Shown in pieces: positions 1 through 64,000 of a stretch of DNA of 64,000 bases. The notes under the pieces were generated by a model. The model had not been told where the DNA came from. It did no database searches and was given only the letters and a program-made list of their open reading frames with translations. Position 1 is the first letter of the stretch. The number at the start of each line of letters is the position of its first letter. A program made the position numbers and the translations under genes. Source of the stretch: Nitrospinaceae bacterium (GTDB lineage: Bacteria > Nitrospinota > Nitrospinia > Nitrospinales > Nitrospinaceae); the NCBI GenBank assembly GCA_029261395.1, contig JAJDBJ010000067.1:62001-126000 (forward strand), read 5' to 3'.

Positions 1-406
1 GCAGGACATCCGCCGTCCGTCCCACGCGAGGATCAAACAGAGCCAGGAACATGGCACCGACACTGATATAGCGATCCCCCAACTTTTTCGCCTCGTCCTG
101 GGCGATCTCGAACAGAGAATCTGTTTCTTTAGAGAGGTGAATGTGCTCAATCTGCTGTTCCTCGAATTTGGCTTCGCCTTCCTGAAGCTCGAACAGACGG
201 TCCATGATTTTCCGCGTCAGTTTTTTGTCTTCGGGATAGTAGGTTTCCAGTAGTTTGGCGATCTGTGAATCCTGTTGCTCCAACAGGCCGATCAGGATAA
301 AGTCCGGAGTGAGGAGCGTCTGGCGCAAATTGACCATCTCCATCGTTCCCGCATTGAGAGCTTCGATGACTTTGTCGGTGAGTTGTCTCAAGTGTTGTTG
401 CAACAT
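1..406 (-). CDS. Clp N-terminal domain protein, partial (ClpB/ClpC-like)
   Basis: This is the first ~135 residues of a gene that runs off the left edge, read from an ATG at 406. The translation starts MLQQHLRQLTDKV and continues as an all-helical sequence with the two-fold pattern of the Clp N domain: a TPDFILIGLLEQ helix, then a later helix with YISVGAMFLAL. In ClpA/B/C unfoldases this domain receives substrates or adaptors before the AAA+ rings. No Walker motif is visible because the rest is missing. It follows the deacetylase gene by 21 bp on the same strand, so the two are probably cotranscribed. It could be a full Clp ATPase or a standalone N-domain protein. Confidence 0.75.
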   Translation of the reverse strand, partial: MLQQHLRQLTDKVIEALNAGTMEMVNLRQTLLTPDFILIGLLEQQDSQIAKLLETYYPEDKKLTRKIMDRLFELQEGEAKFEEQQIEHIHLSKETDSLFEIAQDEAKKLGDRYISVGAMFLALFDPRVGRTADVL

Positions 407-427
407 GATAAAGTGAGTTCCTTAAAA

Positions 428-1363
428 TTATGAGAGCAGGTTTTTCAAATGCGCATGCACCGAGCTGGCCAGTGCGTCTGGATCGTAACCGCCCTCCAGC
501 ATGGAGATCAGGCGGCCATTGCAGATTTCATTCGCGGCGGTGACCATCAATTCGGTCATCGCTCCGTAACATTCGGTGGATACTTTCATTTGTCCCAGCG
601 GGTCGTTGGCGTGGGCATCGAACCCGGCGGATAAAATAATGAGATCCGGTTTGAACCGGATCATTTCCGGGATGAGTTTGTCTTTGACCAGCGCCAGATA
701 ATCCTCGTCGTTGGAATAAGCGCGCAGAGGAAAATTGAGTGTGGTGCCCAGCCCATCGCCGGTGCCGGTTTCTTCGGCGGCTCCGGTTCCCGGATAAAAC
801 GGATACTGATGAGCACTGCTGTAATAGACATTGCTCTTGTCGTAAAATGAATGCTGGGTGCCGTTGCCGTGATGCACGTCCCAGTCAAAAATAAACACGC
901 GGTCGAGACCTTTTTTCTCGATGGCGTAATCGGCGGCGATGGCGACATTGTTGAACAGGCAGAACCCCATCGACCGGTCACGCTCGGCATGATGGCCCGG
1001 CGGACGCACCGCACAGAACACGTTGTCGCAGGTGCCGTCCAACACCAGATCGACGGCTTTTAATCCCGCACCGGTGCTGAGCAGGGCAGCGTCATAAGAC
1101 TGGCTACTGATCGAGGTGTCGGCATCCAGACTGCTGGCGCCTTCCTCACATTTGCGTTGCACAGATTCGGCATAGCCCGCAACATGGTTCAGGCCGATCT
1201 CGTCGATAATGGCCGGACGCGGCTCGTGCCTCTGCAATTGGGAATTGAGTTCGGAATCTTTCAGGTGATTCTCTATCGCTATCAGACGTCCGAAATTTTC
1301 CGGATGCTGGCCGGTATCGTGCTCCAAGTATAACGGGTGGTAGATGTAACCTGTTTTATTCAT
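428..1363 (-). CDS. Histone deacetylase-family (AcuC/AphA-like) zinc deacetylase
   Basis: The 311 aa protein matches the usual length of bacterial class II-like histone deacetylase/acetylpolyamine amidohydrolase enzymes, which hydrolyse N-acetyl groups from lysine or polyamines. The active site is complete: the PPGHH pair (His124-His125), the DWDVHHG metal site (Asp162, His164), the second metal Asp in SAGFDAH (Asp249) and the catalytic Tyr in GGYD (Tyr293). It has no signal peptide and is cytoplasmic. The ATG at 1363 lacks a clear Shine-Dalgarno sequence. It diverges from queG and is followed 21 bp later by a Clp N-domain gene. The family is certain; the substrate is unknown. Confidence 0.93.
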   Translation of the reverse strand: MNKTGYIYHPLYLEHDTGQHPENFGRLIAIENHLKDSELNSQLQRHEPRPAIIDEIGLNHVAGYAESVQRKCEEGASSLDADTSISSQSYDAALLSTGAGLKAVDLVLDGTCDNVFCAVRPPGHHAERDRSMGFCLFNNVAIAADYAIEKKGLDRVFIFDWDVHHGNGTQHSFYDKSNVYYSSAHQYPFYPGTGAAEETGTGDGLGTTLNFPLRAYSNDEDYLALVKDKLIPEMIRFKPDLIILSAGFDAHANDPLGQMKVSTECYGAMTELMVTAANEICNGRLISMLEGGYDPDALASSVHAHLKNLLS

Positions 1364-1436
1364 TAGAGTTGGGCTCTTTTAGGGAAATGAGGCTACACCC
1401 TATCAAAAGCCTCGGTCTATATCAATAATATTGCAA

Positions 1437-2567
1437 ATGACTGAAAGCAAGGACATCCTGGAAAAACTCGAGAAAATCCGCCTCAAAGCCCTGGAATTGG
1501 GGTTCGACGGGTTTGGTGTCGCACCACCCGATGTGGGAGAGTCGGGGGAGTGGTTCCAGCAGTGGCTCGCCCAAAATTACGACGGGGAGATGGCTTATAT
1601 AAAACGCGGCGAGGCCAAACGGCTGGATCTCGACCTGGTTCTGCCCGGGGTGAAAAGCGTGATCTGTCTGACTACGCCCTATTTTACGACGCCCCGGACC
1701 CTGGACTACCTCAACGAGCCGGAAACCGGTGATATCTCAAATTATGCCCTGAATCTGGATTACCACGACCTCATCCAGCCCCGTTTGCGGGAATTGGAGG
1801 CTTGTCTGGCCGAGGTGTTCCCCGGTTGCCAGACTAAAGGTTATGTCGATACCGGCCCCATTCTCGAAAAACCGTTGGCCGAGAAAGCCGGGTTGGGGTG
1901 GATCGGCAAGCACACCAACCTGCTCACCGAGGGGGTGGGATCGTACTATTTCCTGTCCGAAATACTGGTGGATGTGGCCCTGCCGCTCTCCGAGGCGGGG
2001 CAGGACCACTGCGGCACCTGCACAGCCTGTATTGATATCTGCCCGACGGAGGCCATTGTTGCGCCTTATGTCCTCGATGCCCGTAAATGTATCTCTTATT
2101 TGACCATTGAGCTCAAGGGAGCGATTCCTCACGAATACCGCAAAGCCATCGGCAACCGTATTTACGGCTGTGACGACTGCCAGATCGTCTGCCCGTGGAA
2201 TTCCTATGCCGTGGCGACCGATGAGCCTGCTTTTCAGGAGCGGGAGGGGGTTAAGGGGTTGATCGAGTTGATGCAGTTGGATGATGAGGAATTCCGCGCC
2301 CGCTTCCGCAAAAGCCCCGTCAAGCGCACCAAGCGCCGGGGTCTGCTGAGGAATGTTGCGGTGGCGCTGGGCAATTCCGGGCAATTGGAGGCGGTTCCGG
2401 TGCTCACGGAGGCCCTTTCCGACCCGGAACCGCTCATTCGCTCCCACGCCGTCTGGGCTCTGGGAGAACTGCTGGGGAAAGGAGTCCTGGAGGCGGTCGA
2501 GTCGTGTCTTTTGGAGGAGACAGACGTTTTGGTCTTAAATGAGGTGGAACGGTTAAAAACGGTTTGA
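1437..2567 (+). CDS. queG: Epoxyqueuosine reductase QueG
   Basis: The 376 aa protein catalyses the last step of queuosine synthesis in tRNA, reducing epoxyqueuosine to queuosine with a cobalamin cofactor. Two ferredoxin-type 4Fe-4S clusters are visible: CGTCTACIDICP near residue 193 and CDDCQIVCP near residue 245. The YVDTGP segment near residue 137 carries the conserved active-site Asp. The C-terminal ~80 residues form HEAT-like repeats, as in QueG homologues. The ATG at 1437 was preferred over an in-frame TTG six bases upstream; neither has a strong ribosome site. The gene is divergent from the deacetylase gene and is followed 61 bp later by hemE. Confidence 0.95.
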   Translation: MTESKDILEKLEKIRLKALELGFDGFGVAPPDVGESGEWFQQWLAQNYDGEMAYIKRGEAKRLDLDLVLPGVKSVICLTTPYFTTPRTLDYLNEPETGDISNYALNLDYHDLIQPRLRELEACLAEVFPGCQTKGYVDTGPILEKPLAEKAGLGWIGKHTNLLTEGVGSYYFLSEILVDVALPLSEAGQDHCGTCTACIDICPTEAIVAPYVLDARKCISYLTIELKGAIPHEYRKAIGNRIYGCDDCQIVCPWNSYAVATDEPAFQEREGVKGLIELMQLDDEEFRARFRKSPVKRTKRRGLLRNVAVALGNSGQLEAVPVLTEALSDPEPLIRSHAVWALGELLGKGVLEAVESCLLEETDVLVLNEVERLKTV

Positions 2568-2628
2568 TATTGGAAGGTTGCCCGGCCTATAATCAAAAAC
2601 TTTGAATTCAAATCAATAAGGCGGTGGA

Positions 2629-3669
2629 ATGGATAAGAACGGAGATTTTCGATTTCTGAAGGCCCTCCGGGGCGAGCCGGTGGATTGCACCCCGGTCTGG
2701 TTTATGCGTCAGGCGGGACGGTATATGAAGGTCTACCGGGACCTCAAGGAGAAACACTCGTTTCTGGAACTGTGCCGAACCCCGGAACTGGCCTGCGAGG
2801 TTACCCTGCAACCGCTTGACGTGTTGGGCGTCGATGCCGCCATCATTTTCGCGGACATTCTTCTGCCGTTGGAGCCGATGGGTACCGGCCTCGAGTTTAC
2901 CGCAGGCGATGGTCCGTCCATCCCCCGTCCGGTGCGCACCCGCAAGGATGTCGAAGCGCTGAAGCCGGTGAACTCCGAGGAACAGTTGGGTTATGTCGGC
3001 GAGGCCATCAAATTGGTGCGGGGAGAGATCTCGAATAAGATGCCGCTCGTTGGATTTTCCGCCGCGCCGTTCACTCTCGCCAGCTATATGGTGGAGGGTG
3101 GCAAGTCGAAAGATTTCACTACCACCAAGTTGATGATGTACGACGAGTCCGATATCTGGTCCCAGTTGATGACCAAGGTGTCTGACGTGCTGATCGATTA
3201 TCTCAAAATGCAGGTGAAGGCCGGAGCGCAGGCGCTACAGATTTTTGACAGCTGGGTCGGGTGCCTGAGTCCCGGCGACTATCAGAAATATATTCTGCCT
3301 CACACCCGCCGCGTGTTCGATGGACTGAAAGATGCCGGCGTGCCGGTGATCAATTTCAGCACGGGCACTTCCAGCATGCTCCCGCAGATAAAGGAAGCGG
3401 GCGGCGATGCGATGGGTTTCGACTGGCGTATCAATCTGGATGACGCGTGGAAGCAAATCGGTTACGACACGCCGGTCCAGGGCAACCTCGATCCCAATAT
3501 CCTGTTCGCACCGATTCCAGTGATCAGGGAAAAAGTACTCGATGTTCTGCGTCGGGCGGAAGGACGGCCGGGCCATATCTTCAATCTCGGGCACGGTATC
3601 CTGCAACACACACCGGTCGATCATGTCAAGGCGGTGGTTGACATGGTTCACGAGTACCAAGCCAAATGA
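2629..3669 (+). CDS. hemE: Uroporphyrinogen decarboxylase HemE
   Basis: The 346 aa enzyme decarboxylates the four acetate side chains of uroporphyrinogen III to give coproporphyrinogen III in heme synthesis. It carries the family signature WFMRQAGRYM (residues ~24-33) with the two substrate-binding arginines, and the conserved Asp in FADILLPL. The ATG at 2629 follows a purine-rich AAGGCGGTGGA. Its stop codon overlaps the hemH start (ATGA), so the two genes are translationally coupled. The heme pathway fits the heavy cytochrome load of this region. Confidence 0.97.
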   Translation: MDKNGDFRFLKALRGEPVDCTPVWFMRQAGRYMKVYRDLKEKHSFLELCRTPELACEVTLQPLDVLGVDAAIIFADILLPLEPMGTGLEFTAGDGPSIPRPVRTRKDVEALKPVNSEEQLGYVGEAIKLVRGEISNKMPLVGFSAAPFTLASYMVEGGKSKDFTTTKLMMYDESDIWSQLMTKVSDVLIDYLKMQVKAGAQALQIFDSWVGCLSPGDYQKYILPHTRRVFDGLKDAGVPVINFSTGTSSMLPQIKEAGGDAMGFDWRINLDDAWKQIGYDTPVQGNLDPNILFAPIPVIREKVLDVLRRAEGRPGHIFNLGHGILQHTPVDHVKAVVDMVHEYQAK

Positions 3670-4616
3670 CAAACTCTGTCGCACCCTCCGGAAAATTGAA
3701 AACCGCGGTCATTCTTCTCGCGCATGGCGCTCCCTTGCGCGTGCAGGATATTCCCAAGTACCTGAAGAATATTCGCGGCGGCACCAATTCATCGACGGCA
3801 GTGATTCAGGAAGTGGCCAGCCGTTACAAACAAATCGGCGGACGGTCTCCTCTGCTGGACATCACCACCGCGCAGGCGGAAGCGCTGGAGACTTATCTCA
3901 ATCAGGGGGAAGACGAATTCAAAGTGTACGTCGGCATGCGGACCTGGAGCCCTTATATCAAGGATGCGGTGGACCAGGCGGTGAACGATGGGGCGAAACG
4001 GATCGTCGGGTTGTGCCTCGCTCCGCAGTACAGTCGGTGGAGTACCGAGCGTTATCAAAAAGCTTTTAATGATGCGCTGGAGGTTTGGCAATCCAAGAAA
4101 CTGGAAGTGAGGTTTATCACCAGCTGGCCGAATCAACCATTGTTGATCGACGCGTTCGTGGAACGCTACCGGGCCGCTGACGTGGACTTGAAGGCCAAGG
4201 GGAAGAAAGATGTCCATACGATCTTTACCGTGCACAGTATCCCCGCCGATTCAGTAGAAATGTTCGGTGACCCCTACGTCGAGGAATACGGCAAAACTAT
4301 GCAGGGAATTTTGAAGGAGATCGATATTCCCAACTGGCATCAGGCGTACCAGAGCCAGGGCATGATTCCCGTGCCGTGGTTGGAGCCGAGCGTGGAGGAG
4401 ACCCTCGACAAAATTGCGGAGGCGGGCAGTAAAACCGCACTCGTTGTGCCGGTCGGCTTCGTGTGCGACCATATTGAAATTTTGTACGACATTGATATCG
4501 CTTTCAAACAATACGCTGTCGAGCGGGACATTGAACTGTTCCGAACCGAGTCACTCAACACTTCCCCCCTGTTTATCGAAGCCCTGGCGGCTGTGATCTG
4601 GGAACATCTCATTTAA
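3666..4616 (+). CDS. hemH: Ferrochelatase HemH
   Basis: The 316 aa protein inserts Fe(II) into protoporphyrin IX, the terminal step of protoheme synthesis. It begins with the ferrochelatase-type strand AVILLAHGAPL and contains the active-site His segment TVHSIPAD near residue 190 and the conserved C-terminal GFVCDHIEILYDID motif. It overlaps hemE by 4 bp in an operon. No hemG/hemY-type oxidase lies nearby, so the other late heme genes are elsewhere. The GFVCDHIEILYDID motif supports protoporphyrin ferrochelatase; a coproporphyrin ferrochelatase cannot be excluded from sequence alone. Confidence 0.95.
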   Translation: MTNSVAPSGKLKTAVILLAHGAPLRVQDIPKYLKNIRGGTNSSTAVIQEVASRYKQIGGRSPLLDITTAQAEALETYLNQGEDEFKVYVGMRTWSPYIKDAVDQAVNDGAKRIVGLCLAPQYSRWSTERYQKAFNDALEVWQSKKLEVRFITSWPNQPLLIDAFVERYRAADVDLKAKGKKDVHTIFTVHSIPADSVEMFGDPYVEEYGKTMQGILKEIDIPNWHQAYQSQGMIPVPWLEPSVEETLDKIAEAGSKTALVVPVGFVCDHIEILYDIDIAFKQYAVERDIELFRTESLNTSPLFIEALAAVIWEHLI

Positions 4617-4693
4617 ATCGAATCCAAGCTGGCGGTCCACCTCCCGGAAATGATAAGCTGACGTGGAAGTCAACCAACCCTGACAACACACTT

Positions 4694-6874
4694 ATGTTTT
4701 CTGACGAACTCAATCCACAACAATTAGCCGCGGTGCATCAGACCGAGGGCCCGGTATTGGTCGTCGCTGGTGCCGGTTCCGGCAAGACGCGGGCCATCAC
4801 CTATCGTATCGTTTACCTGATCCGTGCCAAACAGGTGCCGCCGGAGTCGATTCTTGCCATCACCTTCACCAACAAGGCGGCGAAGGAGATGCTGGACCGC
4901 GTGTACCAGAAACTGGGGGCGTGCGAGTCCTATCCCTGGGTCAGCACCTTTCATTCGTTTTGTCTGAAGTTGTTACGCAAGCATATTCACGAGCTTGGAT
5001 ACAGCAACGAGTTTGTGATTTACGACAGCCAGGATCAATTGTCGCTGGTTAAAAAATGTATGAAAAAAGTGAACGTGAACGAAGAGGCGTTCCCGCCGCG
5101 ATCTATTCTCAGTCATATCAGTGGATTCAAAAACGATTATTTGTTTCCCAGCGATATCCGGGTGGACAATTATGCTTACGGCCATCAGCTGAAAGCGGCG
5201 GAAGTGTATCCGGTCTACCAAAAGGCGCTCCGCGACAACAACGGTCTCGACTTCGACGATTTGTTGATGTTGTCGGCGCATCTCCTGCAACAGCACCCTT
5301 CTCTTAAAGAATATTACAGCCGCCGTTTTCGGTATGTGCTGGTGGATGAATTTCAGGATACGAATGCAACCCAGTACAATCTCGTGCGGTTGTTGACGGA
5401 GAGCCATCAGAATGTATGCGTGGTGGGTGATGACGACCAGAGTATTTACCGGTGGCGGGGAGCCAATATTGAAAATATTCTGAACTTTGAGAAAGATTAC
5501 GCCAACACGCGTGTGATCAAGTTGGAACAGAATTATCGTTCGAGCCAGAACATCCTCACTGCGGCGGGAGCAGTGGTCCGCGAGAATGTGACCCGCAAGG
5601 ATAAAACCCTGTGGACGGAAAATGCGGCTGGACATCAGATTATTTACTATCGGGCAGAGGATGAAGTGGATGAAGCCCGCGCCGTGTGCGAGCGGATTCA
5701 GGAATGGGCGAGTGAGGATGGTCATTCCTTCAACGACATGGCGGTACTGTACCGCACCAACGCGCAGTCGCGCGTGTTGGAAGATCAACTGCGCCAGAGG
5801 GGATTGCCCTATCAAGTGGTGGGCGGCCTCAAGTTTTACGAGCGCAGAGAGGTGAAGGATATCCTCGCGTACATGCGGGTGGTGTTGAATCCGGTCGACT
5901 CGGTTTCGTTGAAGCGCATCGTCAATGTGCCAGTGCGGGGCATCGGCAAATCGTCTCTCGATAAAGTAGAGGCGTATTGCGATCAGCACGGCTTGTCTCT
6001 ATTGGAGGGATTACGCCAGGCGGAGCCTCAAAAAATCGTATCTACCGGTCCGGCCAAGAAAATTGCGCAATTTGTCACGTTGATCGATCACCTGCAATCG
6101 ATATTTGAAGAACGGGAGCCAGCGGAATTTCTGAATGAGATTCTGGCCCGCACCGGTTACATGGGCAAGCTGGAAGATGAAAACTCCGTCGAAAGCCGGA
6201 GTCGTCTGGAAAACCTCAACGAGCTGTATTCCGCTGTCGAACAGTTCAGCGAATCGAATCCGGAAAACACACTGCGGGAATTTCTGGACACCACCGTTCT
6301 GGTGTCGGATCTTGATAAGCTCGATGAGAGCCGGGGTATTCTGCCGCTGATGACTCTGCACACCTGCAAGGGATTGGAGTTCGAGGGCGTGTGCATGATC
6401 GGTGTCGAGAACGGGTTGCTTCCTCATGCCAGTTCGATGTCCAGCCCTGAAGAGTTCGAAGAGGAGCGGCGGTTGTGTTACGTGGGTATCACGCGCGCCA
6501 AATCTCGGTTGATGATCACCAACGCGCGGCGTCGGCGGATTTACGGCAGTACCTACAACTACCAGCCCTCGGATTTTCTCGCGGCGATACCCGGCGAAGT
6601 TTTGAAAAAGGAAATGGCTCTGGGCGGGTTCGATACTCAGTCGTCTTCCTCGTATGACAGGCGACCGGAAATATCTCTGCCGGAACCGGCGTCCCGGACG
6701 TCTTATAAAGATGGCGATTATTGTGTCGGCACCAAAGTATTGCATCCCAAGTTTGGCTCCGGCGTGGTGGTCAATCGCGAGGGCAACGAAGGCGACTGGA
6801 AAGTTGTCATCTTCTTTAAGAAAGCGGGCAAGAAGAAATTGGCCGTCAATCATGCCAATCTCATCGTGGTATAA
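4694..6874 (+). CDS. pcrA: ATP-dependent 3'-5' DNA helicase, UvrD/PcrA family
   Basis: The 726 aa SF1A helicase acts in nucleotide-excision and mismatch repair and in clearing replication conflicts. Motifs appear in the canonical order: Q-motif LNPQQLAAV near the N-terminus, Walker A AGAGSGKT (~27-34), Ia ITFTNKAAKEM, Walker B VDEFQDTN, III GDDDQSIYRWRGA, IV NYRSS, V LHTCKGLEFEGV and VI CYVGITRAK. The C-terminus ends in the PcrA-type Tudor-like segment (KVLHPKFGSGVV). The ATG at 4694 is 78 bp downstream of hemH, so cotranscription is possible. Confidence 0.95.
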   Translation: MFSDELNPQQLAAVHQTEGPVLVVAGAGSGKTRAITYRIVYLIRAKQVPPESILAITFTNKAAKEMLDRVYQKLGACESYPWVSTFHSFCLKLLRKHIHELGYSNEFVIYDSQDQLSLVKKCMKKVNVNEEAFPPRSILSHISGFKNDYLFPSDIRVDNYAYGHQLKAAEVYPVYQKALRDNNGLDFDDLLMLSAHLLQQHPSLKEYYSRRFRYVLVDEFQDTNATQYNLVRLLTESHQNVCVVGDDDQSIYRWRGANIENILNFEKDYANTRVIKLEQNYRSSQNILTAAGAVVRENVTRKDKTLWTENAAGHQIIYYRAEDEVDEARAVCERIQEWASEDGHSFNDMAVLYRTNAQSRVLEDQLRQRGLPYQVVGGLKFYERREVKDILAYMRVVLNPVDSVSLKRIVNVPVRGIGKSSLDKVEAYCDQHGLSLLEGLRQAEPQKIVSTGPAKKIAQFVTLIDHLQSIFEEREPAEFLNEILARTGYMGKLEDENSVESRSRLENLNELYSAVEQFSESNPENTLREFLDTTVLVSDLDKLDESRGILPLMTLHTCKGLEFEGVCMIGVENGLLPHASSMSSPEEFEEERRLCYVGITRAKSRLMITNARRRRIYGSTYNYQPSDFLAAIPGEVLKKEMALGGFDTQSSSSYDRRPEISLPEPASRTSYKDGDYCVGTKVLHPKFGSGVVVNREGNEGDWKVVIFFKKAGKKKLAVNHANLIVV

Positions 6875-6948
6875 TTCTCCCCGGTAGTACCTATCCAATT
6901 CTTATCCTAACTCATAATCGGTGCAGACTAGTGCCGAGAGGAGATACG

Positions 6949-7260
6949 ATGCATTCGGTCAATCGACGGTTCATAGGGTGCCTGATTTTTGTAATGGCTT
7001 TGGTGTTCATGAGTTCCCCGGTTTGGGCGGGGGATGCGGTTTCTTTTTCAGGCAACGTCAAGAAAGTAATCGTTGCCAAAAGCAAAGTGGCTATCAAAGA
7101 TCCGGCGACCAAGAAAAGGTTTACCGTGGTGGTGAACGATCAATCGAAGTTAACGGGCATTGCCGGAATTGGTGATCTCAAAAAAGGAGATGCCGTGGCA
7201 GGTCAGTACGTGGTCACCGACAAGGGATTGTACGTGGTTACGGAAATGACCAAAAAATAG
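6949..7260 (+). CDS. Small secreted protein of unknown function
   Basis: This 103 aa protein has a clear signal peptide: RR, then a hydrophobic stretch, then an SSPVWAG cleavage region. A short basic beta-rich domain of ~75 residues follows, with many Lys and Val and an alternating pattern (KVAIKDPATKKRFTVVV). The fold looks like a small beta barrel, similar to periplasmic OB-type or DUF5666-like proteins, but I do not recognise a named family. The ATG at 6949 was chosen because GAGAGGAGA lies 5-6 bp upstream; a GTG at 6931 would place that site inside the gene. It is convergent with hflX. Confidence 0.75.
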   Translation: MHSVNRRFIGCLIFVMALVFMSSPVWAGDAVSFSGNVKKVIVAKSKVAIKDPATKKRFTVVVNDQSKLTGIAGIGDLKKGDAVAGQYVVTDKGLYVVTEMTKK

Positions 7261-7270
7261 CTCGGACGTT

Positions 7271-8566
7271 TTACCGGGTGACGGTTTGGGGATGGCTGTC
7301 GAGAACTTCCAGTAGTTTGGATTTGTTCTGCGGCCATACTCTCAGGTCGAGAGTGACCGAAGTTTTCTGGTAGTCTTCTTTGATGATCAAAGCATATTTT
7401 CGGATACTCTGGATCAGATCGTTTTGAGGGTATTTGAGTTCCACCCGGTAAGGCAGTAGATTTGCCTCGTATTCCCTGACGATGGCCTCCCTCAAGTCAT
7501 CCATGCCCACTCCTTGCTGGCATGAAACGAACACCGCTTCCGGGTACTGCCGTTTCATTTGTCCCAACGTGTTGTCCTCTGAGATGCGATCGATCTTGTT
7601 GAAGACCAGCACCATAGGAAGTTCCTCCGCACCCATTTCCCGAAGCAGTTCCTCTGCCACACGTAACTGTTCTTTGAAGTTTGGGTGGCTGATGTCCACC
7701 ACATGCAGGAGCAGGTTGGCGGTGCGGATTTCATCGAGCGTGCTTTTGAACGACGCCACCAGATCGTGCGGCAGTTTATCGATCAGCCCGACGGTATCCG
7801 CCAGCAGGATGGGATACGGGAAATTCTTTTTTACCTTGCGCACGGTGGAGTCGAGCGTGGCGAACAACTTGTCTGCCACCAGGGTATCGACTCCGGTGAG
7901 GCAATTCATCAGGGTGGACTTGCCGACATTGGTGTAGCCCACCAGCGATACCTGGTACGCCCCCTGGCGCGCTTTTCTTTGAGTTTGACGTTCACGGTGA
8001 ATGAGTTTGAGCTTCCGGTTGAGCTTGGCGATATTGTCCCGGATGATGCGCCGATCCAATTGAATCTGAGTTTCACCCACGTCCTTCATACCGATGCCGC
8101 CTCTCTGTCGGGACAGATGGGTCCACATTTTGGTGAGGCGGGGCAGGGCATATTGCAATCGCGCAAGTTCCACCTGGGTTTTGGCTTCACGCGTGCGGGC
8201 ATGTGACTTGAAAATTTCGAGGATGACCCACGGGCGGTCGACGATGCCGCATTTCAGAATATTTTCCAGATTGCGCGTTTGCGCTGGGGTGAGCGCTTCG
8301 TCGAAGATCACCGCGTCGGCTTCGTGGTGCTTGACCGCCGTGAGCAACTCTTCAACCTTGCCCTTGCCGATGAACGTTTTTGAATTGATGGTGGCCAATC
8401 GCTGGGTAAAGGTGGCGACGGGTGTGTAGTGGGCGGTGCGGGCCAACCCGTCCAACTCATCCAGAGAATGTTCGAGAGAGCCGGAGCCGCCGATTTCTAC
8501 GCCCACCAAAATGGCTTTCAATGTGGTGGACTTTTGTGTGCTTTGCGGAATTGGGTGTGTTGTCAT
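7271..8566 (-). CDS. hflX: Ribosome-associated GTPase HflX
   Basis: The 431 aa protein binds the 50S subunit and rescues stalled or heat-damaged ribosomes. The HflX N-domain (1-~130) includes the glycine-rich FIGKGKVEEL motif. A helical linker with SRQRGGIGMKDVGETQ follows, then the G domain: G1 GYTNVGKST (~210-218), G3 DTVGLIDKLP and G4 NKID. The C-terminal ~70 residues complete the family length. The gene starts with ATG at 8566. Confidence 0.96.
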   Translation of the reverse strand: MTTHPIPQSTQKSTTLKAILVGVEIGGSGSLEHSLDELDGLARTAHYTPVATFTQRLATINSKTFIGKGKVEELLTAVKHHEADAVIFDEALTPAQTRNLENILKCGIVDRPWVILEIFKSHARTREAKTQVELARLQYALPRLTKMWTHLSRQRGGIGMKDVGETQIQLDRRIIRDNIAKLNRKLKLIHRERQTQRKARQGAYQVSLVGYTNVGKSTLMNCLTGVDTLVADKLFATLDSTVRKVKKNFPYPILLADTVGLIDKLPHDLVASFKSTLDEIRTANLLLHVVDISHPNFKEQLRVAEELLREMGAEELPMVLVFNKIDRISEDNTLGQMKRQYPEAVFVSCQQGVGMDDLREAIVREYEANLLPYRVELKYPQNDLIQSIRKYALIIKEDYQKTSVTLDLRVWPQNKSKLLEVLDSHPQTVTR

Positions 8567-8633
8567 CTAGGGGCATTATATCCCGAAAGATTCCCAACGG
8601 GGTGATTATCACGCGGGAACCGAGACGGAGTAC

Positions 8634-9254
8634 TCAGGGCTGAAGAGGGGGCCGAAGAAACTCCTGTTTCCTAAGGAGTTTTCCGTTCGGACTGTAGTCT
8701 TTGCGAGTCCATAGCTGTCCTTTAAAATAACGATAGATGAATTGGGTTTGCCCGTTTTCGAAATAAGTTATAGATTCGCCTTCCAGTCGGTCGTGTTTGA
8801 AATTCATCCGGGCCTTCAATGTTCCGCCGGAATAATATTTAAGTACGGTGCCTTCGAGGAGGTCGTTCTGATAAATCCCCTTGTCCTTGAGGCGGCCATT
8901 TTTGAAATAGCCGAGGCTGGGTCCGTGGCGCTTGCCACCGCTATAAACCCATTCGGTCATCAGTTCCCCGGTAGTGTAATATAATCGACTGACGCCATCA
9001 CGGAAACCGTGTTCGAAGTGGCGCTCGATTTTCAGGGTTCCGGTTTCGGTGTACTCACGCGACCAGCCGTGGGGTTGTTGGTGTTCATCGACTTCGACCT
9101 TAAAGTGGATTTTCCCATTGGGATAAGTCTCTACCCGAATTTCCTGGGCGGCAGTGGCTCGGGTTTCCGGATATCCCAAAAGCATACAAACGAAAATCAC
9201 AGGAGTGGTGGTTGCGGTGAAACAATTCCAGAATTTATTGTTGGGTGCAGTCAT
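8634..9254 (-). CDS. Exported MORN-repeat protein
   Basis: The 206 aa protein starts with an N-terminal hydrophobic export signal (about residues 15-30) and then has five to six tandem ~22-residue repeats of the MORN_2/YwqK type. Each has the pattern G-x-hydrophobic-K-x-E-x-x-Y-x-G-x-x-H/D-G (for example ERHFEHGFRDGVSRLYY). Such proteins often sit at the cell envelope; a specific role cannot be assigned. Its start overlaps by 38 bp, head to head, the start of the small membrane protein on the other strand, so the two share a very compressed promoter region. An internal ATG at 9185 is a weaker alternative start. Confidence 0.75.
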   Translation of the reverse strand: MTAPNNKFWNCFTATTTPVIFVCMLLGYPETRATAAQEIRVETYPNGKIHFKVEVDEHQQPHGWSREYTETGTLKIERHFEHGFRDGVSRLYYTTGELMTEWVYSGGKRHGPSLGYFKNGRLKDKGIYQNDLLEGTVLKYYSGGTLKARMNFKHDRLEGESITYFENGQTQFIYRYFKGQLWTRKDYSPNGKLLRKQEFLRPPLQP

Positions 9255-9435
9255 TTTGGTTTATGGAGTTTGGGCCTATACCAGCCCCATTGAAACCCTC
9301 ACCCAACGATACGGCGAAAGCGGATTGACCTGGGGGATTCTGGTATTCGGATTGCTGATTCCGTACAGCGCTTACCTTGTCTTGACTATATTTCAATTTT
9401 GGAAAAAAGGGAAATCGAAGGATCCGGAAGAGTAA
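9217..9435 (+). CDS. Small two-helix membrane protein
   Basis: The 72 aa protein has two predicted transmembrane segments: LLLGAVILVYGVWAY and GILVFGLLIPYSAYLVLTI. The C-terminal tail is basic then acidic (KKGKSKDPEE). The GTG start at 9217 follows AGGAGTGG at a normal distance; the in-frame ATG at 9154 would add residues encoded inside the opposing MORN gene. I recognise no family. The 3' end lies 5 bp from the stop of the convergent receiver-protein gene. Confidence 0.6.
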   Translation: MKQFQNLLLGAVILVYGVWAYTSPIETLTQRYGESGLTWGILVFGLLIPYSAYLVLTIFQFWKKGKSKDPEE

Positions 9436-9440
9436 GACCG

Positions 9441-9842
9441 TCAGCTTTTAACGGTGGGTTGGATCCGGTTGTTGATGTTTCCGAGGAGTTCTTTAAAGTC
9501 GATGGGTTTGATCAGGTAGTCGGCGGCCCCGATTTTGAGGCATTCCTCCCGGCTTTCTTCAGTGACCACTGCGGTGGTCATGATGACCACGATTTCCGGG
9601 TGCTCCTGTTTCACTCTTTTGAGGACTTCGACGCCGTTCATTTGAGGCATGCGTATGTCGAGCAGAATGCAGTGGGGTTGGAAGCTGTCGATTTTATCCA
9701 AAGCTTCCAATCCATTGTGAGCAACGGCTACAGAGTAATTGCTCAGCTCAAACAACTTGGTCAAGGTGAAGCACATCTTGACTTCGTCATCTACTACCAG
9801 AATTTTGGGCACGAATGTTGATTCAGTCATGGTCGCTTTCAT
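9441..9842 (-). CDS. Single-domain response regulator (CheY-like receiver)
   Basis: The 133 aa protein is a bare receiver domain. The acidic pair is Asp18-Asp19 in ILVVDDE, the phospho-acceptor is Asp62 in LLDIRMP, the switch residue is Thr89/90 in IMTT, and the invariant Lys112 is in LIKPIDF. No output domain follows, so it probably relays phosphate to a partner or binds one directly. No histidine kinase lies next to it; the nearest in this window is at 35.7-36.8 kb. The TTAVVTEES segment resembles receivers used in hybrid or phosphorelay systems. Confidence 0.9.
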   Translation of the reverse strand: MKATMTESTFVPKILVVDDEVKMCFTLTKLFELSNYSVAVAHNGLEALDKIDSFQPHCILLDIRMPQMNGVEVLKRVKQEHPEIVVIMTTAVVTEESREECLKIGAADYLIKPIDFKELLGNINNRIQPTVKS

Positions 9843-9958
9843 ATCTATTGGATAACCTTAATATAACGAATTCTTTTGGATTGCGCCACAAAATATTGAA
9901 TATAAGAGGGTTGCAGGCATTTTAAATTCAATGTCTGTCGGCGGATTTTTTTAAGATT

Positions 9959-11491
9959 TCAGAGGGTATCGGGCTTGGGTTGTTTGGCGGGTTGCAACAC
10001 CACATCTTTTCCAAAAAATCGTCTTACAAATAAACGGGAAAAAACTTTCAGGTAATTGGGGCCGGTCTGGTTCAGGTTGAAGCTGGAAAAACCCATGTCG
10101 ACGGAGCGGTTGATCCATGAGATCGGTACTTCCACCACCTTATATCCCAGTAAAAGGGGTTGCAGGCCGGTTTCGGCATTGGCCGCAAAATCGTCTGATT
10201 CCAGGTTCAGATTGCGGGCCACCTCTTGTTTCATCAATTTGAGGTTGTTGGTCAGATCGCGTAGATATCTCCAAAACAGAATCCGTGCAATGATATGAAA
10301 GATGCGGTTCGCGATAATTTTGGTAAACGGATAATTTAAGAGAACGCTCTCACGGGAAAAGCGGCTTCCGATAGCCACGTCGGCGCCTTGATCGGCGGCC
10401 TCGAACAGGCCGGTCAACTCCGGCAGGATGTGCTGGAAGTCGCAATCCATGAGCAGGATGTAATCACCCTTGGCGGCGCCCAGGCCGTCGCGCAGTGCTC
10501 GCCCCACGCCGTTGGGCATACTGCGCCGCACCAGTTTGATGCGAGGATCTTCCCGTCCCAGTTGTTCTGCCACTTCCGCCGTGCGATCCCGGCTGTTGTC
10601 ATCCACCAGTACGATTTCGTGAAGGTAATCGTCGTAGTATCCCCTCAGGCTCTGAACCAATGGCAGGATATTGGCTTCCTCATTGTGACAGGGGACCACC
10701 ACGGAAACGCGTCCCTTTAAGCTGGAGTGGCGGGCAAGATTGACCTTCGGTTTTTCCCACCCCTCAGGAGGAGGATTCTGGCCCCACAGGTACAGCTCAC
10801 CAGCAAAGTTTCTGACATAAGGCATATTTTCGAAAATCAGGCTCAGGTTCTGCATGGGCCACAGCAGGAACTTCGGAACCGGAGGAAATAAAAAATCGTA
10901 CGGCAAAATATTGATACGCGTAAAACCGATTTCAGAAAGGATGGACATCATTTCGATCCGGTTGAAGGCGGGACGCCGTTTGGGTTTTCTGAAAAAAAAT
11001 AGCAGGCGGGACAAAGTTTTGCGCAAGATGGAATACGGATTCCAGGGGTTGGGTTCAAAGAGCAGAAACTGACCGCCCGGTTTCAGCAGTTTTTTGACCG
11101 CCAGCAGAAACTGACCGTAATTTTCATTGGGGAGCATGTGCCAGCCGACGATGTAATCGAATTGCCGGTCTTTCAGGGATTCGGGGAGAGATTCCAAAAG
11201 AACCGGTTCTATGTTGTCAGGCAGGTTCTGATGTTTGAGTTTCTCGTAGTATTCGGCATCGAATGTGGCGGCGCAAATGGGATTGGTGTGATTGTTGGCG
11301 GCGGACAATGCCTGCGCCCATTGGCCCGTGCCACAGCCCAGGTCCAGAATGCTTTCACCGGGAAGCAGATGAAACAAGTGGCGCGCCATCTGTGCCCGCC
11401 ACTTGAGACGCAGTGCCAGGAAATAATCCTTCTTGTCCCAATACTGGCACCGGGCGTGTTCATTTTCCTTCAATAGTTTCAACTGATCCAT
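9959..11491 (-). CDS. Fusion of SAM methyltransferase and family 2 glycosyltransferase
   Basis: This 510 aa protein joins two enzymes. Residues ~1-250 are a class I methyltransferase with motif I LDLGCGTGQW at ~49-58 and a later GGQFLLFEPNPWNP segment. Residues ~260-490 are a GT2, dolichol-phosphate-mannose-synthase-like transferase: VVVPCHNEEAN, VLVDDNSRDRT, and a D-x-D-like LMDCDFQH in the nucleotide-sugar/metal site. There is no transmembrane tail of the GtrB type. It lies 23 bp downstream of the radical SAM gene on the same strand, which suggests a shared role in making a modified lipid or surface glycan. The product is unknown. Confidence 0.88.
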   Translation of the reverse strand: MDQLKLLKENEHARCQYWDKKDYFLALRLKWRAQMARHLFHLLPGESILDLGCGTGQWAQALSAANNHTNPICAATFDAEYYEKLKHQNLPDNIEPVLLESLPESLKDRQFDYIVGWHMLPNENYGQFLLAVKKLLKPGGQFLLFEPNPWNPYSILRKTLSRLLFFFRKPKRRPAFNRIEMMSILSEIGFTRINILPYDFLFPPVPKFLLWPMQNLSLIFENMPYVRNFAGELYLWGQNPPPEGWEKPKVNLARHSSLKGRVSVVVPCHNEEANILPLVQSLRGYYDDYLHEIVLVDDNSRDRTAEVAEQLGREDPRIKLVRRSMPNGVGRALRDGLGAAKGDYILLMDCDFQHILPELTGLFEAADQGADVAIGSRFSRESVLLNYPFTKIIANRIFHIIARILFWRYLRDLTNNLKLMKQEVARNLNLESDDFAANAETGLQPLLLGYKVVEVPISWINRSVDMGFSSFNLNQTGPNYLKVFSRLFVRRFFGKDVVLQPAKQPKPDTL

Positions 11492-11514
11492 AAGCGCCGT
11501 TTGCCTGATAGAAT

Positions 11515-13056
11515 TCAGGCCGCAGAGAAAATATTTTTCACGCGGGTTTTAATCACGGTAAACGCATCTTTGAGGGCGGACTTGGCCATTTTGTTGCTCT
11601 TGTTGCGTGCCGAACTGGAAAACAGATCAATTACCAATTCGTAAATTCTGCGTGGTTTTCGTAAAAAATAAAATACATAGAACAATCCCTGCCCGAAGAT
11701 TACCAGTGCGGACAGTTCACGGTCGCCGAACTTCGGATTGTACGAAGTTTTCTTGGCACCGAAATCCTGAAAGGTGAATAGACTCATCAGGTAGGCGTCG
11801 TCCAGTTCAGTGATCACTCCGCTGGCCTGGAGTTCTCGAAACGATTCGGTGTTGGGTTGCGGTGAATAGGCATTGAGATTGACGTTGGTGAATCCCTTCA
11901 AGGCGCATTTGACCATGGCGGCATAGGTTTTCAGGACGCTACGGTAGGTGTCTTCCGGGAAGCCGATGATGAAAAAGCAACCGACGTTGATGCCTGCATC
12001 CATAGCATTACGAGCGGCTTCATACATGGCGGGAAGCTTTACTTTCTTTTTGATGGCTTTCAATATTTCAGGATCACCCGACTCCGGGGCGAATGCAAAT
12101 TCGTGGCACCCGGCGGCTTTCAGTTTCTGCGCGACTTCGGCATCGATCGATTCACTGCGCGTTCCCGACGGCATCTGAAAGGTGATCTTCATACCGCGCC
12201 GGACCACCTCATCGCAGAATTCGACGATCCAATCCTTGCGGACGATGGCGGTGAGGTCTTCAAATTGGAAATCGCTGGTCCCGTAGAGTTCCTGATAGTG
12301 TTGCATTTCGTCGACCACATTTTTGGAGTCGCGCGCGATCCATTCCGTCGTCCACATGTTGGGGCTGGTGCAGAAGGTGCACTGGAACGGGCATCCGCGT
12401 GTCGCCAGCATCGGCATGAAGTGACCCTGTGACGCGCCGTGCGGTTGATTGACTTCATTGTACTGTTTGATGTCGAACAGGTCCCAGGCTGGCCAGGAGA
12501 TGGAATCGATATCCTTGATGCGGCGGTAGCGGGATTTCACCTGTATGCTTCCATCAGAGGAACGAAAGGCCACTCCGTCCAGCTCCTCCAGTGGGGCTTC
12601 CTTTGCAAAATGATCGAGCAGGTGAACGACGATTTCCTCGCCTTCGCCCAGAACGACGGCGTCCAGCGGAGCCTGCTCAAGAGACAACTCGGGAAAGCCG
12701 GTAACGTGCTCGCCGCCCATGATCAATTTGGCGCTCGGGAATCGGGCGCGAATATCCTTCACGATTTCCCGGACGTACACCCAGTTGGAGGTGAACATGC
12801 ATCCCAACGCGATGACTTCGGAATCCTCTGGAATACGTTTAACAATGTCTTCCTTGGTCAGGCCTCGCACCCGAACATCTTTGAAATGAAAAAAATTGCG
12901 GGGTGCTGAGCCGGGTCCGTCTACCACTGTCACCTCATGTCCGGCTCCACGCAATGCGGCGGCGATATAAGCCAGACCGATTGGCGGCATGCTGATCGTG
13001 GATACGAAATTGGTCAGCGAAACGAATTTTGAGGGTTCTATCAGGCAGACTTTCAT
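11515..13056 (-). CDS. B12-binding-domain radical SAM protein
   Basis: This 513 aa enzyme has an N-terminal Rossmann-like cobalamin-binding region (residues ~1-150, including PPIGLAYIAAALR and LIMGGEHVTG). The radical SAM barrel follows, with the CxxxCxxC cluster motif at Cys222, Cys226 and Cys229 (RGCPFQCTFC). Members of this class methylate unreactive carbons or rearrange lipids, cofactors and natural products. The canonical B12-ligand D-x-H-x-x-G is not evident, so the N-domain may bind B12 base-off or not at all. It is first in a probable two-gene operon with the methyltransferase-glycosyltransferase fusion. Confidence 0.9.
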   Translation of the reverse strand: MKVCLIEPSKFVSLTNFVSTISMPPIGLAYIAAALRGAGHEVTVVDGPGSAPRNFFHFKDVRVRGLTKEDIVKRIPEDSEVIALGCMFTSNWVYVREIVKDIRARFPSAKLIMGGEHVTGFPELSLEQAPLDAVVLGEGEEIVVHLLDHFAKEAPLEELDGVAFRSSDGSIQVKSRYRRIKDIDSISWPAWDLFDIKQYNEVNQPHGASQGHFMPMLATRGCPFQCTFCTSPNMWTTEWIARDSKNVVDEMQHYQELYGTSDFQFEDLTAIVRKDWIVEFCDEVVRRGMKITFQMPSGTRSESIDAEVAQKLKAAGCHEFAFAPESGDPEILKAIKKKVKLPAMYEAARNAMDAGINVGCFFIIGFPEDTYRSVLKTYAAMVKCALKGFTNVNLNAYSPQPNTESFRELQASGVITELDDAYLMSLFTFQDFGAKKTSYNPKFGDRELSALVIFGQGLFYVFYFLRKPRRIYELVIDLFSSSARNKSNKMAKSALKDAFTVIKTRVKNIFSAA

Positions 13057-13169
13057 AGGGTCTTAATGCCTTAAAAAAGGTTGTTTAGATTAACTCTTAG
13101 GGTAACACAGTTTTTTGGAGAGACAATTGGATTCAGATATAGAGGGAATGGGTAGAGATCAACGAGTGT

Positions 13170-13544
13170 TCAGGAAGCGGGAGGGTGGCCGTCGGGATGA
13201 AAATCGAATTTTTTGTAGTATGTTTTTAGCTTTTTGCGGGCCTTATCTTTACTCTCCACATCGTTGCGCTCGGAGAACAGATTGCCCGCTTGAACCATAT
13301 GGAAGATGGCTTGCCGCCCGTTACCGGTTGTTTCGTAGAGCACTCCCAGGTTGAAATGGGTTTCGGCAGAGCGGGGACTGAGTGTCAGCGTTTTCTGGAA
13401 AGCTTCGATCGCTTGGGGGTATTGCCCCCGCCGTTCGTACTCCGTTGCCAGTTCAAAATGGCATTGAGGATTCTCCGGTTCAAGCCGTGTTTTTTCCTCA
13501 TACTCCTTGAGTTTGCCTGATCCAAACCAATTCCAAAATGACAT
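13170..13544 (-). CDS. Small TPR-repeat protein
   Basis: The 124 aa protein consists of about two and a half tetratricopeptide repeats, with pattern residues in NPQCHFELATEYERRGQYPQAIEAF and SAETHFNLGVLYETTG (read as successive helices). A basic tail ends in Lys-rich helices and a Pro/His tip. There is no signal peptide; it begins MSFWNWFGSGK, which could be a short amphipathic anchor. It is probably a cytoplasmic scaffold. The gene stands alone, 113 bp from the radical SAM gene on the same strand. Confidence 0.75.
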   Translation of the reverse strand: MSFWNWFGSGKLKEYEEKTRLEPENPQCHFELATEYERRGQYPQAIEAFQKTLTLSPRSAETHFNLGVLYETTGNGRQAIFHMVQAGNLFSERNDVESKDKARKKLKTYYKKFDFHPDGHPPAS

Positions 13545-13703
13545 TTGAGAGCCTTGCTTCGTTGGTTAATGATATCCGAGGTTATGCCGGAACCCGAGCT
13601 TCGTATGATAATATACTGTTTAGATGATGGAGGGAATAGTTCCAGTGCGTGCAATTGTGCAATATTATAAAATGATGAAGAAGCATAAGGATTGAATCCG
13701 CGT

Positions 13704-14444
13704 ATGAATAATTACTTTTTCAATCAAAAATTATTGGGACCGGCAATGTTGTTGGTGTTATTCCTGTTGTGGGTTCCCACTGCAACCGAAGCGGCGCCGC
13801 AACCTCCTGAAGGCATGGTCTGGGTCCCGCCGGGTGAATTTGTTATGGGGTTGGAAGGGGCGAGCAACAAAACCCCGCACAAGGTTTATCTGGATGGATT
13901 CTTCATCGATCAATTTGAAGTGGTTCAAAAAGATTATGAGCGCCTGCGGGGCGCCAATCCCTCAAAGTTTACAGGCGGAGATCATCCTGTCGAACAGGCC
14001 ACCTGGTACGAAGCGAAAGGCTATTGCTCCAAGGCCGGTAAGCGTCTGCCCACCGAAGCCGAATGGGAAAAAGCCGCGCGGGGCGGTGCGTCCACTTTGT
14101 ATTTCTGGGGAGATGACATAGATCCGAAATACGCCTGGTTCGATGACAACTCGGAAGAGCAGACGCATCCCGTCGGGACTCGTCAGCCCAATGCCTATGG
14201 AGTGTACGATACGTCAGGCAATATCTGGGAATGGGTGGCGGATTGGTATGAAAAAAAATATTACGAACGGAGTCCCGCGAAAAATCCGCAAGGTCCCGAA
14301 ACCGGGGAGGAAAGAGGATTGCGCGGGGGTTCCTGGTACTCCGGCGCACGTCACCTGACACTCGCGACCCGTTACTGGTCGGACCCCTACGTGCGCAACT
14401 CCAACTTTGGCTTTCGTTGCGCCAAAGACGCTCCCAAGCAGTAA
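13704..14444 (+). CDS. Exported SUMF1/FGE-fold protein without catalytic cysteines
   Basis: The 246 aa protein has a signal peptide (hydrophobic 12-26, then ATEAAPQ) and a complete formylglycine-generating-enzyme fold: MVWVPPGEFVMG, EVVQKDYE, LPTEAEWEKAARGG, GNIWEWVADWY, RGGSWYSGARH and the terminal GFRCAKD. True FGE needs a Cys pair in the R-G-G-S-[FW] region. Here that segment has no Cys, so sulfatase activation is unlikely. Relatives of this type act in other oxidations or only as binding domains. The ATG at 13704 is preferred to the TTG at 13692. Confidence 0.88.
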   Translation: MNNYFFNQKLLGPAMLLVLFLLWVPTATEAAPQPPEGMVWVPPGEFVMGLEGASNKTPHKVYLDGFFIDQFEVVQKDYERLRGANPSKFTGGDHPVEQATWYEAKGYCSKAGKRLPTEAEWEKAARGGASTLYFWGDDIDPKYAWFDDNSEEQTHPVGTRQPNAYGVYDTSGNIWEWVADWYEKKYYERSPAKNPQGPETGEERGLRGGSWYSGARHLTLATRYWSDPYVRNSNFGFRCAKDAPKQ

Positions 14445-14473
14445 TCTGCTCGGAGTGGAGACAGTTTTATAGC

Positions 14474-16081
14474 TCAATTTTCAATTAAAGTAGATTCTTT
14501 CGTTTGAGGGGGTTCCACATCGGGTGTGAGGAGTCGGGCGATGCGGGTGTGGCCTCCCATTTCCGCGCTTTTGTAGGCGGTCCATCCGTCGCGGGTTTTT
14601 ACGTGCCGGTCCGCTCCCTTTTCAATCAACAATTCCACGATTTTCAGATTGCCCTCGAACGCCGCGCTCATCAGCGCGGTCCATCGTCTCCAGGTGCGGG
14701 CGTTGACATCCGCTCCCTTATCGAGCAGTAATTGTACAATTTCAATATTGTTGCCGAAGGCGGCGCTGATCAGCGGTGTCATCCCATGTGCATCCGGCGC
14801 ATTGACATCGCCTCCCTTTCTTAAAAACAATTTGACGATCTCTATGTTCCCGCCGAAGGCGGCGCTGTTGAGTGCGTTGAATCCCCGGCCTTCCTCCTTT
14901 TTGATTTTGGCACCCGACCTGAGAAGTAACTTGACCATTTTCAGATTGCCCTTGCCTGCGGCACTGCTGAGTGGGCTGACCCCTTGCCGGTCCAGGATAT
15001 TTGGGTCTGCGCCTTTTCTTAAAAGGAGGCGCACCACGGGAAGACTCCCCAGCTGGGAGGCGTCGTTTAATGCGGTTCGGCCAATGCGGTTCCTGACATC
15101 CAGATCAGGTTTTAATTTAAGAATGGACTTGAGGATGTCGAGGTCACCGTGGGCGACCGCCGCCATCAATGCAGTATTGCCCTGACGGTCCTTATGCTGA
15201 ACATCGGCCCCTCGCTTGATAAGCAGTTTGATGGTTTCGGGAGTGCCTCGATGAAGAGCTTCGATCAACGCAGTGCGTCCTTGCCGATCTTTGATGTCGA
15301 TATTGGCCTCTGCATCAAGAAACAGTTGAACGATTTCCGAAGTGCTTCCCGCCGCGGCATCAATCAACAGGCAAAACCCGTCCTTATTGATCAGGTTTAT
15401 TTTGGCGCCTTGATCGACCAGTATGCGGACCGTGTCGAGGTTTTCCCGGAGGGTGGCCAGCCAGAGTGCCGAGTAGCCGTTGCGATCGCGTATGTTTACG
15501 TTGGCCCCGTTTTCGATTAACCGTTTGACGATTTCCGGGTGGTTGCCGGTTGCGGCCCACATCAAGGCGGTGAATCCTGCTTTATCTTTCGCGTTGACCT
15601 TGGGTTTCTGATTGAGGATAAACTCCACCGCTTCCATGTTACCGCCGGTTACTGAACTCATCAGAGTCGTCCGGCCTTCGTTGTCAACTGCGTGCGGGTC
15701 AGCTCCCAACTCCACTAATTGACGAACAAGATGAAAGTCGCCGAGCAAAGCCGCTTCCATTAAAGCGGTGAACGATCCGCTGTTTTTCGCGTTGGGATCG
15801 GCGCCCCGGTTGAGGAGAAACGCGGCTAGGTCGGTGTGTTCTTCTTCCAGTGCGGCCATCAGGCCCTGATTCAGGGCGCTCTGGCGATTCGTCACTCCGT
15901 TGTCGAGCATTAAAATGATGGTGTGCGACTCCCCTTTGCGGGCGGCTTCGACAAACGTTTCAATTTGTTTTTGTTCTTCGATTCTGGAAGGAGGGGTGCT
16001 TGTGGTGTCCGAAGAGTTGCAGGCAAACAGAAACAATAAGGAAGCGCAACTCAACGTAATTCTAATCCATGAGAAAACCAT
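14474..16081 (-). CDS. Ankyrin-repeat lipoprotein (about 14 repeats)
   Basis: The 535 aa protein carries a lipoprotein signal (hydrophobic stretch ending LLFLFAC, lipobox Cys near residue 21). About 14 consecutive 33-residue ankyrin repeats then fill nearly the whole length, each with the TALM-AA-G-x-x-E-I-V-x-x-L-L-x-x-G-A-D-V pattern. The repeats are regular and close to consensus. As a lipoprotein it would sit in the periplasm or at the outer membrane and act as a binding scaffold. It is convergent with the SUMF1-fold gene. The DNA repeats themselves are diverged. Confidence 0.9.
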   Translation of the reverse strand: MVFSWIRITLSCASLLFLFACNSSDTTSTPPSRIEEQKQIETFVEAARKGESHTIILMLDNGVTNRQSALNQGLMAALEEEHTDLAAFLLNRGADPNAKNSGSFTALMEAALLGDFHLVRQLVELGADPHAVDNEGRTTLMSSVTGGNMEAVEFILNQKPKVNAKDKAGFTALMWAATGNHPEIVKRLIENGANVNIRDRNGYSALWLATLRENLDTVRILVDQGAKINLINKDGFCLLIDAAAGSTSEIVQLFLDAEANIDIKDRQGRTALIEALHRGTPETIKLLIKRGADVQHKDRQGNTALMAAVAHGDLDILKSILKLKPDLDVRNRIGRTALNDASQLGSLPVVRLLLRKGADPNILDRQGVSPLSSAAGKGNLKMVKLLLRSGAKIKKEEGRGFNALNSAAFGGNIEIVKLFLRKGGDVNAPDAHGMTPLISAAFGNNIEIVQLLLDKGADVNARTWRRWTALMSAAFEGNLKIVELLIEKGADRHVKTRDGWTAYKSAEMGGHTRIARLLTPDVEPPQTKESTLIEN

Positions 16082-16191
16082 CTTCCTGCTCTCCGGGGTA
16101 ACGGTGAGGCCTGTTCGGCCTTAGAGCCTTGTTTATACTATCAATACCCAATGGATTCAACCTGCGATAAATGGGAAAGAAGAGTGGGCTT

Positions 16192-16230
16192 CAAAAATAA
16201 AAAGCGGCACCGGAGCGTACCCGGTACCGC
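16192..16230 (-). terminator. Rho-independent terminator after the cupredoxin-like gene
   Basis: On the minus strand a GC-rich hairpin (arms at 16204-16213 and 16221-16230, one mismatch, 7-base loop) is followed by a T-rich tract at 16192-16203. It lies 28 bp past the stop of the gene at 16259. Confidence 0.8.
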
Positions 16231-16258
16231 CATGAGTCGTGAATAATGAAAAGGGTTG

Positions 16259-17068
16259 TTATTTGCCGGTTAATTGAAACTCCAACTGTGCTTTCTGGCC
16301 AGTCGCAATGGTGATCTCCTGAGAGACTTCTCCGACATAAGGATGCCATGCCGTAACCCGGTAGGTGCCGGCAGGGATTTGATCGATCTGGAACGATCCT
16401 TCTTTGGCTGTGATGGCATAGTAAGGGTTCCAAATGATACGTGCATCCGCTTCCATGTAGTTGTGCTGGTCGCACTGCAGAAAGAAGTGCTTGTCCTTCT
16501 TCACTTTGAACCGCTTCATATTTTTAGTGACGTCCGCCACATCGTCTTTGCTGGGAAGCGGTTTGTTGAACAGAGTTTTGGCGCTGGCCCCAACCTTGGA
16601 GTACCCGTGCGGATTATGAAGAATATCCGAATCCCGGTTGGTGATTTGAACCAGTCCGGTCTTCATGCCCTTGGGGGTTTTTCGTACGACTGAGACTTTT
16701 GGGAAAATATCACAGTTTTTAAAATCAAACCGGATCGTTTCAGAGGACCAGTCCTTCCCCATTTCAATGTTTTCAATAAACACGACCGTGTCTTTAAGTT
16801 TGCCATCCGTAACGACCACTTTATGACGGGGACGAATTTTACCGTCTTGGGTGTCCGGATGTGTGGCGCAAAATTCCGAATTTTTGCCCTTGTTCAAATC
16901 TTCCATGATCGGGGCGGGAACCTTGCCTTTGAATAAAACAGAACCGGTGAGGCTACCGCCGTTGGATACGGTTCCTGCCTCGTATGCTTTTGGTTTTGCA
17001 AAACCCTCTTGTGCGACCCACAGGGTCAAGCAGATCATGAGTCCTGCTACTTTAAGTGTCGTTTTCAT
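16259..17068 (-). CDS. Exported cupredoxin-like protein with carboxypeptidase-regulatory domain
   Basis: The 269 aa protein has a signal peptide (cleavage after QEGFA). The central domain has the residues of a type 1 copper site: His151/His154 in LHNPHGY, then Cys199, His202 and Met205 in QCDQHNYM. The last ~60 residues form a carboxypeptidase-regulatory-like beta domain (GSFQIDQIPAGTYRVTAWHP). It is likely a periplasmic electron carrier or copper protein. It sits 40 bp downstream of a monoheme cytochrome c on the same strand, which suggests that the two exchange electrons. A strong AGGAGG lies upstream of the ATG at 17068. Confidence 0.82.
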   Translation of the reverse strand: MKTTLKVAGLMICLTLWVAQEGFAKPKAYEAGTVSNGGSLTGSVLFKGKVPAPIMEDLNKGKNSEFCATHPDTQDGKIRPRHKVVVTDGKLKDTVVFIENIEMGKDWSSETIRFDFKNCDIFPKVSVVRKTPKGMKTGLVQITNRDSDILHNPHGYSKVGASAKTLFNKPLPSKDDVADVTKNMKRFKVKKDKHFFLQCDQHNYMEADARIIWNPYYAITAKEGSFQIDQIPAGTYRVTAWHPYVGEVSQEITIATGQKAQLEFQLTGK

Positions 17069-17107
17069 GGCTTCTACCTCCTCTATAAAGAGAGAAATAA
17101 TTCTCGT

Positions 17108-17590
17108 TTATCGTTTAACAAATTGAGTGTTGATGTATTTCACAACATCCCAGATTTGCTTGTCTTTTAGCATTTTTCCATGCGCCATCATGCCGGTGCC
17201 TTTGGAGCCATTTTTGATGATCCAGAACATCTGGCCCGGTGAAACGCTTTTCATGGTGGTGGAACAGGTAAAGTTCCGGGGCTGTGGTTTCAGGGCTTTG
17301 CCCAGCTTGCCTGCGCCATTGCCTTCACTGCCATGACACATTTTGCAGGCCATGGGCTTGGCGCTTTTTTCAAAGATATTCTTGCCTGCTTCCACACTTG
17401 CACTGGCAGGAATACTGGCTTTGACTAAATTGGCCGGCGCAGATTTTGTTTTTCTGGGTTGTGGGCAAGTCCCTTTATCTCCGGCCCAGGCCGAACTGGA
17501 GAAGCCGAAGCTTGCCAGTGCCAGTACCATAAACAAAGCCACTATCTTTGTTTCGTATCCTCTAGCCGGGTTTACTTTTTTGGAAGTCAT
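17108..17590 (-). CDS. Monoheme class I cytochrome c
   Basis: The 160 aa protein has an N-terminal hydrophobic signal (residues ~15-36, SSSAWAG) and one heme c site, CKMCH (Cys82, Cys85, His86). The downstream PQPRNFT segment and Met residues near WIIKNGSKGTGMMAHG could give the axial ligand. It is a periplasmic electron carrier. It is first in the operon, followed by the cupredoxin-like gene. A Pro/Lys/Ala-rich linker of ~30 residues separates the signal from the heme domain, longer than in most small cytochromes c. Confidence 0.9.
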   Translation of the reverse strand: MTSKKVNPARGYETKIVALFMVLALASFGFSSSAWAGDKGTCPQPRKTKSAPANLVKASIPASASVEAGKNIFEKSAKPMACKMCHGSEGNGAGKLGKALKPQPRNFTCSTTMKSVSPGQMFWIIKNGSKGTGMMAHGKMLKDKQIWDVVKYINTQFVKR

Positions 17591-17799
17591 GAAAGACTCC
17601 TTTCTGTAACAGCGGTTTTATTCCTGATTGAATCGGTTTTATATTTTTATCAACTGCCTAATAGCTTCAATGCTATTTGGTATTAATATAGAGGAGGGAA
17701 ATGAAGCGTTCGTTAATCCTGAATTAATAATTTTTAATTCATTTTTTGAGGGTCAAACTGAGGGAAAGACGGGTGGTGTGAGTTGTGTGGAAGAGGAAA

Positions 17800-18264
17800 T
17801 TAGGAGCCGAGTTGCCGGATTGCTTCGTAGACGACGATGGAAACCGCATTGGATAGATTGAGTGATCGTACCCGTGAGTCATATAGAGGAATGCGGAACG
17901 TCTGATTGGAATAGTGACTCATCAATGCTTCGGAAAGGCCTTTGGTCTCCTTGCCGAAAATTAAATAACTTCCCGGCTGGTAGCGGTGTTCGCTGTACAG
18001 GGGCTTCGCCTTTTTGGAAAAGAAGACCAGGGGCGCTCCTTCGGGAAGCGATGCAAAAAAAGCGTCCCGGCTGGGATGCCGGACCACATCCAGGTACTGC
18101 CAGTAATCCAGCCCGGCGCGTTTCAATTGGGTATCGTTGATTTCAAAACCCAGCGGCTCTACCAGGTGCAGGGTGGATTGAGTGGCCAGGCATAAGCGGC
18201 CGATGGACCCAGTATTGTTGGGGATTTCCGGTTCGATCAAAACGACTTGGAGTTTGTGGGGCAT
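17800..18264 (-). CDS. trmL: tRNA (cytidine/uridine-2'-O)-methyltransferase TrmL
   Basis: The 154 aa SPOUT enzyme 2'-O-methylates the wobble nucleotide 34 of tRNA-Leu isoacceptors. The family signatures are all present: EPEIPNNTGSIGRLC (residues ~12-26), the knot loop LIFGKETKGLS near 100, and IPLYDSRVRSLNLSNAVSI near the C-terminus, which forms the SAM pocket. The length is standard. A small gene ends 11 bp upstream on the same strand, so the two likely share a transcript. Confidence 0.95.
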   Translation of the reverse strand: MPHKLQVVLIEPEIPNNTGSIGRLCLATQSTLHLVEPLGFEINDTQLKRAGLDYWQYLDVVRHPSRDAFFASLPEGAPLVFFSKKAKPLYSEHRYQPGSYLIFGKETKGLSEALMSHYSNQTFRIPLYDSRVRSLNLSNAVSIVVYEAIRQLGS

Positions 18265-18275
18265 AGGGGGCCGGG

Positions 18276-18497
18276 TCAGGATCGGGGACGGATGCGATAA
18301 AAGTAACCTTCGAGTCTGGAAAGACTGCCTCCCCGCACAACGGCAAGAAAATTCTTCACTTTCAGTTCATCAACCTTGTCCAGAAGTGCGTCCAGCTCTT
18401 CCTGTGACACGTCTTCCCAGTTTTCGAGGTCGCCGGACCGCTCAATGGGGAAGCGTGAGAGGTTATCCATTTCAATGTGATAGCTGTCTGTTCTCAT
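18276..18497 (-). CDS. Small hypothetical protein upstream of trmL
   Basis: This 73 aa acidic-then-basic protein begins MRTDSYHIEM. It has an ENWEDVSQEELDALLDKVDEL helix region and a KNFLAVVRGGSLSRLEGYFYR end. I recognise no family. The ATG at 18497 was chosen over a TTG at 18542, whose ribosome site would be too close. It sits 11 bp upstream of trmL. Confidence 0.5.
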   Translation of the reverse strand: MRTDSYHIEMDNLSRFPIERSGDLENWEDVSQEELDALLDKVDELKVKNFLAVVRGGSLSRLEGYFYRIRPRS

Positions 18498-18644
18498 GGA
18501 ATGTGCATCCGCCTCAGTAAAGGTTGATCGGTCAAGGGGCAAATTTCCTGTTTGGTTACGTGAATATTATATCAAACTGAGGCCGGGAGCGGGATATAAT
18601 GGATCGATTGCAGGAGATATAATCATTTGAACAAAGGGGGTTCT

Positions 18645-18986
18645 ATGAAATTTAGAATGCGGGTTTTCAGTTTGACGGTCTTCGTTGCGACCGGTTTGTT
18701 GTGGAGTGGCGTGACGATGCAGGCGTATGGCGATATCGGAAACATCATTTTCAAGGATACTAAAAGTTTCGCACCGGTGGTATTCAGTCACAAAAGTCAC
18801 AAATCGGCGGGCGCGGGTTGTGCCGATTGCCATGATGTCCTGTTCAAGAAACAACAGGGAAGTACGGATAAGGGCAACGCTCTGACTATGAAAGCCCTGC
18901 GGGGTGGGAAATACTGCGGATCCTGTCACAACGGCGAAAAGGCATTCTCCGCCAGTAAAAACTGTAAACAGTGCCATAGTAAATAA
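18645..18986 (+). CDS. Triheme cytochrome c7-type periplasmic protein
   Basis: The 113 aa protein has a signal peptide (hydrophobic 8-24, TMQAYG) and three c-heme motifs at Cys59-His63, Cys91-His95 and Cys107-His111. An FSHKSH motif supplies distal His ligands. Spacing and size fit the cytochrome c7/triheme family (PpcA-like), which shuttles electrons across the periplasm in extracellular electron transfer. The ATG at 18645 follows AAGGGGG. It is next to, but divergent in direction from, the porin-cytochrome genes, and could supply their periplasmic carrier. Confidence 0.88.
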   Translation: MKFRMRVFSLTVFVATGLLWSGVTMQAYGDIGNIIFKDTKSFAPVVFSHKSHKSAGAGCADCHDVLFKKQQGSTDKGNALTMKALRGGKYCGSCHNGEKAFSASKNCKQCHSK

Positions 18987-18990
18987 ACAT

Positions 18991-19359
18991 ATGAAAAACA
19001 AATCATATCTCATAGGCTTTTGTGGTTTGCTACTTTTGTTATCCGCCTGTTCTTCGGATCTTTGCGGGAGCACGGTAATTAATGAGTCCGTATCTCCAGG
19101 CCAAAAATATATAGCTACGGTATATGAGTGGGATTGCGGTGCAACGACCTCTTTTAATCGGGTCGTCAATATCCGCTCTACTGGCTCGGATTTCGATGGC
19201 GGGGATCAGGGTGATTGGGTCTATTCTTTAGAGGGTCAACTGGATGTGAATGTTATGTGGCTAAGTAAAGATGAGTTGAAAGTTTTTTATCCGGCAGGGA
19301 CGAACCCTCATGCGCAAACGACTTGGCATGATGTCCGTATTTCATTTCAAAAACGATAG
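18991..19359 (+). CDS. Small lipoprotein of unknown function
   Basis: The 122 aa lipoprotein has a lipobox LLSAC at ~16-20, and the mature part carries four Cys (including DLCGS and EWDCGATTS) and beta-strand patterns. Small lipoproteins with the SPxxKYIATVYEWDCGATT motif recur in many bacteria, but the function is not known. The ATG at 18991 starts 5 bp after the cytochrome c7 stop, so the two are cotranscribed. Its stop is 7 bp from the convergent mtrB-like stop. Confidence 0.75.
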   Translation: MKNKSYLIGFCGLLLLLSACSSDLCGSTVINESVSPGQKYIATVYEWDCGATTSFNRVVNIRSTGSDFDGGDQGDWVYSLEGQLDVNVMWLSKDELKVFYPAGTNPHAQTTWHDVRISFQKR

Positions 19360-19366
19360 ACACAGT

Positions 19367-21523
19367 TTATTTTTTGGATGCTGCTATCCGGTAGGTGAAA
19401 AACACCATCGCGGTGTGAACATCGTAGTCGGGCACGGTGCCGAACAGGGTCAACACTTCGGGAATCGCAGTCGAGCCGGGATTGACGGGATCTGTTGCAA
19501 AGTCGTCGATTTCAAAATTCTGATACATATACCTCATGCTGACATCCACATGATCGCTCCATCGGTACCGCCCGGTGAGCCGCGCGTTGTGGGTGCGGGT
19601 TTTCAGCTTGGGCATGTCGTTCGCTCCAAGCAGATTGGCTCCCGTCGTAAATGTAATATTCTCCACGCTGTCGGAAAACCAGTAATCCGCACTCAGTTTC
19701 ACCCGGTTTTCAGCGAACTGGTGAGAAACCCCCGTACCGACTGTATGCGCGTTGTTGTCATGGTTGGCAATCCAGTTATTGTCGGGATCAGTGGAGAGCG
19801 CGAAACCGCTGTTCCGATTGAGTTGTTCCGTGTCGATTTTTTCATAGGTGTAATAGATGTTGACCGTCGTGGCATCGGAGGGGGTGTACATCCAGTCGAA
19901 GGTGACGTCGTGACGCTGGCTGTTCTGCAATCCCAGTTGAGAGGTGTCGTAATCGTCGTAGACAAAATTATAATAAACCCCGTAAGTCGTGCGGTCGGTG
20001 GGGCTGAAGTTGATATTGGCGGCATGTTTCATCTGTTCGCGCTCGGAGATATCATAACGCTTCATCGATGGATGTGTTGTGTTTCCAGTAGTACCGAACC
20101 GGGCAAAATTAATTTTAGACTCATCATAAGGATCGATTTCTTCCCTGACTCCCAGTGTCAGCGTATAACCAAAATTCACATTTTTAAAATAACTGGAACG
20201 GACCCCGGCGGTGACGGTGTTCTCCTTGGTTTCATCCACGGACCGTAAATCGCGCTTGCGGTGGTCGAATTTGTAACCGAGCTTGAACGTCGTGCCTTTG
20301 AACGCGTAATAAGACGCCGTGGCGTTCACCTGGTTTTGCGTCATGTCGAATGGCAGGTTGCTCACCGGGCCGACCTGGGCATTTAAGACGTCATCATTGC
20401 GAATGTAATTAAATCCCTGCACGGGAGTGTCGTTGATCGTCTGGTAATGCCGGAAGCGCAGGTTCAGGGCCAGTTTGGGAAGTGGACGGGACGACAGGTT
20501 GACCGTTCCGTGAATCGTCTGGATTTGCGCGTCCGCCTGCAGACGGGGTAACAGGGCGGTCGTGGTCCCGACAGAGAAGGGAAGCAACGATTCGTTTTGC
20601 TCCATGATCCCATATTGAAAAACAGAGGAAATGCGCGTCGTGTCCGTAATATTATAAGCTCCACTTAACCCGATTTTCCAGGAATGGTTGTCCGGGTCCC
20701 GTGAAATCAAGTTGGTTGGCGACTGGGAATCAGAAGTTCCCGAGTTGTCGAACGGGTTTTGCCAGATCAACGAATCGAACGAGTTGTTGAACAGGGAATA
20801 ATCAAACGAGAGCTGGATTTGCCCCTGGTCTCCACTACGGGACAAATCGGCATGGACTTCGTGTGCTACCTGCTTTATCGGGTCCGGGAGAATGACACTT
20901 CGAATTTGAGTTGGGCTACCACTGTCCCCTGAGGCGCCTCCCATGGATTGCGTGCCTTCCCGCTCGGTTCTTTTATAGGACATGTCCAGATTGAATTTGC
21001 CGAAGGTGGATTTGAATCCAAACAAACCGGTGTCCCTCTCATTTTTCAGATCGGTCTGCCGGTTGATCAGAGTCAGGTTGGAAGTCAAGCTTCCTGTAGC
21101 AAACCCCGGGTTCAGGACCAGGTTGGTACTGCCAGGGTTTTGGAATTGGGTCTGGGTTCTTTCGTTCAGCAAGTGCGGGATTTGGTTGTAATCGGCATAG
21201 ACGGTGAATCTTCCGGTTTTACCGGTTTCCCAGTAGATACTCCGGTTGTCGAGTCCGAGATCCTCGGTGAAGAGGTTCATGAAGTAGGAGCCGCGGTTGT
21301 AAGTCAGGTTGGAGGAGCCGATGACATATCCGGTGTCGCCTTCGATCCCGGTGTATTCGCCGAACTTGAAAGATTCACTGGTGGTGAGCACGGAGGCCCC
21401 ACCCAAGGTAACCTCTCCCTCCAAGCCTTCCGGCATCAGGGCCGCATCCTCATCCTCCTCTGCCCAGACACCGGCGGGCAACACCGCCAGCAGAAGTAGT
21501 ATTATAAATAATCTCCGTATCAT
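19367..21523 (-). CDS. MtrB/PioB-family outer-membrane beta-barrel porin
   Basis: The 718 aa protein starts with a signal peptide (LLLLAVLPAGVWAEE). The rest is beta-strand rich, with alternating aromatic and polar residues, charged turns (such as DFDRxxP-type loops) and a C-terminal strand VFFTYRIAASKK. Its length and the decaheme partner 52 bp upstream match the MtrB/PioB family, which sheathes a decaheme cytochrome through the outer membrane. It is the last gene of the operon after the 11-heme and decaheme genes. The N-terminal CXXC of some MtrB proteins is absent. Confidence 0.87.
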   Translation of the reverse strand: MIRRLFIILLLLAVLPAGVWAEEDEDAALMPEGLEGEVTLGGASVLTTSESFKFGEYTGIEGDTGYVIGSSNLTYNRGSYFMNLFTEDLGLDNRSIYWETGKTGRFTVYADYNQIPHLLNERTQTQFQNPGSTNLVLNPGFATGSLTSNLTLINRQTDLKNERDTGLFGFKSTFGKFNLDMSYKRTEREGTQSMGGASGDSGSPTQIRSVILPDPIKQVAHEVHADLSRSGDQGQIQLSFDYSLFNNSFDSLIWQNPFDNSGTSDSQSPTNLISRDPDNHSWKIGLSGAYNITDTTRISSVFQYGIMEQNESLLPFSVGTTTALLPRLQADAQIQTIHGTVNLSSRPLPKLALNLRFRHYQTINDTPVQGFNYIRNDDVLNAQVGPVSNLPFDMTQNQVNATASYYAFKGTTFKLGYKFDHRKRDLRSVDETKENTVTAGVRSSYFKNVNFGYTLTLGVREEIDPYDESKINFARFGTTGNTTHPSMKRYDISEREQMKHAANINFSPTDRTTYGVYYNFVYDDYDTSQLGLQNSQRHDVTFDWMYTPSDATTVNIYYTYEKIDTEQLNRNSGFALSTDPDNNWIANHDNNAHTVGTGVSHQFAENRVKLSADYWFSDSVENITFTTGANLLGANDMPKLKTRTHNARLTGRYRWSDHVDVSMRYMYQNFEIDDFATDPVNPGSTAIPEVLTLFGTVPDYDVHTAMVFFTYRIAASKK

Positions 21524-21575
21524 TTCCGATCACTCCCCTCTGATCCAATGAACGTGAACTTCATATTCCGCCGGT

Positions 21576-22511
21576 TCACCGGGTAAACCGGGTTCCCGAT
21601 GGATGGTTCGAGCCATGAATCCGGCTGTGACAATTCAAGCACGCTTTACCCAGTAAATCCCGCGGTGTGCTCCCTTGATCGAACAGAGAGCTGGGATGAA
21701 ACGTGTTGGAATGGCACGCCTGGCACAGGTACGGTGGTTTCATCTTGAGCATCGATAGATGGTTCGAGCCATGTGAATCGTGACAGGTACTGCAATCCTC
21801 TCGAACCGGCGCGTGTTCCCACAGCATTGGTCCACGTTTTTCCTGATGGCAGATGTAGCAGGTTTCGTTGATGGTGGCCGCCTTCAGTAAATTGGGCGCC
21901 AGACTGCCGTGCGGGTTGTGACAACTGGAACAATCCATCTTGCCTTCACGCAAAGGCATATGGGCCGATCGCAACATGCGCGCCCGCTTGTCTTTATGGC
22001 AGGCGAAGCAGGCCTTTTTGGAGTCCTCGTTGATGGATAGCCGGCGTTTGCTTTTCCGCGCCATCACGTAATGACATTTATCACAGGACACGTTGGCTAT
22101 CTCATGTGTGCTACCGCGCCAGTGCAGGGTGACTTGTTTCTCGTGGCATTGCTGGCAGATTTGATTTTTCTGTTGTGGCGTGATGGTTTTGAATGAAATG
22201 GTGGTGGACTGTTTTTTGTCGAAATCCGGTTCCGCAAGGTGGGCGCTCGTCGGGCCGTGGCAGGATTCGCAGGATTCCGCAAGGGACTTTCCTAACGCCT
22301 TTTTGAAATACAGGGCGTGCTTGGTCCGGGCGAAGGATTTGATGTAGTCTTCGTGGCAATCGAGGCAGTTTTTTATGGAGCCGGATGAGGTGGCTGTTTT
22401 CAGGCTGGGATTGATCTTGCCCCAATCCACTTTAGGGCCTGCCTGGACGGGGCTGGCGCAAATCCAAAGTGCCGCAGAAAACATTGCCAGCGCAGAAATA
22501 GCTTTAAACAT
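21576..22511 (-). CDS. Decaheme cytochrome c, DmsE/MtrA/PioA-like
   Basis: The 311 aa exported protein has a signal peptide (MFKAISALAMF, cleaved near ASPVQAG) and exactly ten CXXCH motifs spread evenly to the C-terminus (from CLDCH to CLNCH). Ten hemes in about 300 residues is the size of MtrA, PioA and DmsE, which form a heme wire inside an MtrB-type barrel. The ATG at 22511 has an exceptional ribosome site, AGGAGGGGGAGG. It is the middle gene of the three-gene conduit operon. Confidence 0.93.
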   Translation of the reverse strand: MFKAISALAMFSAALWICASPVQAGPKVDWGKINPSLKTATSSGSIKNCLDCHEDYIKSFARTKHALYFKKALGKSLAESCESCHGPTSAHLAEPDFDKKQSTTISFKTITPQQKNQICQQCHEKQVTLHWRGSTHEIANVSCDKCHYVMARKSKRRLSINEDSKKACFACHKDKRARMLRSAHMPLREGKMDCSSCHNPHGSLAPNLLKAATINETCYICHQEKRGPMLWEHAPVREDCSTCHDSHGSNHLSMLKMKPPYLCQACHSNTFHPSSLFDQGSTPRDLLGKACLNCHSRIHGSNHPSGTRFTR

Positions 22512-22610
22512 AGACCTCCCCCTCCTAGTAAAAGTCTTCTGTATCTTTAAAGATATTAAAAATTCGAATTTATTCCAAAGCTTTTGGAGATTATACGAAT
22601 TTTCCGACAA

Positions 22611-23495
22611 CTATCCACTGGTAAAGGTCCGCAGAGAATATTTTTTATGGCATTGCGAGCACAGGACGGAGGCCTTCTTTTTGCTGATGCGCCATTGATG
22701 CGGGGTGTGGCAGGTGGTGCATTCATTCCCTAAAGCTTTGATATGAATGGGATGCTTGCCGCGCTGCAGGGCACCCTGATGGCATTGTGCGCAAGAAGTT
22801 TTTGCCTCTTTTTTGGGATTGTGCACCTGATGGCAGTCGTTGCACTCAAACGGTTGATGGGCTCTCGACGCGTTTGCCGGTTGCGCCAGAGGCGATTTGT
22901 CCTGATGGCACTCGATGCATTCTTTATTGCCGGGCATTAACCGGCCAGTCCGGAAGTTATGGCAGTTGGTGCAGGCCATGTCCTTCATTTTTGGGACCAT
23001 GTTTTTCGCGTTGGCATGGCAGTTCATGCAGAACTTTTGCTCGGGCTCGAACTTGTGCAGTTCGACGGCGTGGCAGGAGGTGCACTCGATGTTTTCTTTG
23101 AACCAGTGCAGGGAATGACCCTTGGAGCGTGAGATTTTGGCGGCTCCATTTTTCTCCGCCAGGTGGCAGGTCACACACATGGTGCTGGGTACGATAATCT
23201 TCTCGTGTGGCCGTTCCGACATCTGGGTCGGGCGTTCCACGATGGTTTTAACAAACATCATATTTTTTTCGTACAGGGTCGCATAGTGACAGGTATGGCA
23301 GTTGACGTCCTTGTGCACGCTGGTCTCCCAGCTATGATGCGCCTCTTTCATAAGGTGACAGCTCAGGCAGAACTCGGGATTGTTCTCGGTGTAGTCGTAC
23401 AAATGCAGGGAACCGATCCCAATGACAACCACCAGCAGTCCGGCCAGTAGGCTGATGATGATTTTGAATTTTTTGATGCCACCGTTGCTGAACAT
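22611..23495 (-). CDS. Membrane-anchored 11-heme cytochrome, NapC/NirT type N-terminus
   Basis: The 294 aa protein has one N-terminal transmembrane anchor (IIISLLAGLLVVVIGIGSL) followed by eleven CXXCH motifs. The first four (CLSCH, CHTCH, CVTCH, CTSCH) match the tetraheme NapC/NirT/CymA quinol dehydrogenase, and seven extra hemes are added C-terminally. It would take electrons from quinol (or deliver them) and pass them to the decaheme protein. The ATG at 23495 is preferred over a TTG at 23516, though neither site is strong. It is the first gene of the conduit operon. Confidence 0.9.
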   Translation of the reverse strand: MFSNGGIKKFKIIISLLAGLLVVVIGIGSLHLYDYTENNPEFCLSCHLMKEAHHSWETSVHKDVNCHTCHYATLYEKNMMFVKTIVERPTQMSERPHEKIIVPSTMCVTCHLAEKNGAAKISRSKGHSLHWFKENIECTSCHAVELHKFEPEQKFCMNCHANAKNMVPKMKDMACTNCHNFRTGRLMPGNKECIECHQDKSPLAQPANASRAHQPFECNDCHQVHNPKKEAKTSCAQCHQGALQRGKHPIHIKALGNECTTCHTPHQWRISKKKASVLCSQCHKKYSLRTFTSG

Positions 23496-23692
23496 TATAG
23501 TCGGATCCGGAATCAAACGTGTTTTTACGGAAAAAATCCGCCTTTAATATATACTCCCGGGCCGTTCATCACCACCCAAAAATATTCCCGGTCCCCGCGC
23601 GGGTCCCGATTGAAGGAATAAAATGGGTGCCCCACTGTTCTTTAATGTACAGGTGCTAAGAATAGAGAAAAGTTTTTGAGGGGGTGTTTATC

Positions 23693-23995
23693 ATGCAAAC
23701 CTACTTGATTATGGGGAAATTTACAGAGAAGGGCATCACCAATATCAAGCAGACCACGGAACGGGCGGACAAGTTCAAGGAAATCGCCGCCAAATTTGGT
23801 ATCAAAGTCCTCCAGATATACTGGCTCATCGGCAAATACGATGTGGTCAATATCGTGGAAGCGCCGGATGACCAGGCCTTAGAAGCCTTGCTGGTTCGTG
23901 TCGGCGCGTGGGGGAATGTCCGTACCACCACTTTCCGGGCGTTTGATAAAAAGGAAATGGATGCTATCCTTTCCAAGATGGACGATACGATCTGA
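23693..23995 (+). CDS. GYD-domain protein
   Basis: The 100 aa cytoplasmic protein belongs to the GYD family (small dimeric alpha-beta proteins, named for the conserved Gly-Tyr-Asp; here GKYDVVNIVEAPDD). No enzymatic activity is established for the family. The ATG at 23693 follows GAGGGGG. Its 3' end is duplicated: the last ~20 codons recur after htrA (25269-25333) with mostly synonymous changes. It is divergent from the 11-heme gene. Confidence 0.9.
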   Translation: MQTYLIMGKFTEKGITNIKQTTERADKFKEIAAKFGIKVLQIYWLIGKYDVVNIVEAPDDQALEALLVRVGAWGNVRTTTFRAFDKKEMDAILSKMDDTI

Positions 23996-24122
23996 TTCGT
24001 TGGCCGCTGATAACCCTTAAGAAGGGCGCACAACTATGGAAACGATCTGGGTGTGGCTCGTCGGTTTGTGTGTGGGAGGGATTTTTTTTGGCTCCGGCCA
24101 TGGTAGGGGGCAGGAGGCGTGA
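23931..24122. repeat. Direct repeat, copy A (GYD 3' end + cytochrome 5' end)
   Basis: About 190 bp starting in the GYD 3' end and running through the stop, the spacer and a truncated 5' end of the multiheme cytochrome gene. It matches 25269-25460 at roughly 85-90% by eye, same orientation, separated by htrA. Confidence 0.9.
24036..24122 (+). pseudogene. Truncated 5' remnant of the pentaheme cytochrome gene
   Basis: A 28-codon open frame begins M-E-T-I-W and contains VWLVGLCVGG. This corresponds to VWLVGLCMGG in the signal peptide of the intact cytochrome at 25378. It then goes out of frame relative to that gene (one extra base near 24081-24090) and stops at TGA 24120-24122. It keeps the AAGGG ribosome site of the intact gene. 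It is a broken copy, not a gene. Confidence 0.85.
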
Positions 24123-24164
24123 TCGGTTTTTAACGATTATCCCAATTTTTTTTTGAGGTTGAAA

Positions 24165-25268
24165 GTGAAGCATCATAAAACCTTCATCCTGGGTACGATA
24201 ATTTTATTGTTGCTAGGCAACACAGATTGCCCAGGCGCGACCGAATCGTCCGCCTCAAAACCAACCGGTTTTGGGATACTGGAGGCCTCACCATTCACCA
24301 AGTTATTCAAAACCCTGGCCGAAAAAGCCAACCCAGCTGTGGTCAATATCCAATCAATGAAAAAGGTCACTCGTTTTTACGGAGATTTTCATTGGGGTAT
24401 GCTGGGGGTTCCTCAAATGCCGCTTTCCGAGGAATATAAACAACTGGGGCAGGGGTCTGGGTTCATCATAGAAAAGCAGGGATTGATTTTAACCTCAGCC
24501 CATGTTGTGGCGGGGGCCGATTACACCCAGGTAATGCTCTATGATGGAACCATGTACAAAGGCAAGTTGATAGGGATAGACTCGCTGACGGATATTGCAC
24601 TCCTCAAAATTGAGACTCCGTCCGATTTGTCCGTGCTCCCTCTCGGGCACTCCAAGCAGTTGGAGACGGGTGAATGGGTTATGGCCATCGGCTCACCCTT
24701 GGGATTGAATAAGACGGTAACGGTCGGAATTGTGAGCGCTAAAGACCGCTTTATTGGCGATAACCCTTACAGCGGTTATATTCAGGTGGATGCCGCCATC
24801 AATCCGGGCAACAGCGGAGGTCCACTCCTCAACATACAGGGAGAAGTCGTAGGCATCAATGCAGCTATCGTTTCCCAGGGACAGGGATTAGGGCTTTCCA
24901 TCCCCATTGATAGGGTTAAATTATTACTGCCGCAACTCAAGGAAAAAGGAAGGGTGATCCGCAGTTGGCTGGGAGTGATCGTTCGCAATATAAACCTGGT
25001 GGCAAAAGAATCACTGAAACTTAATAACAATCAGGGCTCTTGGGTGGTCCATATCCTGGCGAACAGTCCTGCAGAAGAGGCGGGAATCCAGCGGAATGAC
25101 GTGGTTATTGAATTTGATGGTCATCCGGTACAAAGTTCCCACGAGTTTCCCAACCTGATTGCCCACTCTCCGGCAGACCAAAAGATTCCAATTAAACTGA
25201 TACGGGGAGACACCACTCTTGATTTATTCGTCATTTTAAGAGAAATTCCCAAAGAAGGGCTACGATAA
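24165..25268 (+). CDS. HtrA/DegP-family periplasmic serine protease
   Basis: The 367 aa protein has an N-terminal hydrophobic segment (ILGTIILLLLG), then a trypsin-like domain with an intact triad: His113 in TSAHVVAG, Asp143 in LTDIALL and Ser217 in GNSGGPL. One C-terminal PDZ domain follows (~residues 265-360). One PDZ makes it DegS-like in architecture. The GTG at 24165 follows TTGAGGTTG. The coding region is exactly bracketed by ~190 bp direct repeats, the right copy beginning one base after its stop codon, so it was inserted between the GYD gene and its original neighbour. Confidence 0.92.
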   Translation: MKHHKTFILGTIILLLLGNTDCPGATESSASKPTGFGILEASPFTKLFKTLAEKANPAVVNIQSMKKVTRFYGDFHWGMLGVPQMPLSEEYKQLGQGSGFIIEKQGLILTSAHVVAGADYTQVMLYDGTMYKGKLIGIDSLTDIALLKIETPSDLSVLPLGHSKQLETGEWVMAIGSPLGLNKTVTVGIVSAKDRFIGDNPYSGYIQVDAAINPGNSGGPLLNIQGEVVGINAAIVSQGQGLGLSIPIDRVKLLLPQLKEKGRVIRSWLGVIVRNINLVAKESLKLNNNQGSWVVHILANSPAEEAGIQRNDVVIEFDGHPVQSSHEFPNLIAHSPADQKIPIKLIRGDTTLDLFVILREIPKEGLR

Positions 25269-25333
25269 CTTTCAGGGCGTTTGATAAAAAGGAAATGGAT
25301 GCTATTATTTCCAAGATGGACGATACGATTTGA
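25269..25333 (+). pseudogene. 3' remnant of a GYD-domain gene
   Basis: The last ~20 codons of a GYD gene, in frame to TGA at 25331-25333: the translation reads TFRAFDKKEMDAIISKMDDT and then Ile. Compared with the intact gene the differences are CGG/AGG, ATC/ATT, CTT/ATT and ATC/ATT; only Leu-to-Ile changes the protein. The change pattern suggests that this copy came from a gene that was still functional when it diverged. Confidence 0.88.
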
Positions 25334-25460
25334 TTCGTCCCGAGTCTCTGATAACCCATAAGAAGGGCACACAACTTATGGTTCTAAAAATGTTCCGGGT
25401 GTGGCTCGTCGGTTTGTGTATGGGAGGGGTCTGTTTGGCTCCGGTCACGGTAGGGGGGCA
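25269..25460. repeat. Direct repeat, copy B (GYD remnant + intact cytochrome start)
   Basis: Begins directly after the htrA stop codon and matches 23931-24122. It contains a GYD 3' remnant and the authentic 5' end of the cytochrome gene. Confidence 0.9.
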
Positions 25461-26565
25461 GGGGACCGGTTCAGCTCCAGACATTTCCGGCATCCATTTA
25501 AATACCAAGGGTTTCTCCTCCAGCCGACAGTGCGGCCAATGTCACAAGGAACTTTATAACGATTGGAAACGCAGTCTGCATGCCGACGCTTCCAGCAACG
25601 CGGTATTCAAGGCGGCGTACATGCAGGTTTATTTTGAGCATGGCGAGCGCGCCCGCCCCGCCTGCCTGACCTGCCACGCTCCCGTCGCCTATTTCAACAA
25701 CGATCCCAAACTCACACAAGCCATCAGCCGTGAAGGGGTCAACTGCGACTTCTGCCACTCAATTGCGGAAGCTCTTCCCGGCACGCCGGAAGGCCCCCAG
25801 TTTCGGTTCGAATTCGGCGGCGTCAAACAGGGGCCACTAAAAAATTCAAAAAGCCCTGCCCATCAAACCCGGTTCAACGATCTGTACCAACAGTCCCTGT
25901 TTTGCAAAGGGTGCCACGAGCAGAAAGGCTCAAGCGGTCTTCCAATAATAGCCACCTGGTCGGAATGGAAAGAAAGTCCCTACCCGGACAAAGGGATCAC
26001 CTGTCAGAAATGCCATATGGAACAGGTTTCGGGAAAGACGGCACCCACGTCAGTCCAAAAAAACGCGCGTCACCAGATTAGCAATCATGATATCGCCGCC
26101 GGACATTCGCTGACCAAACGGCGTCAGGCTCTGGAAATAAAAATTGCGGCTATCAAAACTCACAAGAACCGGATTCAGGTCCAGGTAGATCTGACGAATA
26201 CCGGAGCGGGGCATAAAATGCCCACCGGCCTGCCGGTCAAAAAAATCATTCTGGAAGTCACAGTTAAGGATGCCAATAGCGGCCATCGGCAAAGTCGACG
26301 ACGGGTGTATCAGAAAATTGTTGCCGATGCGCAAGGCAAAGCCGTAACGAAGGTGGTGGACCTGATGCTGGGCAAAGGAACAAAAATATTGTCGGATAAC
26401 CGGATCGCACCTTTGGAAACCCGGCACGAATCGTTCACTTTCTTTGTCGATCAACCGGAAGAGCAAACGGTCACCGCCACCGCGTATTACAGCTACTCTC
26501 CGGAGATTCTGCAACCCGCTCCCATCCATATCAAGTTGAACGAGGTGCAACACCGTGTCCGATGA
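25378..26565 (+). CDS. Exported pentaheme cytochrome c, c554-like
   Basis: The 395 aa protein has a signal peptide (VWLVGLCMGGVCLAPVTVGGQG). Its heme domain carries five CXXCH motifs between residues ~45 and ~210 (CGQCH, CLTCH, CDFCH, CKGCH, CQKCH), with the order and spacing of cytochrome c554-type multihemes. The last ~150 residues have no heme and look like an Ig-like beta domain. The ATG at 25378 follows AAGGGC. Its stop overlaps the Rieske start, so it is the first gene of a b6/Rieske operon. It could take electrons from the complex in the periplasm. Confidence 0.88.
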   Translation: MVLKMFRVWLVGLCMGGVCLAPVTVGGQGTGSAPDISGIHLNTKGFSSSRQCGQCHKELYNDWKRSLHADASSNAVFKAAYMQVYFEHGERARPACLTCHAPVAYFNNDPKLTQAISREGVNCDFCHSIAEALPGTPEGPQFRFEFGGVKQGPLKNSKSPAHQTRFNDLYQQSLFCKGCHEQKGSSGLPIIATWSEWKESPYPDKGITCQKCHMEQVSGKTAPTSVQKNARHQISNHDIAAGHSLTKRRQALEIKIAAIKTHKNRIQVQVDLTNTGAGHKMPTGLPVKKIILEVTVKDANSGHRQSRRRVYQKIVADAQGKAVTKVVDLMLGKGTKILSDNRIAPLETRHESFTFFVDQPEEQTVTATAYYSYSPEILQPAPIHIKLNEVQHRVR

Positions 26566-27010
26566 ACTTCAGGTGGATGAGAAAACAATACCCGTGGATA
26601 CCAACCGCCGGGGGTTTTTGCAGTGGACACTCGGCGGATTGTTGTTCGGCGGATTCGTGGTCGCGGGCAACGTGGTTCTGCGCTACCTGATGCCACCGCC
26701 ATCCCGGCTGGAGAAGGCGGGGAAGGTTTCCATTCCCGTTTCACAAATTCCCAAAGGTTCCAGTCTCATGCTCAAGCATCAGGGATCGCCGGTACTGGCG
26801 GTGCATACCGAGCAGGGGATAACCGCTTTTTCTGCGGTGTGCACGCATCTGGGGTGCCTGGTGAAGTGGGTGCCGGCGGACAAGATTTTCTATTGCCCCT
26901 GCCACGCAGGGAAGTTCGATGTCACAGGCAAGGTGTTGGCCGGTCCGCCGCCGGAGCCCCTGCATCCCGTCAAATTTGAAATCGTTGACGACAATATTAT
27001 TTTTCTCTGA
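26555..27010 (+). CDS. Rieske 2Fe-2S protein of a cytochrome bc complex
   Basis: The 151 aa protein has an N-terminal Tat-like anchor (RRGFLQWTLGG, then a transmembrane stretch). The C-terminal Rieske fold has both cluster-ligand boxes, CTHLGC and CPCHAGKFD. The GTG at 26555 overlaps the cytochrome stop by 11 bp. It is 8 bp upstream of the cytochrome b gene. It accepts electrons from quinol at the Qo site and passes them to a c-type cytochrome. Confidence 0.95.
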   Translation: MSDELQVDEKTIPVDTNRRGFLQWTLGGLLFGGFVVAGNVVLRYLMPPPSRLEKAGKVSIPVSQIPKGSSLMLKHQGSPVLAVHTEQGITAFSAVCTHLGCLVKWVPADKIFYCPCHAGKFDVTGKVLAGPPPEPLHPVKFEIVDDNIIFL

Positions 27011-27018
27011 GTCCACTC

Positions 27019-27717
27019 ATGTTCAGCTGGTTGAACGACCTCATAAACCGATTCATTGACTGGGTCCATTACCGGACCGGCATCAAGGATATCGTCAAGG
27101 AGCAGATCACCGAGTACCGGGTGCCGCCCAAGCTCAACAAATGGTATTCGCTGGGAGGGCTGAGCCTGTTCATTTTCGGTTTGCAGTTGGTGACCGGCGT
27201 ACTTCTGTTGGTCTATTACGTGCCGTCCACCGACTCGGCGTTTGCCAGCATCCAGCGCATCATGCTGGAGATTCCCTACGGCTGGCTGGTCCGCCTGTCG
27301 CACGCAGCAGGGTCGCATATGATGGTGGTCATCATCATGCTCCACATGGTCAGCGTTATTTTCATGGGCTCCTATAAGAAACCGAGGGAGATGACCTGGT
27401 TGTCCGGTTGCGCCCTGATCACTCTGACTCTGGCGGTCTGTTTCACTGGTTACCTACTTCCCTGGAGCCAGTTGTCGTACTGGGCGACGACCATAGCCAC
27501 CAGCATTCCGGAGCCCATTCCGGTGATCGGTCCGTTTCTGGTGAAACTGGTGCGCGGCGGCGACCAGATCAATCCCGATACGTTGAACCGGTTTTTTGCT
27601 CTGCATGTCATTGTGATTCCCGCAGTGATGCTGGCGCTGGTGGGGTTTCATTTATTTCTGGTGCGGGTGCTGGGGATTTCGGGCTCGCGGGATTCGAAAC
27701 CGGAGGATCAGCGATGA
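27019..27717 (+). CDS. petB: Cytochrome b6-type subunit
   Basis: The 232 aa, four-helix protein binds two b hemes. The His pairs have b6-type spacing: H-x13-H in helix B (HAAGSHMMVVIIMLH) and H-x14-H in helix D (HVIVIPAVMLALVGFH). In plastid and Bacillus b6 the helix A motif YCLGG carries the Cys that binds heme ci. Here it reads YSLGG, so covalent heme ci is not expected. Its stop overlaps the subunit IV start. Confidence 0.95.
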   Translation: MFSWLNDLINRFIDWVHYRTGIKDIVKEQITEYRVPPKLNKWYSLGGLSLFIFGLQLVTGVLLLVYYVPSTDSAFASIQRIMLEIPYGWLVRLSHAAGSHMMVVIIMLHMVSVIFMGSYKKPREMTWLSGCALITLTLAVCFTGYLLPWSQLSYWATTIATSIPEPIPVIGPFLVKLVRGGDQINPDTLNRFFALHVIVIPAVMLALVGFHLFLVRVLGISGSRDSKPEDQR

Positions 27718-28124
27718 CCATGTTCCAGAAACCCAAATTACCCAAAGGCATGCGTTTCCCCACGTTCATAATGGAAGACGTGCTGGTTATTTTTATTTTC
27801 ATGGCCGTGTTCTGCGGCGTGGTGTTTTTCTTTCCGCAACTCATCGTGTTCGGCGATGCCGAGGTACCGGCGGACCCGTTCAACACGCCGGAGCACATCA
27901 AACCGGAATGGTACTTTCTGGCGTCCTATCAGTTCCTTAAAATCATTCCGTCGGAATTCGGTGCGTTGATTCTGATGTCGGTAGCGGCTTTGCTGTTCGT
28001 GTTTCTTCCGTTTATCGACCGGAGCAAGGAAAACAATATTTTAAAACGACCGGTTTTTCTGACATTGGTTTTGGTTTGTATTATCGGGTTTGTCGGGCTG
28101 ACAGTATGGGGCTATCTTTCGTGA
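27714..28124 (+). CDS. petD: Cytochrome b6/f-type subunit IV
   Basis: The 136 aa, three-helix protein corresponds to the C-terminal half of cytochrome b. It contains the Qo-site motif PEWYFL and the YQFLKIIPSEFG segment. It starts at the ATGA overlap with the cytochrome b6 gene, so b6 and subunit IV are split as in b6f complexes, not fused as in bc1. Confidence 0.93.
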   Translation: MTMFQKPKLPKGMRFPTFIMEDVLVIFIFMAVFCGVVFFFPQLIVFGDAEVPADPFNTPEHIKPEWYFLASYQFLKIIPSEFGALILMSVAALLFVFLPFIDRSKENNILKRPVFLTLVLVCIIGFVGLTVWGYLS

Positions 28125-28137
28125 CGGTGAAAGAAGA

Positions 28138-28971
28138 ATGAAAAAATATTCTCGGATTGAAATTTTAAGAATCGGTGCGCTGTTGTTTGGTTTGGCGATG
28201 GTGTGTATGCGTCCGGGGACCGTCGCGGCGGCGTTTGAGGAGCCGTTGAAAAACTCCTGCATCGCCTGCCATAAGGATTTGCCGGATGAACGGTTGAGTC
28301 GCCCGGTGAAACTCTGGTCCGGTAGCGTACATGCAGAAGTGGGTAATACCTGCGACGGATGTCACGGTGGCGATCCCAACGACCCTACCCTGAAGGCCAT
28401 GTCCGAGGGCAATCGGTTTTACCGTCGACCCAAGGAAGAAGAGGTTACCGGATTCTGCGGCAAGTGCCATCAGGAATTATCGGAATATTTCAAGCAAAGC
28501 GCACATTGGGCCACGGGCACGCAGAATTGTATTCAATGTCATGGGACCCATGCAATTCAACGCATCAGCCTCGAGATCATCAACCCGGAAAAATGTAGCG
28601 CCTGCCATGATTATGAATCGCCGGACAAACTTAAGATGGTGCTATCGACTTTGCACAACCGGTTCGGCGTTTCCCAAGAGAAAATCAAAAGCATTCAGGG
28701 CCTACCCATCCAGCCACTGGCGGATAAGCTGGGCAACGTGTGGAACCAACTGCGGCAGGTGCGGATGGTCTCTCACACGTTTGATATGACCCGTGTCAAA
28801 AAGAAGGCCGAAGAGGTGCAGGCCCTGATGACAACGGTGGAGTCCGAGATCGCCCGCCTGGAAGGAATCGAGCAGGAAAGAAAACTGCTCGGGTGGGGCC
28901 TGATTGCCCTGTTCAGCGCGCTGGCTATCGCAACCTGGAGGTATAACCGTACGGAAAAAGATTCCGAATAA
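28138..28971 (+). CDS. Membrane-anchored pentaheme cytochrome c of the b6/Rieske operon
   Basis: The 277 aa protein has an export signal (ALLFGLAMVCM) and five CXXCH motifs between residues ~40 and ~160 (CIACH, CDGCH, CGKCH, CIQCH, CSACH). A helical region of ~80 residues follows, and a C-terminal transmembrane helix (LLGWGLIALFSALAIATW) ends in a basic cytoplasmic tail. It takes the place that cytochrome f or c1 has in standard complexes. It follows subunit IV by 13 bp. Confidence 0.88.
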   Translation: MKKYSRIEILRIGALLFGLAMVCMRPGTVAAAFEEPLKNSCIACHKDLPDERLSRPVKLWSGSVHAEVGNTCDGCHGGDPNDPTLKAMSEGNRFYRRPKEEEVTGFCGKCHQELSEYFKQSAHWATGTQNCIQCHGTHAIQRISLEIINPEKCSACHDYESPDKLKMVLSTLHNRFGVSQEKIKSIQGLPIQPLADKLGNVWNQLRQVRMVSHTFDMTRVKKKAEEVQALMTTVESEIARLEGIEQERKLLGWGLIALFSALAIATWRYNRTEKDSE

Positions 28972-29049
28972 CCCTTTAAAGCTTCATCAGTTATCAATCA
29001 CCAAAAAATTCAACCTGGAATTGACTCTTCAAAAGAAGAACGAGCCTGA

Positions 29050-30270
29050 ATGCAAACTCATGATTTTTTTCTCATCCTGCTTGCAATACTTCTAACTGCG
29101 CGGATATTTGCTGAACTGGCAGCCAAACTCAAAGCACCTTCCGTCATAGGCGAGCTATTGGCGGGAGTGGTTTTAGGTCCGAGCCTGCTGGGCTGGATTG
29201 AACCCATTGACGCCATCAAGCTTATGGCAGAGATCGGTATAATCCTGCTTTTGTTCGAAGTCGGCTTGGAGACCGACCCCAAACAATTGGCGCGGGCTGG
29301 CCTCAAGTCTATTGTTGTGGCCCTCGCAGGTTTCGGTCTGCCCCTCCTGTTGGGATTCGGTGCAGGGTACTGGATATTCGATCTTTCACTACTGGTATCC
29401 CTATATATTGGCGGGACGCTCACTGCCACCAGCATTGGCATCACTGCCCGCGTGCTCACAGACCTAAAACGCCACCACGCTCCAGAGGGCCAGGTCATTT
29501 TGGGCGCGGCAATTCTGGATGATGTGATGGGCGTTATCCTGCTGGCACTGCTTTACGAATTCTCCATTGGTGGTGGTGTGACGTTGGGAAATACCGGCAA
29601 AGTAACCATGTTCGTGGCGGCCTTCTTTATACTGGCCCCGGTGGCAGCCAAGTTGATGTCCATTATTATCAAACGCTTCAACGCAACCACAGAAATTCCC
29701 GGACTGATTCCAACTACGATCGTCTCCCTGGTGCTATTCTTCGCCTGGCTGGCTCATTCTATGGGAGCACCGGAGTTGCTCGGTGGCTTTGCTGCAGGTC
29801 TGGCTTTATCGAGACGTTTCTTTTTGCCTTTTGGCGCTGCACTTCATGCAGACCCATCCTTCGCCGAGCATATTGAAACGGAAATGAAACCGATCATTCA
29901 CTTGTTCACGCCAATATTTTTTGTAATGGTCGGCCTATCCTTGAACCTGCGCGAGATCGATTGGAGTTCCTCTTTCATTTGGATTTTTTCCATAACGCTT
30001 ATGATTGCTGCCATAGTCGGTAAATTGGTGGGGCCCTGGCTCATCCGAGAATCGTGGCCGGCCCGCTGGATCATTGGTGTCGCTATGATCCCCCGGGGTG
30101 AAGTGGGACTCATCTTTGCTGAATTGGGACGGGTAAGCGGGATCCTCAACAACGAGATTTATGCCGGTATGATTATAGTGATCGCATTCACGACCGTACT
30201 ATCGCCCTTCGTTATGAAGGAGTTGTACAGTCGCTTCAATCATCGTTTGCAAGCGGCCGAAGGCCTTTGA
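29050..30270 (+). CDS. CPA2-family cation:proton antiporter
   Basis: The 406 aa protein has 12-13 predicted transmembrane helices, including the start MQTHDFFLILLAILL, the GELLAGVVLGPSLLG signature and the ion-binding LDD site in GAAILDDVMG. There is no C-terminal TrkA-N/RCK domain, so the ion pathway is present but not the nucleotide-binding regulation. The likely exchange is Na+ or K+ for H+. Its last ~18 codons recur in degraded form at ~31518-31574, past the universal stress gene. Confidence 0.92.
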   Translation: MQTHDFFLILLAILLTARIFAELAAKLKAPSVIGELLAGVVLGPSLLGWIEPIDAIKLMAEIGIILLLFEVGLETDPKQLARAGLKSIVVALAGFGLPLLLGFGAGYWIFDLSLLVSLYIGGTLTATSIGITARVLTDLKRHHAPEGQVILGAAILDDVMGVILLALLYEFSIGGGVTLGNTGKVTMFVAAFFILAPVAAKLMSIIIKRFNATTEIPGLIPTTIVSLVLFFAWLAHSMGAPELLGGFAAGLALSRRFFLPFGAALHADPSFAEHIETEMKPIIHLFTPIFFVMVGLSLNLREIDWSSSFIWIFSITLMIAAIVGKLVGPWLIRESWPARWIIGVAMIPRGEVGLIFAELGRVSGILNNEIYAGMIIVIAFTTVLSPFVMKELYSRFNHRLQAAEGL

Positions 30271-30409
30271 ATGTCGCTGGGTGTCGCCCGCTGGTTCGGC
30301 GGGCAGTGGAAGCCATCTCCCCTGTACAGTAGAAACCAAGGTTGACACTCATTCAATTGTTCCAGAGGATCTGTTGGCTACTCGACTGATCAAGGTAGAG
30401 CTCAAGAGC

Positions 30410-31324
30410 TCACTTGTCTCTCTTCACGGGTGTAACAAACCCCTTCGGTTTTACGGATAACACAGAACAGTTGACTTTTCGAAGAACCTCTTCCGCGGTG
30501 TTTCCGATCAGAAAGCCGGGTATTCCAGTACGTGCAACTGTGCCCATGATTAGTAATTGCACACGTTTTTTATGAGCCAATTGAGAAATTACATAGCTCG
30601 CATCCCCTTTTAGCAGGTGAACGTGGTGGTCAATGGTCTCCAGAGCATAATTTGATAAAAGGTTACTCAATCTATTTGCGTGCAGATCGCGCTCTTCTCG
30701 GGCCATCCTGGCGATATCTTCCGGTCTCAAGCTACCTGGGAAATGCAGGTAGGTTTCTTTGACATAAATTTTCCAGGCATGGACGATATGAAGCTCACTG
30801 TGTTCCTGCGTTGCCAATGAAACGGCCAAGTCCATGATCAGGGTATTGAGTTCCTTAGCTTCGGGATTTGATGGGTCCGGGTCGACCGCGGCGAGGATGC
30901 GCGTATTAAGTTGCCGTTTTGAAGATTTAATGACCCAGACCGGGCAGGGGCACTTTCGCATGAGATGCAAGTCGGTGCTCCCAAATAAGAGTTGTCTGGC
31001 GGCAGTCTTGCCTTCTGTGCTTTTGATGACTAGATCATGATGGTTGCGTAGTACTTCTCGGATGATTTCCAGAAAAGGTTTACCGATAAGGACTTTAGTG
31101 CTGACCCGTACACCTTTCTTGCGGGCTGTCTTAACCAGCTTTTCGAGTTCATTCAACTTTCCCTTAATTATGATATCCTTGAATTCACGGGGTAATTGAC
31201 TCACAACATCCAACACTGTTAATCGTGCGTGATTATGCTTTGCCAGTGATAGAGCCTGCTTAAAGGAGGCCGTAATATCTGTGTTAGGATCGGCAAACAG
31301 AAGAATATTTTTGAAGGGTTTCAT
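30410..31324 (-). CDS. Tandem-domain universal stress protein
   Basis: The 304 aa protein has two UspA domains: residues ~1-145 and ~150-300. The C-terminal domain has the ATP-binding G-x2-G-x9-G-T/N pattern (GTVARTGIPGFLIGNTAEEVL region). The N-terminal domain has a weaker version. Tandem Usp proteins commonly bind ATP and accompany ion transporters, and this one faces the antiporter gene tail to tail. The gene lies between the intact antiporter and its 3' remnant. Confidence 0.93.
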   Translation of the reverse strand: MKPFKNILLFADPNTDITASFKQALSLAKHNHARLTVLDVVSQLPREFKDIIIKGKLNELEKLVKTARKKGVRVSTKVLIGKPFLEIIREVLRNHHDLVIKSTEGKTAARQLLFGSTDLHLMRKCPCPVWVIKSSKRQLNTRILAAVDPDPSNPEAKELNTLIMDLAVSLATQEHSELHIVHAWKIYVKETYLHFPGSLRPEDIARMAREERDLHANRLSNLLSNYALETIDHHVHLLKGDASYVISQLAHKKRVQLLIMGTVARTGIPGFLIGNTAEEVLRKVNCSVLSVKPKGFVTPVKRDK

Positions 31325-31683
31325 TCGACTTCCTCGTAAACCAGTTTATTTGAATCAATATATCGAAGATGCTCATTTTATAATAAAATATTTTTTACCA
31401 CAATGTATTAGTATTATTTTGGCCGGATAGTCTCACTTGGGCGGCAGATGATGACGCAGAGTGGAATCTGAAAGGATCGAAAATCACGCCAACTATTTTT
31501 TGGTTGTCTTTACCGATGTGAGGAGGTTGTACAGCGGTTTCAATCACCGTTTGCAAACTGCCGAGAACGTTTGAAATGCGGTTCCACCCTGTAACCCCGT
31601 CCTCTTTTTAAAATTCCAACAGTTTGGTACAACCGTTTCTTTTCTGAAATATGCAACTCATTATTGATGTTGGAGACTTTTGA
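31325..31683. other. 359 bp intergenic region with antiporter remnant
   Basis: AT-rich near the Usp start (probable divergent promoter region), then a degraded antiporter 3' end (31503-31574), then ~110 bp of leader for the permease fusion. No other coding signal is visible. Confidence 0.6.
31503..31574 (+). pseudogene. 3' remnant of a cation antiporter gene
   Basis: In frame it reads VVFTDV and then RRLYSGFNHRLQTAENV and a TGA. The intact antiporter ends KELYSRFNHRLQAAEGL and a TGA. Upstream the similarity fades, with an apparent deletion of the LSPFVM codons. The orientation is the same as the intact gene. Confidence 0.8.
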
Positions 31684-34600
31684 GTGTTTAAAAACAAACG
31701 GGTGGTGATTCTGGTAGGGTTCATCATCGGGATTGTGGTGTGTTTCTGGTTAGTGTCGCGTTACCCGGCGCTGGGCGACAAAGCGGCGATGTCTGGCACC
31801 GAGGCATTTGAAGACCCGATGACCCACCAGGCGCATTTCCACGCGCCGGACAAGGCGCCGCTCCACACCCGCGTTCTCTATACGACACTCAACTGGTACG
31901 AGACCAACTGGAAGGGCATGGCGTTCGGCCTCATTCTTGCCGGTGCGTTTTTGACTTTGTTGTCCTACCTGCCGAAACAAACTTCCGATCGGCGTTTCAA
32001 AAACAGTTTGATGGGCATGTTGGTTGGCACGCCGCTGGGGGTATGCGTCAACTGCGTCGCCCCCATTGCCAAGGGTCTCTATGATGCGGGGAGCAAGATG
32101 GAAACCGCTTTGGCGGTCCTGTTCAGTTCGCCCACGCTGAATATTGTCGTGCTCACCATGTTGTTTTCAATTTTTCCGTTACACATGGCACTGCTGAAAC
32201 TCGGCGCGACCTTTGTGCTGGTCTTGTTGATCGTCCCGTTCATCTCCAAAAAAGACCTGAACCGGGCGAAGCAGGCCGCCACGGCGGCAGTGGAAGAAGT
32301 ATGCGAGATAACACCCGATGCAGGCTCCTGGCGCGAAGCTTTCAAAAGTGCCGTCCGGGATTACTGGAAAAACTTTTCGTACATTTTTATCCGCACCTTT
32401 CCCCTGATGTTGTTGGCGGGACTCCTCGGCGCAGCGGTGATGCATCTGTGGAACTTTGACAAGTTCATCGGCATGGAGCCGACCCTGGGCACTTTGGCGG
32501 TTATTTCTTTCATGGGCACCTTCATGCCGCTCCCCATCGCGTTCGACCTGATGCTGACGCAGGCACTGATGATGTCGCGTCTCGCGGACGGACTGGTGAT
32601 GACGTTGTTGTTCACTTTGGGAACATTCAGTATCTACAGTGCGCTGATCGTATACCGCACGTTTTCGTTGAAGGTGGCGGTGCAGTTGTATCTGATCGTT
32701 ACAGTGCTCGGTATTGGATTGGGTTATTCGGCGCAGGCGTATTCCAACCACAAGTATCTTCAATGGCTGGAGCAATACGATACCTTTATCGCCGGTGAGC
32801 CGAAGGCAACCGCCAGCACCCCAAGCCCGGTTTCCACGCCAGATGCAAACGGACCGATGGTTATGGATCCGACGCGCGCCCGTGTGCCCCAGTCTTTTTT
32901 GAAGAAAGGGGATATTGAAGTTCATTTCACTTCCTTCCGCAAGAGAAATCGCGGCGGGGCTCCCTTTATCAAAAAACTGGGCCCGGACTGGGGAATCACT
33001 TATTCCAACCGGCTGACTCCGGAAATTTTTTACGATCCCCTTTTCTTCGGGCGGGGTATCGCTTCAGGCGATTTCAATAAAGATGGCTGGGTGGATGTGG
33101 CGGTGGCGACGGACAACGGGTTCGAGCTGTACCAAAACGTAAATGGAAAAAAATTTAAACGGCTCAGTGGGATTCCCAAAGAGTTTTCCGGCAAGCAGGG
33201 TATCAGTGTGGCTTTGGTGGACATGGATAACGACGGCTGGCTCGATATTTTTCTGACGGCATTCGACGAGGACAACTTTTTATGGCTGAATCCGCTGGGT
33301 CCAAAGGGCACGCGGCCCGTTTTAAGAATACCCAATGATAAGGCCCTGGTCACTACCGCCCCGGCGTTCGGCGATGTCAACCGCGACGGATTTCTGGATA
33401 TCGTCAACGGCAATTATTTTCTGGGCGTACTAACGCGAAAACCACTCGCCAATGCTGTCGATCAGTTGGTCATCAATCGCAATTTGAAATTCACACTCAG
33501 CGACCTGGAAGGCGTGCCGGGGCAGACCCACACCGTATTGTTTTCCGACTACAACGATGATGGCAAGGTGGACTTGATGATCGGCAATGATTATCAGGTT
33601 GCGGACAGCTTCTACTTCGGCAAGGACAAAGGGGCTTTTCAAAAAATCACGAAGCAGGATGACATTGTTCCGATAACCACCGAGAACACGATGAGTATGG
33701 ACACGGCGGATTTCAACAACGACCTGCAGTTGGATTTGTATCTGGCCAACATCGGGATGAGTAAGGGGATCGATGTGGTGTCCAATATTTTCGGAAGCGT
33801 CATGCAGGAGGCAGGCCGGAATTTCTGTGATGCCAAAGACACAGTATTGAAGCAGGACGAGTGTCACGATCTTGTGAAACTGGTGACGTTGCTGAATCCT
33901 GAAAAGCAGGACCCTTCCGAGCGGTGCAGTTCTTTGGCTGATCCGCAATTGATTGGCCCGTGCATGGTGACGCGTCTGGCATTGACCGCCACCCGCAGAA
34001 ACAATCCTGCATTATGCGATAAGATTGCACCGTCTCATGTCATGCCGAAGAAGTTGTGCGAACGGTATTTTATTCCGGAAGCGGTGTATCCGGAAACGAG
34101 TGACGAGATTCCTTTGCGGTCGATGTCCAACATCTTATTGCAGGGCATACCGGGCGCTGGTTTTCAGGATGTGTCGAAGGATGCCCAGGTGGAGACGGCG
34201 GAGTGGAGCTGGAATGCGCGTTTTGCTGATCTGGACAACGACGAGTGGCAGGATTTGTATGTGGTCAACGGCGTATTGATCACCCAGGAGTTTGCCACCA
34301 ATAATTTTTTCCATAATCAGCAGGGGAAGACATTTAAGGCGGCGGAGAAGGAATTCGGACTGGAAGATTTGGATCATGGTTCCGCTTACACGTATATTGA
34401 TATCGATAGCGACGGCGATCTGGACATCATCACCAATACTCAGTACGGTCCGTTCAAGGTGTATCGCAACAACGAGACCCGCAACAGCAGTGTGGTGTTT
34501 AAATTGCGGGATGACAAAGGTAATCGATTTTGCGTCGGGTGCCGGGTGACCATCCATTACGGGCCGGAAGGCAAGCGGCACCAGATGCGGGAGATCAAAG

Positions 34601-34764
34601 CCAGCGGCGGCTACCGTTCGTTCGATGCTCCGCAAGCACATTTTGGGTTGGGTGCGAACGCTACCATCCAAAAAGTGGAAATCCGCTGGTCCGACGGTAC
34701 AAATACGTTAATCAAACATCCGTTTTCCGCCAACCGCGAGTATGTGGTGAAGCGGGGCCGGTAA
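31684..34764 (+). CDS. YraQ-type permease fused to VCBS repeats and an ASPIC/UnbV domain
   Basis: This 1026 aa protein is a rare fusion. Residues ~1-365 form a membrane permease of the YraQ/DUF318 type, with ~8 helices and a Cys121-Cys124 pair in the conserved CVNCVAPIAKG. A Pro/Thr linker follows (~370-400). FG-GAP/VCBS calcium-binding beta-propeller repeats run ~440-690 and ~800-940 (DFNKDGWVDVAVA, DVNRDGFLDIV, DLDNDEWQDLYV). A Cys-rich insert with six or more Cys sits at ~700-790. The end is a CRTAC/ASPIC-type domain (~960-1025). The GTG at 31684 follows GGAG. The periplasmic half could bind a substrate for the permease. Confidence 0.88.
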   Translation: MFKNKRVVILVGFIIGIVVCFWLVSRYPALGDKAAMSGTEAFEDPMTHQAHFHAPDKAPLHTRVLYTTLNWYETNWKGMAFGLILAGAFLTLLSYLPKQTSDRRFKNSLMGMLVGTPLGVCVNCVAPIAKGLYDAGSKMETALAVLFSSPTLNIVVLTMLFSIFPLHMALLKLGATFVLVLLIVPFISKKDLNRAKQAATAAVEEVCEITPDAGSWREAFKSAVRDYWKNFSYIFIRTFPLMLLAGLLGAAVMHLWNFDKFIGMEPTLGTLAVISFMGTFMPLPIAFDLMLTQALMMSRLADGLVMTLLFTLGTFSIYSALIVYRTFSLKVAVQLYLIVTVLGIGLGYSAQAYSNHKYLQWLEQYDTFIAGEPKATASTPSPVSTPDANGPMVMDPTRARVPQSFLKKGDIEVHFTSFRKRNRGGAPFIKKLGPDWGITYSNRLTPEIFYDPLFFGRGIASGDFNKDGWVDVAVATDNGFELYQNVNGKKFKRLSGIPKEFSGKQGISVALVDMDNDGWLDIFLTAFDEDNFLWLNPLGPKGTRPVLRIPNDKALVTTAPAFGDVNRDGFLDIVNGNYFLGVLTRKPLANAVDQLVINRNLKFTLSDLEGVPGQTHTVLFSDYNDDGKVDLMIGNDYQVADSFYFGKDKGAFQKITKQDDIVPITTENTMSMDTADFNNDLQLDLYLANIGMSKGIDVVSNIFGSVMQEAGRNFCDAKDTVLKQDECHDLVKLVTLLNPEKQDPSERCSSLADPQLIGPCMVTRLALTATRRNNPALCDKIAPSHVMPKKLCERYFIPEAVYPETSDEIPLRSMSNILLQGIPGAGFQDVSKDAQVETAEWSWNARFADLDNDEWQDLYVVNGVLITQEFATNNFFHNQQGKTFKAAEKEFGLEDLDHGSAYTYIDIDSDGDLDIITNTQYGPFKVYRNNETRNSSVVFKLRDDKGNRFCVGCRVTIHYGPEGKRHQMREIKASGGYRSFDAPQAHFGLGANATIQKVEIRWSDGTNTLIKHPFSANREYVVKRGR

Positions 34765-34834
34765 TTTGATCTGTGGAAAATGATAAATGATCGGCAGGTA
34801 AGTGCGTTGCCATCCGGTGGACTGCAAATAAAAA

Positions 34835-35662
34835 TCAGGGCAGGCGGAAGGACAAACCCGCGGAGATAAAGACGTCGACTGCGGCATCATTTAATCCGAC
34901 ACCGCCGAACAGGTCGAGTTGTACCGTGGGCAGTACCCGCCAGGCGACCCCGGCATCGAAGCCGTGACGATCATCTTGTTCCTCGAGAGGAACTGAGCCG
35001 AAAAACTCCACATACGTATCCACCTCCGGAGTCAGTGTGTAACCCAAAAGTGCAGTGTAGGTGAAATCGGCGGCGGTATCTTTTCCTGTGATGCCAGCCG
35101 ACTGGGTGATCCAGGTGACACCGAGATTGGAGCCTACACTAAATCCGCCTGGCAGAGAATGGGTCATCAGGAATCGGAAAAAAGGATCGCTTCTGCCGGA
35201 AGAAAAAGCGTTTTTACCGAAGGGCAGGGTGGTGCCAGCGAGCAGAGTGGTTTCCGGAAGCCAACCCGATTCCTGCCACAGATACAGCTTGGCACTCACC
35301 TGGCCGTCGCCGGAACCTTCCTGTACAGCGCCGGGGTTTGGGTTGTTCCAGAAATAACCGTTCCAGCCGAAACGGATTTCCAATTCCTCAAGCAGTCCAT
35401 AGCGCAGTAACAGATTTGGGACACTGTGACTTTTGGTGGTGGTTCCAACAGTGTCATCGCGCGTGTAGGTGTACCCGATTTCGGATTGAAAGTATCCTGG
35501 TGGCACCAGGGTACTGGCATCCGATTGAGAAGGACGGTCGGTGGTGAATGGGGGTGAATCATCCGCTCCCATAGCGGTGAAGGGCATGCCAAAAAGGATG
35601 ATAAAGACCCAGGCCCCTGGTCGGAAAAGGATGGTCGTGACAGTGAAATATTTCAATAGCAT
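34835..35662 (-). CDS. Outer-membrane beta-barrel transporter-like protein
   Basis: The 275 aa protein has a signal peptide (FIILFGMPFTAMGAD) and the TTDRPSQSD start of the MetA/phenol-degradation-type transporter family, followed by beta strands with alternating aromatic residues and a terminal strand FISAGLSFRLP. The family forms outer-membrane channels of mostly unknown substrate. It is convergent with the permease fusion gene. Confidence 0.8.
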   Translation of the reverse strand: MLLKYFTVTTILFRPGAWVFIILFGMPFTAMGADDSPPFTTDRPSQSDASTLVPPGYFQSEIGYTYTRDDTVGTTTKSHSVPNLLLRYGLLEELEIRFGWNGYFWNNPNPGAVQEGSGDGQVSAKLYLWQESGWLPETTLLAGTTLPFGKNAFSSGRSDPFFRFLMTHSLPGGFSVGSNLGVTWITQSAGITGKDTAADFTYTALLGYTLTPEVDTYVEFFGSVPLEEQDDRHGFDAGVAWRVLPTVQLDLFGGVGLNDAAVDVFISAGLSFRLP

Positions 35663-35721
35663 ATCAAGTGGGCAAGCCAGTGCTGTTACTACGTGAGTAA
35701 TTGCATTGGACAGGCTGATAA

Positions 35722-36798
35722 TTAGTTTTGGTTGCTATCCTTGGGGAGATGAATAATAAACTGAGCGCCTTCTCCAGGCTTGCTGTTTGCGGTCAACCGC
35801 CCTCCATGAGCCCTCACGACTTTCATACAGATGGTCAGTCCCATACCGCCTCCTTCATACTGGTCTTTCCCATGTAGTTTCTTAAAAGGTTTGACCATAT
35901 TATTCAGATAGGAGGTGTTAAATCCAATACCCTCATCCTGAATAACAATTTCAAAGAATGTGTTTTTGCTAAGGCGATTATAGATCCTGATCTTTGGAGG
36001 TTGTCCGGCTTTGGAGAATTTCAGCGCATTTCCAATCAGATTTTGAAACAGTTGCCTCATCATGTATTGATCAGCAATCACGGTAGGTAAAGTATCGGTC
36101 TCCACTTGTGCTTGTTTTTTATTTATTGCCAGGCTGAAGTGAACCAATACATCTTTAACAAGTTTATTTAAATTTACAGAAGTGGTGGGCCGCGATTTGG
36201 ATCTAATTTGAGAGTAACTTAATAAATCATTGAGGTAAGTTTGCGCGCGTTTGGTGGAAGCCAGCATGCGATCCATATTTCTTTGGCTTTTGGTATCCAA
36301 AGGGTCAATAGAAGACTGTTTCAATAGATCACCAAAAATGTGAATTTTGCGCAAGGGTTCCTGCAGGTCATGAGAGGCAATGAAGGCAAAATCTTCCAAG
36401 TCCTGATTACTGCGTTCCAACTCCATCCTAAGCTTGTTACTGATGTTGAGGTCTTCCCTGAGTTTTTCTGCTAGATAACCGATCACCCAGCCAGTTATTA
36501 CGAGAAAACAACCCCATATAGTAAGATTGAAATAAAGATCAAACTTCGTATTGCTGAGCAGATATGTTTGCTGGTTGGCAAGCACAAAAACCGAGACCAT
36601 AAGGATGGCGAAAAAAGCTCCCAACACAGCCATCCGTCTCCCAAGGTAATAACCTCCAATGATAACCGGTAGATAATAAAAATTAAGAAAAGCGACCTTA
36701 GAATAAATGAAAAAATTTATAAGCATCACGCTTATAAGAATAATCAGAATTAAAAGGCTTTCCAGGTTTCTGAGTAGCCATGTTTCTCTTTTTTTCAC
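35722..36798 (-). CDS. Membrane sensor histidine kinase
   Basis: The 358 aa protein has about four N-terminal transmembrane helices (residues ~15-130), then a HisKA dimerisation helix with the phospho-acceptor His in FIASHDLQEPLRK. The HATPase domain has N-box NLIGNALKFS, G1 DEGIGFN and G2 GGGMGL. There is no separate sensor domain, so it probably senses through its membrane part or a partner. The GTG at 36798 follows GAGGG. No response regulator is adjacent. Confidence 0.93.
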   Translation of the reverse strand: MKKRETWLLRNLESLLILIILISVMLINFFIYSKVAFLNFYYLPVIIGGYYLGRRMAVLGAFFAILMVSVFVLANQQTYLLSNTKFDLYFNLTIWGCFLVITGWVIGYLAEKLREDLNISNKLRMELERSNQDLEDFAFIASHDLQEPLRKIHIFGDLLKQSSIDPLDTKSQRNMDRMLASTKRAQTYLNDLLSYSQIRSKSRPTTSVNLNKLVKDVLVHFSLAINKKQAQVETDTLPTVIADQYMMRQLFQNLIGNALKFSKAGQPPKIRIYNRLSKNTFFEIVIQDEGIGFNTSYLNNMVKPFKKLHGKDQYEGGGMGLTICMKVVRAHGGRLTANSKPGEGAQFIIHLPKDSNQN

Positions 36799-37031
36799 TG
36801 AATCACCCTCGCCCACTCTTAAGAGAGAACAGTATGAGCTGTCGATATTGAAGCGATATTAATTTTTGGAAAGGGCATAACCCTTACTATTAATGGTAAC
36901 CCAGCCTTGCCGGTTGTACAATTTTTTAAGTGAGGAGATTTCAGGCTGATTGGGCGCTCGCCATAGGGGGGATGATGAATAATGCTCTCGTTCGTCGCTC
37001 TCTGTGTCTAAGTTCTAAGGCTCTTTACGGC

Positions 37032-37065
37032 AAAAAAAAGCGACCCCGATGAACCGTGAGGTCGC
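37032..37065 (-). terminator. Terminator for tRNA-Arg(UCU)
   Basis: On the minus strand a hairpin with GCGACC/GGTCGC arms (37040-37045, 37060-37065) is followed by eight T residues. It lies 30 bp past the tRNA 3' end. Confidence 0.85.
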
Positions 37066-37094
37066 CATTAAACTATGCCTGATAAGGCCTTATA

Positions 37095-37171
37095 TGGTAC
37101 GCCTGGTACGACTCGAACGTACGACCTGCGGATTAGAAGTCCGCTGCTCTATCCAGCTGAGCTACAGGCGC
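37095..37171 (-). tRNA. tRNA-Arg (anticodon UCU)
   Basis: Cloverleaf on the minus strand, 77 nt with encoded CCA. The acceptor pairs GCGCCTG with CAGGCGT (one G-U at 1-72). The D arm contains GCTCAGCTGGAT, the anticodon loop reads CTTCTAA with anticodon TCT, and the T arm is GTACG-TTCGAGT-CGTAC. A terminator follows. Reads AGA (and possibly AGG) codons. Confidence 0.95.
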
Positions 37172-37604
37172 GTAAATTTACCCTAATGAGTTTGGAATGG
37201 GAGCAAAATCATTCTTTGAGTGCCAATATACCAGAAAAAATGTTCTCTTCGTACCTTCTTCTCAGGCTGGTTTTTAGCGGCCACCTCTTCTGGGAAATTC
37301 TTCCCGTCGGCTTTGCGGGACTATGGGTCGTACTTTAAATCGAAGGCAACCCGGTCCCATTCCCTTCGTTTCTCCCTAAATGCAGATTAATTTTTTTTAA
37401 ATGGACGGATATTTCAATTGTCCATGAAACACGCTAAAAAAATTGATTCTGGTACATGATTCCCAGAATTGAAACACTTCGGCGGATCTGTATGGAAAGC
37501 CGGATATGAAACCGGGATTTAACGGGGCGTTTACACTTATTGAGTTTTGGCCCTTAAATTGCATCTTTTAGAGGTGGTAATAAAAATATTTTCGGTATAT
37601 CCAA
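37172..37604. other. 433 bp non-coding stretch
   Basis: Lies between tRNA-Arg and the PAS-domain gene, low GC. It holds the tRNA promoter region. I see no clear gene, repeat or terminator, and no strong ribosome site before the PAS start. Confidence 0.5.
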
Positions 37605-39176
37605 TTGACTGCAGAAAAAATAAAAGCTAATCGAAACAAACAATCGGCAGATTCCAGCAATCTGAAAGCGAACCGTGGTGGGTTCTGGATTTCGACCAAA
37701 GTATTAAGCCTTGGAGTCATGCTTTTGGGATTTAGTGTGATTGTCATCGGGTATTTAAATATTCCGGCGCTGGCGCAGGTTTGGGTTTCGATGCAATCCA
37801 ATGTTTTGCTGGTAATATTACTGCCAGTGTTGGGAACTTTTATTGTCCTCTTTGTGAGCCTATCGTTCAAAGCATGGCGGAAAGGTGAGAGTCTCCAAAA
37901 ATGCCTGGAAGATGAAGTCAGCATGCGTAGTAAAGTTGAGAGAGACTTAATCCGCGCCCAGGAAATATCCAAAACGGGGAACTGGATACTTGAATTGTCG
38001 AGTCAGGAAATGCGGTGGTCTAATGAAGTTTGCAGGATACTGGACTGCATTCCGAATGATACCGATATGAACTTTCAGAGTTTTTTGAATTTCGTTCACC
38101 CCGATGACCGTAGTTTTGTGGAAAAGGAGATCCAGAAGGCCATAGGACTGGGGACGGCTTTTTATATGACCCACCGTATAATTCGCGGGGATGGTTCGAT
38201 TCGAATGGTCAAGCAACGCTCTGAAATTTATCTGGATCAAAAAGGGGAGGCGACCCGAATCCTGGGGACACTCCAGGATATTACCGATCAGAAGAAGATG
38301 GAGAATCTAGCGGCAGATTTGGGCCGCATTGTGGATAAATCTTTCAACGAGATTTATACGTTTGATGCGGATACCCTTAAGTTTACCAAAGTCAACCTGG
38401 CCGCTCGACTCAACCTGCGCTACAGTATGGAAGAACTGGATGAGATGACTCTCGTGGACCTGAACCCGGAATACACTCATGAGCAGTTTGAGGAAAAGAT
38501 CGCCCCATTGAAGAGAGGGGATGAGTCAGTCACAGTCTTTGAAACGGTTCATAAGAGAAAAAACGGTACCCTTTACCCTGTCGATGTCCGCCTTCAACTC
38601 TCAATAAATGAAGTCCGCCCACAGTTCGTAGCCATTGTGCAGGATATTTCCGACCGGAAAAATATTGAAAGCTTGTTCAGTAAAACCCAGGAAGATAACG
38701 ATAAACGCCTCCAAGAACGCACTTCGAGTTTAACGAAATTAAATAAGGATTTTCAGGTAGAAATCGACGAGCAGAAAAAAATCATTGAAGCTCTCGGTGT
38801 CCGCGAGAAACGTTTGGCTGAGATTTTGAATAATACGGAGGATGGGATTGTTGCGATAGATAAAGAAGGCACCATCCATTCCTTCAATCGTGCGGCGGAG
38901 TATTTATTCGGTCTTAACATTGATGAAGCGCTCGGGCAAAATATCAGTACTCTGATGACCGGGCCGGAGGGTTCCTACAGCGGTGAATACTTCAAAAACC
39001 TTTTGCAATCTGAAAAGCCGGCCCCACTGGGGTTACGCCGCGTGGTCACTGCAAGAAAAAAAGACGGGTCAACCTTTTCTGCGGAATTAACGGTCAAAGA
39101 AACCGTAATCGAGGAGCAACGGATGTTCATCGGTCTCATACGCAATCTTACAGAAAAAGAAGAGTTCGATCATTAA
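37605..39176 (+). CDS. Membrane PAS-domain sensor protein without output domain
   Basis: The 523 aa protein has two N-terminal transmembrane helices (~residues 32-53 and 65-88), then three PAS/PAC units (~110-215, ~235-345, ~405-515) separated by coiled coil (~350-400). The PAS units have typical GTLQDITDQKK, IVQDISDRK and GLIRNLTEKEE ends. No HisKA, GGDEF, EAL or chemotaxis signalling domain follows, and the stop is real. It may act through a partner protein. The TTG start is uncertain because the upstream GAGGTGG is ~30 bp away. Confidence 0.82.
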   Translation: MTAEKIKANRNKQSADSSNLKANRGGFWISTKVLSLGVMLLGFSVIVIGYLNIPALAQVWVSMQSNVLLVILLPVLGTFIVLFVSLSFKAWRKGESLQKCLEDEVSMRSKVERDLIRAQEISKTGNWILELSSQEMRWSNEVCRILDCIPNDTDMNFQSFLNFVHPDDRSFVEKEIQKAIGLGTAFYMTHRIIRGDGSIRMVKQRSEIYLDQKGEATRILGTLQDITDQKKMENLAADLGRIVDKSFNEIYTFDADTLKFTKVNLAARLNLRYSMEELDEMTLVDLNPEYTHEQFEEKIAPLKRGDESVTVFETVHKRKNGTLYPVDVRLQLSINEVRPQFVAIVQDISDRKNIESLFSKTQEDNDKRLQERTSSLTKLNKDFQVEIDEQKKIIEALGVREKRLAEILNNTEDGIVAIDKEGTIHSFNRAAEYLFGLNIDEALGQNISTLMTGPEGSYSGEYFKNLLQSEKPAPLGLRRVVTARKKDGSTFSAELTVKETVIEEQRMFIGLIRNLTEKEEFDH

Positions 39177-39406
39177 TTGATGCGGACCATACAGCCCAAG
39201 ACAAACTCTTGAATCGTTATTGATCAACTCTGGATCACCCGGGAAATCCAAAAAGCGCATCCTCCAAATTTGCGCGATTCCTTGCCAAGCCAATCCTGAG
39301 GCGTTTATCAGCAGAATAGTCTACCCCACTCAATGATAAGTTTTCCCGCTTACCCGCAACGGTCAACCATTGCCAGCTCCCAGGTTTGGCTTAATGATGA
39401 GAAACG

Positions 39407-39619
39407 TTACCCTTGGGTTTTGTGTAATCCGCAGGTGTCAATGCCGAACAAGCTGTACAACGGACACCAACCGATCAGCCCCGTCATTAAGGGTACCAGC
39501 GCTACGACGTAAAGTACGATTCCCCACGTTCCACCAGCTACAAAACCGGCAAGAATCAATGCCAGTCCAAGGACGATCCGAAATGTACGGTCCAAACCAC
39601 CTGCATTGCGTGTCAACAT
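39407..39619 (-). CDS. DUF2892 small membrane protein
   Basis: The 70 aa protein has the YgaP-type DUF2892 pattern: LDRTFRIVLGLALILAG, a second helix IVLYVVALVPLMTGLIG, then WCPLYSLFGIDTCG with the two conserved Cys. It is an inner-membrane protein; in YgaP the same domain tethers a rhodanese. The gene stands alone here. An AGGAGG lies upstream of the ATG at 39619. Confidence 0.9.
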   Translation of the reverse strand: MLTRNAGGLDRTFRIVLGLALILAGFVAGGTWGIVLYVVALVPLMTGLIGWCPLYSLFGIDTCGLHKTQG

Positions 39620-39947
39620 GGCGAGCCTCCTTTTTATTGAAAATCAGGCTTAATAAAAAGTGCTTCTACTAAATTAGATGCAGAAGAGCGAGAGAAGTTT
39701 CGCGATACAAGTTTCAAGTTTAGAAATGGACGGCAGGGGAACTCTTTGCCTTAGGTGATTTTAGAAAGGCCGGAGACTGCTCTCTGGATTTTACGCAGAG
39801 AACCACTGGAGGAGTTAAAAATCAGCAGAGGGAGGCGCGAGGCCATCCCTATTGGCATCGGTTGTCAATTACCCGATGAGTATCAAGAGCGCCGCTAAGA
39901 TTCGGATATTGAAAGGGGTGTGCCGTGCAAACCCGTTCCAGCCGTGC
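39620..39947. other. 328 bp non-coding stretch
   Basis: Between the DUF2892 start and the slyD stop. It includes the ribosome site of the DUF2892 gene. No other coding sequence or structured element is evident. Confidence 0.5.
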
Positions 39948-40427
39948 TTAATGCTGGTGACCCCCCGGGCCATGCACGTGACCGTGTTGCATTTCTTCTG
40001 CTGTGGCCTCACGAACCTCAACCACTTCAACATCGAAATGAAGCGTTTGGCCGGCCAGCGGATGGTTGCCGTCGACCTGGACTTTGCCGCCTTCAAGGCC
40101 GGTGACGGTGAACACCTGGTTGTTTCCGTTGACATCAGCGGAGAACTGCATACCCGGCTGGATTTCAATGTCTTTAGGAAAATTGGTACGCTCGATGTCC
40201 ATTTTCAGCCCGGCAACAAATTCGCCGTAACCTTCTGCCGGAGGCACGGTGACTTCCTTCTTATCTCCAACCGCCAAGCCTTCCAGCGCATTCTCGAGTC
40301 CCGGTACAATCTGTTTGTTCCCGTGAAGATACGCAAACGGTTTGTCAGCAGAAGATTTGTCCAATTCCTCGCCATCGGCATTTGTCAAAGTGTAACTCAA
40401 CGAAACTACGGCATCCTTTTTAACCAT
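39948..40427 (-). CDS. slyD: FKBP-type peptidyl-prolyl isomerase SlyD
   Basis: The 159 aa protein starts with the FKBP strand DAVVSLSYTLTNADGEELD and has the insert-in-flap chaperone domain of SlyD in the middle. The tail is His-rich and metal-binding (HGHVHGPGGHQH). It is a cytoplasmic folding helper and Ni(II)/Zn binder. The ATG at 40427 was chosen because GGAG lies 9 bp upstream; the in-frame ATGs further upstream have no site. A periplasmic FKBP relative is encoded at 43178. Confidence 0.94.
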   Translation of the reverse strand: MVKKDAVVSLSYTLTNADGEELDKSSADKPFAYLHGNKQIVPGLENALEGLAVGDKKEVTVPPAEGYGEFVAGLKMDIERTNFPKDIEIQPGMQFSADVNGNNQVFTVTGLEGGKVQVDGNHPLAGQTLHFDVEVVEVREATAEEMQHGHVHGPGGHQH

Positions 40428-40648
40428 GCTAAAATTCTCCATTAGTAGTATTTGATTTTGTAAATACCTTATAGGAAAGAGCGGAAAAAGCAACTTTATT
40501 TTGTATTTTAGCCTGTATGGATCAATTCTATGGGATCACGCTCCAGGCGGATCGGTGATGCAATTGAAGGAAATCTCTTAACGGCGTTCACTCTAATGGA
40601 AGGGTCAAATGTGATAAAATCTGTACTCTGAAAGGATACAGGATTTCT

Positions 40649-41608
40649 GTGTACCCATTGACCTCTTATTCAGGTAAACACCCCCTTGCGAAAAAAAGTG
40701 CCGCCTCCCTGCGCCGGTATTTTTGCATAGCGTTTGTTGCGATTCAGTTTCTTTGTCCCGCCTTCGGAATGACCACTGAGGAGGTGCTGAATGACGACCA
40801 GGCACGCCAGCAATGTTTCAAGGGGAAAGCCATATACTGCATCGCCCTGGGCATTAAAGAAGAGAAGACAGGGCATCCGGAACGCGCTTTAGAGCTCTAC
40901 CGCACCGCATGCAAAAAACATCCCACCCCCGGTCACCTGCGCGCCTGCACACCGTTACTGGGTCTGGCCTGGAAAATGAATCGCCTGGATGAAGAAGCTG
41001 TCCCTCTCGAAACCCGTTGCAAGGAAGATGAACCCATCACCTGCTTTTATCTTGGGCAAGAGTATTTAAAGCTGGTCGAAATGGAGAAAGCGTCCCGTCA
41101 TTTGGAGCCCTTGTGCCGGAACCATTTTCGTCCCCCCGATCCCGCCAATTACGGTCCCTGTTATCATTTGGCGAAAGGATACGAGCAAGCTGGACAGTGG
41201 AACCGCGCTCTCGAATTGTTTCAGTTCGATTGCGAAAACCATAAGGAGAAGGGGCAACCCAGTTGCGAGGCTCGGAAACAGTTGGTGGAAATGAAAAGAG
41301 TTCATAGTCAGTTGAGGCAAAAGGGGATTCGCGATTTTGATCCGGTCGAGGTGATACTGCTCTTTATTGTTTTTATGAGTATCTTAAATGTATGGATTTG
41401 GTTTAAAGGTGGAAGACGAGGTTTGAAATATCTGAGCTTGGCGGCACCGGTAGTGATATGGGGCGCAACCCTAACGTGGGTTTACTGGCCCGATAAACCG
41501 GCCTACCCAGCCGGCCAGTGGGTGGTACTTTTCTTTGCATTTCTGTTGGTTACAGGAATGGCCGTACACGCCTACCGTGCGCTTCATCCCTTAAACGATT
41601 CCCGTTAA
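40649..41608 (+). CDS. Cys-rich TPR-like membrane protein
   Basis: The 319 aa protein has an N-terminal export signal (FCIAFVAIQFLCPAFG) and then ~200 residues of Sel1/TPR-like helical repeats rich in paired Cys (TACKKH, ETRCKEDEPITC, CENH, QPSCEA), suggesting disulfides in the periplasm. Two or three C-terminal transmembrane helices follow (VILLFIVFMSILNVWIW, LAAPVVIWGATLTWVYW, VVLFFAFLLVTGMAV). The GTG at 40649 follows AGGAT. I recognise no named family. It is followed 69 bp later by the TPR-SUMF1 gene. Confidence 0.7.
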   Translation: MYPLTSYSGKHPLAKKSAASLRRYFCIAFVAIQFLCPAFGMTTEEVLNDDQARQQCFKGKAIYCIALGIKEEKTGHPERALELYRTACKKHPTPGHLRACTPLLGLAWKMNRLDEEAVPLETRCKEDEPITCFYLGQEYLKLVEMEKASRHLEPLCRNHFRPPDPANYGPCYHLAKGYEQAGQWNRALELFQFDCENHKEKGQPSCEARKQLVEMKRVHSQLRQKGIRDFDPVEVILLFIVFMSILNVWIWFKGGRRGLKYLSLAAPVVIWGATLTWVYWPDKPAYPAGQWVVLFFAFLLVTGMAVHAYRALHPLNDSR

Positions 41609-41677
41609 ATTAAAGTCGCATTTCACGTTTATTTACGGCATATTTAACGAAATTTTCTGAACTGAGGAACACGACAC

Positions 41678-43003
41678 ATGAAAACTATTCTCCCGGTATG
41701 GATCTTGTTGATGATGGGTTTGATGACTCCCCTCGACGGAGTTACGCTGGCAGGAGAGGCTGATTTGCTTCAGTCCGGCCAAAAGGCTTTCAGTGAGGGG
41801 GAATTTATAGAAGCCGAACAATTTTTTAGCCAAGTGGTGGCCCAGGCACCGGATGATCACAAAGCGCTTCGTTCTCTGGCCGAAACGAAAATCAAATTGA
41901 AAAAATTTCAGGAGGCGGAAATCCTCATCGACCGCATTCTGAAAATGCCCGTCGTCAAAGGGCGTAACGTGCAGGTCTATGTCGAAGGCGACCCGAATCC
42001 GCATGAAGCAGAACTGGTGGATGAAACGGTGATGGTGGTGGATGAGTCCGCTACCGAGGAGAAGGAGCAGTCCCAGTCGTTTATCCGGGGTGACGTGCTG
42101 AAGCGGGTTCCGCATTACCGGGTGTATTTCATGAAAACCGGCAAGATGAAATTACTGCCGAAAAGCAAAACTCGAATCCAGTACAAAGGCATCCCCACCG
42201 CGACTCGAGACCATGCTCTGGCTATGAAAGCCAAGGTCCAGAAAATCCTCATCTCCACCCAGCATGGCAAAGCCGAAGAAGACATGGTCGATATTCCTGC
42301 CGGTTGTTTTCAAATGGGAAGTGAGCAAGGCGATCCGGACGAACGCCCGGTCCATAAAGTTTGCATCTCAGCCTTTCAGATGGGTAAGTATGAAGTGCGG
42401 CAGAAAAATTTCCAGGCGGTGATGGGATCCAATCCTTCCCAGCATGTCGGGGCGGACCTGCCGGTCGACAGCCTGACATGGGACGAGGCCAGCGACTATT
42501 GTAAAAAAATAGGAATGGACCTGCCGACCGAAGCTCAATGGGAGTACGCCGCACGTGCCGGAACCACGACGCCGTTTTACTGGGGGCCCACCCTTTCCGG
42601 CAAGGAAGCCAACTTCTGCGATAGCACCTGTGAGCTGAACATCCGGGAGCCGCGCGTCACCGACGGATTCAAACACACCGCGCCGGTGGGATCGTTTCCG
42701 CCCAATCCGTTCGGCCTGTACGATATGGCGGGAAACGTCAGTGAGTGGGTTCGCGACTGGATGGATGTCGGAGAAAACTATTATCAGGTCAGCCCGGAAC
42801 AGGATCCTCCCGGACCCCGCCCGGATTTGCAGGCCTGCATGCGGGTCGATTGCATCGGCTCCCAGGCCATTACTAATAAAGTGTATCGGGGCGGCGCGTG
42901 GAACGAAAACGCGGGAGCATTGCGGTCCTCCAACCGGCGCGATTCACATTTCCAATTGCGGCCCGAAGGCACCGGCTTCCGTTGTGCGAAATCGTCCCAA
43001 TAA
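41678..43003 (+). CDS. Exported TPR plus SUMF1/FGE-fold protein, non-canonical
   Basis: The 441 aa protein has a signal peptide, two TPR-like units (~30-85), a ~100-residue linker domain, and a C-terminal SUMF1/FGE fold from MVDIPAGCFQMGSE to GFRCAKSS. The fold motifs include LPTEAQWEYAARAGT and GNVSEWVRDWM. The region where FGE needs its Cys pair (RGGAWNENAGALRSSNRR) has no Cys. It is a second such protein in this window; the pair may be related in function. A terminator follows at 43016. Confidence 0.87.
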   Translation: MKTILPVWILLMMGLMTPLDGVTLAGEADLLQSGQKAFSEGEFIEAEQFFSQVVAQAPDDHKALRSLAETKIKLKKFQEAEILIDRILKMPVVKGRNVQVYVEGDPNPHEAELVDETVMVVDESATEEKEQSQSFIRGDVLKRVPHYRVYFMKTGKMKLLPKSKTRIQYKGIPTATRDHALAMKAKVQKILISTQHGKAEEDMVDIPAGCFQMGSEQGDPDERPVHKVCISAFQMGKYEVRQKNFQAVMGSNPSQHVGADLPVDSLTWDEASDYCKKIGMDLPTEAQWEYAARAGTTTPFYWGPTLSGKEANFCDSTCELNIREPRVTDGFKHTAPVGSFPPNPFGLYDMAGNVSEWVRDWMDVGENYYQVSPEQDPPGPRPDLQACMRVDCIGSQAITNKVYRGGAWNENAGALRSSNRRDSHFQLRPEGTGFRCAKSSQ

Positions 43004-43015
43004 ATTACACGCAAT

Positions 43016-43053
43016 AAAAAAAGGATTAGGGAACGCTCCCTAATCCTTTTTTA
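43016..43053. terminator. Bidirectional Rho-independent terminator
   Basis: A perfect 10 bp stem (43023-43032 with 43037-43046, loop ACGC) flanked by an A tract on the left and a T tract on the right, 13 bp after the SUMF1 stop. It can serve both strands, including the FKBP gene at 43178. Confidence 0.92.
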
Positions 43054-43177
43054 AAACTTTTTAAACAAGGATACTTCGTTAACGCTCAGAATGACCGAAA
43101 GTTATGTGTTGTCATCCTGAGGAGCCAGGGGCGACTAAGGATCGATGCCTTAAGTAGCCGCCGGAGAGGTTGCCCGA

Positions 43178-43684
43178 CTATTTGATACTGACCACTTTAA
43201 TGTCGAAGATCAAAGTCTTGCCCGCCAGAATATGATTGGCATCGAGAAGCGATTTCTCCGCGTTCACTTCCTTCACCATTACCATGTTGCCTTGCGGATC
43301 TCTCAAAGGTGTGCCGGCTTTGATCCCGGGCGGCAAGTTTTTGGTCGGCACTTCAAATACCATCTTGTCATCGTAAGGGCCATAGGCCTGTTCCTGAGGG
43401 ATGATGATTGTTTTCGATTCACCCACCTTCATCCCGCGGACGCCGTTGGTCATTCCGACAATGAGATTTTTGTCTCCCAGCGTGAACTCCAGAGGTTCCC
43501 GGTTTTCCGAAGTGTCGAATACCGTTTTATCCTCAAGCGACCCCGTGTAATGGATGGAAACTTTGTCGCCATCCTTCGCCACCCGGTCTTCGGCGATCGC
43601 AGAAGAAGCCCAAACCATCAGACCGCACATCACAAATCCACACATGATTAATAGTATCGGTACCCGTTTCAAATTCCTGATCAT
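43178..43684 (-). CDS. Periplasmic FKBP-type peptidyl-prolyl isomerase (SlyD-like)
   Basis: The 168 aa protein has a signal peptide (ILLIMCGFVMCGLMVWASSAIAE region) and then an FKBP domain with a SlyD-like insert (VSIHYTGSLEDKTVFDTS, PLEFTLGDKNLIVGM, MKVGESKTIIIPQEQAYG, NHILAGKTLIFDIKVV). It has no His-rich tail. It probably helps fold secreted proteins such as the many cytochromes here. A copy without a signal is encoded at 39948. Confidence 0.92.
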   Translation of the reverse strand: MIRNLKRVPILLIMCGFVMCGLMVWASSAIAEDRVAKDGDKVSIHYTGSLEDKTVFDTSENREPLEFTLGDKNLIVGMTNGVRGMKVGESKTIIIPQEQAYGPYDDKMVFEVPTKNLPPGIKAGTPLRDPQGNMVMVKEVNAEKSLLDANHILAGKTLIFDIKVVSIK

Positions 43685-44125
43685 AGTCTCACCTGAATAA
43701 AATTATAAAATAGAATGAAATATAAAAATTCCTACGGAGAGGAAGGATTACCCTGCGAGTAACTAAATTTTGACAGGAAACCGCGAACGTGAAACCCCAA
43801 CAAAACCGGCTCCGGCGGAGTGCGCCAAAAGACATCCCCATTATCCTAACATATTTCGCGCACCTTACACCAAAACTGGAGAATTCCCAAGAATTGTCTT
43901 TAACAGATTGAAATATATGCCTTCAGGAGAGGGGGTACCTGCGCACGGATTGAGCGTATTGGATGCTGGGTGGATGTTAAGCCTAATGCGGTTTGGTTTC
44001 GGCGGAGATGCGGTCCATCACTGCGAAGAGAACCGCCTAGGAAAGAACAAAATCAGCAAACGATCAACCGCGCTAAATGACTCAAGTCATATGAATTGGT
44101 CTTAATTTAATTCTATGCGCCTGTT
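43685..44125. other. 441 bp non-coding stretch with yqhA remnant
   Basis: Contains the yqhA 3' remnant (43983-44048). An open frame across this region (43770-44105, plus strand) has atypical composition, no ribosome site and reads antisense through the remnant. I see no real gene. Confidence 0.6.
43983..44048 (-). pseudogene. 3' remnant of a yqhA (UPF0114) gene
   Basis: On the minus strand it reads FVLS, an in-frame stop and then AVLFAVMDRISAETKPH and a stop. The intact gene at 50270 ends FVLSGVLFAVMDRISAETKPH and a stop. The DNA match spans ~65 bp at about 85-90%, same orientation, and the two lie 6.3 kb apart. The intervening DNA is a separate module. Confidence 0.88.
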
Positions 44126-44929
44126 TCACCGAGGCTGGATCGGTCGAGCGTTATTTCCAATAATCGCCGAAAATTTTTTTAAGCTCTGTTCTGAAACTTT
44201 TATAGGCTCTGTCAGCACAATCCACTGGACTCCCTCTGAGCAAGGTGGGGTAGTCAGCGAGCCAGCATAGGAAAAATGCTCAGTGCTGGCAGGAAGTATT
44301 TCCCTGAGGTTTGATGTCATAGGAACTGAAGTTTCTTTTTCTATTTGGTCAGGGAGCCACTTCCAAATGGTTTTTAGGATGGGGTGCTCTGGGCCAACTT
44401 CCATCATGACTGCAATGACAAGAATATGCCCGGTTTCATCTTGGTGAACAAAGTGCATTTCCATAGGAAATGTTTTGCCATCGATATGGTGTTCGCTGGG
44501 CTCATGGAAATGAAACTGCCGTAATTTATAAGCACGCTTATTGAGGTCAACTTTGCATCCTGATTTGTGAGATATCTGAATCGTATGCCCGTTATTCATT
44601 TCATGAAGCTCGGATATCTTGTAATGAAATTCCAGATTTTCCTGGTGATGGCTTAGTTCCTGCGTTTGTATGTCAATCGGCGATTGTTTGCTTCCAGTTT
44701 CGCATGTCTTGTACTCCTTAGAGAGCATCCCCCAATGTTCAGGTCCCTCGATCCCTCGATAATCCCAGTGTGATTGATTGTGTTCGTCACTACCCGTCTT
44801 ATGAATCGGACTCTGGCGAGTGAAGGTATTATCTTGAGCAAAGCCAGTCAGAGAGGGTGATAAAGTGACAAGCAATATCCCCAAAATATATGCATAATAA
44901 ATTAACGATGCCTTACAGGAATGCCGCAT
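44126..44929 (-). CDS. Alpha-class carbonic anhydrase, periplasmic
   Basis: The 267 aa exported protein interconverts CO2 and bicarbonate. It has a signal peptide (YYAYILGILLVTLSPSLTGFA), the HWDYRGIEGPEHWG start, the KQSPIDI box, the zinc ligands in QFHFHEPSEH and MEMHFVH, and the TTPPCSEGVQW box. It lies just inside the left repeat of the 44.0-50.3 kb module, upstream of a malic enzyme, so it may help supply or recycle inorganic carbon. Confidence 0.95.
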   Translation of the reverse strand: MRHSCKASLIYYAYILGILLVTLSPSLTGFAQDNTFTRQSPIHKTGSDEHNQSHWDYRGIEGPEHWGMLSKEYKTCETGSKQSPIDIQTQELSHHQENLEFHYKISELHEMNNGHTIQISHKSGCKVDLNKRAYKLRQFHFHEPSEHHIDGKTFPMEMHFVHQDETGHILVIAVMMEVGPEHPILKTIWKWLPDQIEKETSVPMTSNLREILPASTEHFSYAGSLTTPPCSEGVQWIVLTEPIKVSEQSLKKFSAIIGNNARPIQPR

Positions 44930-45037
44930 AAGAACCTCTTCTATGAGTTACTGGGACTGTTTAAGAAGAATCCATTTTAAAAGAAAATCAATATCTTCTT
45001 TTCTTCTACTACCAATGGAAAGTTAGAAACTATCTGG

Positions 45038-45403
45038 CTAATCAAATAGATACTGAATGCTTTCAGAGTTTATGATCATGTAATGCTTCCCAATCATGCA
45101 CCGGGCAAAGAAAAAGTAATCCTTCGAGCCGTTGTCACATATGTATTCAACAAGAAGATTACTGTCCTGACATATAAGGCACCCTTGTCTTTCAGCAATT
45201 CCTCTGATTTTTGGAGGCAGTATGCTAAGGCCTTCTGCTATTTCTGTGATTAGAATTGGGTGGCCGCAGTTGTTGCACGTCGCAACATGATCGCAGACCT
45301 GATCTGGTGATTCACGATTCAGAGTTAATTGGTAATCAGTCTGCAAACAAATCAAGCAGGGGGTTTCCTGTACGAAAGATTCAATGGCTTCAAATCTTGT
45401 CAT
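45038..45403 (-). CDS. Small Cys-rich probable zinc-binding protein
   Basis: The 121 aa cytoplasmic protein has three Cys pairs: PCLIC, CNNCG and GCLIC, plus single Cys residues, consistent with one or two structural zinc sites of zinc-ribbon type. The ATG at 45403 was chosen for GAGG 8 bp upstream. I recognise no named family. It follows the malic enzyme on the same strand by 56 bp. Confidence 0.6.
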   Translation of the reverse strand: MTRFEAIESFVQETPCLICLQTDYQLTLNRESPDQVCDHVATCNNCGHPILITEIAEGLSILPPKIRGIAERQGCLICQDSNLLVEYICDNGSKDYFFFARCMIGKHYMIINSESIQYLFD

Positions 45404-45459
45404 GGGATTAGTCCTCATCTTTTATATAAAACCATCCTCATTTCTGGAGTTGAGGAGGG

Positions 45460-46887
45460 TTATTGAAATTTGGTTCCACAACAAATATTGCTATCGACCG
45501 CGGCTTGCTTAACGGCGTCTGCTACCTTCACGGCGACCTGAGTATCAAATACACTGGGAATGATATAATCTCGCCGTAGATGCTCGTTCGGGATACAATC
45601 GGCGATGGCCTTTGCGGCGGCCATTTTCATTTCCTCATTAATGCACCGTGCTCGGCTGTCGAGAGCCCCGCGAAAAATTCCGGGGAAACACAGTACGTTA
45701 TTGACCTGGTTTGGGTAGTCGCTCCTCCCGGTGGCCATTACGGCGACATAGGGCTCAGCCTCCTCCGGCATGATTTCGGGAGTAGGGTTTGACATAGCGA
45801 AAACTACGGGGTCTCTTTCCATTACCTTGAGGTCTTCCACTTTTAACAACCCCGGTCCGGAAACCCCCAGGAACACATCAGCCCCAACAATGACATCGGA
45901 TAAAGATCCTTGCTCTCCATAGGGATTCGTATTTTCCACGAACCATTGTTTTGCTTCATTAAGACCCTCGCGACCCCGGTGGATAGCCCCTTTGCGGTCG
46001 CATGCAACGATATCGGTCACTCCCAGACGCATTATCATTTTGGAACAGGCAGTGCCCGCCGCTCCCACTCCTGAGACGACAACCTTTATTTCATTGGCCC
46101 TTTTGCCCACAACTTTCAATGCGTTGATCAAAGCGGCGGTGACGACGACGGCAGTTCCATGCTGGTCATCATGAAAAACAGGAATATCAAGCTCCTCTAC
46201 AAGTCTTTTCTCAATTTCAAAACAACGTGGAGCAGAAATATCCTCAAGATTAATTCCACCAAACCCCGGTTCCAATGCTTTCACGATTCTCACAATTTCA
46301 TCGGTGTCTTCCGTATCAAGACAAAGAGGGAACGCGTCAACATTAGCGAATTCTTTGAAGAGCATGGATTTGCCCTCCATCACCGGGAGGGCCGCTTTTG
46401 GGCCGATGTTCCCCATTCCCAACACAGCCGTTCCGTCCGTAACAATGGCTACCATATTTCCTTTCATCGTTAGTTTGTAAGCGTCGTTTGGATTCTTGTG
46501 AATCGCAGTGCATATGCGGGCGACGCCTGGCGTGTAGGCCATGGAAAGATCGTCTCTGGTTTTTACCGGAACGCGATTTTTAATTTCAATTTTGCCGCCA
46601 AGGTGAATTAGAAATGTTCGGTCTGAAAAATTTAGAAGTTCTATGCCGGGGATGGCCTTGAATGATGCAAGTAATTCATTCGCATCCTTTGTCCCGGAAG
46701 TGAGAACATTGAAATCCCGTATGGATCCTCCATTCTGAAGGGGACGTACAAAGTCAATGGCACAGACATGGCAATGGCTATCGGCGATAGTGGCTATGAC
46801 TTTTTCCAAAAGACCGCGTTGCCCGTCGAGTTTGAGTCGCACTGTGACACTGTTTTCTGCATTAGTTTGAATGACAGACTCCTTCAT
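45460..46887 (-). CDS. NAD(P)-dependent malic enzyme with N-terminal ACT domain
   Basis: The 475 aa enzyme decarboxylates malate to pyruvate. Residues ~1-85 form an ACT-type regulatory domain (VRLKLDGQRGLLEKVIATIAD). The malic enzyme catalytic part follows, with YTPGVARIC, the VTDGTAVLGMGNIGP nucleotide/malate region, DDQHGTAVV and the GxGxxG-like VSGVGAAGTACS Rossmann motif. The ACT domain suggests allosteric control by an amino acid. It overlaps the half-TauE gene by 4 bp. Confidence 0.95.
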   Translation of the reverse strand: MKESVIQTNAENSVTVRLKLDGQRGLLEKVIATIADSHCHVCAIDFVRPLQNGGSIRDFNVLTSGTKDANELLASFKAIPGIELLNFSDRTFLIHLGGKIEIKNRVPVKTRDDLSMAYTPGVARICTAIHKNPNDAYKLTMKGNMVAIVTDGTAVLGMGNIGPKAALPVMEGKSMLFKEFANVDAFPLCLDTEDTDEIVRIVKALEPGFGGINLEDISAPRCFEIEKRLVEELDIPVFHDDQHGTAVVVTAALINALKVVGKRANEIKVVVSGVGAAGTACSKMIMRLGVTDIVACDRKGAIHRGREGLNEAKQWFVENTNPYGEQGSLSDVIVGADVFLGVSGPGLLKVEDLKVMERDPVVFAMSNPTPEIMPEEAEPYVAVMATGRSDYPNQVNNVLCFPGIFRGALDSRARCINEEMKMAAAKAIADCIPNEHLRRDYIIPSVFDTQVAVKVADAVKQAAVDSNICCGTKFQ

Positions 46888-47270
46888 GATTTTCCTCTAA
46901 ACATCAAAGAAGTGAAAATTTGAATCCCTATAAAAATGATTCCCACTGAAAAAATGGCCTTGAGTATTGATGCTGGAAATTTCGCAGATAAATGGACGCC
47001 TATAAATGCTCCCGGAACAGATAGCATGAGGATTTCTATCCCGAGTTTGAAGTCAATCAACTTGGCCTTCATGTAAGCAAATAGACCGGAGGTGAAGCCA
47101 AAAAGTTCTGTTAGCAGGGCGGTACCAATGGCCACCGTGGGTTCAAGTTTTAATCCTAAAAGAAATATTGGAGAGAAAAAAACAGCTCCGCCAATTCCGG
47201 TGGACATGGCTATGGTTGCTACTAAAATTGAAATGGGGAAAAGGAACCAATTGTCGAATGAAAGTATCAT
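46884..47270 (-). CDS. Half-length TauE/SafE-type membrane exporter
   Basis: The 128 aa protein matches one half of a TauE/SafE sulfite/organoanion exporter: GIGGAVFFSPIFLLGLKLEPTVAIGTALLTE near the N-terminus and four hydrophobic helices. Full TauE proteins are ~250 residues with eight helices from two such halves; here only one half exists. It could dimerise. Its stop overlaps the malic enzyme start (ATGA), so the two are coupled and the exporter might carry a malate or pyruvate-type anion. Only the fold is certain. Confidence 0.83.
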   Translation of the reverse strand: MILSFDNWFLFPISILVATIAMSTGIGGAVFFSPIFLLGLKLEPTVAIGTALLTELFGFTSGLFAYMKAKLIDFKLGIEILMLSVPGAFIGVHLSAKFPASILKAIFSVGIIFIGIQIFTSLMFRGKS

Positions 47271-47606
47271 TGTTGCTTGTTCAGAATTAAATGATGGTGG
47301 TCGACACTCCGGAAGCGGGACTCAAAACTTTCGGGGTCGACAAGGAGCCACGTAGGCTTTAAATAAAGCTATATTGTCGTCGTTTTATTCTGGAATACCT
47401 TACACGGCACTCCCTGAAATTCCGGACTATCTCATTTTAAGATCGACCTTCCTTATGGGTTTATAAAACTGATTCTGACAAGAATGCTCAATGCAGTCTG
47501 ACCTGACATAATTTGAATGTAAGGGTTGTTAAATCTACTCGACTACTTAGCAGAACTTATAGCAAAGACTCATTTAGAGTTATTAGAAACTGAGAAGGAG
47601 ATAGTT
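47271..47606. other. 336 bp intergenic region before the lipoprotein-cupredoxin operon
   Basis: Divergent region between the TauE half gene and the 47607 operon. It is AT-rich near 47500-47600 and probably holds promoters for both sides. I could not pick out a confident -35/-10 pair, and no gene is visible. Confidence 0.5.
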
Positions 47607-48698
47607 ATGAAACAAATTTTTGGATTACTTGCATTAGCAACTTGTTTGGTTTCGTTTGGGTGTGCGAGTTCGGGAGCACAAGCTAAGACCAAACCCAGCT
47701 CAGATTCAACTCCTGCTACGGGCCTGGGTGCATACACGAAAGCCCATGCCATGAATCCCTCGCCGCCTGACCGCATTGGTGGGCCGATAGAAATCAAAGT
47801 ATCTGTAAAAGGAGGCTCCACTCGTTGGAATCAGCCAGGACCGCGCCAGTTGGACCCTGCCGTTTTTGGAACTCCGGAACATCCAATCGGTTGGGAGCAG
47901 ACTCCTTTTCCTCTGGTAGGCATCCCTATTTCCATGCGACAAACAATGGGCGACGACTACACGATTGTTGATCACGCAACGCCTTTCAGTGACTGGTTGC
48001 CCGTTGGTGTGGGTGACTTGGAAATGACCCTGATTGACGCGACTGCCATTGATGGAAGAAAAACGAAGGATCAGGTTGCTTTTGTGGCGACTTTCCAAGC
48101 GCCTGACAAATCGCATACCTACCGCGTGGAAGCCGATATGGCACTGCCGCACGGCAAGTTCTATCCAACCTTTGGCGGTGTTGTTACCGACCACCTCCTG
48201 CATGGGGCTACCGGCCTGGGTTCCCGATTGATGCCCACCGAGTACACGTATGTTGCTTTCTGGGCTAAAGGCAGGCTTTTTGTCGATGGTCAGTTGACCA
48301 ACGATAATCATCTGGTTCATATGATGATCACCGAAGGTGTCCGTAAAAAAGGTAAATTGCAGTCCGATAGTGGAGTCACCGGTGTTGGCAGGGTAGTGCA
48401 TTTAATGGTGCCGCCTTACAAACTGGGACCCAAGGGTCCGGAGAAGTCCCCTCTGAAGACGGGCTACCTCCCTTTCCCCTATGTCAAAAAGGAAATGATG
48501 GCTGCCAAAAAGAAGATTATGGGTATGCCGGATGGCCCGGAGAAAAAGAAGATGATGGCTGAAATGATGGCCACCAAAGCCTTAATGATGCATACCAAGG
48601 AGCATGTGATTCATGCGATGAAAGAAGGCAAGATGTTTGGTCAGCCGTTCCTTCATGTGATGTTTGGCAATCCAGATATCCAAGTGACACATAAATAA
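47607..48698 (+). CDS. Lipoprotein of unknown function in the cupredoxin/heme b operon
   Basis: The 363 aa lipoprotein has a lipobox VSFGC at ~15-19. A central globular domain carries several His-rich spots (VTDHLLHGATG, DNHLVHMMI). The C-terminal ~70 residues are Lys/Met/His-rich (KKEMMAAKKKIMG, MMAEMMATKALMMHTKEHVIHAMKE), suggesting metal binding. I recognise no named family. The ATG at 47607 follows AAGGAG. It is the first gene of the operon with the cupredoxin and the heme b protein, so it may help assemble or hold them. Confidence 0.7.
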   Translation: MKQIFGLLALATCLVSFGCASSGAQAKTKPSSDSTPATGLGAYTKAHAMNPSPPDRIGGPIEIKVSVKGGSTRWNQPGPRQLDPAVFGTPEHPIGWEQTPFPLVGIPISMRQTMGDDYTIVDHATPFSDWLPVGVGDLEMTLIDATAIDGRKTKDQVAFVATFQAPDKSHTYRVEADMALPHGKFYPTFGGVVTDHLLHGATGLGSRLMPTEYTYVAFWAKGRLFVDGQLTNDNHLVHMMITEGVRKKGKLQSDSGVTGVGRVVHLMVPPYKLGPKGPEKSPLKTGYLPFPYVKKEMMAAKKKIMGMPDGPEKKKMMAEMMATKALMMHTKEHVIHAMKEGKMFGQPFLHVMFGNPDIQVTHK

Positions 48699-48762
48699 AC
48701 AATACGGTTGAGTGTCTCTTATCGGGGCACTCAACCTCATGTTTCTCAAAGGAGAATATACG

Positions 48763-49137
48763 ATGAATTGGTTTAATAACAAGAGTGCGCGTAAAGTGAT
48801 GGGGGTTGCTGTTCTTGGATTTTTGGCAGTATGGCCCATGGGTTTGTTTGCGATGGCAGAACCAGTGATTGTGGTGGAACGAGACACCTCGTATAACCCC
48901 GACGTTATAAAGATCAAGCTGGGTCAGGTGATGGAGGTCAGAAACCGTGATGAGTTTTGGCATAGTTCTCTTATTAGCAAGGTCGATCAGAACGGTTTTG
49001 AAACGGAAAAAGTATTCAAGAAACGCCGGGATGTGCGTGGCGGACAGTGGGAATACACTTTTGAAGAGCCCGGTCTTTACGTTATACGTTGCACCAATCA
49101 TGATGGCATGTCCGCAGATGTTCAGGTGGTTGAATAG
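48763..49137 (+). CDS. Cupredoxin-domain periplasmic copper protein
   Basis: The 124 aa protein has a signal peptide (VMGVAVLGFLAVWPMGLFAMA) and a cupredoxin fold with a complete type 1 copper site: His67 in FWHSS, and Cys110, His113 and Met116 in RCTNHDGM. It is a small blue copper electron carrier. The ATG at 48763 follows AAAGGAG. It is 64 bp after the lipoprotein gene and 68 bp before the heme b protein gene, which suggests that it hands electrons to or from it. Confidence 0.9.
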   Translation: MNWFNNKSARKVMGVAVLGFLAVWPMGLFAMAEPVIVVERDTSYNPDVIKIKLGQVMEVRNRDEFWHSSLISKVDQNGFETEKVFKKRRDVRGGQWEYTFEEPGLYVIRCTNHDGMSADVQVVE

Positions 49138-49205
49138 AGCCACATCGTTAGGATTTAATGGACTATCGGTGCCCCATTTAAAAATTTTTGGCAGAAAGGA
49201 TCAAA

Positions 49206-50234
49206 ATGAATATTTTTAAGAAACCCCTGATAGGATTATTTTCATTAATATTTATTCTCACCATTACCAGCCTTTCTTATGCCAAGGCGATTCCATTAAG
49301 TTCGGTCAAGGTGGATACTCCACCTCAATTGGATGGCAAGGGAGATGATGCGGCGTGGGCCAAGGCTAAAGGAGTAGAAGTTGAGGCAGAGGATGGGCCT
49401 GAAATAGAAATTAAAACGGTTCACACCAAAGACCGGGTGTATTTTCGTATGTCCTGGAAAGATAAGACCGAGTCCATTCATGGCGAGAAGTGGGTCTACA
49501 ATGGGAGTAAGTGGGGAGTGAAACAGGAAAAAAGATGGGAAGACGAACCTCCGTGGGATGCGGATTCCGATCGCTTCTGTTTTCAATGGCCCTTAAGAGA
49601 TGAAGTGCTGGTACAAAAATTCTCCAAGAAAGGATGTGCGGTACTCTGTCACAAGTCTGAGCGGGAAAATAAGATGTACACCAATGGGCCTCATGAAGGA
49701 TCAGATATCTGGCAGTGGCGCGCTTCCACTACAAATCCCCTGGCTTATATGGATGATGGTTACCTCGACCATACGAACCTTGCCAAAAAGGATGAAAAAG
49801 ACGCGGACAAGAGAATAAACGCCGCACATAAGTGGGATGAGCTTGGGAAAGGTGGATTAACCCAGGAGCGAAATAAGAAAGGCAAGGGACCCCAGTGGAT
49901 GGCCAAGGCTTCAACCCAGGAGCCCTTTCTTATCAAAGGTCAGGAAACTCCACTTAATATGTCAAAGGTGAAAAAGGGAGATACCATCCCCGGGTGGTTG
50001 TTGGCCAAGCCGAACGGTTCGAGGGGTGATATAGATGCTGTCGCAAAATATGATAAGAGTAAAGGCCAGTGGACTTTGGAGCTGAGCCGAAAACTAGTGA
50101 CGGGTGATCCCGAACACGATGTGCAGTTTAATGATCTCACAAAAACCTATCACTTTGGCATTGCCGTCTGGGAAAACGACAAGCTTTATGGTCACACCAG
50201 AGTCAAAAAACCTATCGCTCTAAAATTTAAATAA
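49206..50234 (+). CDS. Ethylbenzene-dehydrogenase-type (DOMON) heme b protein, NxrC-like
   Basis: The 342 aa exported protein has a signal peptide (IFILTITSLSYAKA) and one DOMON-type domain as found in gamma subunits of type II DMSO-reductase-family enzymes (ethylbenzene dehydrogenase, selenate and chlorate reductases) and proposed NxrC subunits. Segments include DTPPQLDGKGDDAAW and DSDRFCFQWPL. It has a CX3CH (Cys144, Cys148, His149: CAVLCH), which recurs in this family and is not the usual CX2CH. It ends the operon. Whether it serves a nitrite oxidoreductase is an inference from homology. Confidence 0.85.
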   Translation: MNIFKKPLIGLFSLIFILTITSLSYAKAIPLSSVKVDTPPQLDGKGDDAAWAKAKGVEVEAEDGPEIEIKTVHTKDRVYFRMSWKDKTESIHGEKWVYNGSKWGVKQEKRWEDEPPWDADSDRFCFQWPLRDEVLVQKFSKKGCAVLCHKSERENKMYTNGPHEGSDIWQWRASTTNPLAYMDDGYLDHTNLAKKDEKDADKRINAAHKWDELGKGGLTQERNKKGKGPQWMAKASTQEPFLIKGQETPLNMSKVKKGDTIPGWLLAKPNGSRGDIDAVAKYDKSKGQWTLELSRKLVTGDPEHDVQFNDLTKTYHFGIAVWENDKLYGHTRVKKPIALKFK

Positions 50235-50269
50235 AAGGTTGTCGGTGCATTAACAAACAAAGTCTCAAC

Positions 50270-50827
50270 TTAGTGCGGTTTGGTTTCGGCAGAGATGCGG
50301 TCCATCACAGCGAAGAGGACACCGCTCAGGACGAAGGCCATATGGATGGTCACTTTCCACAGCAACATTTCGGAATTGCCTTCGGTTGGATTCTTCGGGA
50401 TCTCCATAAAGGTTTTCAAAAGGTCGATGGCGGAGATCGCGACAATCGCGCCGATGACTTTTAATTTGAGACCGCCAAAATCCACCTTGCCCATCCAATC
50501 GGGCCGATCTTCATGCTCGGCTACGTCTATCTTTGAAATGAAAATCTCATAACCCGAAAAAATAATCATCAGCAGGAGCGATCCAACCAACGCCATGTCG
50601 ACGAGGGTCAGAATGCCGATGATGACATCGCTTTCGGGTGTGGAGGTGACGTGGATTGATATGTGATAGAGCTCCTGTACAAATTTAATAAAGAGTAAAA
50701 TGATACTGAAGACCAGTCCCAGATAGAACGGTGCCAGCAACCACCGGCTTTTGAAAATAGTGGACTCCATACCGTGTTCGATTTTATCCATCACGGAGGA
50801 CTTTTTGTTTTTTTGTTGGCCGACCAT
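50270..50827 (-). CDS. YqhA-family (UPF0114) membrane protein
   Basis: The 185 aa inner-membrane protein has four helices and the family start FKSRWLLAPFYLGLVFSIILLF, a segment GLKLKVIGAIVAISAIDLLKTFM, and the end SGVLFAVMDRISAETKPH. The function is unknown. Its 3' end (50270-50335) is duplicated as a remnant at 43983-44048, marking the right edge of the module. It is convergent with the heme b gene. Confidence 0.93.
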   Translation of the reverse strand: MVGQQKNKKSSVMDKIEHGMESTIFKSRWLLAPFYLGLVFSIILLFIKFVQELYHISIHVTSTPESDVIIGILTLVDMALVGSLLLMIIFSGYEIFISKIDVAEHEDRPDWMGKVDFGGLKLKVIGAIVAISAIDLLKTFMEIPKNPTEGNSEMLLWKVTIHMAFVLSGVLFAVMDRISAETKPH

Positions 50828-50957
50828 CAGTCTCTTTCTGTGTAGGATTTCAAGTGTGTGTCAGGACTCTATAAACAGGGTAAGGGGTTGGATCAAAATA
50901 TGAAACAAAAAATCCGGTTCCGGGCGGACGGCCAATGTCCCAAGCCTGTCAAAAGGG

Positions 50958-51008
50958 GACAAAAGAAAACCGCCGAAGACATCCCGTGTAAAGGTTGTCT
51001 CCGGCGGT
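50958..51008 (-). terminator. Terminator for tRNA-Pro
   Basis: On the minus strand an almost perfect ~13 bp stem (50969-50981 with 50996-51008) is followed by a T-rich tract, 5 bp past the tRNA CCA end. Confidence 0.85.
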
Positions 51009-51012
51009 AAAC

Positions 51013-51090
<78 letters not shown>

Positions 51091-51183
51091 ATTTTTTATT
51101 TTTTTTAAATTGTCGCCCAAAGCTTGTCGGAGGGTTATATTGCAAATCCCTCCGGCCCTCCTTCATAAAGCGGGAGTCATCGT

Positions 51184-51813
51184 TTAATGTTTCGAATGGA
51201 GCTGGGAAATTTTCTGCCTCTGCTCCGGTGTCAACAGTTTGAGCAGATCGATCTTGGCGTCCACCATGCCGTGAATCTTTTTCGATTTGATCTGCGCGAT
51301 CTGGTCGGCGATGGCCCGCATCTCCGACTCTTTCACTTCGCCGGAATGCACCAATCGGTCGAGCTCCATGTGAGCGACCTCGTGTTGCGCCTTCAGCATG
51401 ATTCGCTCTTTGTCAAACTCGAATTTCACACTTTTGATCTGGCTGATTTGTGCATCCGTCAAGCCCAACGCCCCGGCGAATTTCAATACATGACGAAACG
51501 GGTCTTTTCCGTGGCCGCTATGACTTCCGCCACCGTAACCATGCTTGCTGTATCCGTACTTGCTGTGACTACCGCTTTTTTTACCGTCGCACTTCTTCTT
51601 TGATCCGGAGCCTTCTTTTTTTCCGTGAGGACTGCCGCCGTGCGGGTTTGCCTTGATGCCATGGGGTGATCCGTGGCTGTAGTCTTTACTTTTACTGCCT
51701 TCCGATTTATGGGGTTCGTCCGCCAGGGCCTGGACCGGAATCGTCAACAGGGCCAACGGCAAAATGAAGACCAGAAACAATCGTTTGAGGGAATGAATCG
51801 CTTGGGTACGCAT
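51184..51813 (-). CDS. Spy/CpxP-like periplasmic protein with His/Gly-rich insert
   Basis: The 209 aa protein has a signal peptide (LFLVFILPLALLTIPVQALAD) and then an unusual ~70-residue His/Gly/Ser/Lys-rich low-complexity stretch (HGSPHG, KYGYSKHGYGGGSHSGHG) that could bind metals. The C-terminal helices carry the LTxxQ pattern twice (LGLTDAQISQIK, LLTPEQRQKISQ), as in Spy, CpxP and CnrR-type metal sensors. It is likely a periplasmic chaperone or metal-sensing protein. Confidence 0.85.
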   Translation of the reverse strand: MRTQAIHSLKRLFLVFILPLALLTIPVQALADEPHKSEGSKSKDYSHGSPHGIKANPHGGSPHGKKEGSGSKKKCDGKKSGSHSKYGYSKHGYGGGSHSGHGKDPFRHVLKFAGALGLTDAQISQIKSVKFEFDKERIMLKAQHEVAHMELDRLVHSGEVKESEMRAIADQIAQIKSKKIHGMVDAKIDLLKLLTPEQRQKISQLHSKH

Positions 51814-51925
51814 GGTGTTCTCCTTGATGACTTAGACGATGCGGCGGTAGTCCGCAGAAAATTCCCAACGGGAACCGCAACGTGGCGGGATGGGTCGTTC
51901 CACCCTCATCACATCGCTAGAAATA

Positions 51926-52002
<77 letters not shown>

Positions 52003-52014
52003 GTATAAAAAATT

Positions 52015-52091
52015 TGGGGTGAGCGACGGGATTTGAACCCGCGACCACTGGAGCCACAATCCAGAGCTCTACCGGCTGAGCTACGCCCACC
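52015..52091 (-). tRNA. tRNA-His (anticodon GUG)
   Basis: Cloverleaf on the minus strand, 77 nt including the G-1 that marks tRNA-His and the encoded CCA. The acceptor pairs GTGGGCG with CGCTCAC, discriminator C73 pairs with G-1, and the anticodon is GTG. First of the His-Arg pair. Confidence 0.95.
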
Positions 52092-52275
52092 ATGAATTCA
52101 ATTGTTGTGTTCGTTGTTTGAAACAGTTAGGCAGTTTAAACTATCTATCCCACTTTTGTAAAAAGAAATTTCAAATACGCGTCAATTGCAGGCGATGCCC
52201 ATAACTAATTGATTTTATTTCTATTATATGGATTTTTATGGTTTTGTCAGGAATATTGGGTCGATAATTAGAATT

Positions 52276-52746
52276 TTATTTGATGACACGCAGGTGACTG
52301 CGGTCTCGCTTGGGCGGCTTGTCGGATTTGTCGGGCTTGCCGGAACCCTCAACCGTCTTCAGCGGATGTTTCTTACTCGCCTGGGCGGATGGCGTGGCGC
52401 TTGCTGTGGCTCCTGCCGAGTCGCCCCAATCGATATCTTCGGGGATACTGGTTTCCCAGACCTGACCCTTTTGCGTATCCGGCTCATAAATCGCCCACAC
52501 GGCAGTGAAAGGGATGACGCACTTGTGCGCCCGTCCGCCGAAAGAGAATGAACCGTACACGCCATCCTCCAGCACATCAAAGGGCCGCCGGAAGTTGAGG
52601 CTGAGCACCAGATTCAGCATGGGATTGGTCTTGTGCGCCTTGGGGACTTCGACGTCCGGCTGGCGTGCATCCAGACAGACCATCGCATCGCCCTGAGTCA
52701 ACATGGTGTTCAGAAACTCCTGCTTGTCTTTGTTGTCCTGAGTCAT
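52276..52746 (-). CDS. sspB: SspB-like ClpXP adaptor protein
   Basis: The 156 aa protein has the SspB-type fold order: NKDKQEFLNTMLTQG, MLNLVLSLNFRRPFDVLE and the beta barrel GRAHKCVIPFTAVWAIYEP. A polar Pro/Lys-rich C-terminal tail ends in basic residues, where SspB proteins carry the ClpX-docking tail. SspB delivers ssrA-tagged proteins to ClpXP. The ATG at 52746 is preferred. No close operon partner. A gamma-proteobacterial-like stringent starvation role is not implied. Confidence 0.85.
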   Translation of the reverse strand: MTQDNKDKQEFLNTMLTQGDAMVCLDARQPDVEVPKAHKTNPMLNLVLSLNFRRPFDVLEDGVYGSFSFGGRAHKCVIPFTAVWAIYEPDTQKGQVWETSIPEDIDWGDSAGATASATPSAQASKKHPLKTVEGSGKPDKSDKPPKRDRSHLRVIK

Positions 52747-52850
52747 GGCCGTCAAAGTACCATAAATTGGTGGTCACTTAAAGTGATTCGATGGTACTAT
52801 GGCCTAAATTGCTCCCTTTAATCGAGGATATAGAAAGGAAACGGCCAGGA

Positions 52851-53720
52851 ATGCGGTTTTTTAATTGTTTATGCGTAGGTTTACTGGTGTGGATAAGTAG
52901 TGCCGGTCCGGTGTTCGCACAGGAAGCGCGGCTGATGGAGGCCCTTCCGAATATTTATTGCATGGTGGACTCGACAGGTGATGGCGCCAACTCGACCTTT
53001 ATTACCACGAAGGAAGGGGTCATCGTTATCGACACCCGCGGCAGTGAAAAAGAGGCCGCGCAAGTACTGAAAGCCATCCGCGAAGCGACCCAACAACCCG
53101 TGGTCTACGTCGTCAACAGCCATTTTCACAAAGAGAACATTAGTGGCAACGGCGTGTTCAAGTCCGCCCGTACGATCATCGCGCAACAGCAGACGCTGGC
53201 GAAGATTGTTACCGAAGCCGAACGCGAAAACCGCAAAGTCACCCCGCCCAACCTTTCATTTAAAAAGCAATTGGAGTTGAAACTGGGCAAGTATCACCTC
53301 AAACTGGTTCACCCCGGACCGGCGCACACCGATGGCGACCTGTATATCTACATTCCCAAATGGCGCATCATGATTACTGGCGGAATGGTGTTCAACCACA
53401 TCATTCCATTTCTGGGCGACAGCGCGATTGATTCGTGGATTAAAGCCCTCGTGGAAATGGAAGATCTGGATGCCGAAGTGATCGTTCCCGGCCATGGACC
53501 CGTCGGCGGCAAACCGCTCGTCACCCAGATGAAGCATTACCTCATGGAACTGAAACGGTTCGTCAACGACGCACTGGACGACCGTAAAAACCTGCCCGAA
53601 ACGATTGAAATCGTTAAAGTAAAATTAAAAACCAAATACTCCGACTGGGAACACTTCGAACGCGTCGAAGAAAATATCGTCCGCGCCTACGTCGAATACA
53701 GCGCTAAAAGAGTCAGATAG
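52851..53720 (+). CDS. Exported MBL-fold protein with altered metal site
   Basis: The 289 aa protein has a signal peptide (LLVWISSAGPVFAQE) and a metallo-beta-lactamase fold. The canonical H-x-H-x-D-H motif is altered: SHFHKEN, with His91, His93, Glu95 and Asn96. The later His-containing motifs remain (HPGPAHTDGD, PGHGPVGG). One metal site may remain, but the second site is probably impaired. The ATG at 52851 follows AAGGA. A strong terminator follows. Confidence 0.85.
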   Translation: MRFFNCLCVGLLVWISSAGPVFAQEARLMEALPNIYCMVDSTGDGANSTFITTKEGVIVIDTRGSEKEAAQVLKAIREATQQPVVYVVNSHFHKENISGNGVFKSARTIIAQQQTLAKIVTEAERENRKVTPPNLSFKKQLELKLGKYHLKLVHPGPAHTDGDLYIYIPKWRIMITGGMVFNHIIPFLGDSAIDSWIKALVEMEDLDAEVIVPGHGPVGGKPLVTQMKHYLMELKRFVNDALDDRKNLPETIEIVKVKLKTKYSDWEHFERVEENIVRAYVEYSAKRVR

Positions 53721-53744
53721 CCCAGCGGCAGTGATGTCCTAATA

Positions 53745-53776
53745 AAAACCCCCTTCTCAATTGAGAAGGGGGTTTT
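53745..53776. terminator. Bidirectional Rho-independent terminator
   Basis: A perfect inverted repeat (AAAACCCCCTTCTCAA and its complement, 16 bp per arm) lies between the convergent MBL-fold and ilvB genes and is followed by a T-rich tract on the plus strand. Confidence 0.93.
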
Positions 53777-53807
53777 GTGTTTTTGAAAAGGGTAGACCGC
53801 CTGCGGT

Positions 53808-55601
53808 CTACGGTTCGATACCTTTTTCTTTCCAGTACTCGCGCAGGTTGTGCGTCTGGTTGAGTATGGTATCGAGATAGGTATGGCCGCCGGGGATCAT
53901 CGGGATGACGTGCCCATGACTCTTGTCGTTGTACGGGTACTTGACGTCGAGCACGTACGGTCCCTTGTGCTTGAGCATACGCTTCAGCGCCGGCACCACT
54001 TCTTCCGGTTTGCTGATGGTTTCCCCTTTGATGCCGAAAGCGTCTGCGATTTCCGCAAAGTTTGCGTCACCTATGAATGTATGGCCGCGCAGGGATTTAT
54101 AGAACCGGTCCTCCCACTGCGCCACCATGCCCAGGTGCGCGTTATTCAGCACGATGTTCTTGACGGGAATATTTTCGATCTTCAGCGTCTGCAGTTCCTG
54201 GATGTTCATCAGGAACGATCCATCGCCTTCGAAGTTGATGACTTGCCGGTCCGGGCACGCCACCTGTGCGCCCATGGCGGCGGGCAGTCCGAAACCCATG
54301 GATCCCAACCCGGACGAACACAACCACGAGCGCGGCGAATGGAACCGCCAGAACTGCGCAACCCACATTTGATGCTGGCCGACGCCGACGGAAACGATGC
54401 AATCCTTGTCCGCCAGTTTCTGTGTTTCGACGATCACGCTCTGAGGCACGATAACTTTTTCGTCCAACTGGTAGTCCAGTGGGAATTCTTTTTTCCAACC
54501 CTGAATCTGTTTGACCCACGGTCCGATATCTTTCTTCGGTTCGACCGCGTCGTTCAGCATCTTGAGCGCCTGTTTGAGGTCGCCCTGAACCGGCACGTCC
54601 ACCGAAATATTTTTATTGATCTCGGAGGGGTCGATATCGACGTGGATGAATTTGGCATTTTTGCAGAACTCGGCCAGCTTGCCGGTCACGCGGTCGTCGA
54701 ACCGGACGCCGAGCGCGATAACCAGGTCGGCGTGATTCATAGCGATATTGGCGTACACCGCGCCGTGCATTCCCAGCATGTGCAGAGACAGCGGATCGTC
54801 CATCGGGTATGTACCGAGGCCCATGACCGTGTTGGTGATGGGGATGCCGGTCTTCTTGACCAGTTTGCGCAATTCCTCGGACGCCTCGGAAGCAATGATG
54901 CCGCCGCCGGCATAAATGATAGGGCGCTTGGCTTCCTTGATAAAGTGAGCGGCCTTTTTGATCTGCTGAGGCGCCGGTTTTAAATTGGGTTTGTATCCCG
55001 GAACGTCGAATGTAACGTTGAAATCAACAATCCCTTCCTGTTGCTGGATATTTTTTGGGATGTCGATCAGCACCGGTCCGGGTCGTCCCGTGCTGGCGAT
55101 ATGAAACGCCTCGTGGATGATCCGCGGAATATCTTTGATGTCCGTAATCAGATAGCTGTGCTTGACCAGCGGGAACGTAGCACCAACGACATCCGCTTCC
55201 TGAAACGCATCACTTCCCATCACTGAGGTCGGAACCTGTCCGGTAATGGCAATCAGTGGGATGGAGTCCAGCTTGGCGTCCATGATACCGGTGAGCAGGT
55301 TGATGGCCCCCGGTCCGGAAGTTGCCATACAGACCCCGGGCTTACCCGTGACGCGGGCATACCCCGCCGCCGCAAAAGAGCCTCCCTGTTCGTGCCGGGG
55401 CAGAACCATGCGGATTTTTTTGCTCAGGGTGAGCGCTTGGTGGATTTCCATCGAGGTTCCGCCGGGATAGCCGAAAAGCACCTCACAGCCTTCATTTTCA
55501 AGCGCTTTAACGATGATGTCCCGGCCCTTCATGGGTTTCTGGGACTTTTTGGCTTTATCAATGCTGATAATCTTTTTCACGGACGTCTGTTTGGGTGGCA
55601 T
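53808..55601 (-). CDS. ilvB: Acetolactate synthase large subunit
   Basis: The 597 aa ThDP enzyme condenses pyruvate in branched-chain amino-acid synthesis. It has the ThDP domain motif GDGSFLMN and later NN in VLNNAHLGM, plus the acetolactate-synthase motifs FGYPGGTSMEIHQAL and GVRFDDRVTGKL. The N-terminal ~27 residues are a Lys-rich extension before the enzyme proper. No small regulatory subunit (ilvN) or ilvC is adjacent. Confidence 0.96.
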   Translation of the reverse strand: MPPKQTSVKKIISIDKAKKSQKPMKGRDIIVKALENEGCEVLFGYPGGTSMEIHQALTLSKKIRMVLPRHEQGGSFAAAGYARVTGKPGVCMATSGPGAINLLTGIMDAKLDSIPLIAITGQVPTSVMGSDAFQEADVVGATFPLVKHSYLITDIKDIPRIIHEAFHIASTGRPGPVLIDIPKNIQQQEGIVDFNVTFDVPGYKPNLKPAPQQIKKAAHFIKEAKRPIIYAGGGIIASEASEELRKLVKKTGIPITNTVMGLGTYPMDDPLSLHMLGMHGAVYANIAMNHADLVIALGVRFDDRVTGKLAEFCKNAKFIHVDIDPSEINKNISVDVPVQGDLKQALKMLNDAVEPKKDIGPWVKQIQGWKKEFPLDYQLDEKVIVPQSVIVETQKLADKDCIVSVGVGQHQMWVAQFWRFHSPRSWLCSSGLGSMGFGLPAAMGAQVACPDRQVINFEGDGSFLMNIQELQTLKIENIPVKNIVLNNAHLGMVAQWEDRFYKSLRGHTFIGDANFAEIADAFGIKGETISKPEEVVPALKRMLKHKGPYVLDVKYPYNDKSHGHVIPMIPGGHTYLDTILNQTHNLREYWKEKGIEP

Positions 55602-55765
55602 GGCGGATAAACTTCTAATTTTTAAGGTTAAAGTCCAACATATCTGAAAATAAAAATGATGTCAAATCCTAACCCCCGGAGGGAGAGGCGACCTAACATA
55701 TAAACACAGGAAGGGCTGGAAATGCAAATTTAGAGGGATTTTAAAGGGTGGGGGAGGAGAGAACG

Positions 55766-55795
55766 TTAAGGACGGCCCCGAAGAGCCGTCCTTAA
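55766..55795 (-). terminator. Hairpin terminator after the 55805 lipoprotein gene
   Basis: An 11 bp stem (TTAAGGACGGC and its complement) lies 10 bp past the stop on the minus strand; the T tract is weak. Confidence 0.55.
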
Positions 55796-55804
55796 AGGTC
55801 ACAG

Positions 55805-56482
55805 CTACTGCTGTTCAATCTTGATGGATTTCAGGATTTGACTGAAAGACTCCTCGGAAACATCCGGACCTTCCTGCGGGCCGTACATGGAGACGATGAA
55901 CATGTTACTGCCGCGCGGCACCATCCACATGCGGGCCAGGGTCGGAAATTTCTGGTCACTTGCGGCAATGGTGTATTTGATCTTGGTATAAGCTCCGTTA
56001 ATGCCATCGACATTGGCATCCTGGACTTCATCCACATAGGTCAGGTCCGGATACGCACGTTTCAGCACTTCCGTGGACATATTCAAAATGTCCTTCGGAG
56101 GCATGCCTGCCACCGGTATATGCACCATCCTGACGTCCACACTCGGGTTGAGAGTGGGGTAGGGCTCCTGATACCGGGTGATTACCACCAGAGGTGCATT
56201 GGGGTTTTCCTTAATTGCTTTTTCCAGCTCGGCATCGTTCCATTTCGTGGACTCGCTTGCCGTTTTGACCATTTCCGGAGACAGATATTTCCAATCCATA
56301 GGCTTGGTCATGCTAAAGCCGGCACCTGGATGATGAAAAACTTCCTCCCTCCCTGTGCTGGCGCTTGCTTCTGCCGGAGTATCCATAGTCGTGGAAGCAT
56401 CCGTTTTTACCGTTCCGCTGTTGGATGAACAGGCGGCGAACATCCATACGGACAGGAGCATGAAAAAGTAAATACGCTTCAT
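55805..56482 (-). CDS. Lipoprotein of unknown function
   Basis: The 225 aa lipoprotein has a lipobox MFAAC (~14-18). The mature domain has a DcrB/PsbP-like pattern: FHHPGAGFSMTKPMDWKYLSP, VVITRYQEP, then MWMVPRGSNMFIVSMYGP near the end. The family has no firm function. The ATG at 56482 follows AAAGGA; the in-frame start further upstream lacks a site. Confidence 0.7.
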   Translation of the reverse strand: MKRIYFFMLLSVWMFAACSSNSGTVKTDASTTMDTPAEASASTGREEVFHHPGAGFSMTKPMDWKYLSPEMVKTASESTKWNDAELEKAIKENPNAPLVVITRYQEPYPTLNPSVDVRMVHIPVAGMPPKDILNMSTEVLKRAYPDLTYVDEVQDANVDGINGAYTKIKYTIAASDQKFPTLARMWMVPRGSNMFIVSMYGPQEGPDVSEESFSQILKSIKIEQQ

Positions 56483-56966
56483 AATCATTCCTTTCCCAAT
56501 GTGATCATTAAATTGTGGTGTCATTGATAATGGATTTCTGAAAATAGTTTTATAAATTCGTTGGACCCGTATTGTGTTAATGACTCAATCCTTCATTGAT
56601 GCATTGAATTCCTTCGAGAGGTAACTCCTCGAAGGTTTCTTTATTGCATTCAGGTCCACTCTCTTAGCGGAAGAAGGTCCAGGTACCCCTCCGGGAACCT
56701 CAGGCTCCAGTTTTCGTTTGTTGGGAATGATCGTCCGAGTCCTTCTGTTTGTGAATTTCTAATAACATCGCTTTGAGCCCCAACTCTCGCTTTGCAGAAC
56801 GCCGCAGGCGGTGGCTCCGCTCAGCGCGGCATGATTAAGAGGGGCTTTTTGATATTATTAGTTTACTTAGAATTTCTATGTATTGCCATTGAAATGTGCC
56901 GGGCGGCTCTTAACCTTTAAAATATGGGAGCTTAATTCCCTAAAAATACGGGGATGGAGAAGGGGG
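56483..56966. other. 484 bp non-coding stretch with an orphan hairpin
   Basis: No gene visible. At 56611-56635 an 8 bp stem hairpin is followed by TTTCTTTATT on the plus strand, terminator-like, but no plus-strand gene precedes it. A small RNA is possible; the evidence is weak. Confidence 0.4.
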
Positions 56967-57890
56967 TTATTGGTCCTGGAAGGCCCGGAGCAAAATTCCC
57001 TCGCGCAGGCTGTATTCGCTGACCGTTAAGTGAGAGCAATGGAAGACCTCCATGACTTCCAGGACCAGAGCGGTTCCGGCAATGATCAGGTCTTCGCGGC
57101 CTTGTTCCAGGGATGGGATTTGCAGGCGCTGTTCGAGCGATTTCGATTTCAGGTCATCGAACAGGCGTTCAATATTTTCGCGCGGAAGCACGAGCCCGTG
57201 GATTTTTTCGGGATCGTAGGGGAATAGATTGCGGTCCATCGCCGCCAGAGTGGTCACGGTACCGGCGGTGCCGATCAGTTTCTCCGGACTCGGCTCGCCC
57301 AACCGGAAATGGACCCGGTCCAGTTGCTCTCGGATATGGGATTTTAGATTTTGGTATTCCCCGGAGTCGACCGGGTGTTGGGAGATGAACTGTTCGGTGA
57401 GGCGCACGACACCGAGGGAGGTGCCGGCGGATGCTAACACCTGTTTGTCCTGAGAGAAAATAAATTCGGTGCTTCCGCCGCCGATATCAAAGATGAGTGT
57501 CTTGCCGGATGAGGGAAGTTTCCAGAACACACCGTCAACGGTGAGCCGGGCTTCTTCTTCCCATGGAATCACCTCCACGTCGAGACCGGCCCGTTCTTTC
57601 GCGAGACGGACAAACTCTTCGCGGTTCGAGGCTTCCCGCACAGCGCTGGTAGCCACCACCCGGATCGGAATATCGCCGTGCTTGCGGCATTGGTCGCGGA
57701 AGCCTTGCAGCACGTCCAACGTCAAATCCATTCGGTGCGGCAGTATTTTTTTTTCAATATTGATACCTTCGCCCAGGCGGCAAATGACCCGCTCGGAGTC
57801 CACTTCCTTAAAACCTCCGGCATCGTCCGCCTCCATAATAAGCAGCCGGACTGTGTTGGAGCCGATGTCAATGGATGCGAATTTTTTCAT
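56967..57890 (-). CDS. Ppx/GppA-family exopolyphosphatase-like phosphatase
   Basis: The 307 aa protein is an actin-fold phosphatase that hydrolyses polyphosphate or pppGpp. It shows the phosphate-1 motif SIDIGSNTVRLLI at the N-terminus and the phosphate-2 motif FDIGGGSTEF near 140, with catalytic Glu in the VRLAKERAG-like helix region. The single ~300 residue domain makes it the short Ppx2-type form. No polyphosphate kinase is adjacent. It lies 4 bp downstream of lptG. Confidence 0.94.
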   Translation of the reverse strand: MKKFASIDIGSNTVRLLIMEADDAGGFKEVDSERVICRLGEGINIEKKILPHRMDLTLDVLQGFRDQCRKHGDIPIRVVATSAVREASNREEFVRLAKERAGLDVEVIPWEEEARLTVDGVFWKLPSSGKTLIFDIGGGSTEFIFSQDKQVLASAGTSLGVVRLTEQFISQHPVDSGEYQNLKSHIREQLDRVHFRLGEPSPEKLIGTAGTVTTLAAMDRNLFPYDPEKIHGLVLPRENIERLFDDLKSKSLEQRLQIPSLEQGREDLIIAGTALVLEVMEVFHCSHLTVSEYSLREGILLRAFQDQ

Positions 57891-57894
57891 GAGG

Positions 57895-58998
57895 CTAGGT
57901 GGGTAATAGTTTTTCGCTGTCCATGGTCAACAACAGGTAAAACCCGATGCAGATAAACAGCAGACAGGGCCCCCACGCCGCCATAACAGGGGAGAACACT
58001 CCCTTGTATCCAAACGATATCCCCATTGCATAAAAGAAGGAGAAAATAAATCCAGTCACCAGACTCACCCAGACGCAGAACAACAGCCCTCCCGTGCGGC
58101 TGGAGCGGATGGATAGAGGAATGCCGATCAGTGCCAAAACCACACTGATAAAGGGGTAGGAAAGTTTCTGGTGGAGATCGACCCAGGTACGTGTCGAATC
58201 CAGGCCCTCTTTTTCCTGTTTCTGAATTGTTGCGTACATATATCGGGCGCTCATTTCTTCAGGACGTTTTTGGAGCTTTTTAAAGTCGGCTGGCTTTTCG
58301 AGCGTCGGAAAAATCTCTCTCTCGAAGTATCGGGTAGACTCCACTCCGTCAGCACTCAAGAAACGGATATATCCGTTGAAGAACTCCCATTGTTGTCCGT
58401 TCCATAATGCACTTTTCGCGTCGATGCGGTGGCGGATATCGGGCCGGACTGGGTCGAAGGTGTACAAGCTGACTCCCTTCATAAAGGATTTCATCGGATC
58501 GTAATAATTGATGTTCCAAATGGAGCCGTTGCCGGATCGAATCCATAAGTGGTCGCGCATCTGTTTGGATTGGTCGACAGCGCCCCGCACCTTGATATTG
58601 AACAGGTAGTTCATTTTCTGGCTGGTAACGGGGGTGACGAATTCATTGCAAACCATCAGGCCCAGCGCCAAAAACGCCGAGAAGCCAATGATGGGAAGGG
58701 TGAGGCCGGTAACACTGATGCCGCAGGCTTTCATGGCGGTGAACTCATTATTCCGGGACAGGGTGGCGAGTGTGATCACAGTGGCCACCAGTACTGACTG
58801 CGGAGCCATGTAGGACAGGATGAACGGAATTTTAAAAAAATAGTAGACCAGGAAGTCGCCCACATCTGCATTCTTGTTAACGAATTCATCCAGTCGTTCA
58901 AAGCCGTCAATCACAATGAACATTCCCACCAGACCGCCTACCGTGAGAGCGTAGGTTTTTATAAATTGTCCGAGAATGTAACGCTTCAAAATAGTCAT
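57895..58998 (-). CDS. lptG: LptG-type lipopolysaccharide export permease
   Basis: The 367 aa protein belongs to the YjgP/YjgQ family and has six helices around a periplasmic domain: YILGQFIKTYALTVGG at the N-terminus, ELTAMKACGIS-type cytoplasmic coupling segment (here NNEFTAMKACGIS), and C-terminal helices. LptG with LptF and LptB extracts LPS from the inner membrane. The partner lptF is not in the window. Its presence supports a two-membrane cell. Confidence 0.93.
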   Translation of the reverse strand: MTILKRYILGQFIKTYALTVGGLVGMFIVIDGFERLDEFVNKNADVGDFLVYYFFKIPFILSYMAPQSVLVATVITLATLSRNNEFTAMKACGISVTGLTLPIIGFSAFLALGLMVCNEFVTPVTSQKMNYLFNIKVRGAVDQSKQMRDHLWIRSGNGSIWNINYYDPMKSFMKGVSLYTFDPVRPDIRHRIDAKSALWNGQQWEFFNGYIRFLSADGVESTRYFEREIFPTLEKPADFKKLQKRPEEMSARYMYATIQKQEKEGLDSTRTWVDLHQKLSYPFISVVLALIGIPLSIRSSRTGGLLFCVWVSLVTGFIFSFFYAMGISFGYKGVFSPVMAAWGPCLLFICIGFYLLLTMDSEKLLPT

Positions 58999-59027
58999 GA
59001 AATGACGGGGCTTTCCATATGGGGTTT

Positions 59028-60098
59028 TTATAGATCAGGAATCGTTTCTGATAAAACGGTATGCAAGGGCTTCAATTCGGTGCGCCGCATGAAGGCCTGA
59101 CGGACGTATTCAAGCGTGGGTGCAATATACCGCATATAGCGTTCGTTGTTTTTGATTTTTTTCTGATAGGCAAAAGTGCCGATGGCTTTCAGGTTTCTTT
59201 GAATCGACATCAGATCAAAAACCCGAATAAACTCTTCCCGGTCGATGGGCCGGTTCTCCTGTTCTTCTTTTTTTTGAATAAACGCGTCCACCAGTTCCCA
59301 CACCAGGGCATCGGGAAGAGGGAGATAGGAATCGCGTAGCAGTGATGCCAGGTCGTATTGACTCGGTCCCATACGCGCATCCTGGAAATCGAGAAGCACC
59401 AACCCGTCGTTGTGGACCATCAGGTTACGGCTGTGGTAATCCCGATGTGTGAAGCAGGGGGGTTGTCCGGCAAGCACAGTGCACAAAGCGGTCAATTGCT
59501 TGCGGATTTCCTCCCGTGCGGTAGTCTTCAGTGTGTTCTGCTGAGTGCCCTCGATAAAATGCTCCAGCATGAAGTCCATTTCCCACATCAATTTTTCGAC
59601 ATCAAACTTGAGGTGGTAGGCCGGGCAGTCGGCAGTGATCGCCCGCGTCGCCTCCATTTGCATGTCCGCGAGCAGGTGCACGGCTCTCAGATACCCACTC
59701 TTTAAGGTTGCCGGGTCAGCAGAGTGCAGGTGTGTCTCCAACGTGATATCTCCGCAGTCCTGCAACAATAACAGTCCGCGCTCTGCATCGAAATGATACA
59801 ACTCCGGAACTGGCAGGTGGATTCCATGCAGGAATTTTAAAACGCGGATGAAATCGGTTTCGCCGGGGACGTTGGGTGCTTCCAATTGCATGAGGATCAG
59901 AGTCTGCGGTTCCGGGGCGTCCTTTGGGTATTCCACGGATAGCCGGTAGTATTGGCGGGTTGAAGCGTCGCCCTGTAACGGGGAGAACCCGACTTGGGCC
60001 ACGGGTCGCCCCAGCGCTTTACGGACGATGTCCGACAAGTACGGCTCATCGAATCGGGGAGCCGCGAATGGGTTTCCCGCCAGAGTGTTTTTAGACAT
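59028..60098 (-). CDS. Phosphotransferase, AmgK-like sugar kinase
   Basis: The 356 aa protein of the aminoglycoside phosphotransferase/choline kinase fold has the catalytic loop HRDYHSRNLM and the metal site LLDFQDARMGP. This form matches AmgK-type kinases that phosphorylate N-acetylmuramate/N-acetylglucosamine at C1 in peptidoglycan recycling, which are usually ~340 residues. Its usual partner MurU is not adjacent. It is 29 bp upstream of lptG on the same strand. Confidence 0.85.
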   Translation of the reverse strand: MSKNTLAGNPFAAPRFDEPYLSDIVRKALGRPVAQVGFSPLQGDASTRQYYRLSVEYPKDAPEPQTLILMQLEAPNVPGETDFIRVLKFLHGIHLPVPELYHFDAERGLLLLQDCGDITLETHLHSADPATLKSGYLRAVHLLADMQMEATRAITADCPAYHLKFDVEKLMWEMDFMLEHFIEGTQQNTLKTTAREEIRKQLTALCTVLAGQPPCFTHRDYHSRNLMVHNDGLVLLDFQDARMGPSQYDLASLLRDSYLPLPDALVWELVDAFIQKKEEQENRPIDREEFIRVFDLMSIQRNLKAIGTFAYQKKIKNNERYMRYIAPTLEYVRQAFMRRTELKPLHTVLSETIPDL

Positions 60099-60190
60099 GA
60101 AATCCTGAGAATTTATAGTTTGGGAAAGATGAAATCAAATTTTCGAAACAGGTGGATGAACTATTTATAAGTTATAGTATACTACCGCCT

Positions 60191-60242
60191 CGCCCCCGGG
60201 AGCAAACCCCCACTGCGCGTCTCTCGGGGTGGTTTTTTCGTT
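60191..60242 (+). terminator. Terminator-like hairpin (possible small RNA or leader element)
   Basis: A 9 bp stem (CCCCGGGAG with CTCTCGGGG, one G-U pair), an ~18 nt loop and a tail with six T residues. A TATAGT -10-like box lies just upstream (~60173-60178). No plus-strand gene precedes it. It may end a ~55 nt RNA, or attenuate the ferredoxin gene downstream. Low certainty. Confidence 0.45.
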
Positions 60243-60354
60243 TCCAAGGAGTCATTTTTTGAATTCCAAGTCTGGTTTTCGATAAAAAACAAATCGTTTA
60301 GGGGTTTTGAACGTCTAAATTCAGAACTGTATCCGTATAATTTGAAGGAGGAGT

Positions 60355-60681
60355 ATGCCAAAACCAACACATCATATTATTGTGTGCACCAATCAACGGC
60401 CGGCAGGGCACCCACGGGGTTCCTGTGGGGAAAATCAGGCCAATGAGGTTTTTGAAAAACTGAGCATGGGCATCGAGCAAAAGATGCTGTTTGGGAAAGC
60501 ATTGATCACCACTGCCGGGTGTATGGGGCCCTGTTCAATGGGTCCCGTTGTGGTCGTTTACCCGGAAGGCGTCTGGTACACAAAAGTGAAGCCGGAGGAC
60601 GTGGAGGAAATTTTGGAGTCTCATATCGTCGGTGGAAAGAAAGTCGAACGATTGGAACTCCCGGAAGAAATGTGGGGCTAG
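60355..60681 (+). CDS. Thioredoxin-like 2Fe-2S ferredoxin
   Basis: The 108 aa protein carries the four cluster Cys of thioredoxin-fold ferredoxins at positions 11 (IIVCTNQR), 24 (GSCGEN), 56 (AGCMG) and 60 (MGPCSMGP). It is a soluble electron carrier, of the same family as NuoE-like and Shethna-type ferredoxins. The ATG at 60355 follows AAGGAGG, a very strong site. It is convergent with engB. Confidence 0.93.
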   Translation: MPKPTHHIIVCTNQRPAGHPRGSCGENQANEVFEKLSMGIEQKMLFGKALITTAGCMGPCSMGPVVVVYPEGVWYTKVKPEDVEEILESHIVGGKKVERLELPEEMWG

Positions 60682-60840
60682 CTCCTACCCGGAGGGGGAA
60701 CTGGCTGACAGTTGCGTCCAAAAGAATGTCCTTGGGCGCAATTTAGAATTTGGGTCCAGCGTCACGCTGGGCGGCGGTGCGCCAATGGGGTCATCTTGTC
60801 CGGATTGGATGAAGCTGGCCCCATTTTTTTGGATGAGGCA

Positions 60841-61431
60841 TCAACGCTCTTCGATCCGTTTTTGCAGGAGTTTCCAGAGTTCCTTGCGGCCTCTTTGGTT
60901 CTTGCTGGAATAGGCCACCATTTCCTGCTCTCCGTCTTTCAGAAACGCCTGCCGAATCTGTTTGAGTTGCTTGCTTTGTTCCACCTGGGACAGCTTGTCG
61001 GCTTTCGTCGCTACCAGAATATAATCAATTTCATATTGCTCCAGCCATTCCTGCATGTGCAGGTCGAGATCGGTCGGTTTTCTGCGGATATCGACGATGA
61101 AGATCACCGTTCTCAAATTTTGCCGGTGCATTAAATATTGTTCGACCAGGCTCTGCCATTTTTTTTGAACGGCTTTGGGGACTTTGGCAAATCCATAGCC
61201 GGGAAGATCGGCGCACACGAATAGGTGATTGATGTCGAAAAAGTTGATCATCTGGGTTTTGCCGGGAGTCGCACTAGTCTTGACCAGTTTTTTCCGGTTG
61301 AGCATGGAATTGATGAGAGACGACTTGCCGACGTTGGAGCGTCCGACAAACGCAATCTCCGGTAAATCCCCGTGAGGATACTGCTCTTTTGACACCGCGC
61401 TGATCATAAAATCAGCAGAAATAACTTTCAT
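60841..61431 (-). CDS. engB: Ribosome biogenesis GTPase EngB/YsxC
   Basis: The 196 aa protein assists late large-subunit maturation. Complete G motifs: G1 GRSNVGKSS (~29-37), G2 TPGKTQ, G3 DLPGYG, G4 TKADKL. The length is standard. The GTG/ATG start at 61431 overlaps the stop of the DUF1015 gene by 4 bp, coupling the two. Confidence 0.96.
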   Translation of the reverse strand: MKVISADFMISAVSKEQYPHGDLPEIAFVGRSNVGKSSLINSMLNRKKLVKTSATPGKTQMINFFDINHLFVCADLPGYGFAKVPKAVQKKWQSLVEQYLMHRQNLRTVIFIVDIRRKPTDLDLHMQEWLEQYEIDYILVATKADKLSQVEQSKQLKQIRQAFLKDGEQEMVAYSSKNQRGRKELWKLLQKRIEER

Positions 61432-62720
61432 GGCCGGAACCGGTTGATGACCAAACCCGAAAGCAGTTTGGGATAAAAGTAAGTGGCTTTCTGGGGCAGG
61501 CGGATTCCTCTCTCTGCCAGTTCGCGGACCTGTTTCATGCGCGTGGCATTCATAAAAAACACCAGATCGAACGTACCCGCATCCACGTTGGCCATCGACT
61601 CCGCAGTGCGCACGTTGTAAGTGATGTATTGCTGGTGTTCCGGTTTGCGGGTATCGATCCCCAAAACCTCCCTCAACACCAACGTGTGGAGTTGGTAGAC
61701 ATCGAGAACTTTCAGATCATTGGAGTCGTCTTCCATGAAGGGAACAATATTTTCAATGTCTTTAAGCTTTAAAAGAAGGGCGTCGCCCTGGCCCAGATAC
61801 GCGCAGAAGGCGACTCCATCTTGTCCCTCTTTTTCGAGAAGGGCGATGAGTTGATCGGCGGTTTGGCCCTTGGGCAATGACTCGATATTGAAATAAGGTT
61901 TCAGTTGTTCGATGCAATGGTCCCGATTGAACGGTGCGGGACATTTCAATTGACGGTGGATCGGATAAATCGCCAGCGACTGCGCATCCAAATTAGTGAG
62001 AAACATCATCACATGCGCCGAGTCGGGAACTTCCGCGCCATGCTCTTTGTGATAAGCCAGCGAGGTTTCGTAACGGTGATGACCGTCCGCGATATAGACT
62101 TTCTTGTCCTTGAAACTTTCCGATAAAAACTGAACCGTTTCCGCATCGTCCACTCTCCACATCCGGTGAATGATGGAGTCTTCATCGATTTCCGTCAAGG
62201 GTGGTCGCTCGATAATTTTCGCTAGCTTGCCGTCAACCGTTCCTTCGGGGTCTGAAAACAAACCGAACACCGGGCTGAAATTGGCGCGGCAGGCGCGGAT
62301 CAATTGTGCGCGATCCTGCTTGGCCTTGGCGAGGGTGAATTCGTGCGGGCAGATATTACCCTTGTCGAAGTCTTCCAACCGTACCCGCGCGAAAAAACCG
62401 ATGCGGTTGTTGGTTTGTCCGTTGAATGTGTATTCCTGGCTGTAAACGTAAAATGACGGTTCCGCGTCTTCCTTTAAAATATTGTTTGACTGCCAGTCCT
62501 TAAAATCTTTGGCCGACCTTGTATACCTGCTGTTGGTGTCGGTGTCGTCTTCAAACTGTTTGCCCAGAATCAGGCGAACCACGTTGTACGGGTTACGCGC
62601 ATACAGTGTCTCCTGCAAGTCCGGCCGGATGACATCATACGGCGGTGCAATCAACTCGGAGAGCGGGCCGGATTTTTCTTCGTTGTAACGCAGGCCGTTG
62701 AACGGCACGACTTCTACCAT
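61428..62720 (-). CDS. DUF1015 family protein
   Basis: The 430 aa protein has DUF1015 signatures: SELIAPPYDVI, NPYNVVRLILGK, a DGHHRYETSLAYH motif near 215-225 and an MFLTNLDAQSLAIYPIHR segment. The family is widespread and cytoplasmic; some members have been linked to serine metabolism, but I assign no function. It is upstream of engB in an operon. Confidence 0.9.
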   Translation of the reverse strand: MVEVVPFNGLRYNEEKSGPLSELIAPPYDVIRPDLQETLYARNPYNVVRLILGKQFEDDTDTNSRYTRSAKDFKDWQSNNILKEDAEPSFYVYSQEYTFNGQTNNRIGFFARVRLEDFDKGNICPHEFTLAKAKQDRAQLIRACRANFSPVFGLFSDPEGTVDGKLAKIIERPPLTEIDEDSIIHRMWRVDDAETVQFLSESFKDKKVYIADGHHRYETSLAYHKEHGAEVPDSAHVMMFLTNLDAQSLAIYPIHRQLKCPAPFNRDHCIEQLKPYFNIESLPKGQTADQLIALLEKEGQDGVAFCAYLGQGDALLLKLKDIENIVPFMEDDSNDLKVLDVYQLHTLVLREVLGIDTRKPEHQQYITYNVRTAESMANVDAGTFDLVFFMNATRMKQVRELAERGIRLPQKATYFYPKLLSGLVINRFRP

Positions 62721-62863
62721 GGGGCACTTCCTATCGGTTTAAATTGAGATAAACGGTCAAAAGATCCGGACCCTTGTGGAATGGAAGGCGAACGCACAGG
62801 GGCACGGGAAAATCATCGGAGGACTCACTATACTATCTTTGGGATTAGATGACAATTGGCCGG

Positions 62864-63304
62864 CTACAGGGCCTCGCATTGGCACAACTCGCGGATATAG
62901 CTCACGAGAGAGTGAATGGTATTGTCGTCCAGAGTGTGTCCCCAGCTGGGCATGCAGGGCGCGCGCCCAACCGCCAGCCCGCCTTGCTGAATGGCGGTGA
63001 ACAAATGTTCGTCGGTGCGGGTTTCCAGATAATCCGCCTTGGTGTGGTCGCGCGGCGGAACGGTCAGATGCGATGCGTTGATGCCTTTACCATGTCCATC
63101 GGTGCCATGACATTGGGCGCAGTAAAACTGGTACGTCTCGCGGGTTTCCTGGGTGACTGGATGCGCGCGAGGGGCTGGTGAAGGTGTGGAGGGGGCCGCC
63201 GCAGATGGAGAAGGCGAGGGCTTTTTCTCCGCCGGGTCCTGGCCGCAACCAATGAGTATTGCCATCATCGCAATTGCTCCGATTAAACTTAAAGCACGGT
63301 TCAT
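62864..63304 (-). CDS. Lipoprotein monoheme cytochrome c
   Basis: The 146 aa protein has a lipobox ILIGC (Cys20), a ~30 residue Pro/Ser/Ala linker, and one heme motif CAQCH (Cys62-His66) in a cytochrome c class I domain (YCAQCHGTDGHGKG). A PSWGHTLDD region contains a likely axial Met nearby (PCMPSWG). It is tethered to the membrane in the periplasm. Its start overlaps the diheme gene stop by 4 bp, so they are one operon and may form a small electron-transfer pair. Confidence 0.92.
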   Translation of the reverse strand: MNRALSLIGAIAMMAILIGCGQDPAEKKPSPSPSAAAPSTPSPAPRAHPVTQETRETYQFYCAQCHGTDGHGKGINASHLTVPPRDHTKADYLETRTDEHLFTAIQQGGLAVGRAPCMPSWGHTLDDNTIHSLVSYIRELCQCEAL

Positions 63305-63978
63305 TTGCTTTTAGAATCCTTTTTGTGCGACATGATGTATTGAGTCATCTTCCGCAGGGTTTCTTCGTCAAACGTGTAAAGCGGCATTCTTCCCCGGGTG
63401 GTGAATTGCCTGGGATTTTTCAGCCATTGGTAAACCCATTCGGGACGCAGTCGACGGCCGGCGTCGATCAGCGAAGGACCGGAAACTCCACCCCGCGGTT
63501 GGCGGGCCAGGTTGTAACTCTGGTGGCAGGCGATGCAACTGTAGTCCCGCTCAAATAAAATTTTCACCCGTACGCGCTTGCCTTTGGACAAGGCCGGTAA
63601 TTCTAGAGGCGGAGCATCCTTCAGGATTTTTAGAGACATCAAATGATCGGTCATCTGCTGAGCCTCTTTCGGGTTTAAGACGGGATGGGGGCCGGTGTAT
63701 TGTGGTGTGCCTTTTGAAAATCCTGGATCGCGCGTGTGTCCTGCCAGTCGGATCACTTCAGGCTGTTTCAGGAAATTCCCAAGCCAATCCTTTTGAAACT
63801 TGTCGCCGGCGAAAAATAAATCGGGGGCGGATTTCTCTGATTCGGTTTTAGAGAATCGGTGACAGGTGTCGCATTGTTTTTCTTTCACCAGAGCGGGGGA
63901 TGCCTCGACTCCGCCACTCCACCCTCCGGCGATCAGCAGGAACAATCCGATCAGGAAATAGTTTTTAGGGAGTATCAT
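63301..63978 (-). CDS. Exported diheme cytochrome c
   Basis: The 225 aa protein has a signal peptide (FLIGLFLLIAGGWSGGVEAS) and two class I-type heme domains: CDTCH (residues 36-40) and CIACH (~149-153). A Met-containing GRMPLYTF segment supplies an axial ligand for the second. It is upstream of the lipoprotein cytochrome. It starts 22 bp from the window edge, so the rest of the operon may lie beyond it. Confidence 0.92.
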   Translation of the reverse strand: MILPKNYFLIGLFLLIAGGWSGGVEASPALVKEKQCDTCHRFSKTESEKSAPDLFFAGDKFQKDWLGNFLKQPEVIRLAGHTRDPGFSKGTPQYTGPHPVLNPKEAQQMTDHLMSLKILKDAPPLELPALSKGKRVRVKILFERDYSCIACHQSYNLARQPRGGVSGPSLIDAGRRLRPEWVYQWLKNPRQFTTRGRMPLYTFDEETLRKMTQYIMSHKKDSKSK

Positions 63979-64000
63979 TATCCAGAAACCCTTTTTCGGG

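Follow-up and report, generated by a model that had tools for sequence, protein, structure and literature searches.

The window analysed here, a stretch of 64,000 nucleotides from a Nitrospinaceae genome, contains three consecutive minus-strand genes that encode an 11-heme membrane cytochrome, a decaheme cytochrome and an outer-membrane porin, together with an adjacent plus-strand gene for a triheme cytochrome c7 (Table 1). A preliminary description of this DNA, made from the letters alone, had counted 11, 10 and 3 CXXCH motifs in the three cytochromes and had read the genes as a “porin-cytochrome conduit”. The counts were reproduced at the same positions, with no CXXCH in the porin, and the conduit interpretation stands, but the description was incomplete: it stopped at 23.5 kb, and omitted a divergent Rieske/cytochrome b/pentaheme operon which is conserved together with the conduit.

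Table 1. Features of the locus, with their positions in the window and the evidence for each
Feature	Position	Strand	Evidence
Triheme cytochrome c7, signal peptide	18645..18986	+	PF14522 and TIGR04257 above cut-off
MtrB/PioB outer-membrane porin	19367..21523	-	PF11854, TIGR03509, 6r2q_B, model and Foldseek
MtrA/MtoA/DmsE-family decaheme cytochrome	21576..22511	-	TIGR03508, 6r2q_A
11-heme inner-membrane cytochrome	22611..23492	-	PF03264, NrfH 2j7a, alignment
Small GYD-domain protein between the divergent operons	23684..23995	+	PF08734, 97.6 bits
HtrA/DegQ-type periplasmic protease	24153..25268	+	PF13365 and PF13180
c554-like pentaheme cytochrome, operon gene 1	25330..26565	+	PF13435; class-wide search
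Rieske iron-sulfur protein	26555..27010	+	PF00355
Cytochrome b, b6-type N-terminal half	27019..27717	+	PF00033, 192 bits
Putative subunit IV-like C-terminal half of cytochrome b	27714..28124	+	open frame, BLAST homologues
Membrane-anchored pentaheme cytochrome, C-terminal helix, last operon gene	28138..28971	+	five CXXCH; PF14522 and PF14537

Family and fold of the conduit proteins

The preliminary description had identified the porin as MtrB/PioB-like, and had left room for a profile search to find it unrelated to that family. It scores above the cut-off of both profiles, with 388.4 bits against the Pfam model MtrB_PioB (PF11854; cut-off 23) and 309.5 bits against TIGR03509 (cut-off 240.05). 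Its best sequence relative in the PDB is Shewanella MtrB (6r2q_B), which is matched at 6e-39, and at 1.4e-76 when a ten-sequence profile is used. Structure prediction had been proposed as a check, and for the porin it gave an AlphaFold model with 26 long strands (mean pLDDT 65.5, pTM 0.57), for which a Foldseek search places 6r2q_B first (E 6.9e-31) and TonB-dependent receptors next (1.1e-8); the predicted structure is a 26-strand barrel with the fold of MtrB.

The decaheme, which had been described as MtrA/DmsE-like, scores 250.6 bits against the DmsE-family model TIGR03508 (cut-off 192.2), and its best sequence relative in the PDB is Shewanella MtrA (6r2q_A, 2e-59); the CXXCH motifs of the two proteins line up along the chain. 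Its likely start is the ATG at 22511, because a strong ribosome-binding site, AGGAGGGGGAGG, lies ahead of this codon; from there the protein is 311 aa long, and its length and motifs match those of MtrA. The distance between the decaheme and porin genes, taken from the ORF coordinates, is 52 bp. The scores of the cluster genes against curated families exclude a chance resemblance, and the identification of the locus as an MtrAB-type porin-cytochrome conduit is supported by the family models, by chains A and B of PDB 6R2Q and by the barrel model.

The 11-heme protein, whose gene starts at the second in-frame ATG, is a NapC-type membrane cytochrome as originally proposed, with 11 CXXCH motifs, an uncleaved N-terminal helix visible in the sequence and a score of 31.3 bits against the NapC/NirT N-terminal family PF03264 (cut-off 24.1). 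It resembles the NapC/NirT/NrfH family in this helix and in the first hemes, heme 1 being a CXXCHXM motif within a NapC/NrfH-like first domain, and it matches NrfH 2j7a at 1.3e-5 over the N-terminal part. It differs from the family in the further multiheme part that lies behind this domain, which extends it from 4 to 11 hemes and sets it apart from the tetraheme (NapC, CymA, NrfH) or pentaheme architecture; its score against the NrfH model TIGR03153 is 45 bits, far under the cut-off of 134. An AlphaFold model of the protein gave no usable fold (pLDDT 37), and a PHROGs scan gave no match. The nearest relatives of the gene on named contigs are those of the Nitrospinaceae isolate Ww603 (83% identity) and the Nitrospinota isolate 8_1_Oct_SF_Bin69 (79%).

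The triheme c7 gene lies beside the conduit genes, as had been noted, and begins with the ATG at 18645. Its product scores 75 bits against the triheme model TIGR04257 (cut-off 40), and is likely to be the periplasmic shuttle.

The divergent operon and the distribution of the genes

The plus-strand operon at 25330-28971 diverges from the 11-heme gene and encodes a pentaheme cytochrome, a Rieske protein, cytochrome b, subunit IV and a membrane-anchored pentaheme cytochrome. The host genome contains a second Rieske/b set, on contig C29, which has an 893-aa octaheme subunit, and the Rieske/b complex of the window therefore looks like a dedicated one. The subunit IV-like protein has BLAST homologues behind cytochrome b at four other loci (L021, L112, L115 and L116). 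The HtrA/DegQ-type protease gene adjoins that of the pentaheme c5 in genome G003 and lies near it in G062, and the GYD-domain gene keeps the same position in G020 and G022.

The conduit cluster is retained in two other metagenome-assembled genomes (MAGs) of the genus at 75-83% identity, with 65-74% for c7. G007 keeps the full order (Kef-type antiporter, membrane-anchored pentaheme, subunit IV, cytochrome b, Rieske, pentaheme, 11-heme, decaheme, porin, c7), G005 keeps the gene order across two contigs, and in G003 the HtrA-pentaheme-Rieske-cytochrome b part is retained on a small contig. The host genome is itself a fragmented Nitrospinota MAG (2.94 Mb, 97% complete, 84 contigs), a circumstance in which an assembly chimera or contamination might be suspected, but this explanation has virtually no probability and is already refuted, since the contig is 142 kb long and the same gene order appears in independent MAGs of the genus, on contigs named Nitrospinaceae and Nitrospinota.

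An MtrB-family match was found in 11 of the 61 genomes of the order, nine of which are above the cut-off, and in G023 a triheme c7 gene lies near MtrAB. The 11-heme gene is present in 8 of the 77 genomes of the class: three belong to this genus, two to another family (G020 and G022) and three to a distant family, f9. A fixed partnership of the 11-heme gene with MtrAB was considered and rejected, because the gene also occurs in G020 and G022, which have no MtrB match; it occurs as well in f9, a family that lay outside the MtrB search. The pentaheme c5, counting close and distant matches, is present in all eight genomes with the 11-heme gene and in 4 of the 69 others (nominal Fisher p = 2e-8 over 77 genomes, a value that ignores kinship); distant c5 matches were counted without the three weakest (E near 1e-22) and without one at 1e-31. 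On two Nitrospirae contigs, an 11/12-heme gene of 36% identity directly follows a pentaheme gene that resembles the final gene of the operon.

Outer-membrane ports and the direction of electron flow

The Cyc2 consensus consists of AXPXFAR[Q/K][T/Y] before CXXCH and PXL behind it, in a protein of at least 365 aa (PMC8406198). G020 and G022 have the same divergent operon and an 11-heme gene of 52-53% identity, but in place of the decaheme and porin the gene that follows encodes a 418-aa monoheme protein, which has its single heme near the N-terminus (ALSQWARKYKVDCSTCHFAFPRV or PRL) and Phe as its C-terminal residue. The motif deviates from the consensus in having S for P and W for F, so the match is close but inexact, and the protein can be described from its sequence as a Cyc2-like, putative porin. 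In G062, from a third family, a Cyc2 gene lies behind a distant operon of HtrA, pentaheme, Rieske, cytochrome b and nine-heme genes (36-44% identity), in the same orientation; its product has AVPAFARQMKMPCKSCHFQHFPKL, in which the PXFARQ and PXL parts of the motif are present. G075, a genome of family f9, has a Cyc2-like gene at a distance of 1.2 kb from its 11-heme gene; the interval contains a gene for a TauE-type transporter and a small regulator-like gene. A triheme c7 gene adjoins the Cyc2-like gene in G027 and G018, as it adjoins MtrAB in the host.

The preliminary description had proposed a genome-wide search for MtrC/OmcA or Cyc2, and neither was found in the host. A search with profile A2 for a Cyc2-like gene, as a monoheme porin with AXPXFAR[Q/K][T/Y]-CXXCH-PXL, gave no match in the host genome or in seven others of the genus, while the profile finds matches in 33 of the 77 genomes of the class. 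A tendency of MtrB and Cyc2-like genes to exclude each other within the order was also considered, and is weak (p = 0.05 among good genomes, 0.18 among all). The simplest reading of the gene arrangements is that MtrAB in the host genus fills the slot taken elsewhere by Cyc2-type iron-oxidase ports, on a shared inner module, and this position favours electron uptake, from Fe(II) or a similar donor.

The host is a nitrite-oxidising autotroph, which bears out the earlier suggestion of a probable chemolithotroph, and it probably fixes CO2 by the reverse TCA cycle. This follows from the presence of ATP-citrate lyase, a fused cbb3-type oxidase and two 5' ends of nxrA. The nxrA pieces are 171 codons long and are each cut at a contig end with identical sequence; they are 96-97% identical to the full NxrA of G007, in which NxrB then follows. 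A host that does not oxidise nitrite was considered when NuoG-like and Fdh-like molybdoenzymes alone had appeared, and was ruled out by the two nxrA ends; the molybdoenzyme matches in the genome are two NuoG-like proteins, one FdhF/YdeP-like protein and these ends.

The locus can with reasonable confidence be interpreted as a trans-envelope electron-uptake chain, for which we infer the direction, the donor and the protein-protein hand-overs. The MtrB barrel would hold the decaheme MtrA homologue across the outer membrane, and the decaheme would receive electrons from a donor outside the cell, most likely Fe(II) in dissolved or mineral form, and pass them to the periplasmic triheme c7. From c7 one branch would lead to the 11-heme NapC/NrfH-type membrane cytochrome, exchanging electrons with quinone, and another to the Rieske/cytochrome b complex via its two pentaheme cytochromes. 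This complex would work in reverse and raise electrons to the level of quinone, to supply NADH formation and the reverse TCA cycle, and part of the electrons may reach the cbb3-type oxidase, i.e. oxygen. The Mto pathway of Sideroxydans runs in this order too, from MtoAB through a small periplasmic cytochrome to the NapC-type ImoA, and is an earlier example of a chain that branches, with a low-potential route leading to quinone and a high-potential one to an oxidase (PMC13390432). Electron uptake fits a host that is an aerobic autotroph able to use incoming electrons, and is supported by the family and structure matches, by synteny within the genus, by the co-occurrence of the 11-heme and c5 genes, by the c7 genes next to Cyc2-like ones and by the Cyc2-type ports beside the same or a related module. 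It is opposed by the fact that Cyc2 function outside cluster 1 is called uncertain (PMC8406198) and the G020/G022 proteins are off consensus. In addition, at the other Nitrospinota loci examined, outside the genus, decaheme and porin occur without the 11-heme gene, and MtrAB by itself does not fix the direction of flow.

The main rival to uptake is outward flow, as in Shewanella: under anoxia the 11-heme NapC-type protein would oxidize quinol, and the conduit would hand the electrons on to Fe(III) or Mn(IV) oxides or to some other acceptor outside the cell. NapC/NrfH-type proteins usually oxidize quinol, Shewanella MtrAB, which exports electrons, is the best solved relative of the conduit, and just outside the window are genes for large multiheme cytochromes that partly resemble Geobacter ExtM. 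Outward flow nevertheless appears rather unlikely, since no terminal reductase of the MtrC/OmcA type is present either in the cluster, by CXXCH count, or genome-wide, by a TIGR03507 search of the 97% complete genome, which extends the earlier observation that an outer-surface decaheme is lacking. In contrast, the mtrCAB of a Photobacterium, the sole named relative in the plasmid collection, has an adjacent 730-aa decaheme with a lipobox. In other families, moreover, the slot is taken by Cyc2-type ports, and the host itself is aerobic, oxidises nitrite and possesses ATP-citrate lyase.

Uptake from a partner other than iron (electrons from another cell, Mn(II), or an extracellular redox enzyme such as a giant multicopper oxidase) is improbable. 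A 1666-aa multicopper oxidase with partial MnxG similarity is encoded on host contig C24, and Mn-oxidising Ca. Manganitrophus has been proposed to use Cyc2 and porin-cytochrome complexes (PMC9040806), but the oxidase reaches 102 bits against a cut-off of 3100, it lies on another contig, and no link between it and the conduit was found.

Relation to known systems and implications

The conduit resembles Shewanella MtrAB, known from the MtrCAB complex (PDB 6R2Q), in combining a decaheme with a porin modelled as a 26-strand barrel, in the adjacency of the two genes and in the alignment of the decaheme CXXCH motifs. It differs in having no MtrC or OmcA, in having the 11-heme protein as its inner-membrane partner where Shewanella has the tetraheme CymA, and in the adjacent Rieske/b complex, which appears to be a dedicated one. 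The preliminary description had likened the lack of a surface decaheme to PioAB and DmsEF; the likeness to DmsEF is a weak one, since the search for a DmsA-like enzyme gave none, and the cluster contains no DmsA-type molybdoenzyme. PioA has a long N-terminal extension, and the PioABC operon includes a HiPIP (PioC); the host decaheme is only 311 aa long.

The MtoAB system of Sideroxydans, with ImoA, MtoD and PmcA, is similar in having no surface decaheme, a NapC-type membrane cytochrome and a small periplasmic cytochrome (PMC13390432). The host differs from it in that the shuttle is a triheme c7 and not a monoheme protein, the NapC-type protein has 11 hemes and not 4, and a bc-type complex with pentaheme subunits lies adjacent. 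In other Nitrospinota families Cyc2, for which a role as entry port has been proposed (PMC8406198), takes the position that MtrAB has here, next to the same or a related module, but it is a single fused cytochrome-porin with one heme and is not homologous to MtrAB.

Two papers on MAGs from a subsea tunnel have already recorded the presence of such genes, MtoA in four MAGs of Nitrospinota (PMC11442690) and MtoAB in three of Nitrospinaceae (PMC11995701). These belong to the same phylum and, by annotation, to the same conduit family, so a conduit in Nitrospinota is not new. No description of the inner module, of the 11-heme NapC-type protein or of the swap with Cyc2-type ports was found in the open-access literature.

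A broader reading, which is put forward tentatively and at somewhat less than even confidence, is that Nitrospinota possess a modular uptake machine, in which a Rieske/b complex, two pentahemes and an 11-heme quinone-linked cytochrome would be combined with interchangeable outer-membrane ports, MtrAB in one lineage and Cyc2-type ports in others, to give nitrite oxidisers a second extracellular electron source, e.g. iron minerals. If this is true, some nitrite-oxidising Nitrospinota would not be confined to nitrite, since iron in groundwater or sediment would also be usable, and the nitrogen and iron cycles would be coupled within one cell. The port swap would constitute a natural experiment, in which MtrAB and Cyc2, two unrelated entry ports for iron oxidation, operate on the same inner-membrane machinery, and the bc-type complex with the 11-heme cytochrome would be a candidate for the missing link to the quinone pool.

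Ports and MtrAB loci beyond the host

The small secreted protein whose gene lies upstream of that for the decaheme in several Nitrospinota having MtrAB without the 11-heme gene (in L019 and L026, Pfam assigns it to DUF4399) is absent from the window's cluster. On a Nitrospirae contig, the likely barrel (406 aa) and the neighbouring multiheme cytochrome, which has at least five hemes and is cut by the contig end, possibly represent another kind of port. The Cyc2-like gene of genome G076 is broken into two frames of 52 and 385 aa, a split that is a frameshift or an assembly error. The Photobacterium replicon that bears mtrCAB measures 2.1 Mb; the PLSDB table gives this region without gene annotation.

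Feature coordinates (L, loci examined; G000, the host; C, contigs)
Feature	Locus	Position	Setting
Likely barrel and multiheme cytochrome	L034, Nitrospirae contig	1-1799	divergent from and adjoining a pentaheme/12-heme pair
Split Cyc2-like gene	L119, G076	291-1579	
Small secreted protein gene	L018	8370-8840	
Small secreted protein gene	L019	8147-8605	
Small secreted protein gene	L026	8421-8867	
mtrCAB set with lipobox	L122, Photobacterium sp. DA100 plasmid	1726-6911	
Second cytochrome cluster	L051, G000:C67	126000-130751	directly right of window
Second cytochrome cluster	window	62864-63978	
Multicopper oxidase locus	L046, G000:C24	2156-10563	at contig end
Second Rieske/cytochrome b operon	L044, G000:C29	5365-10309	
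Cytochrome bd-like oxidase subunit	L047, G000:C17	2714-8857	
Monoheme cytochrome	window	17108-17590	
Monoheme cytochrome	L048	6453-6947	
Monoheme cytochrome	L053	5199-5666	
nxrA 5' ends (two)	L066 and L067, G000:C43 and C9	1-513/564	contig starts

Further redox loci of the host

The second cytochrome cluster encodes two large multiheme proteins, one of 890 aa with 10 hemes and one of 690 aa with 11, which partly resemble ExtM of Geobacter (199 and 274 bits against a cut-off of 800) and in neither of which a lipobox was seen; one diheme and one monoheme cytochrome adjoin them at the right edge of the window. The multicopper oxidase (1666 aa), whose similarity to MnxG is partial (102 bits versus a cut-off of 3100), neighbours a class I cytochrome that has three hemes, as well as a protein of 650 aa that contains a domain like ethylbenzene-dehydrogenase/NXR-gamma. 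The second Rieske/cytochrome b operon, which includes an octaheme membrane subunit of 893 aa, is probably the main complex III of the host. The cytochrome bd-like oxidase subunit is grouped with three class I type heme proteins. An N-terminal CPQxRxT pattern is common to the three monoheme cytochromes, and that of the window weakly matches the Leptospirillum cytochrome 579 model (52 bits, cut-off 280).

Collapsed nxr genes

Both nxrA 5' ends are broken off where their contigs start and are identical in sequence; they represent a duplicated nxr that was collapsed in assembly. In MAGs with such collapsed nxr, NXR would be falsely scored as absent in presence/absence surveys.
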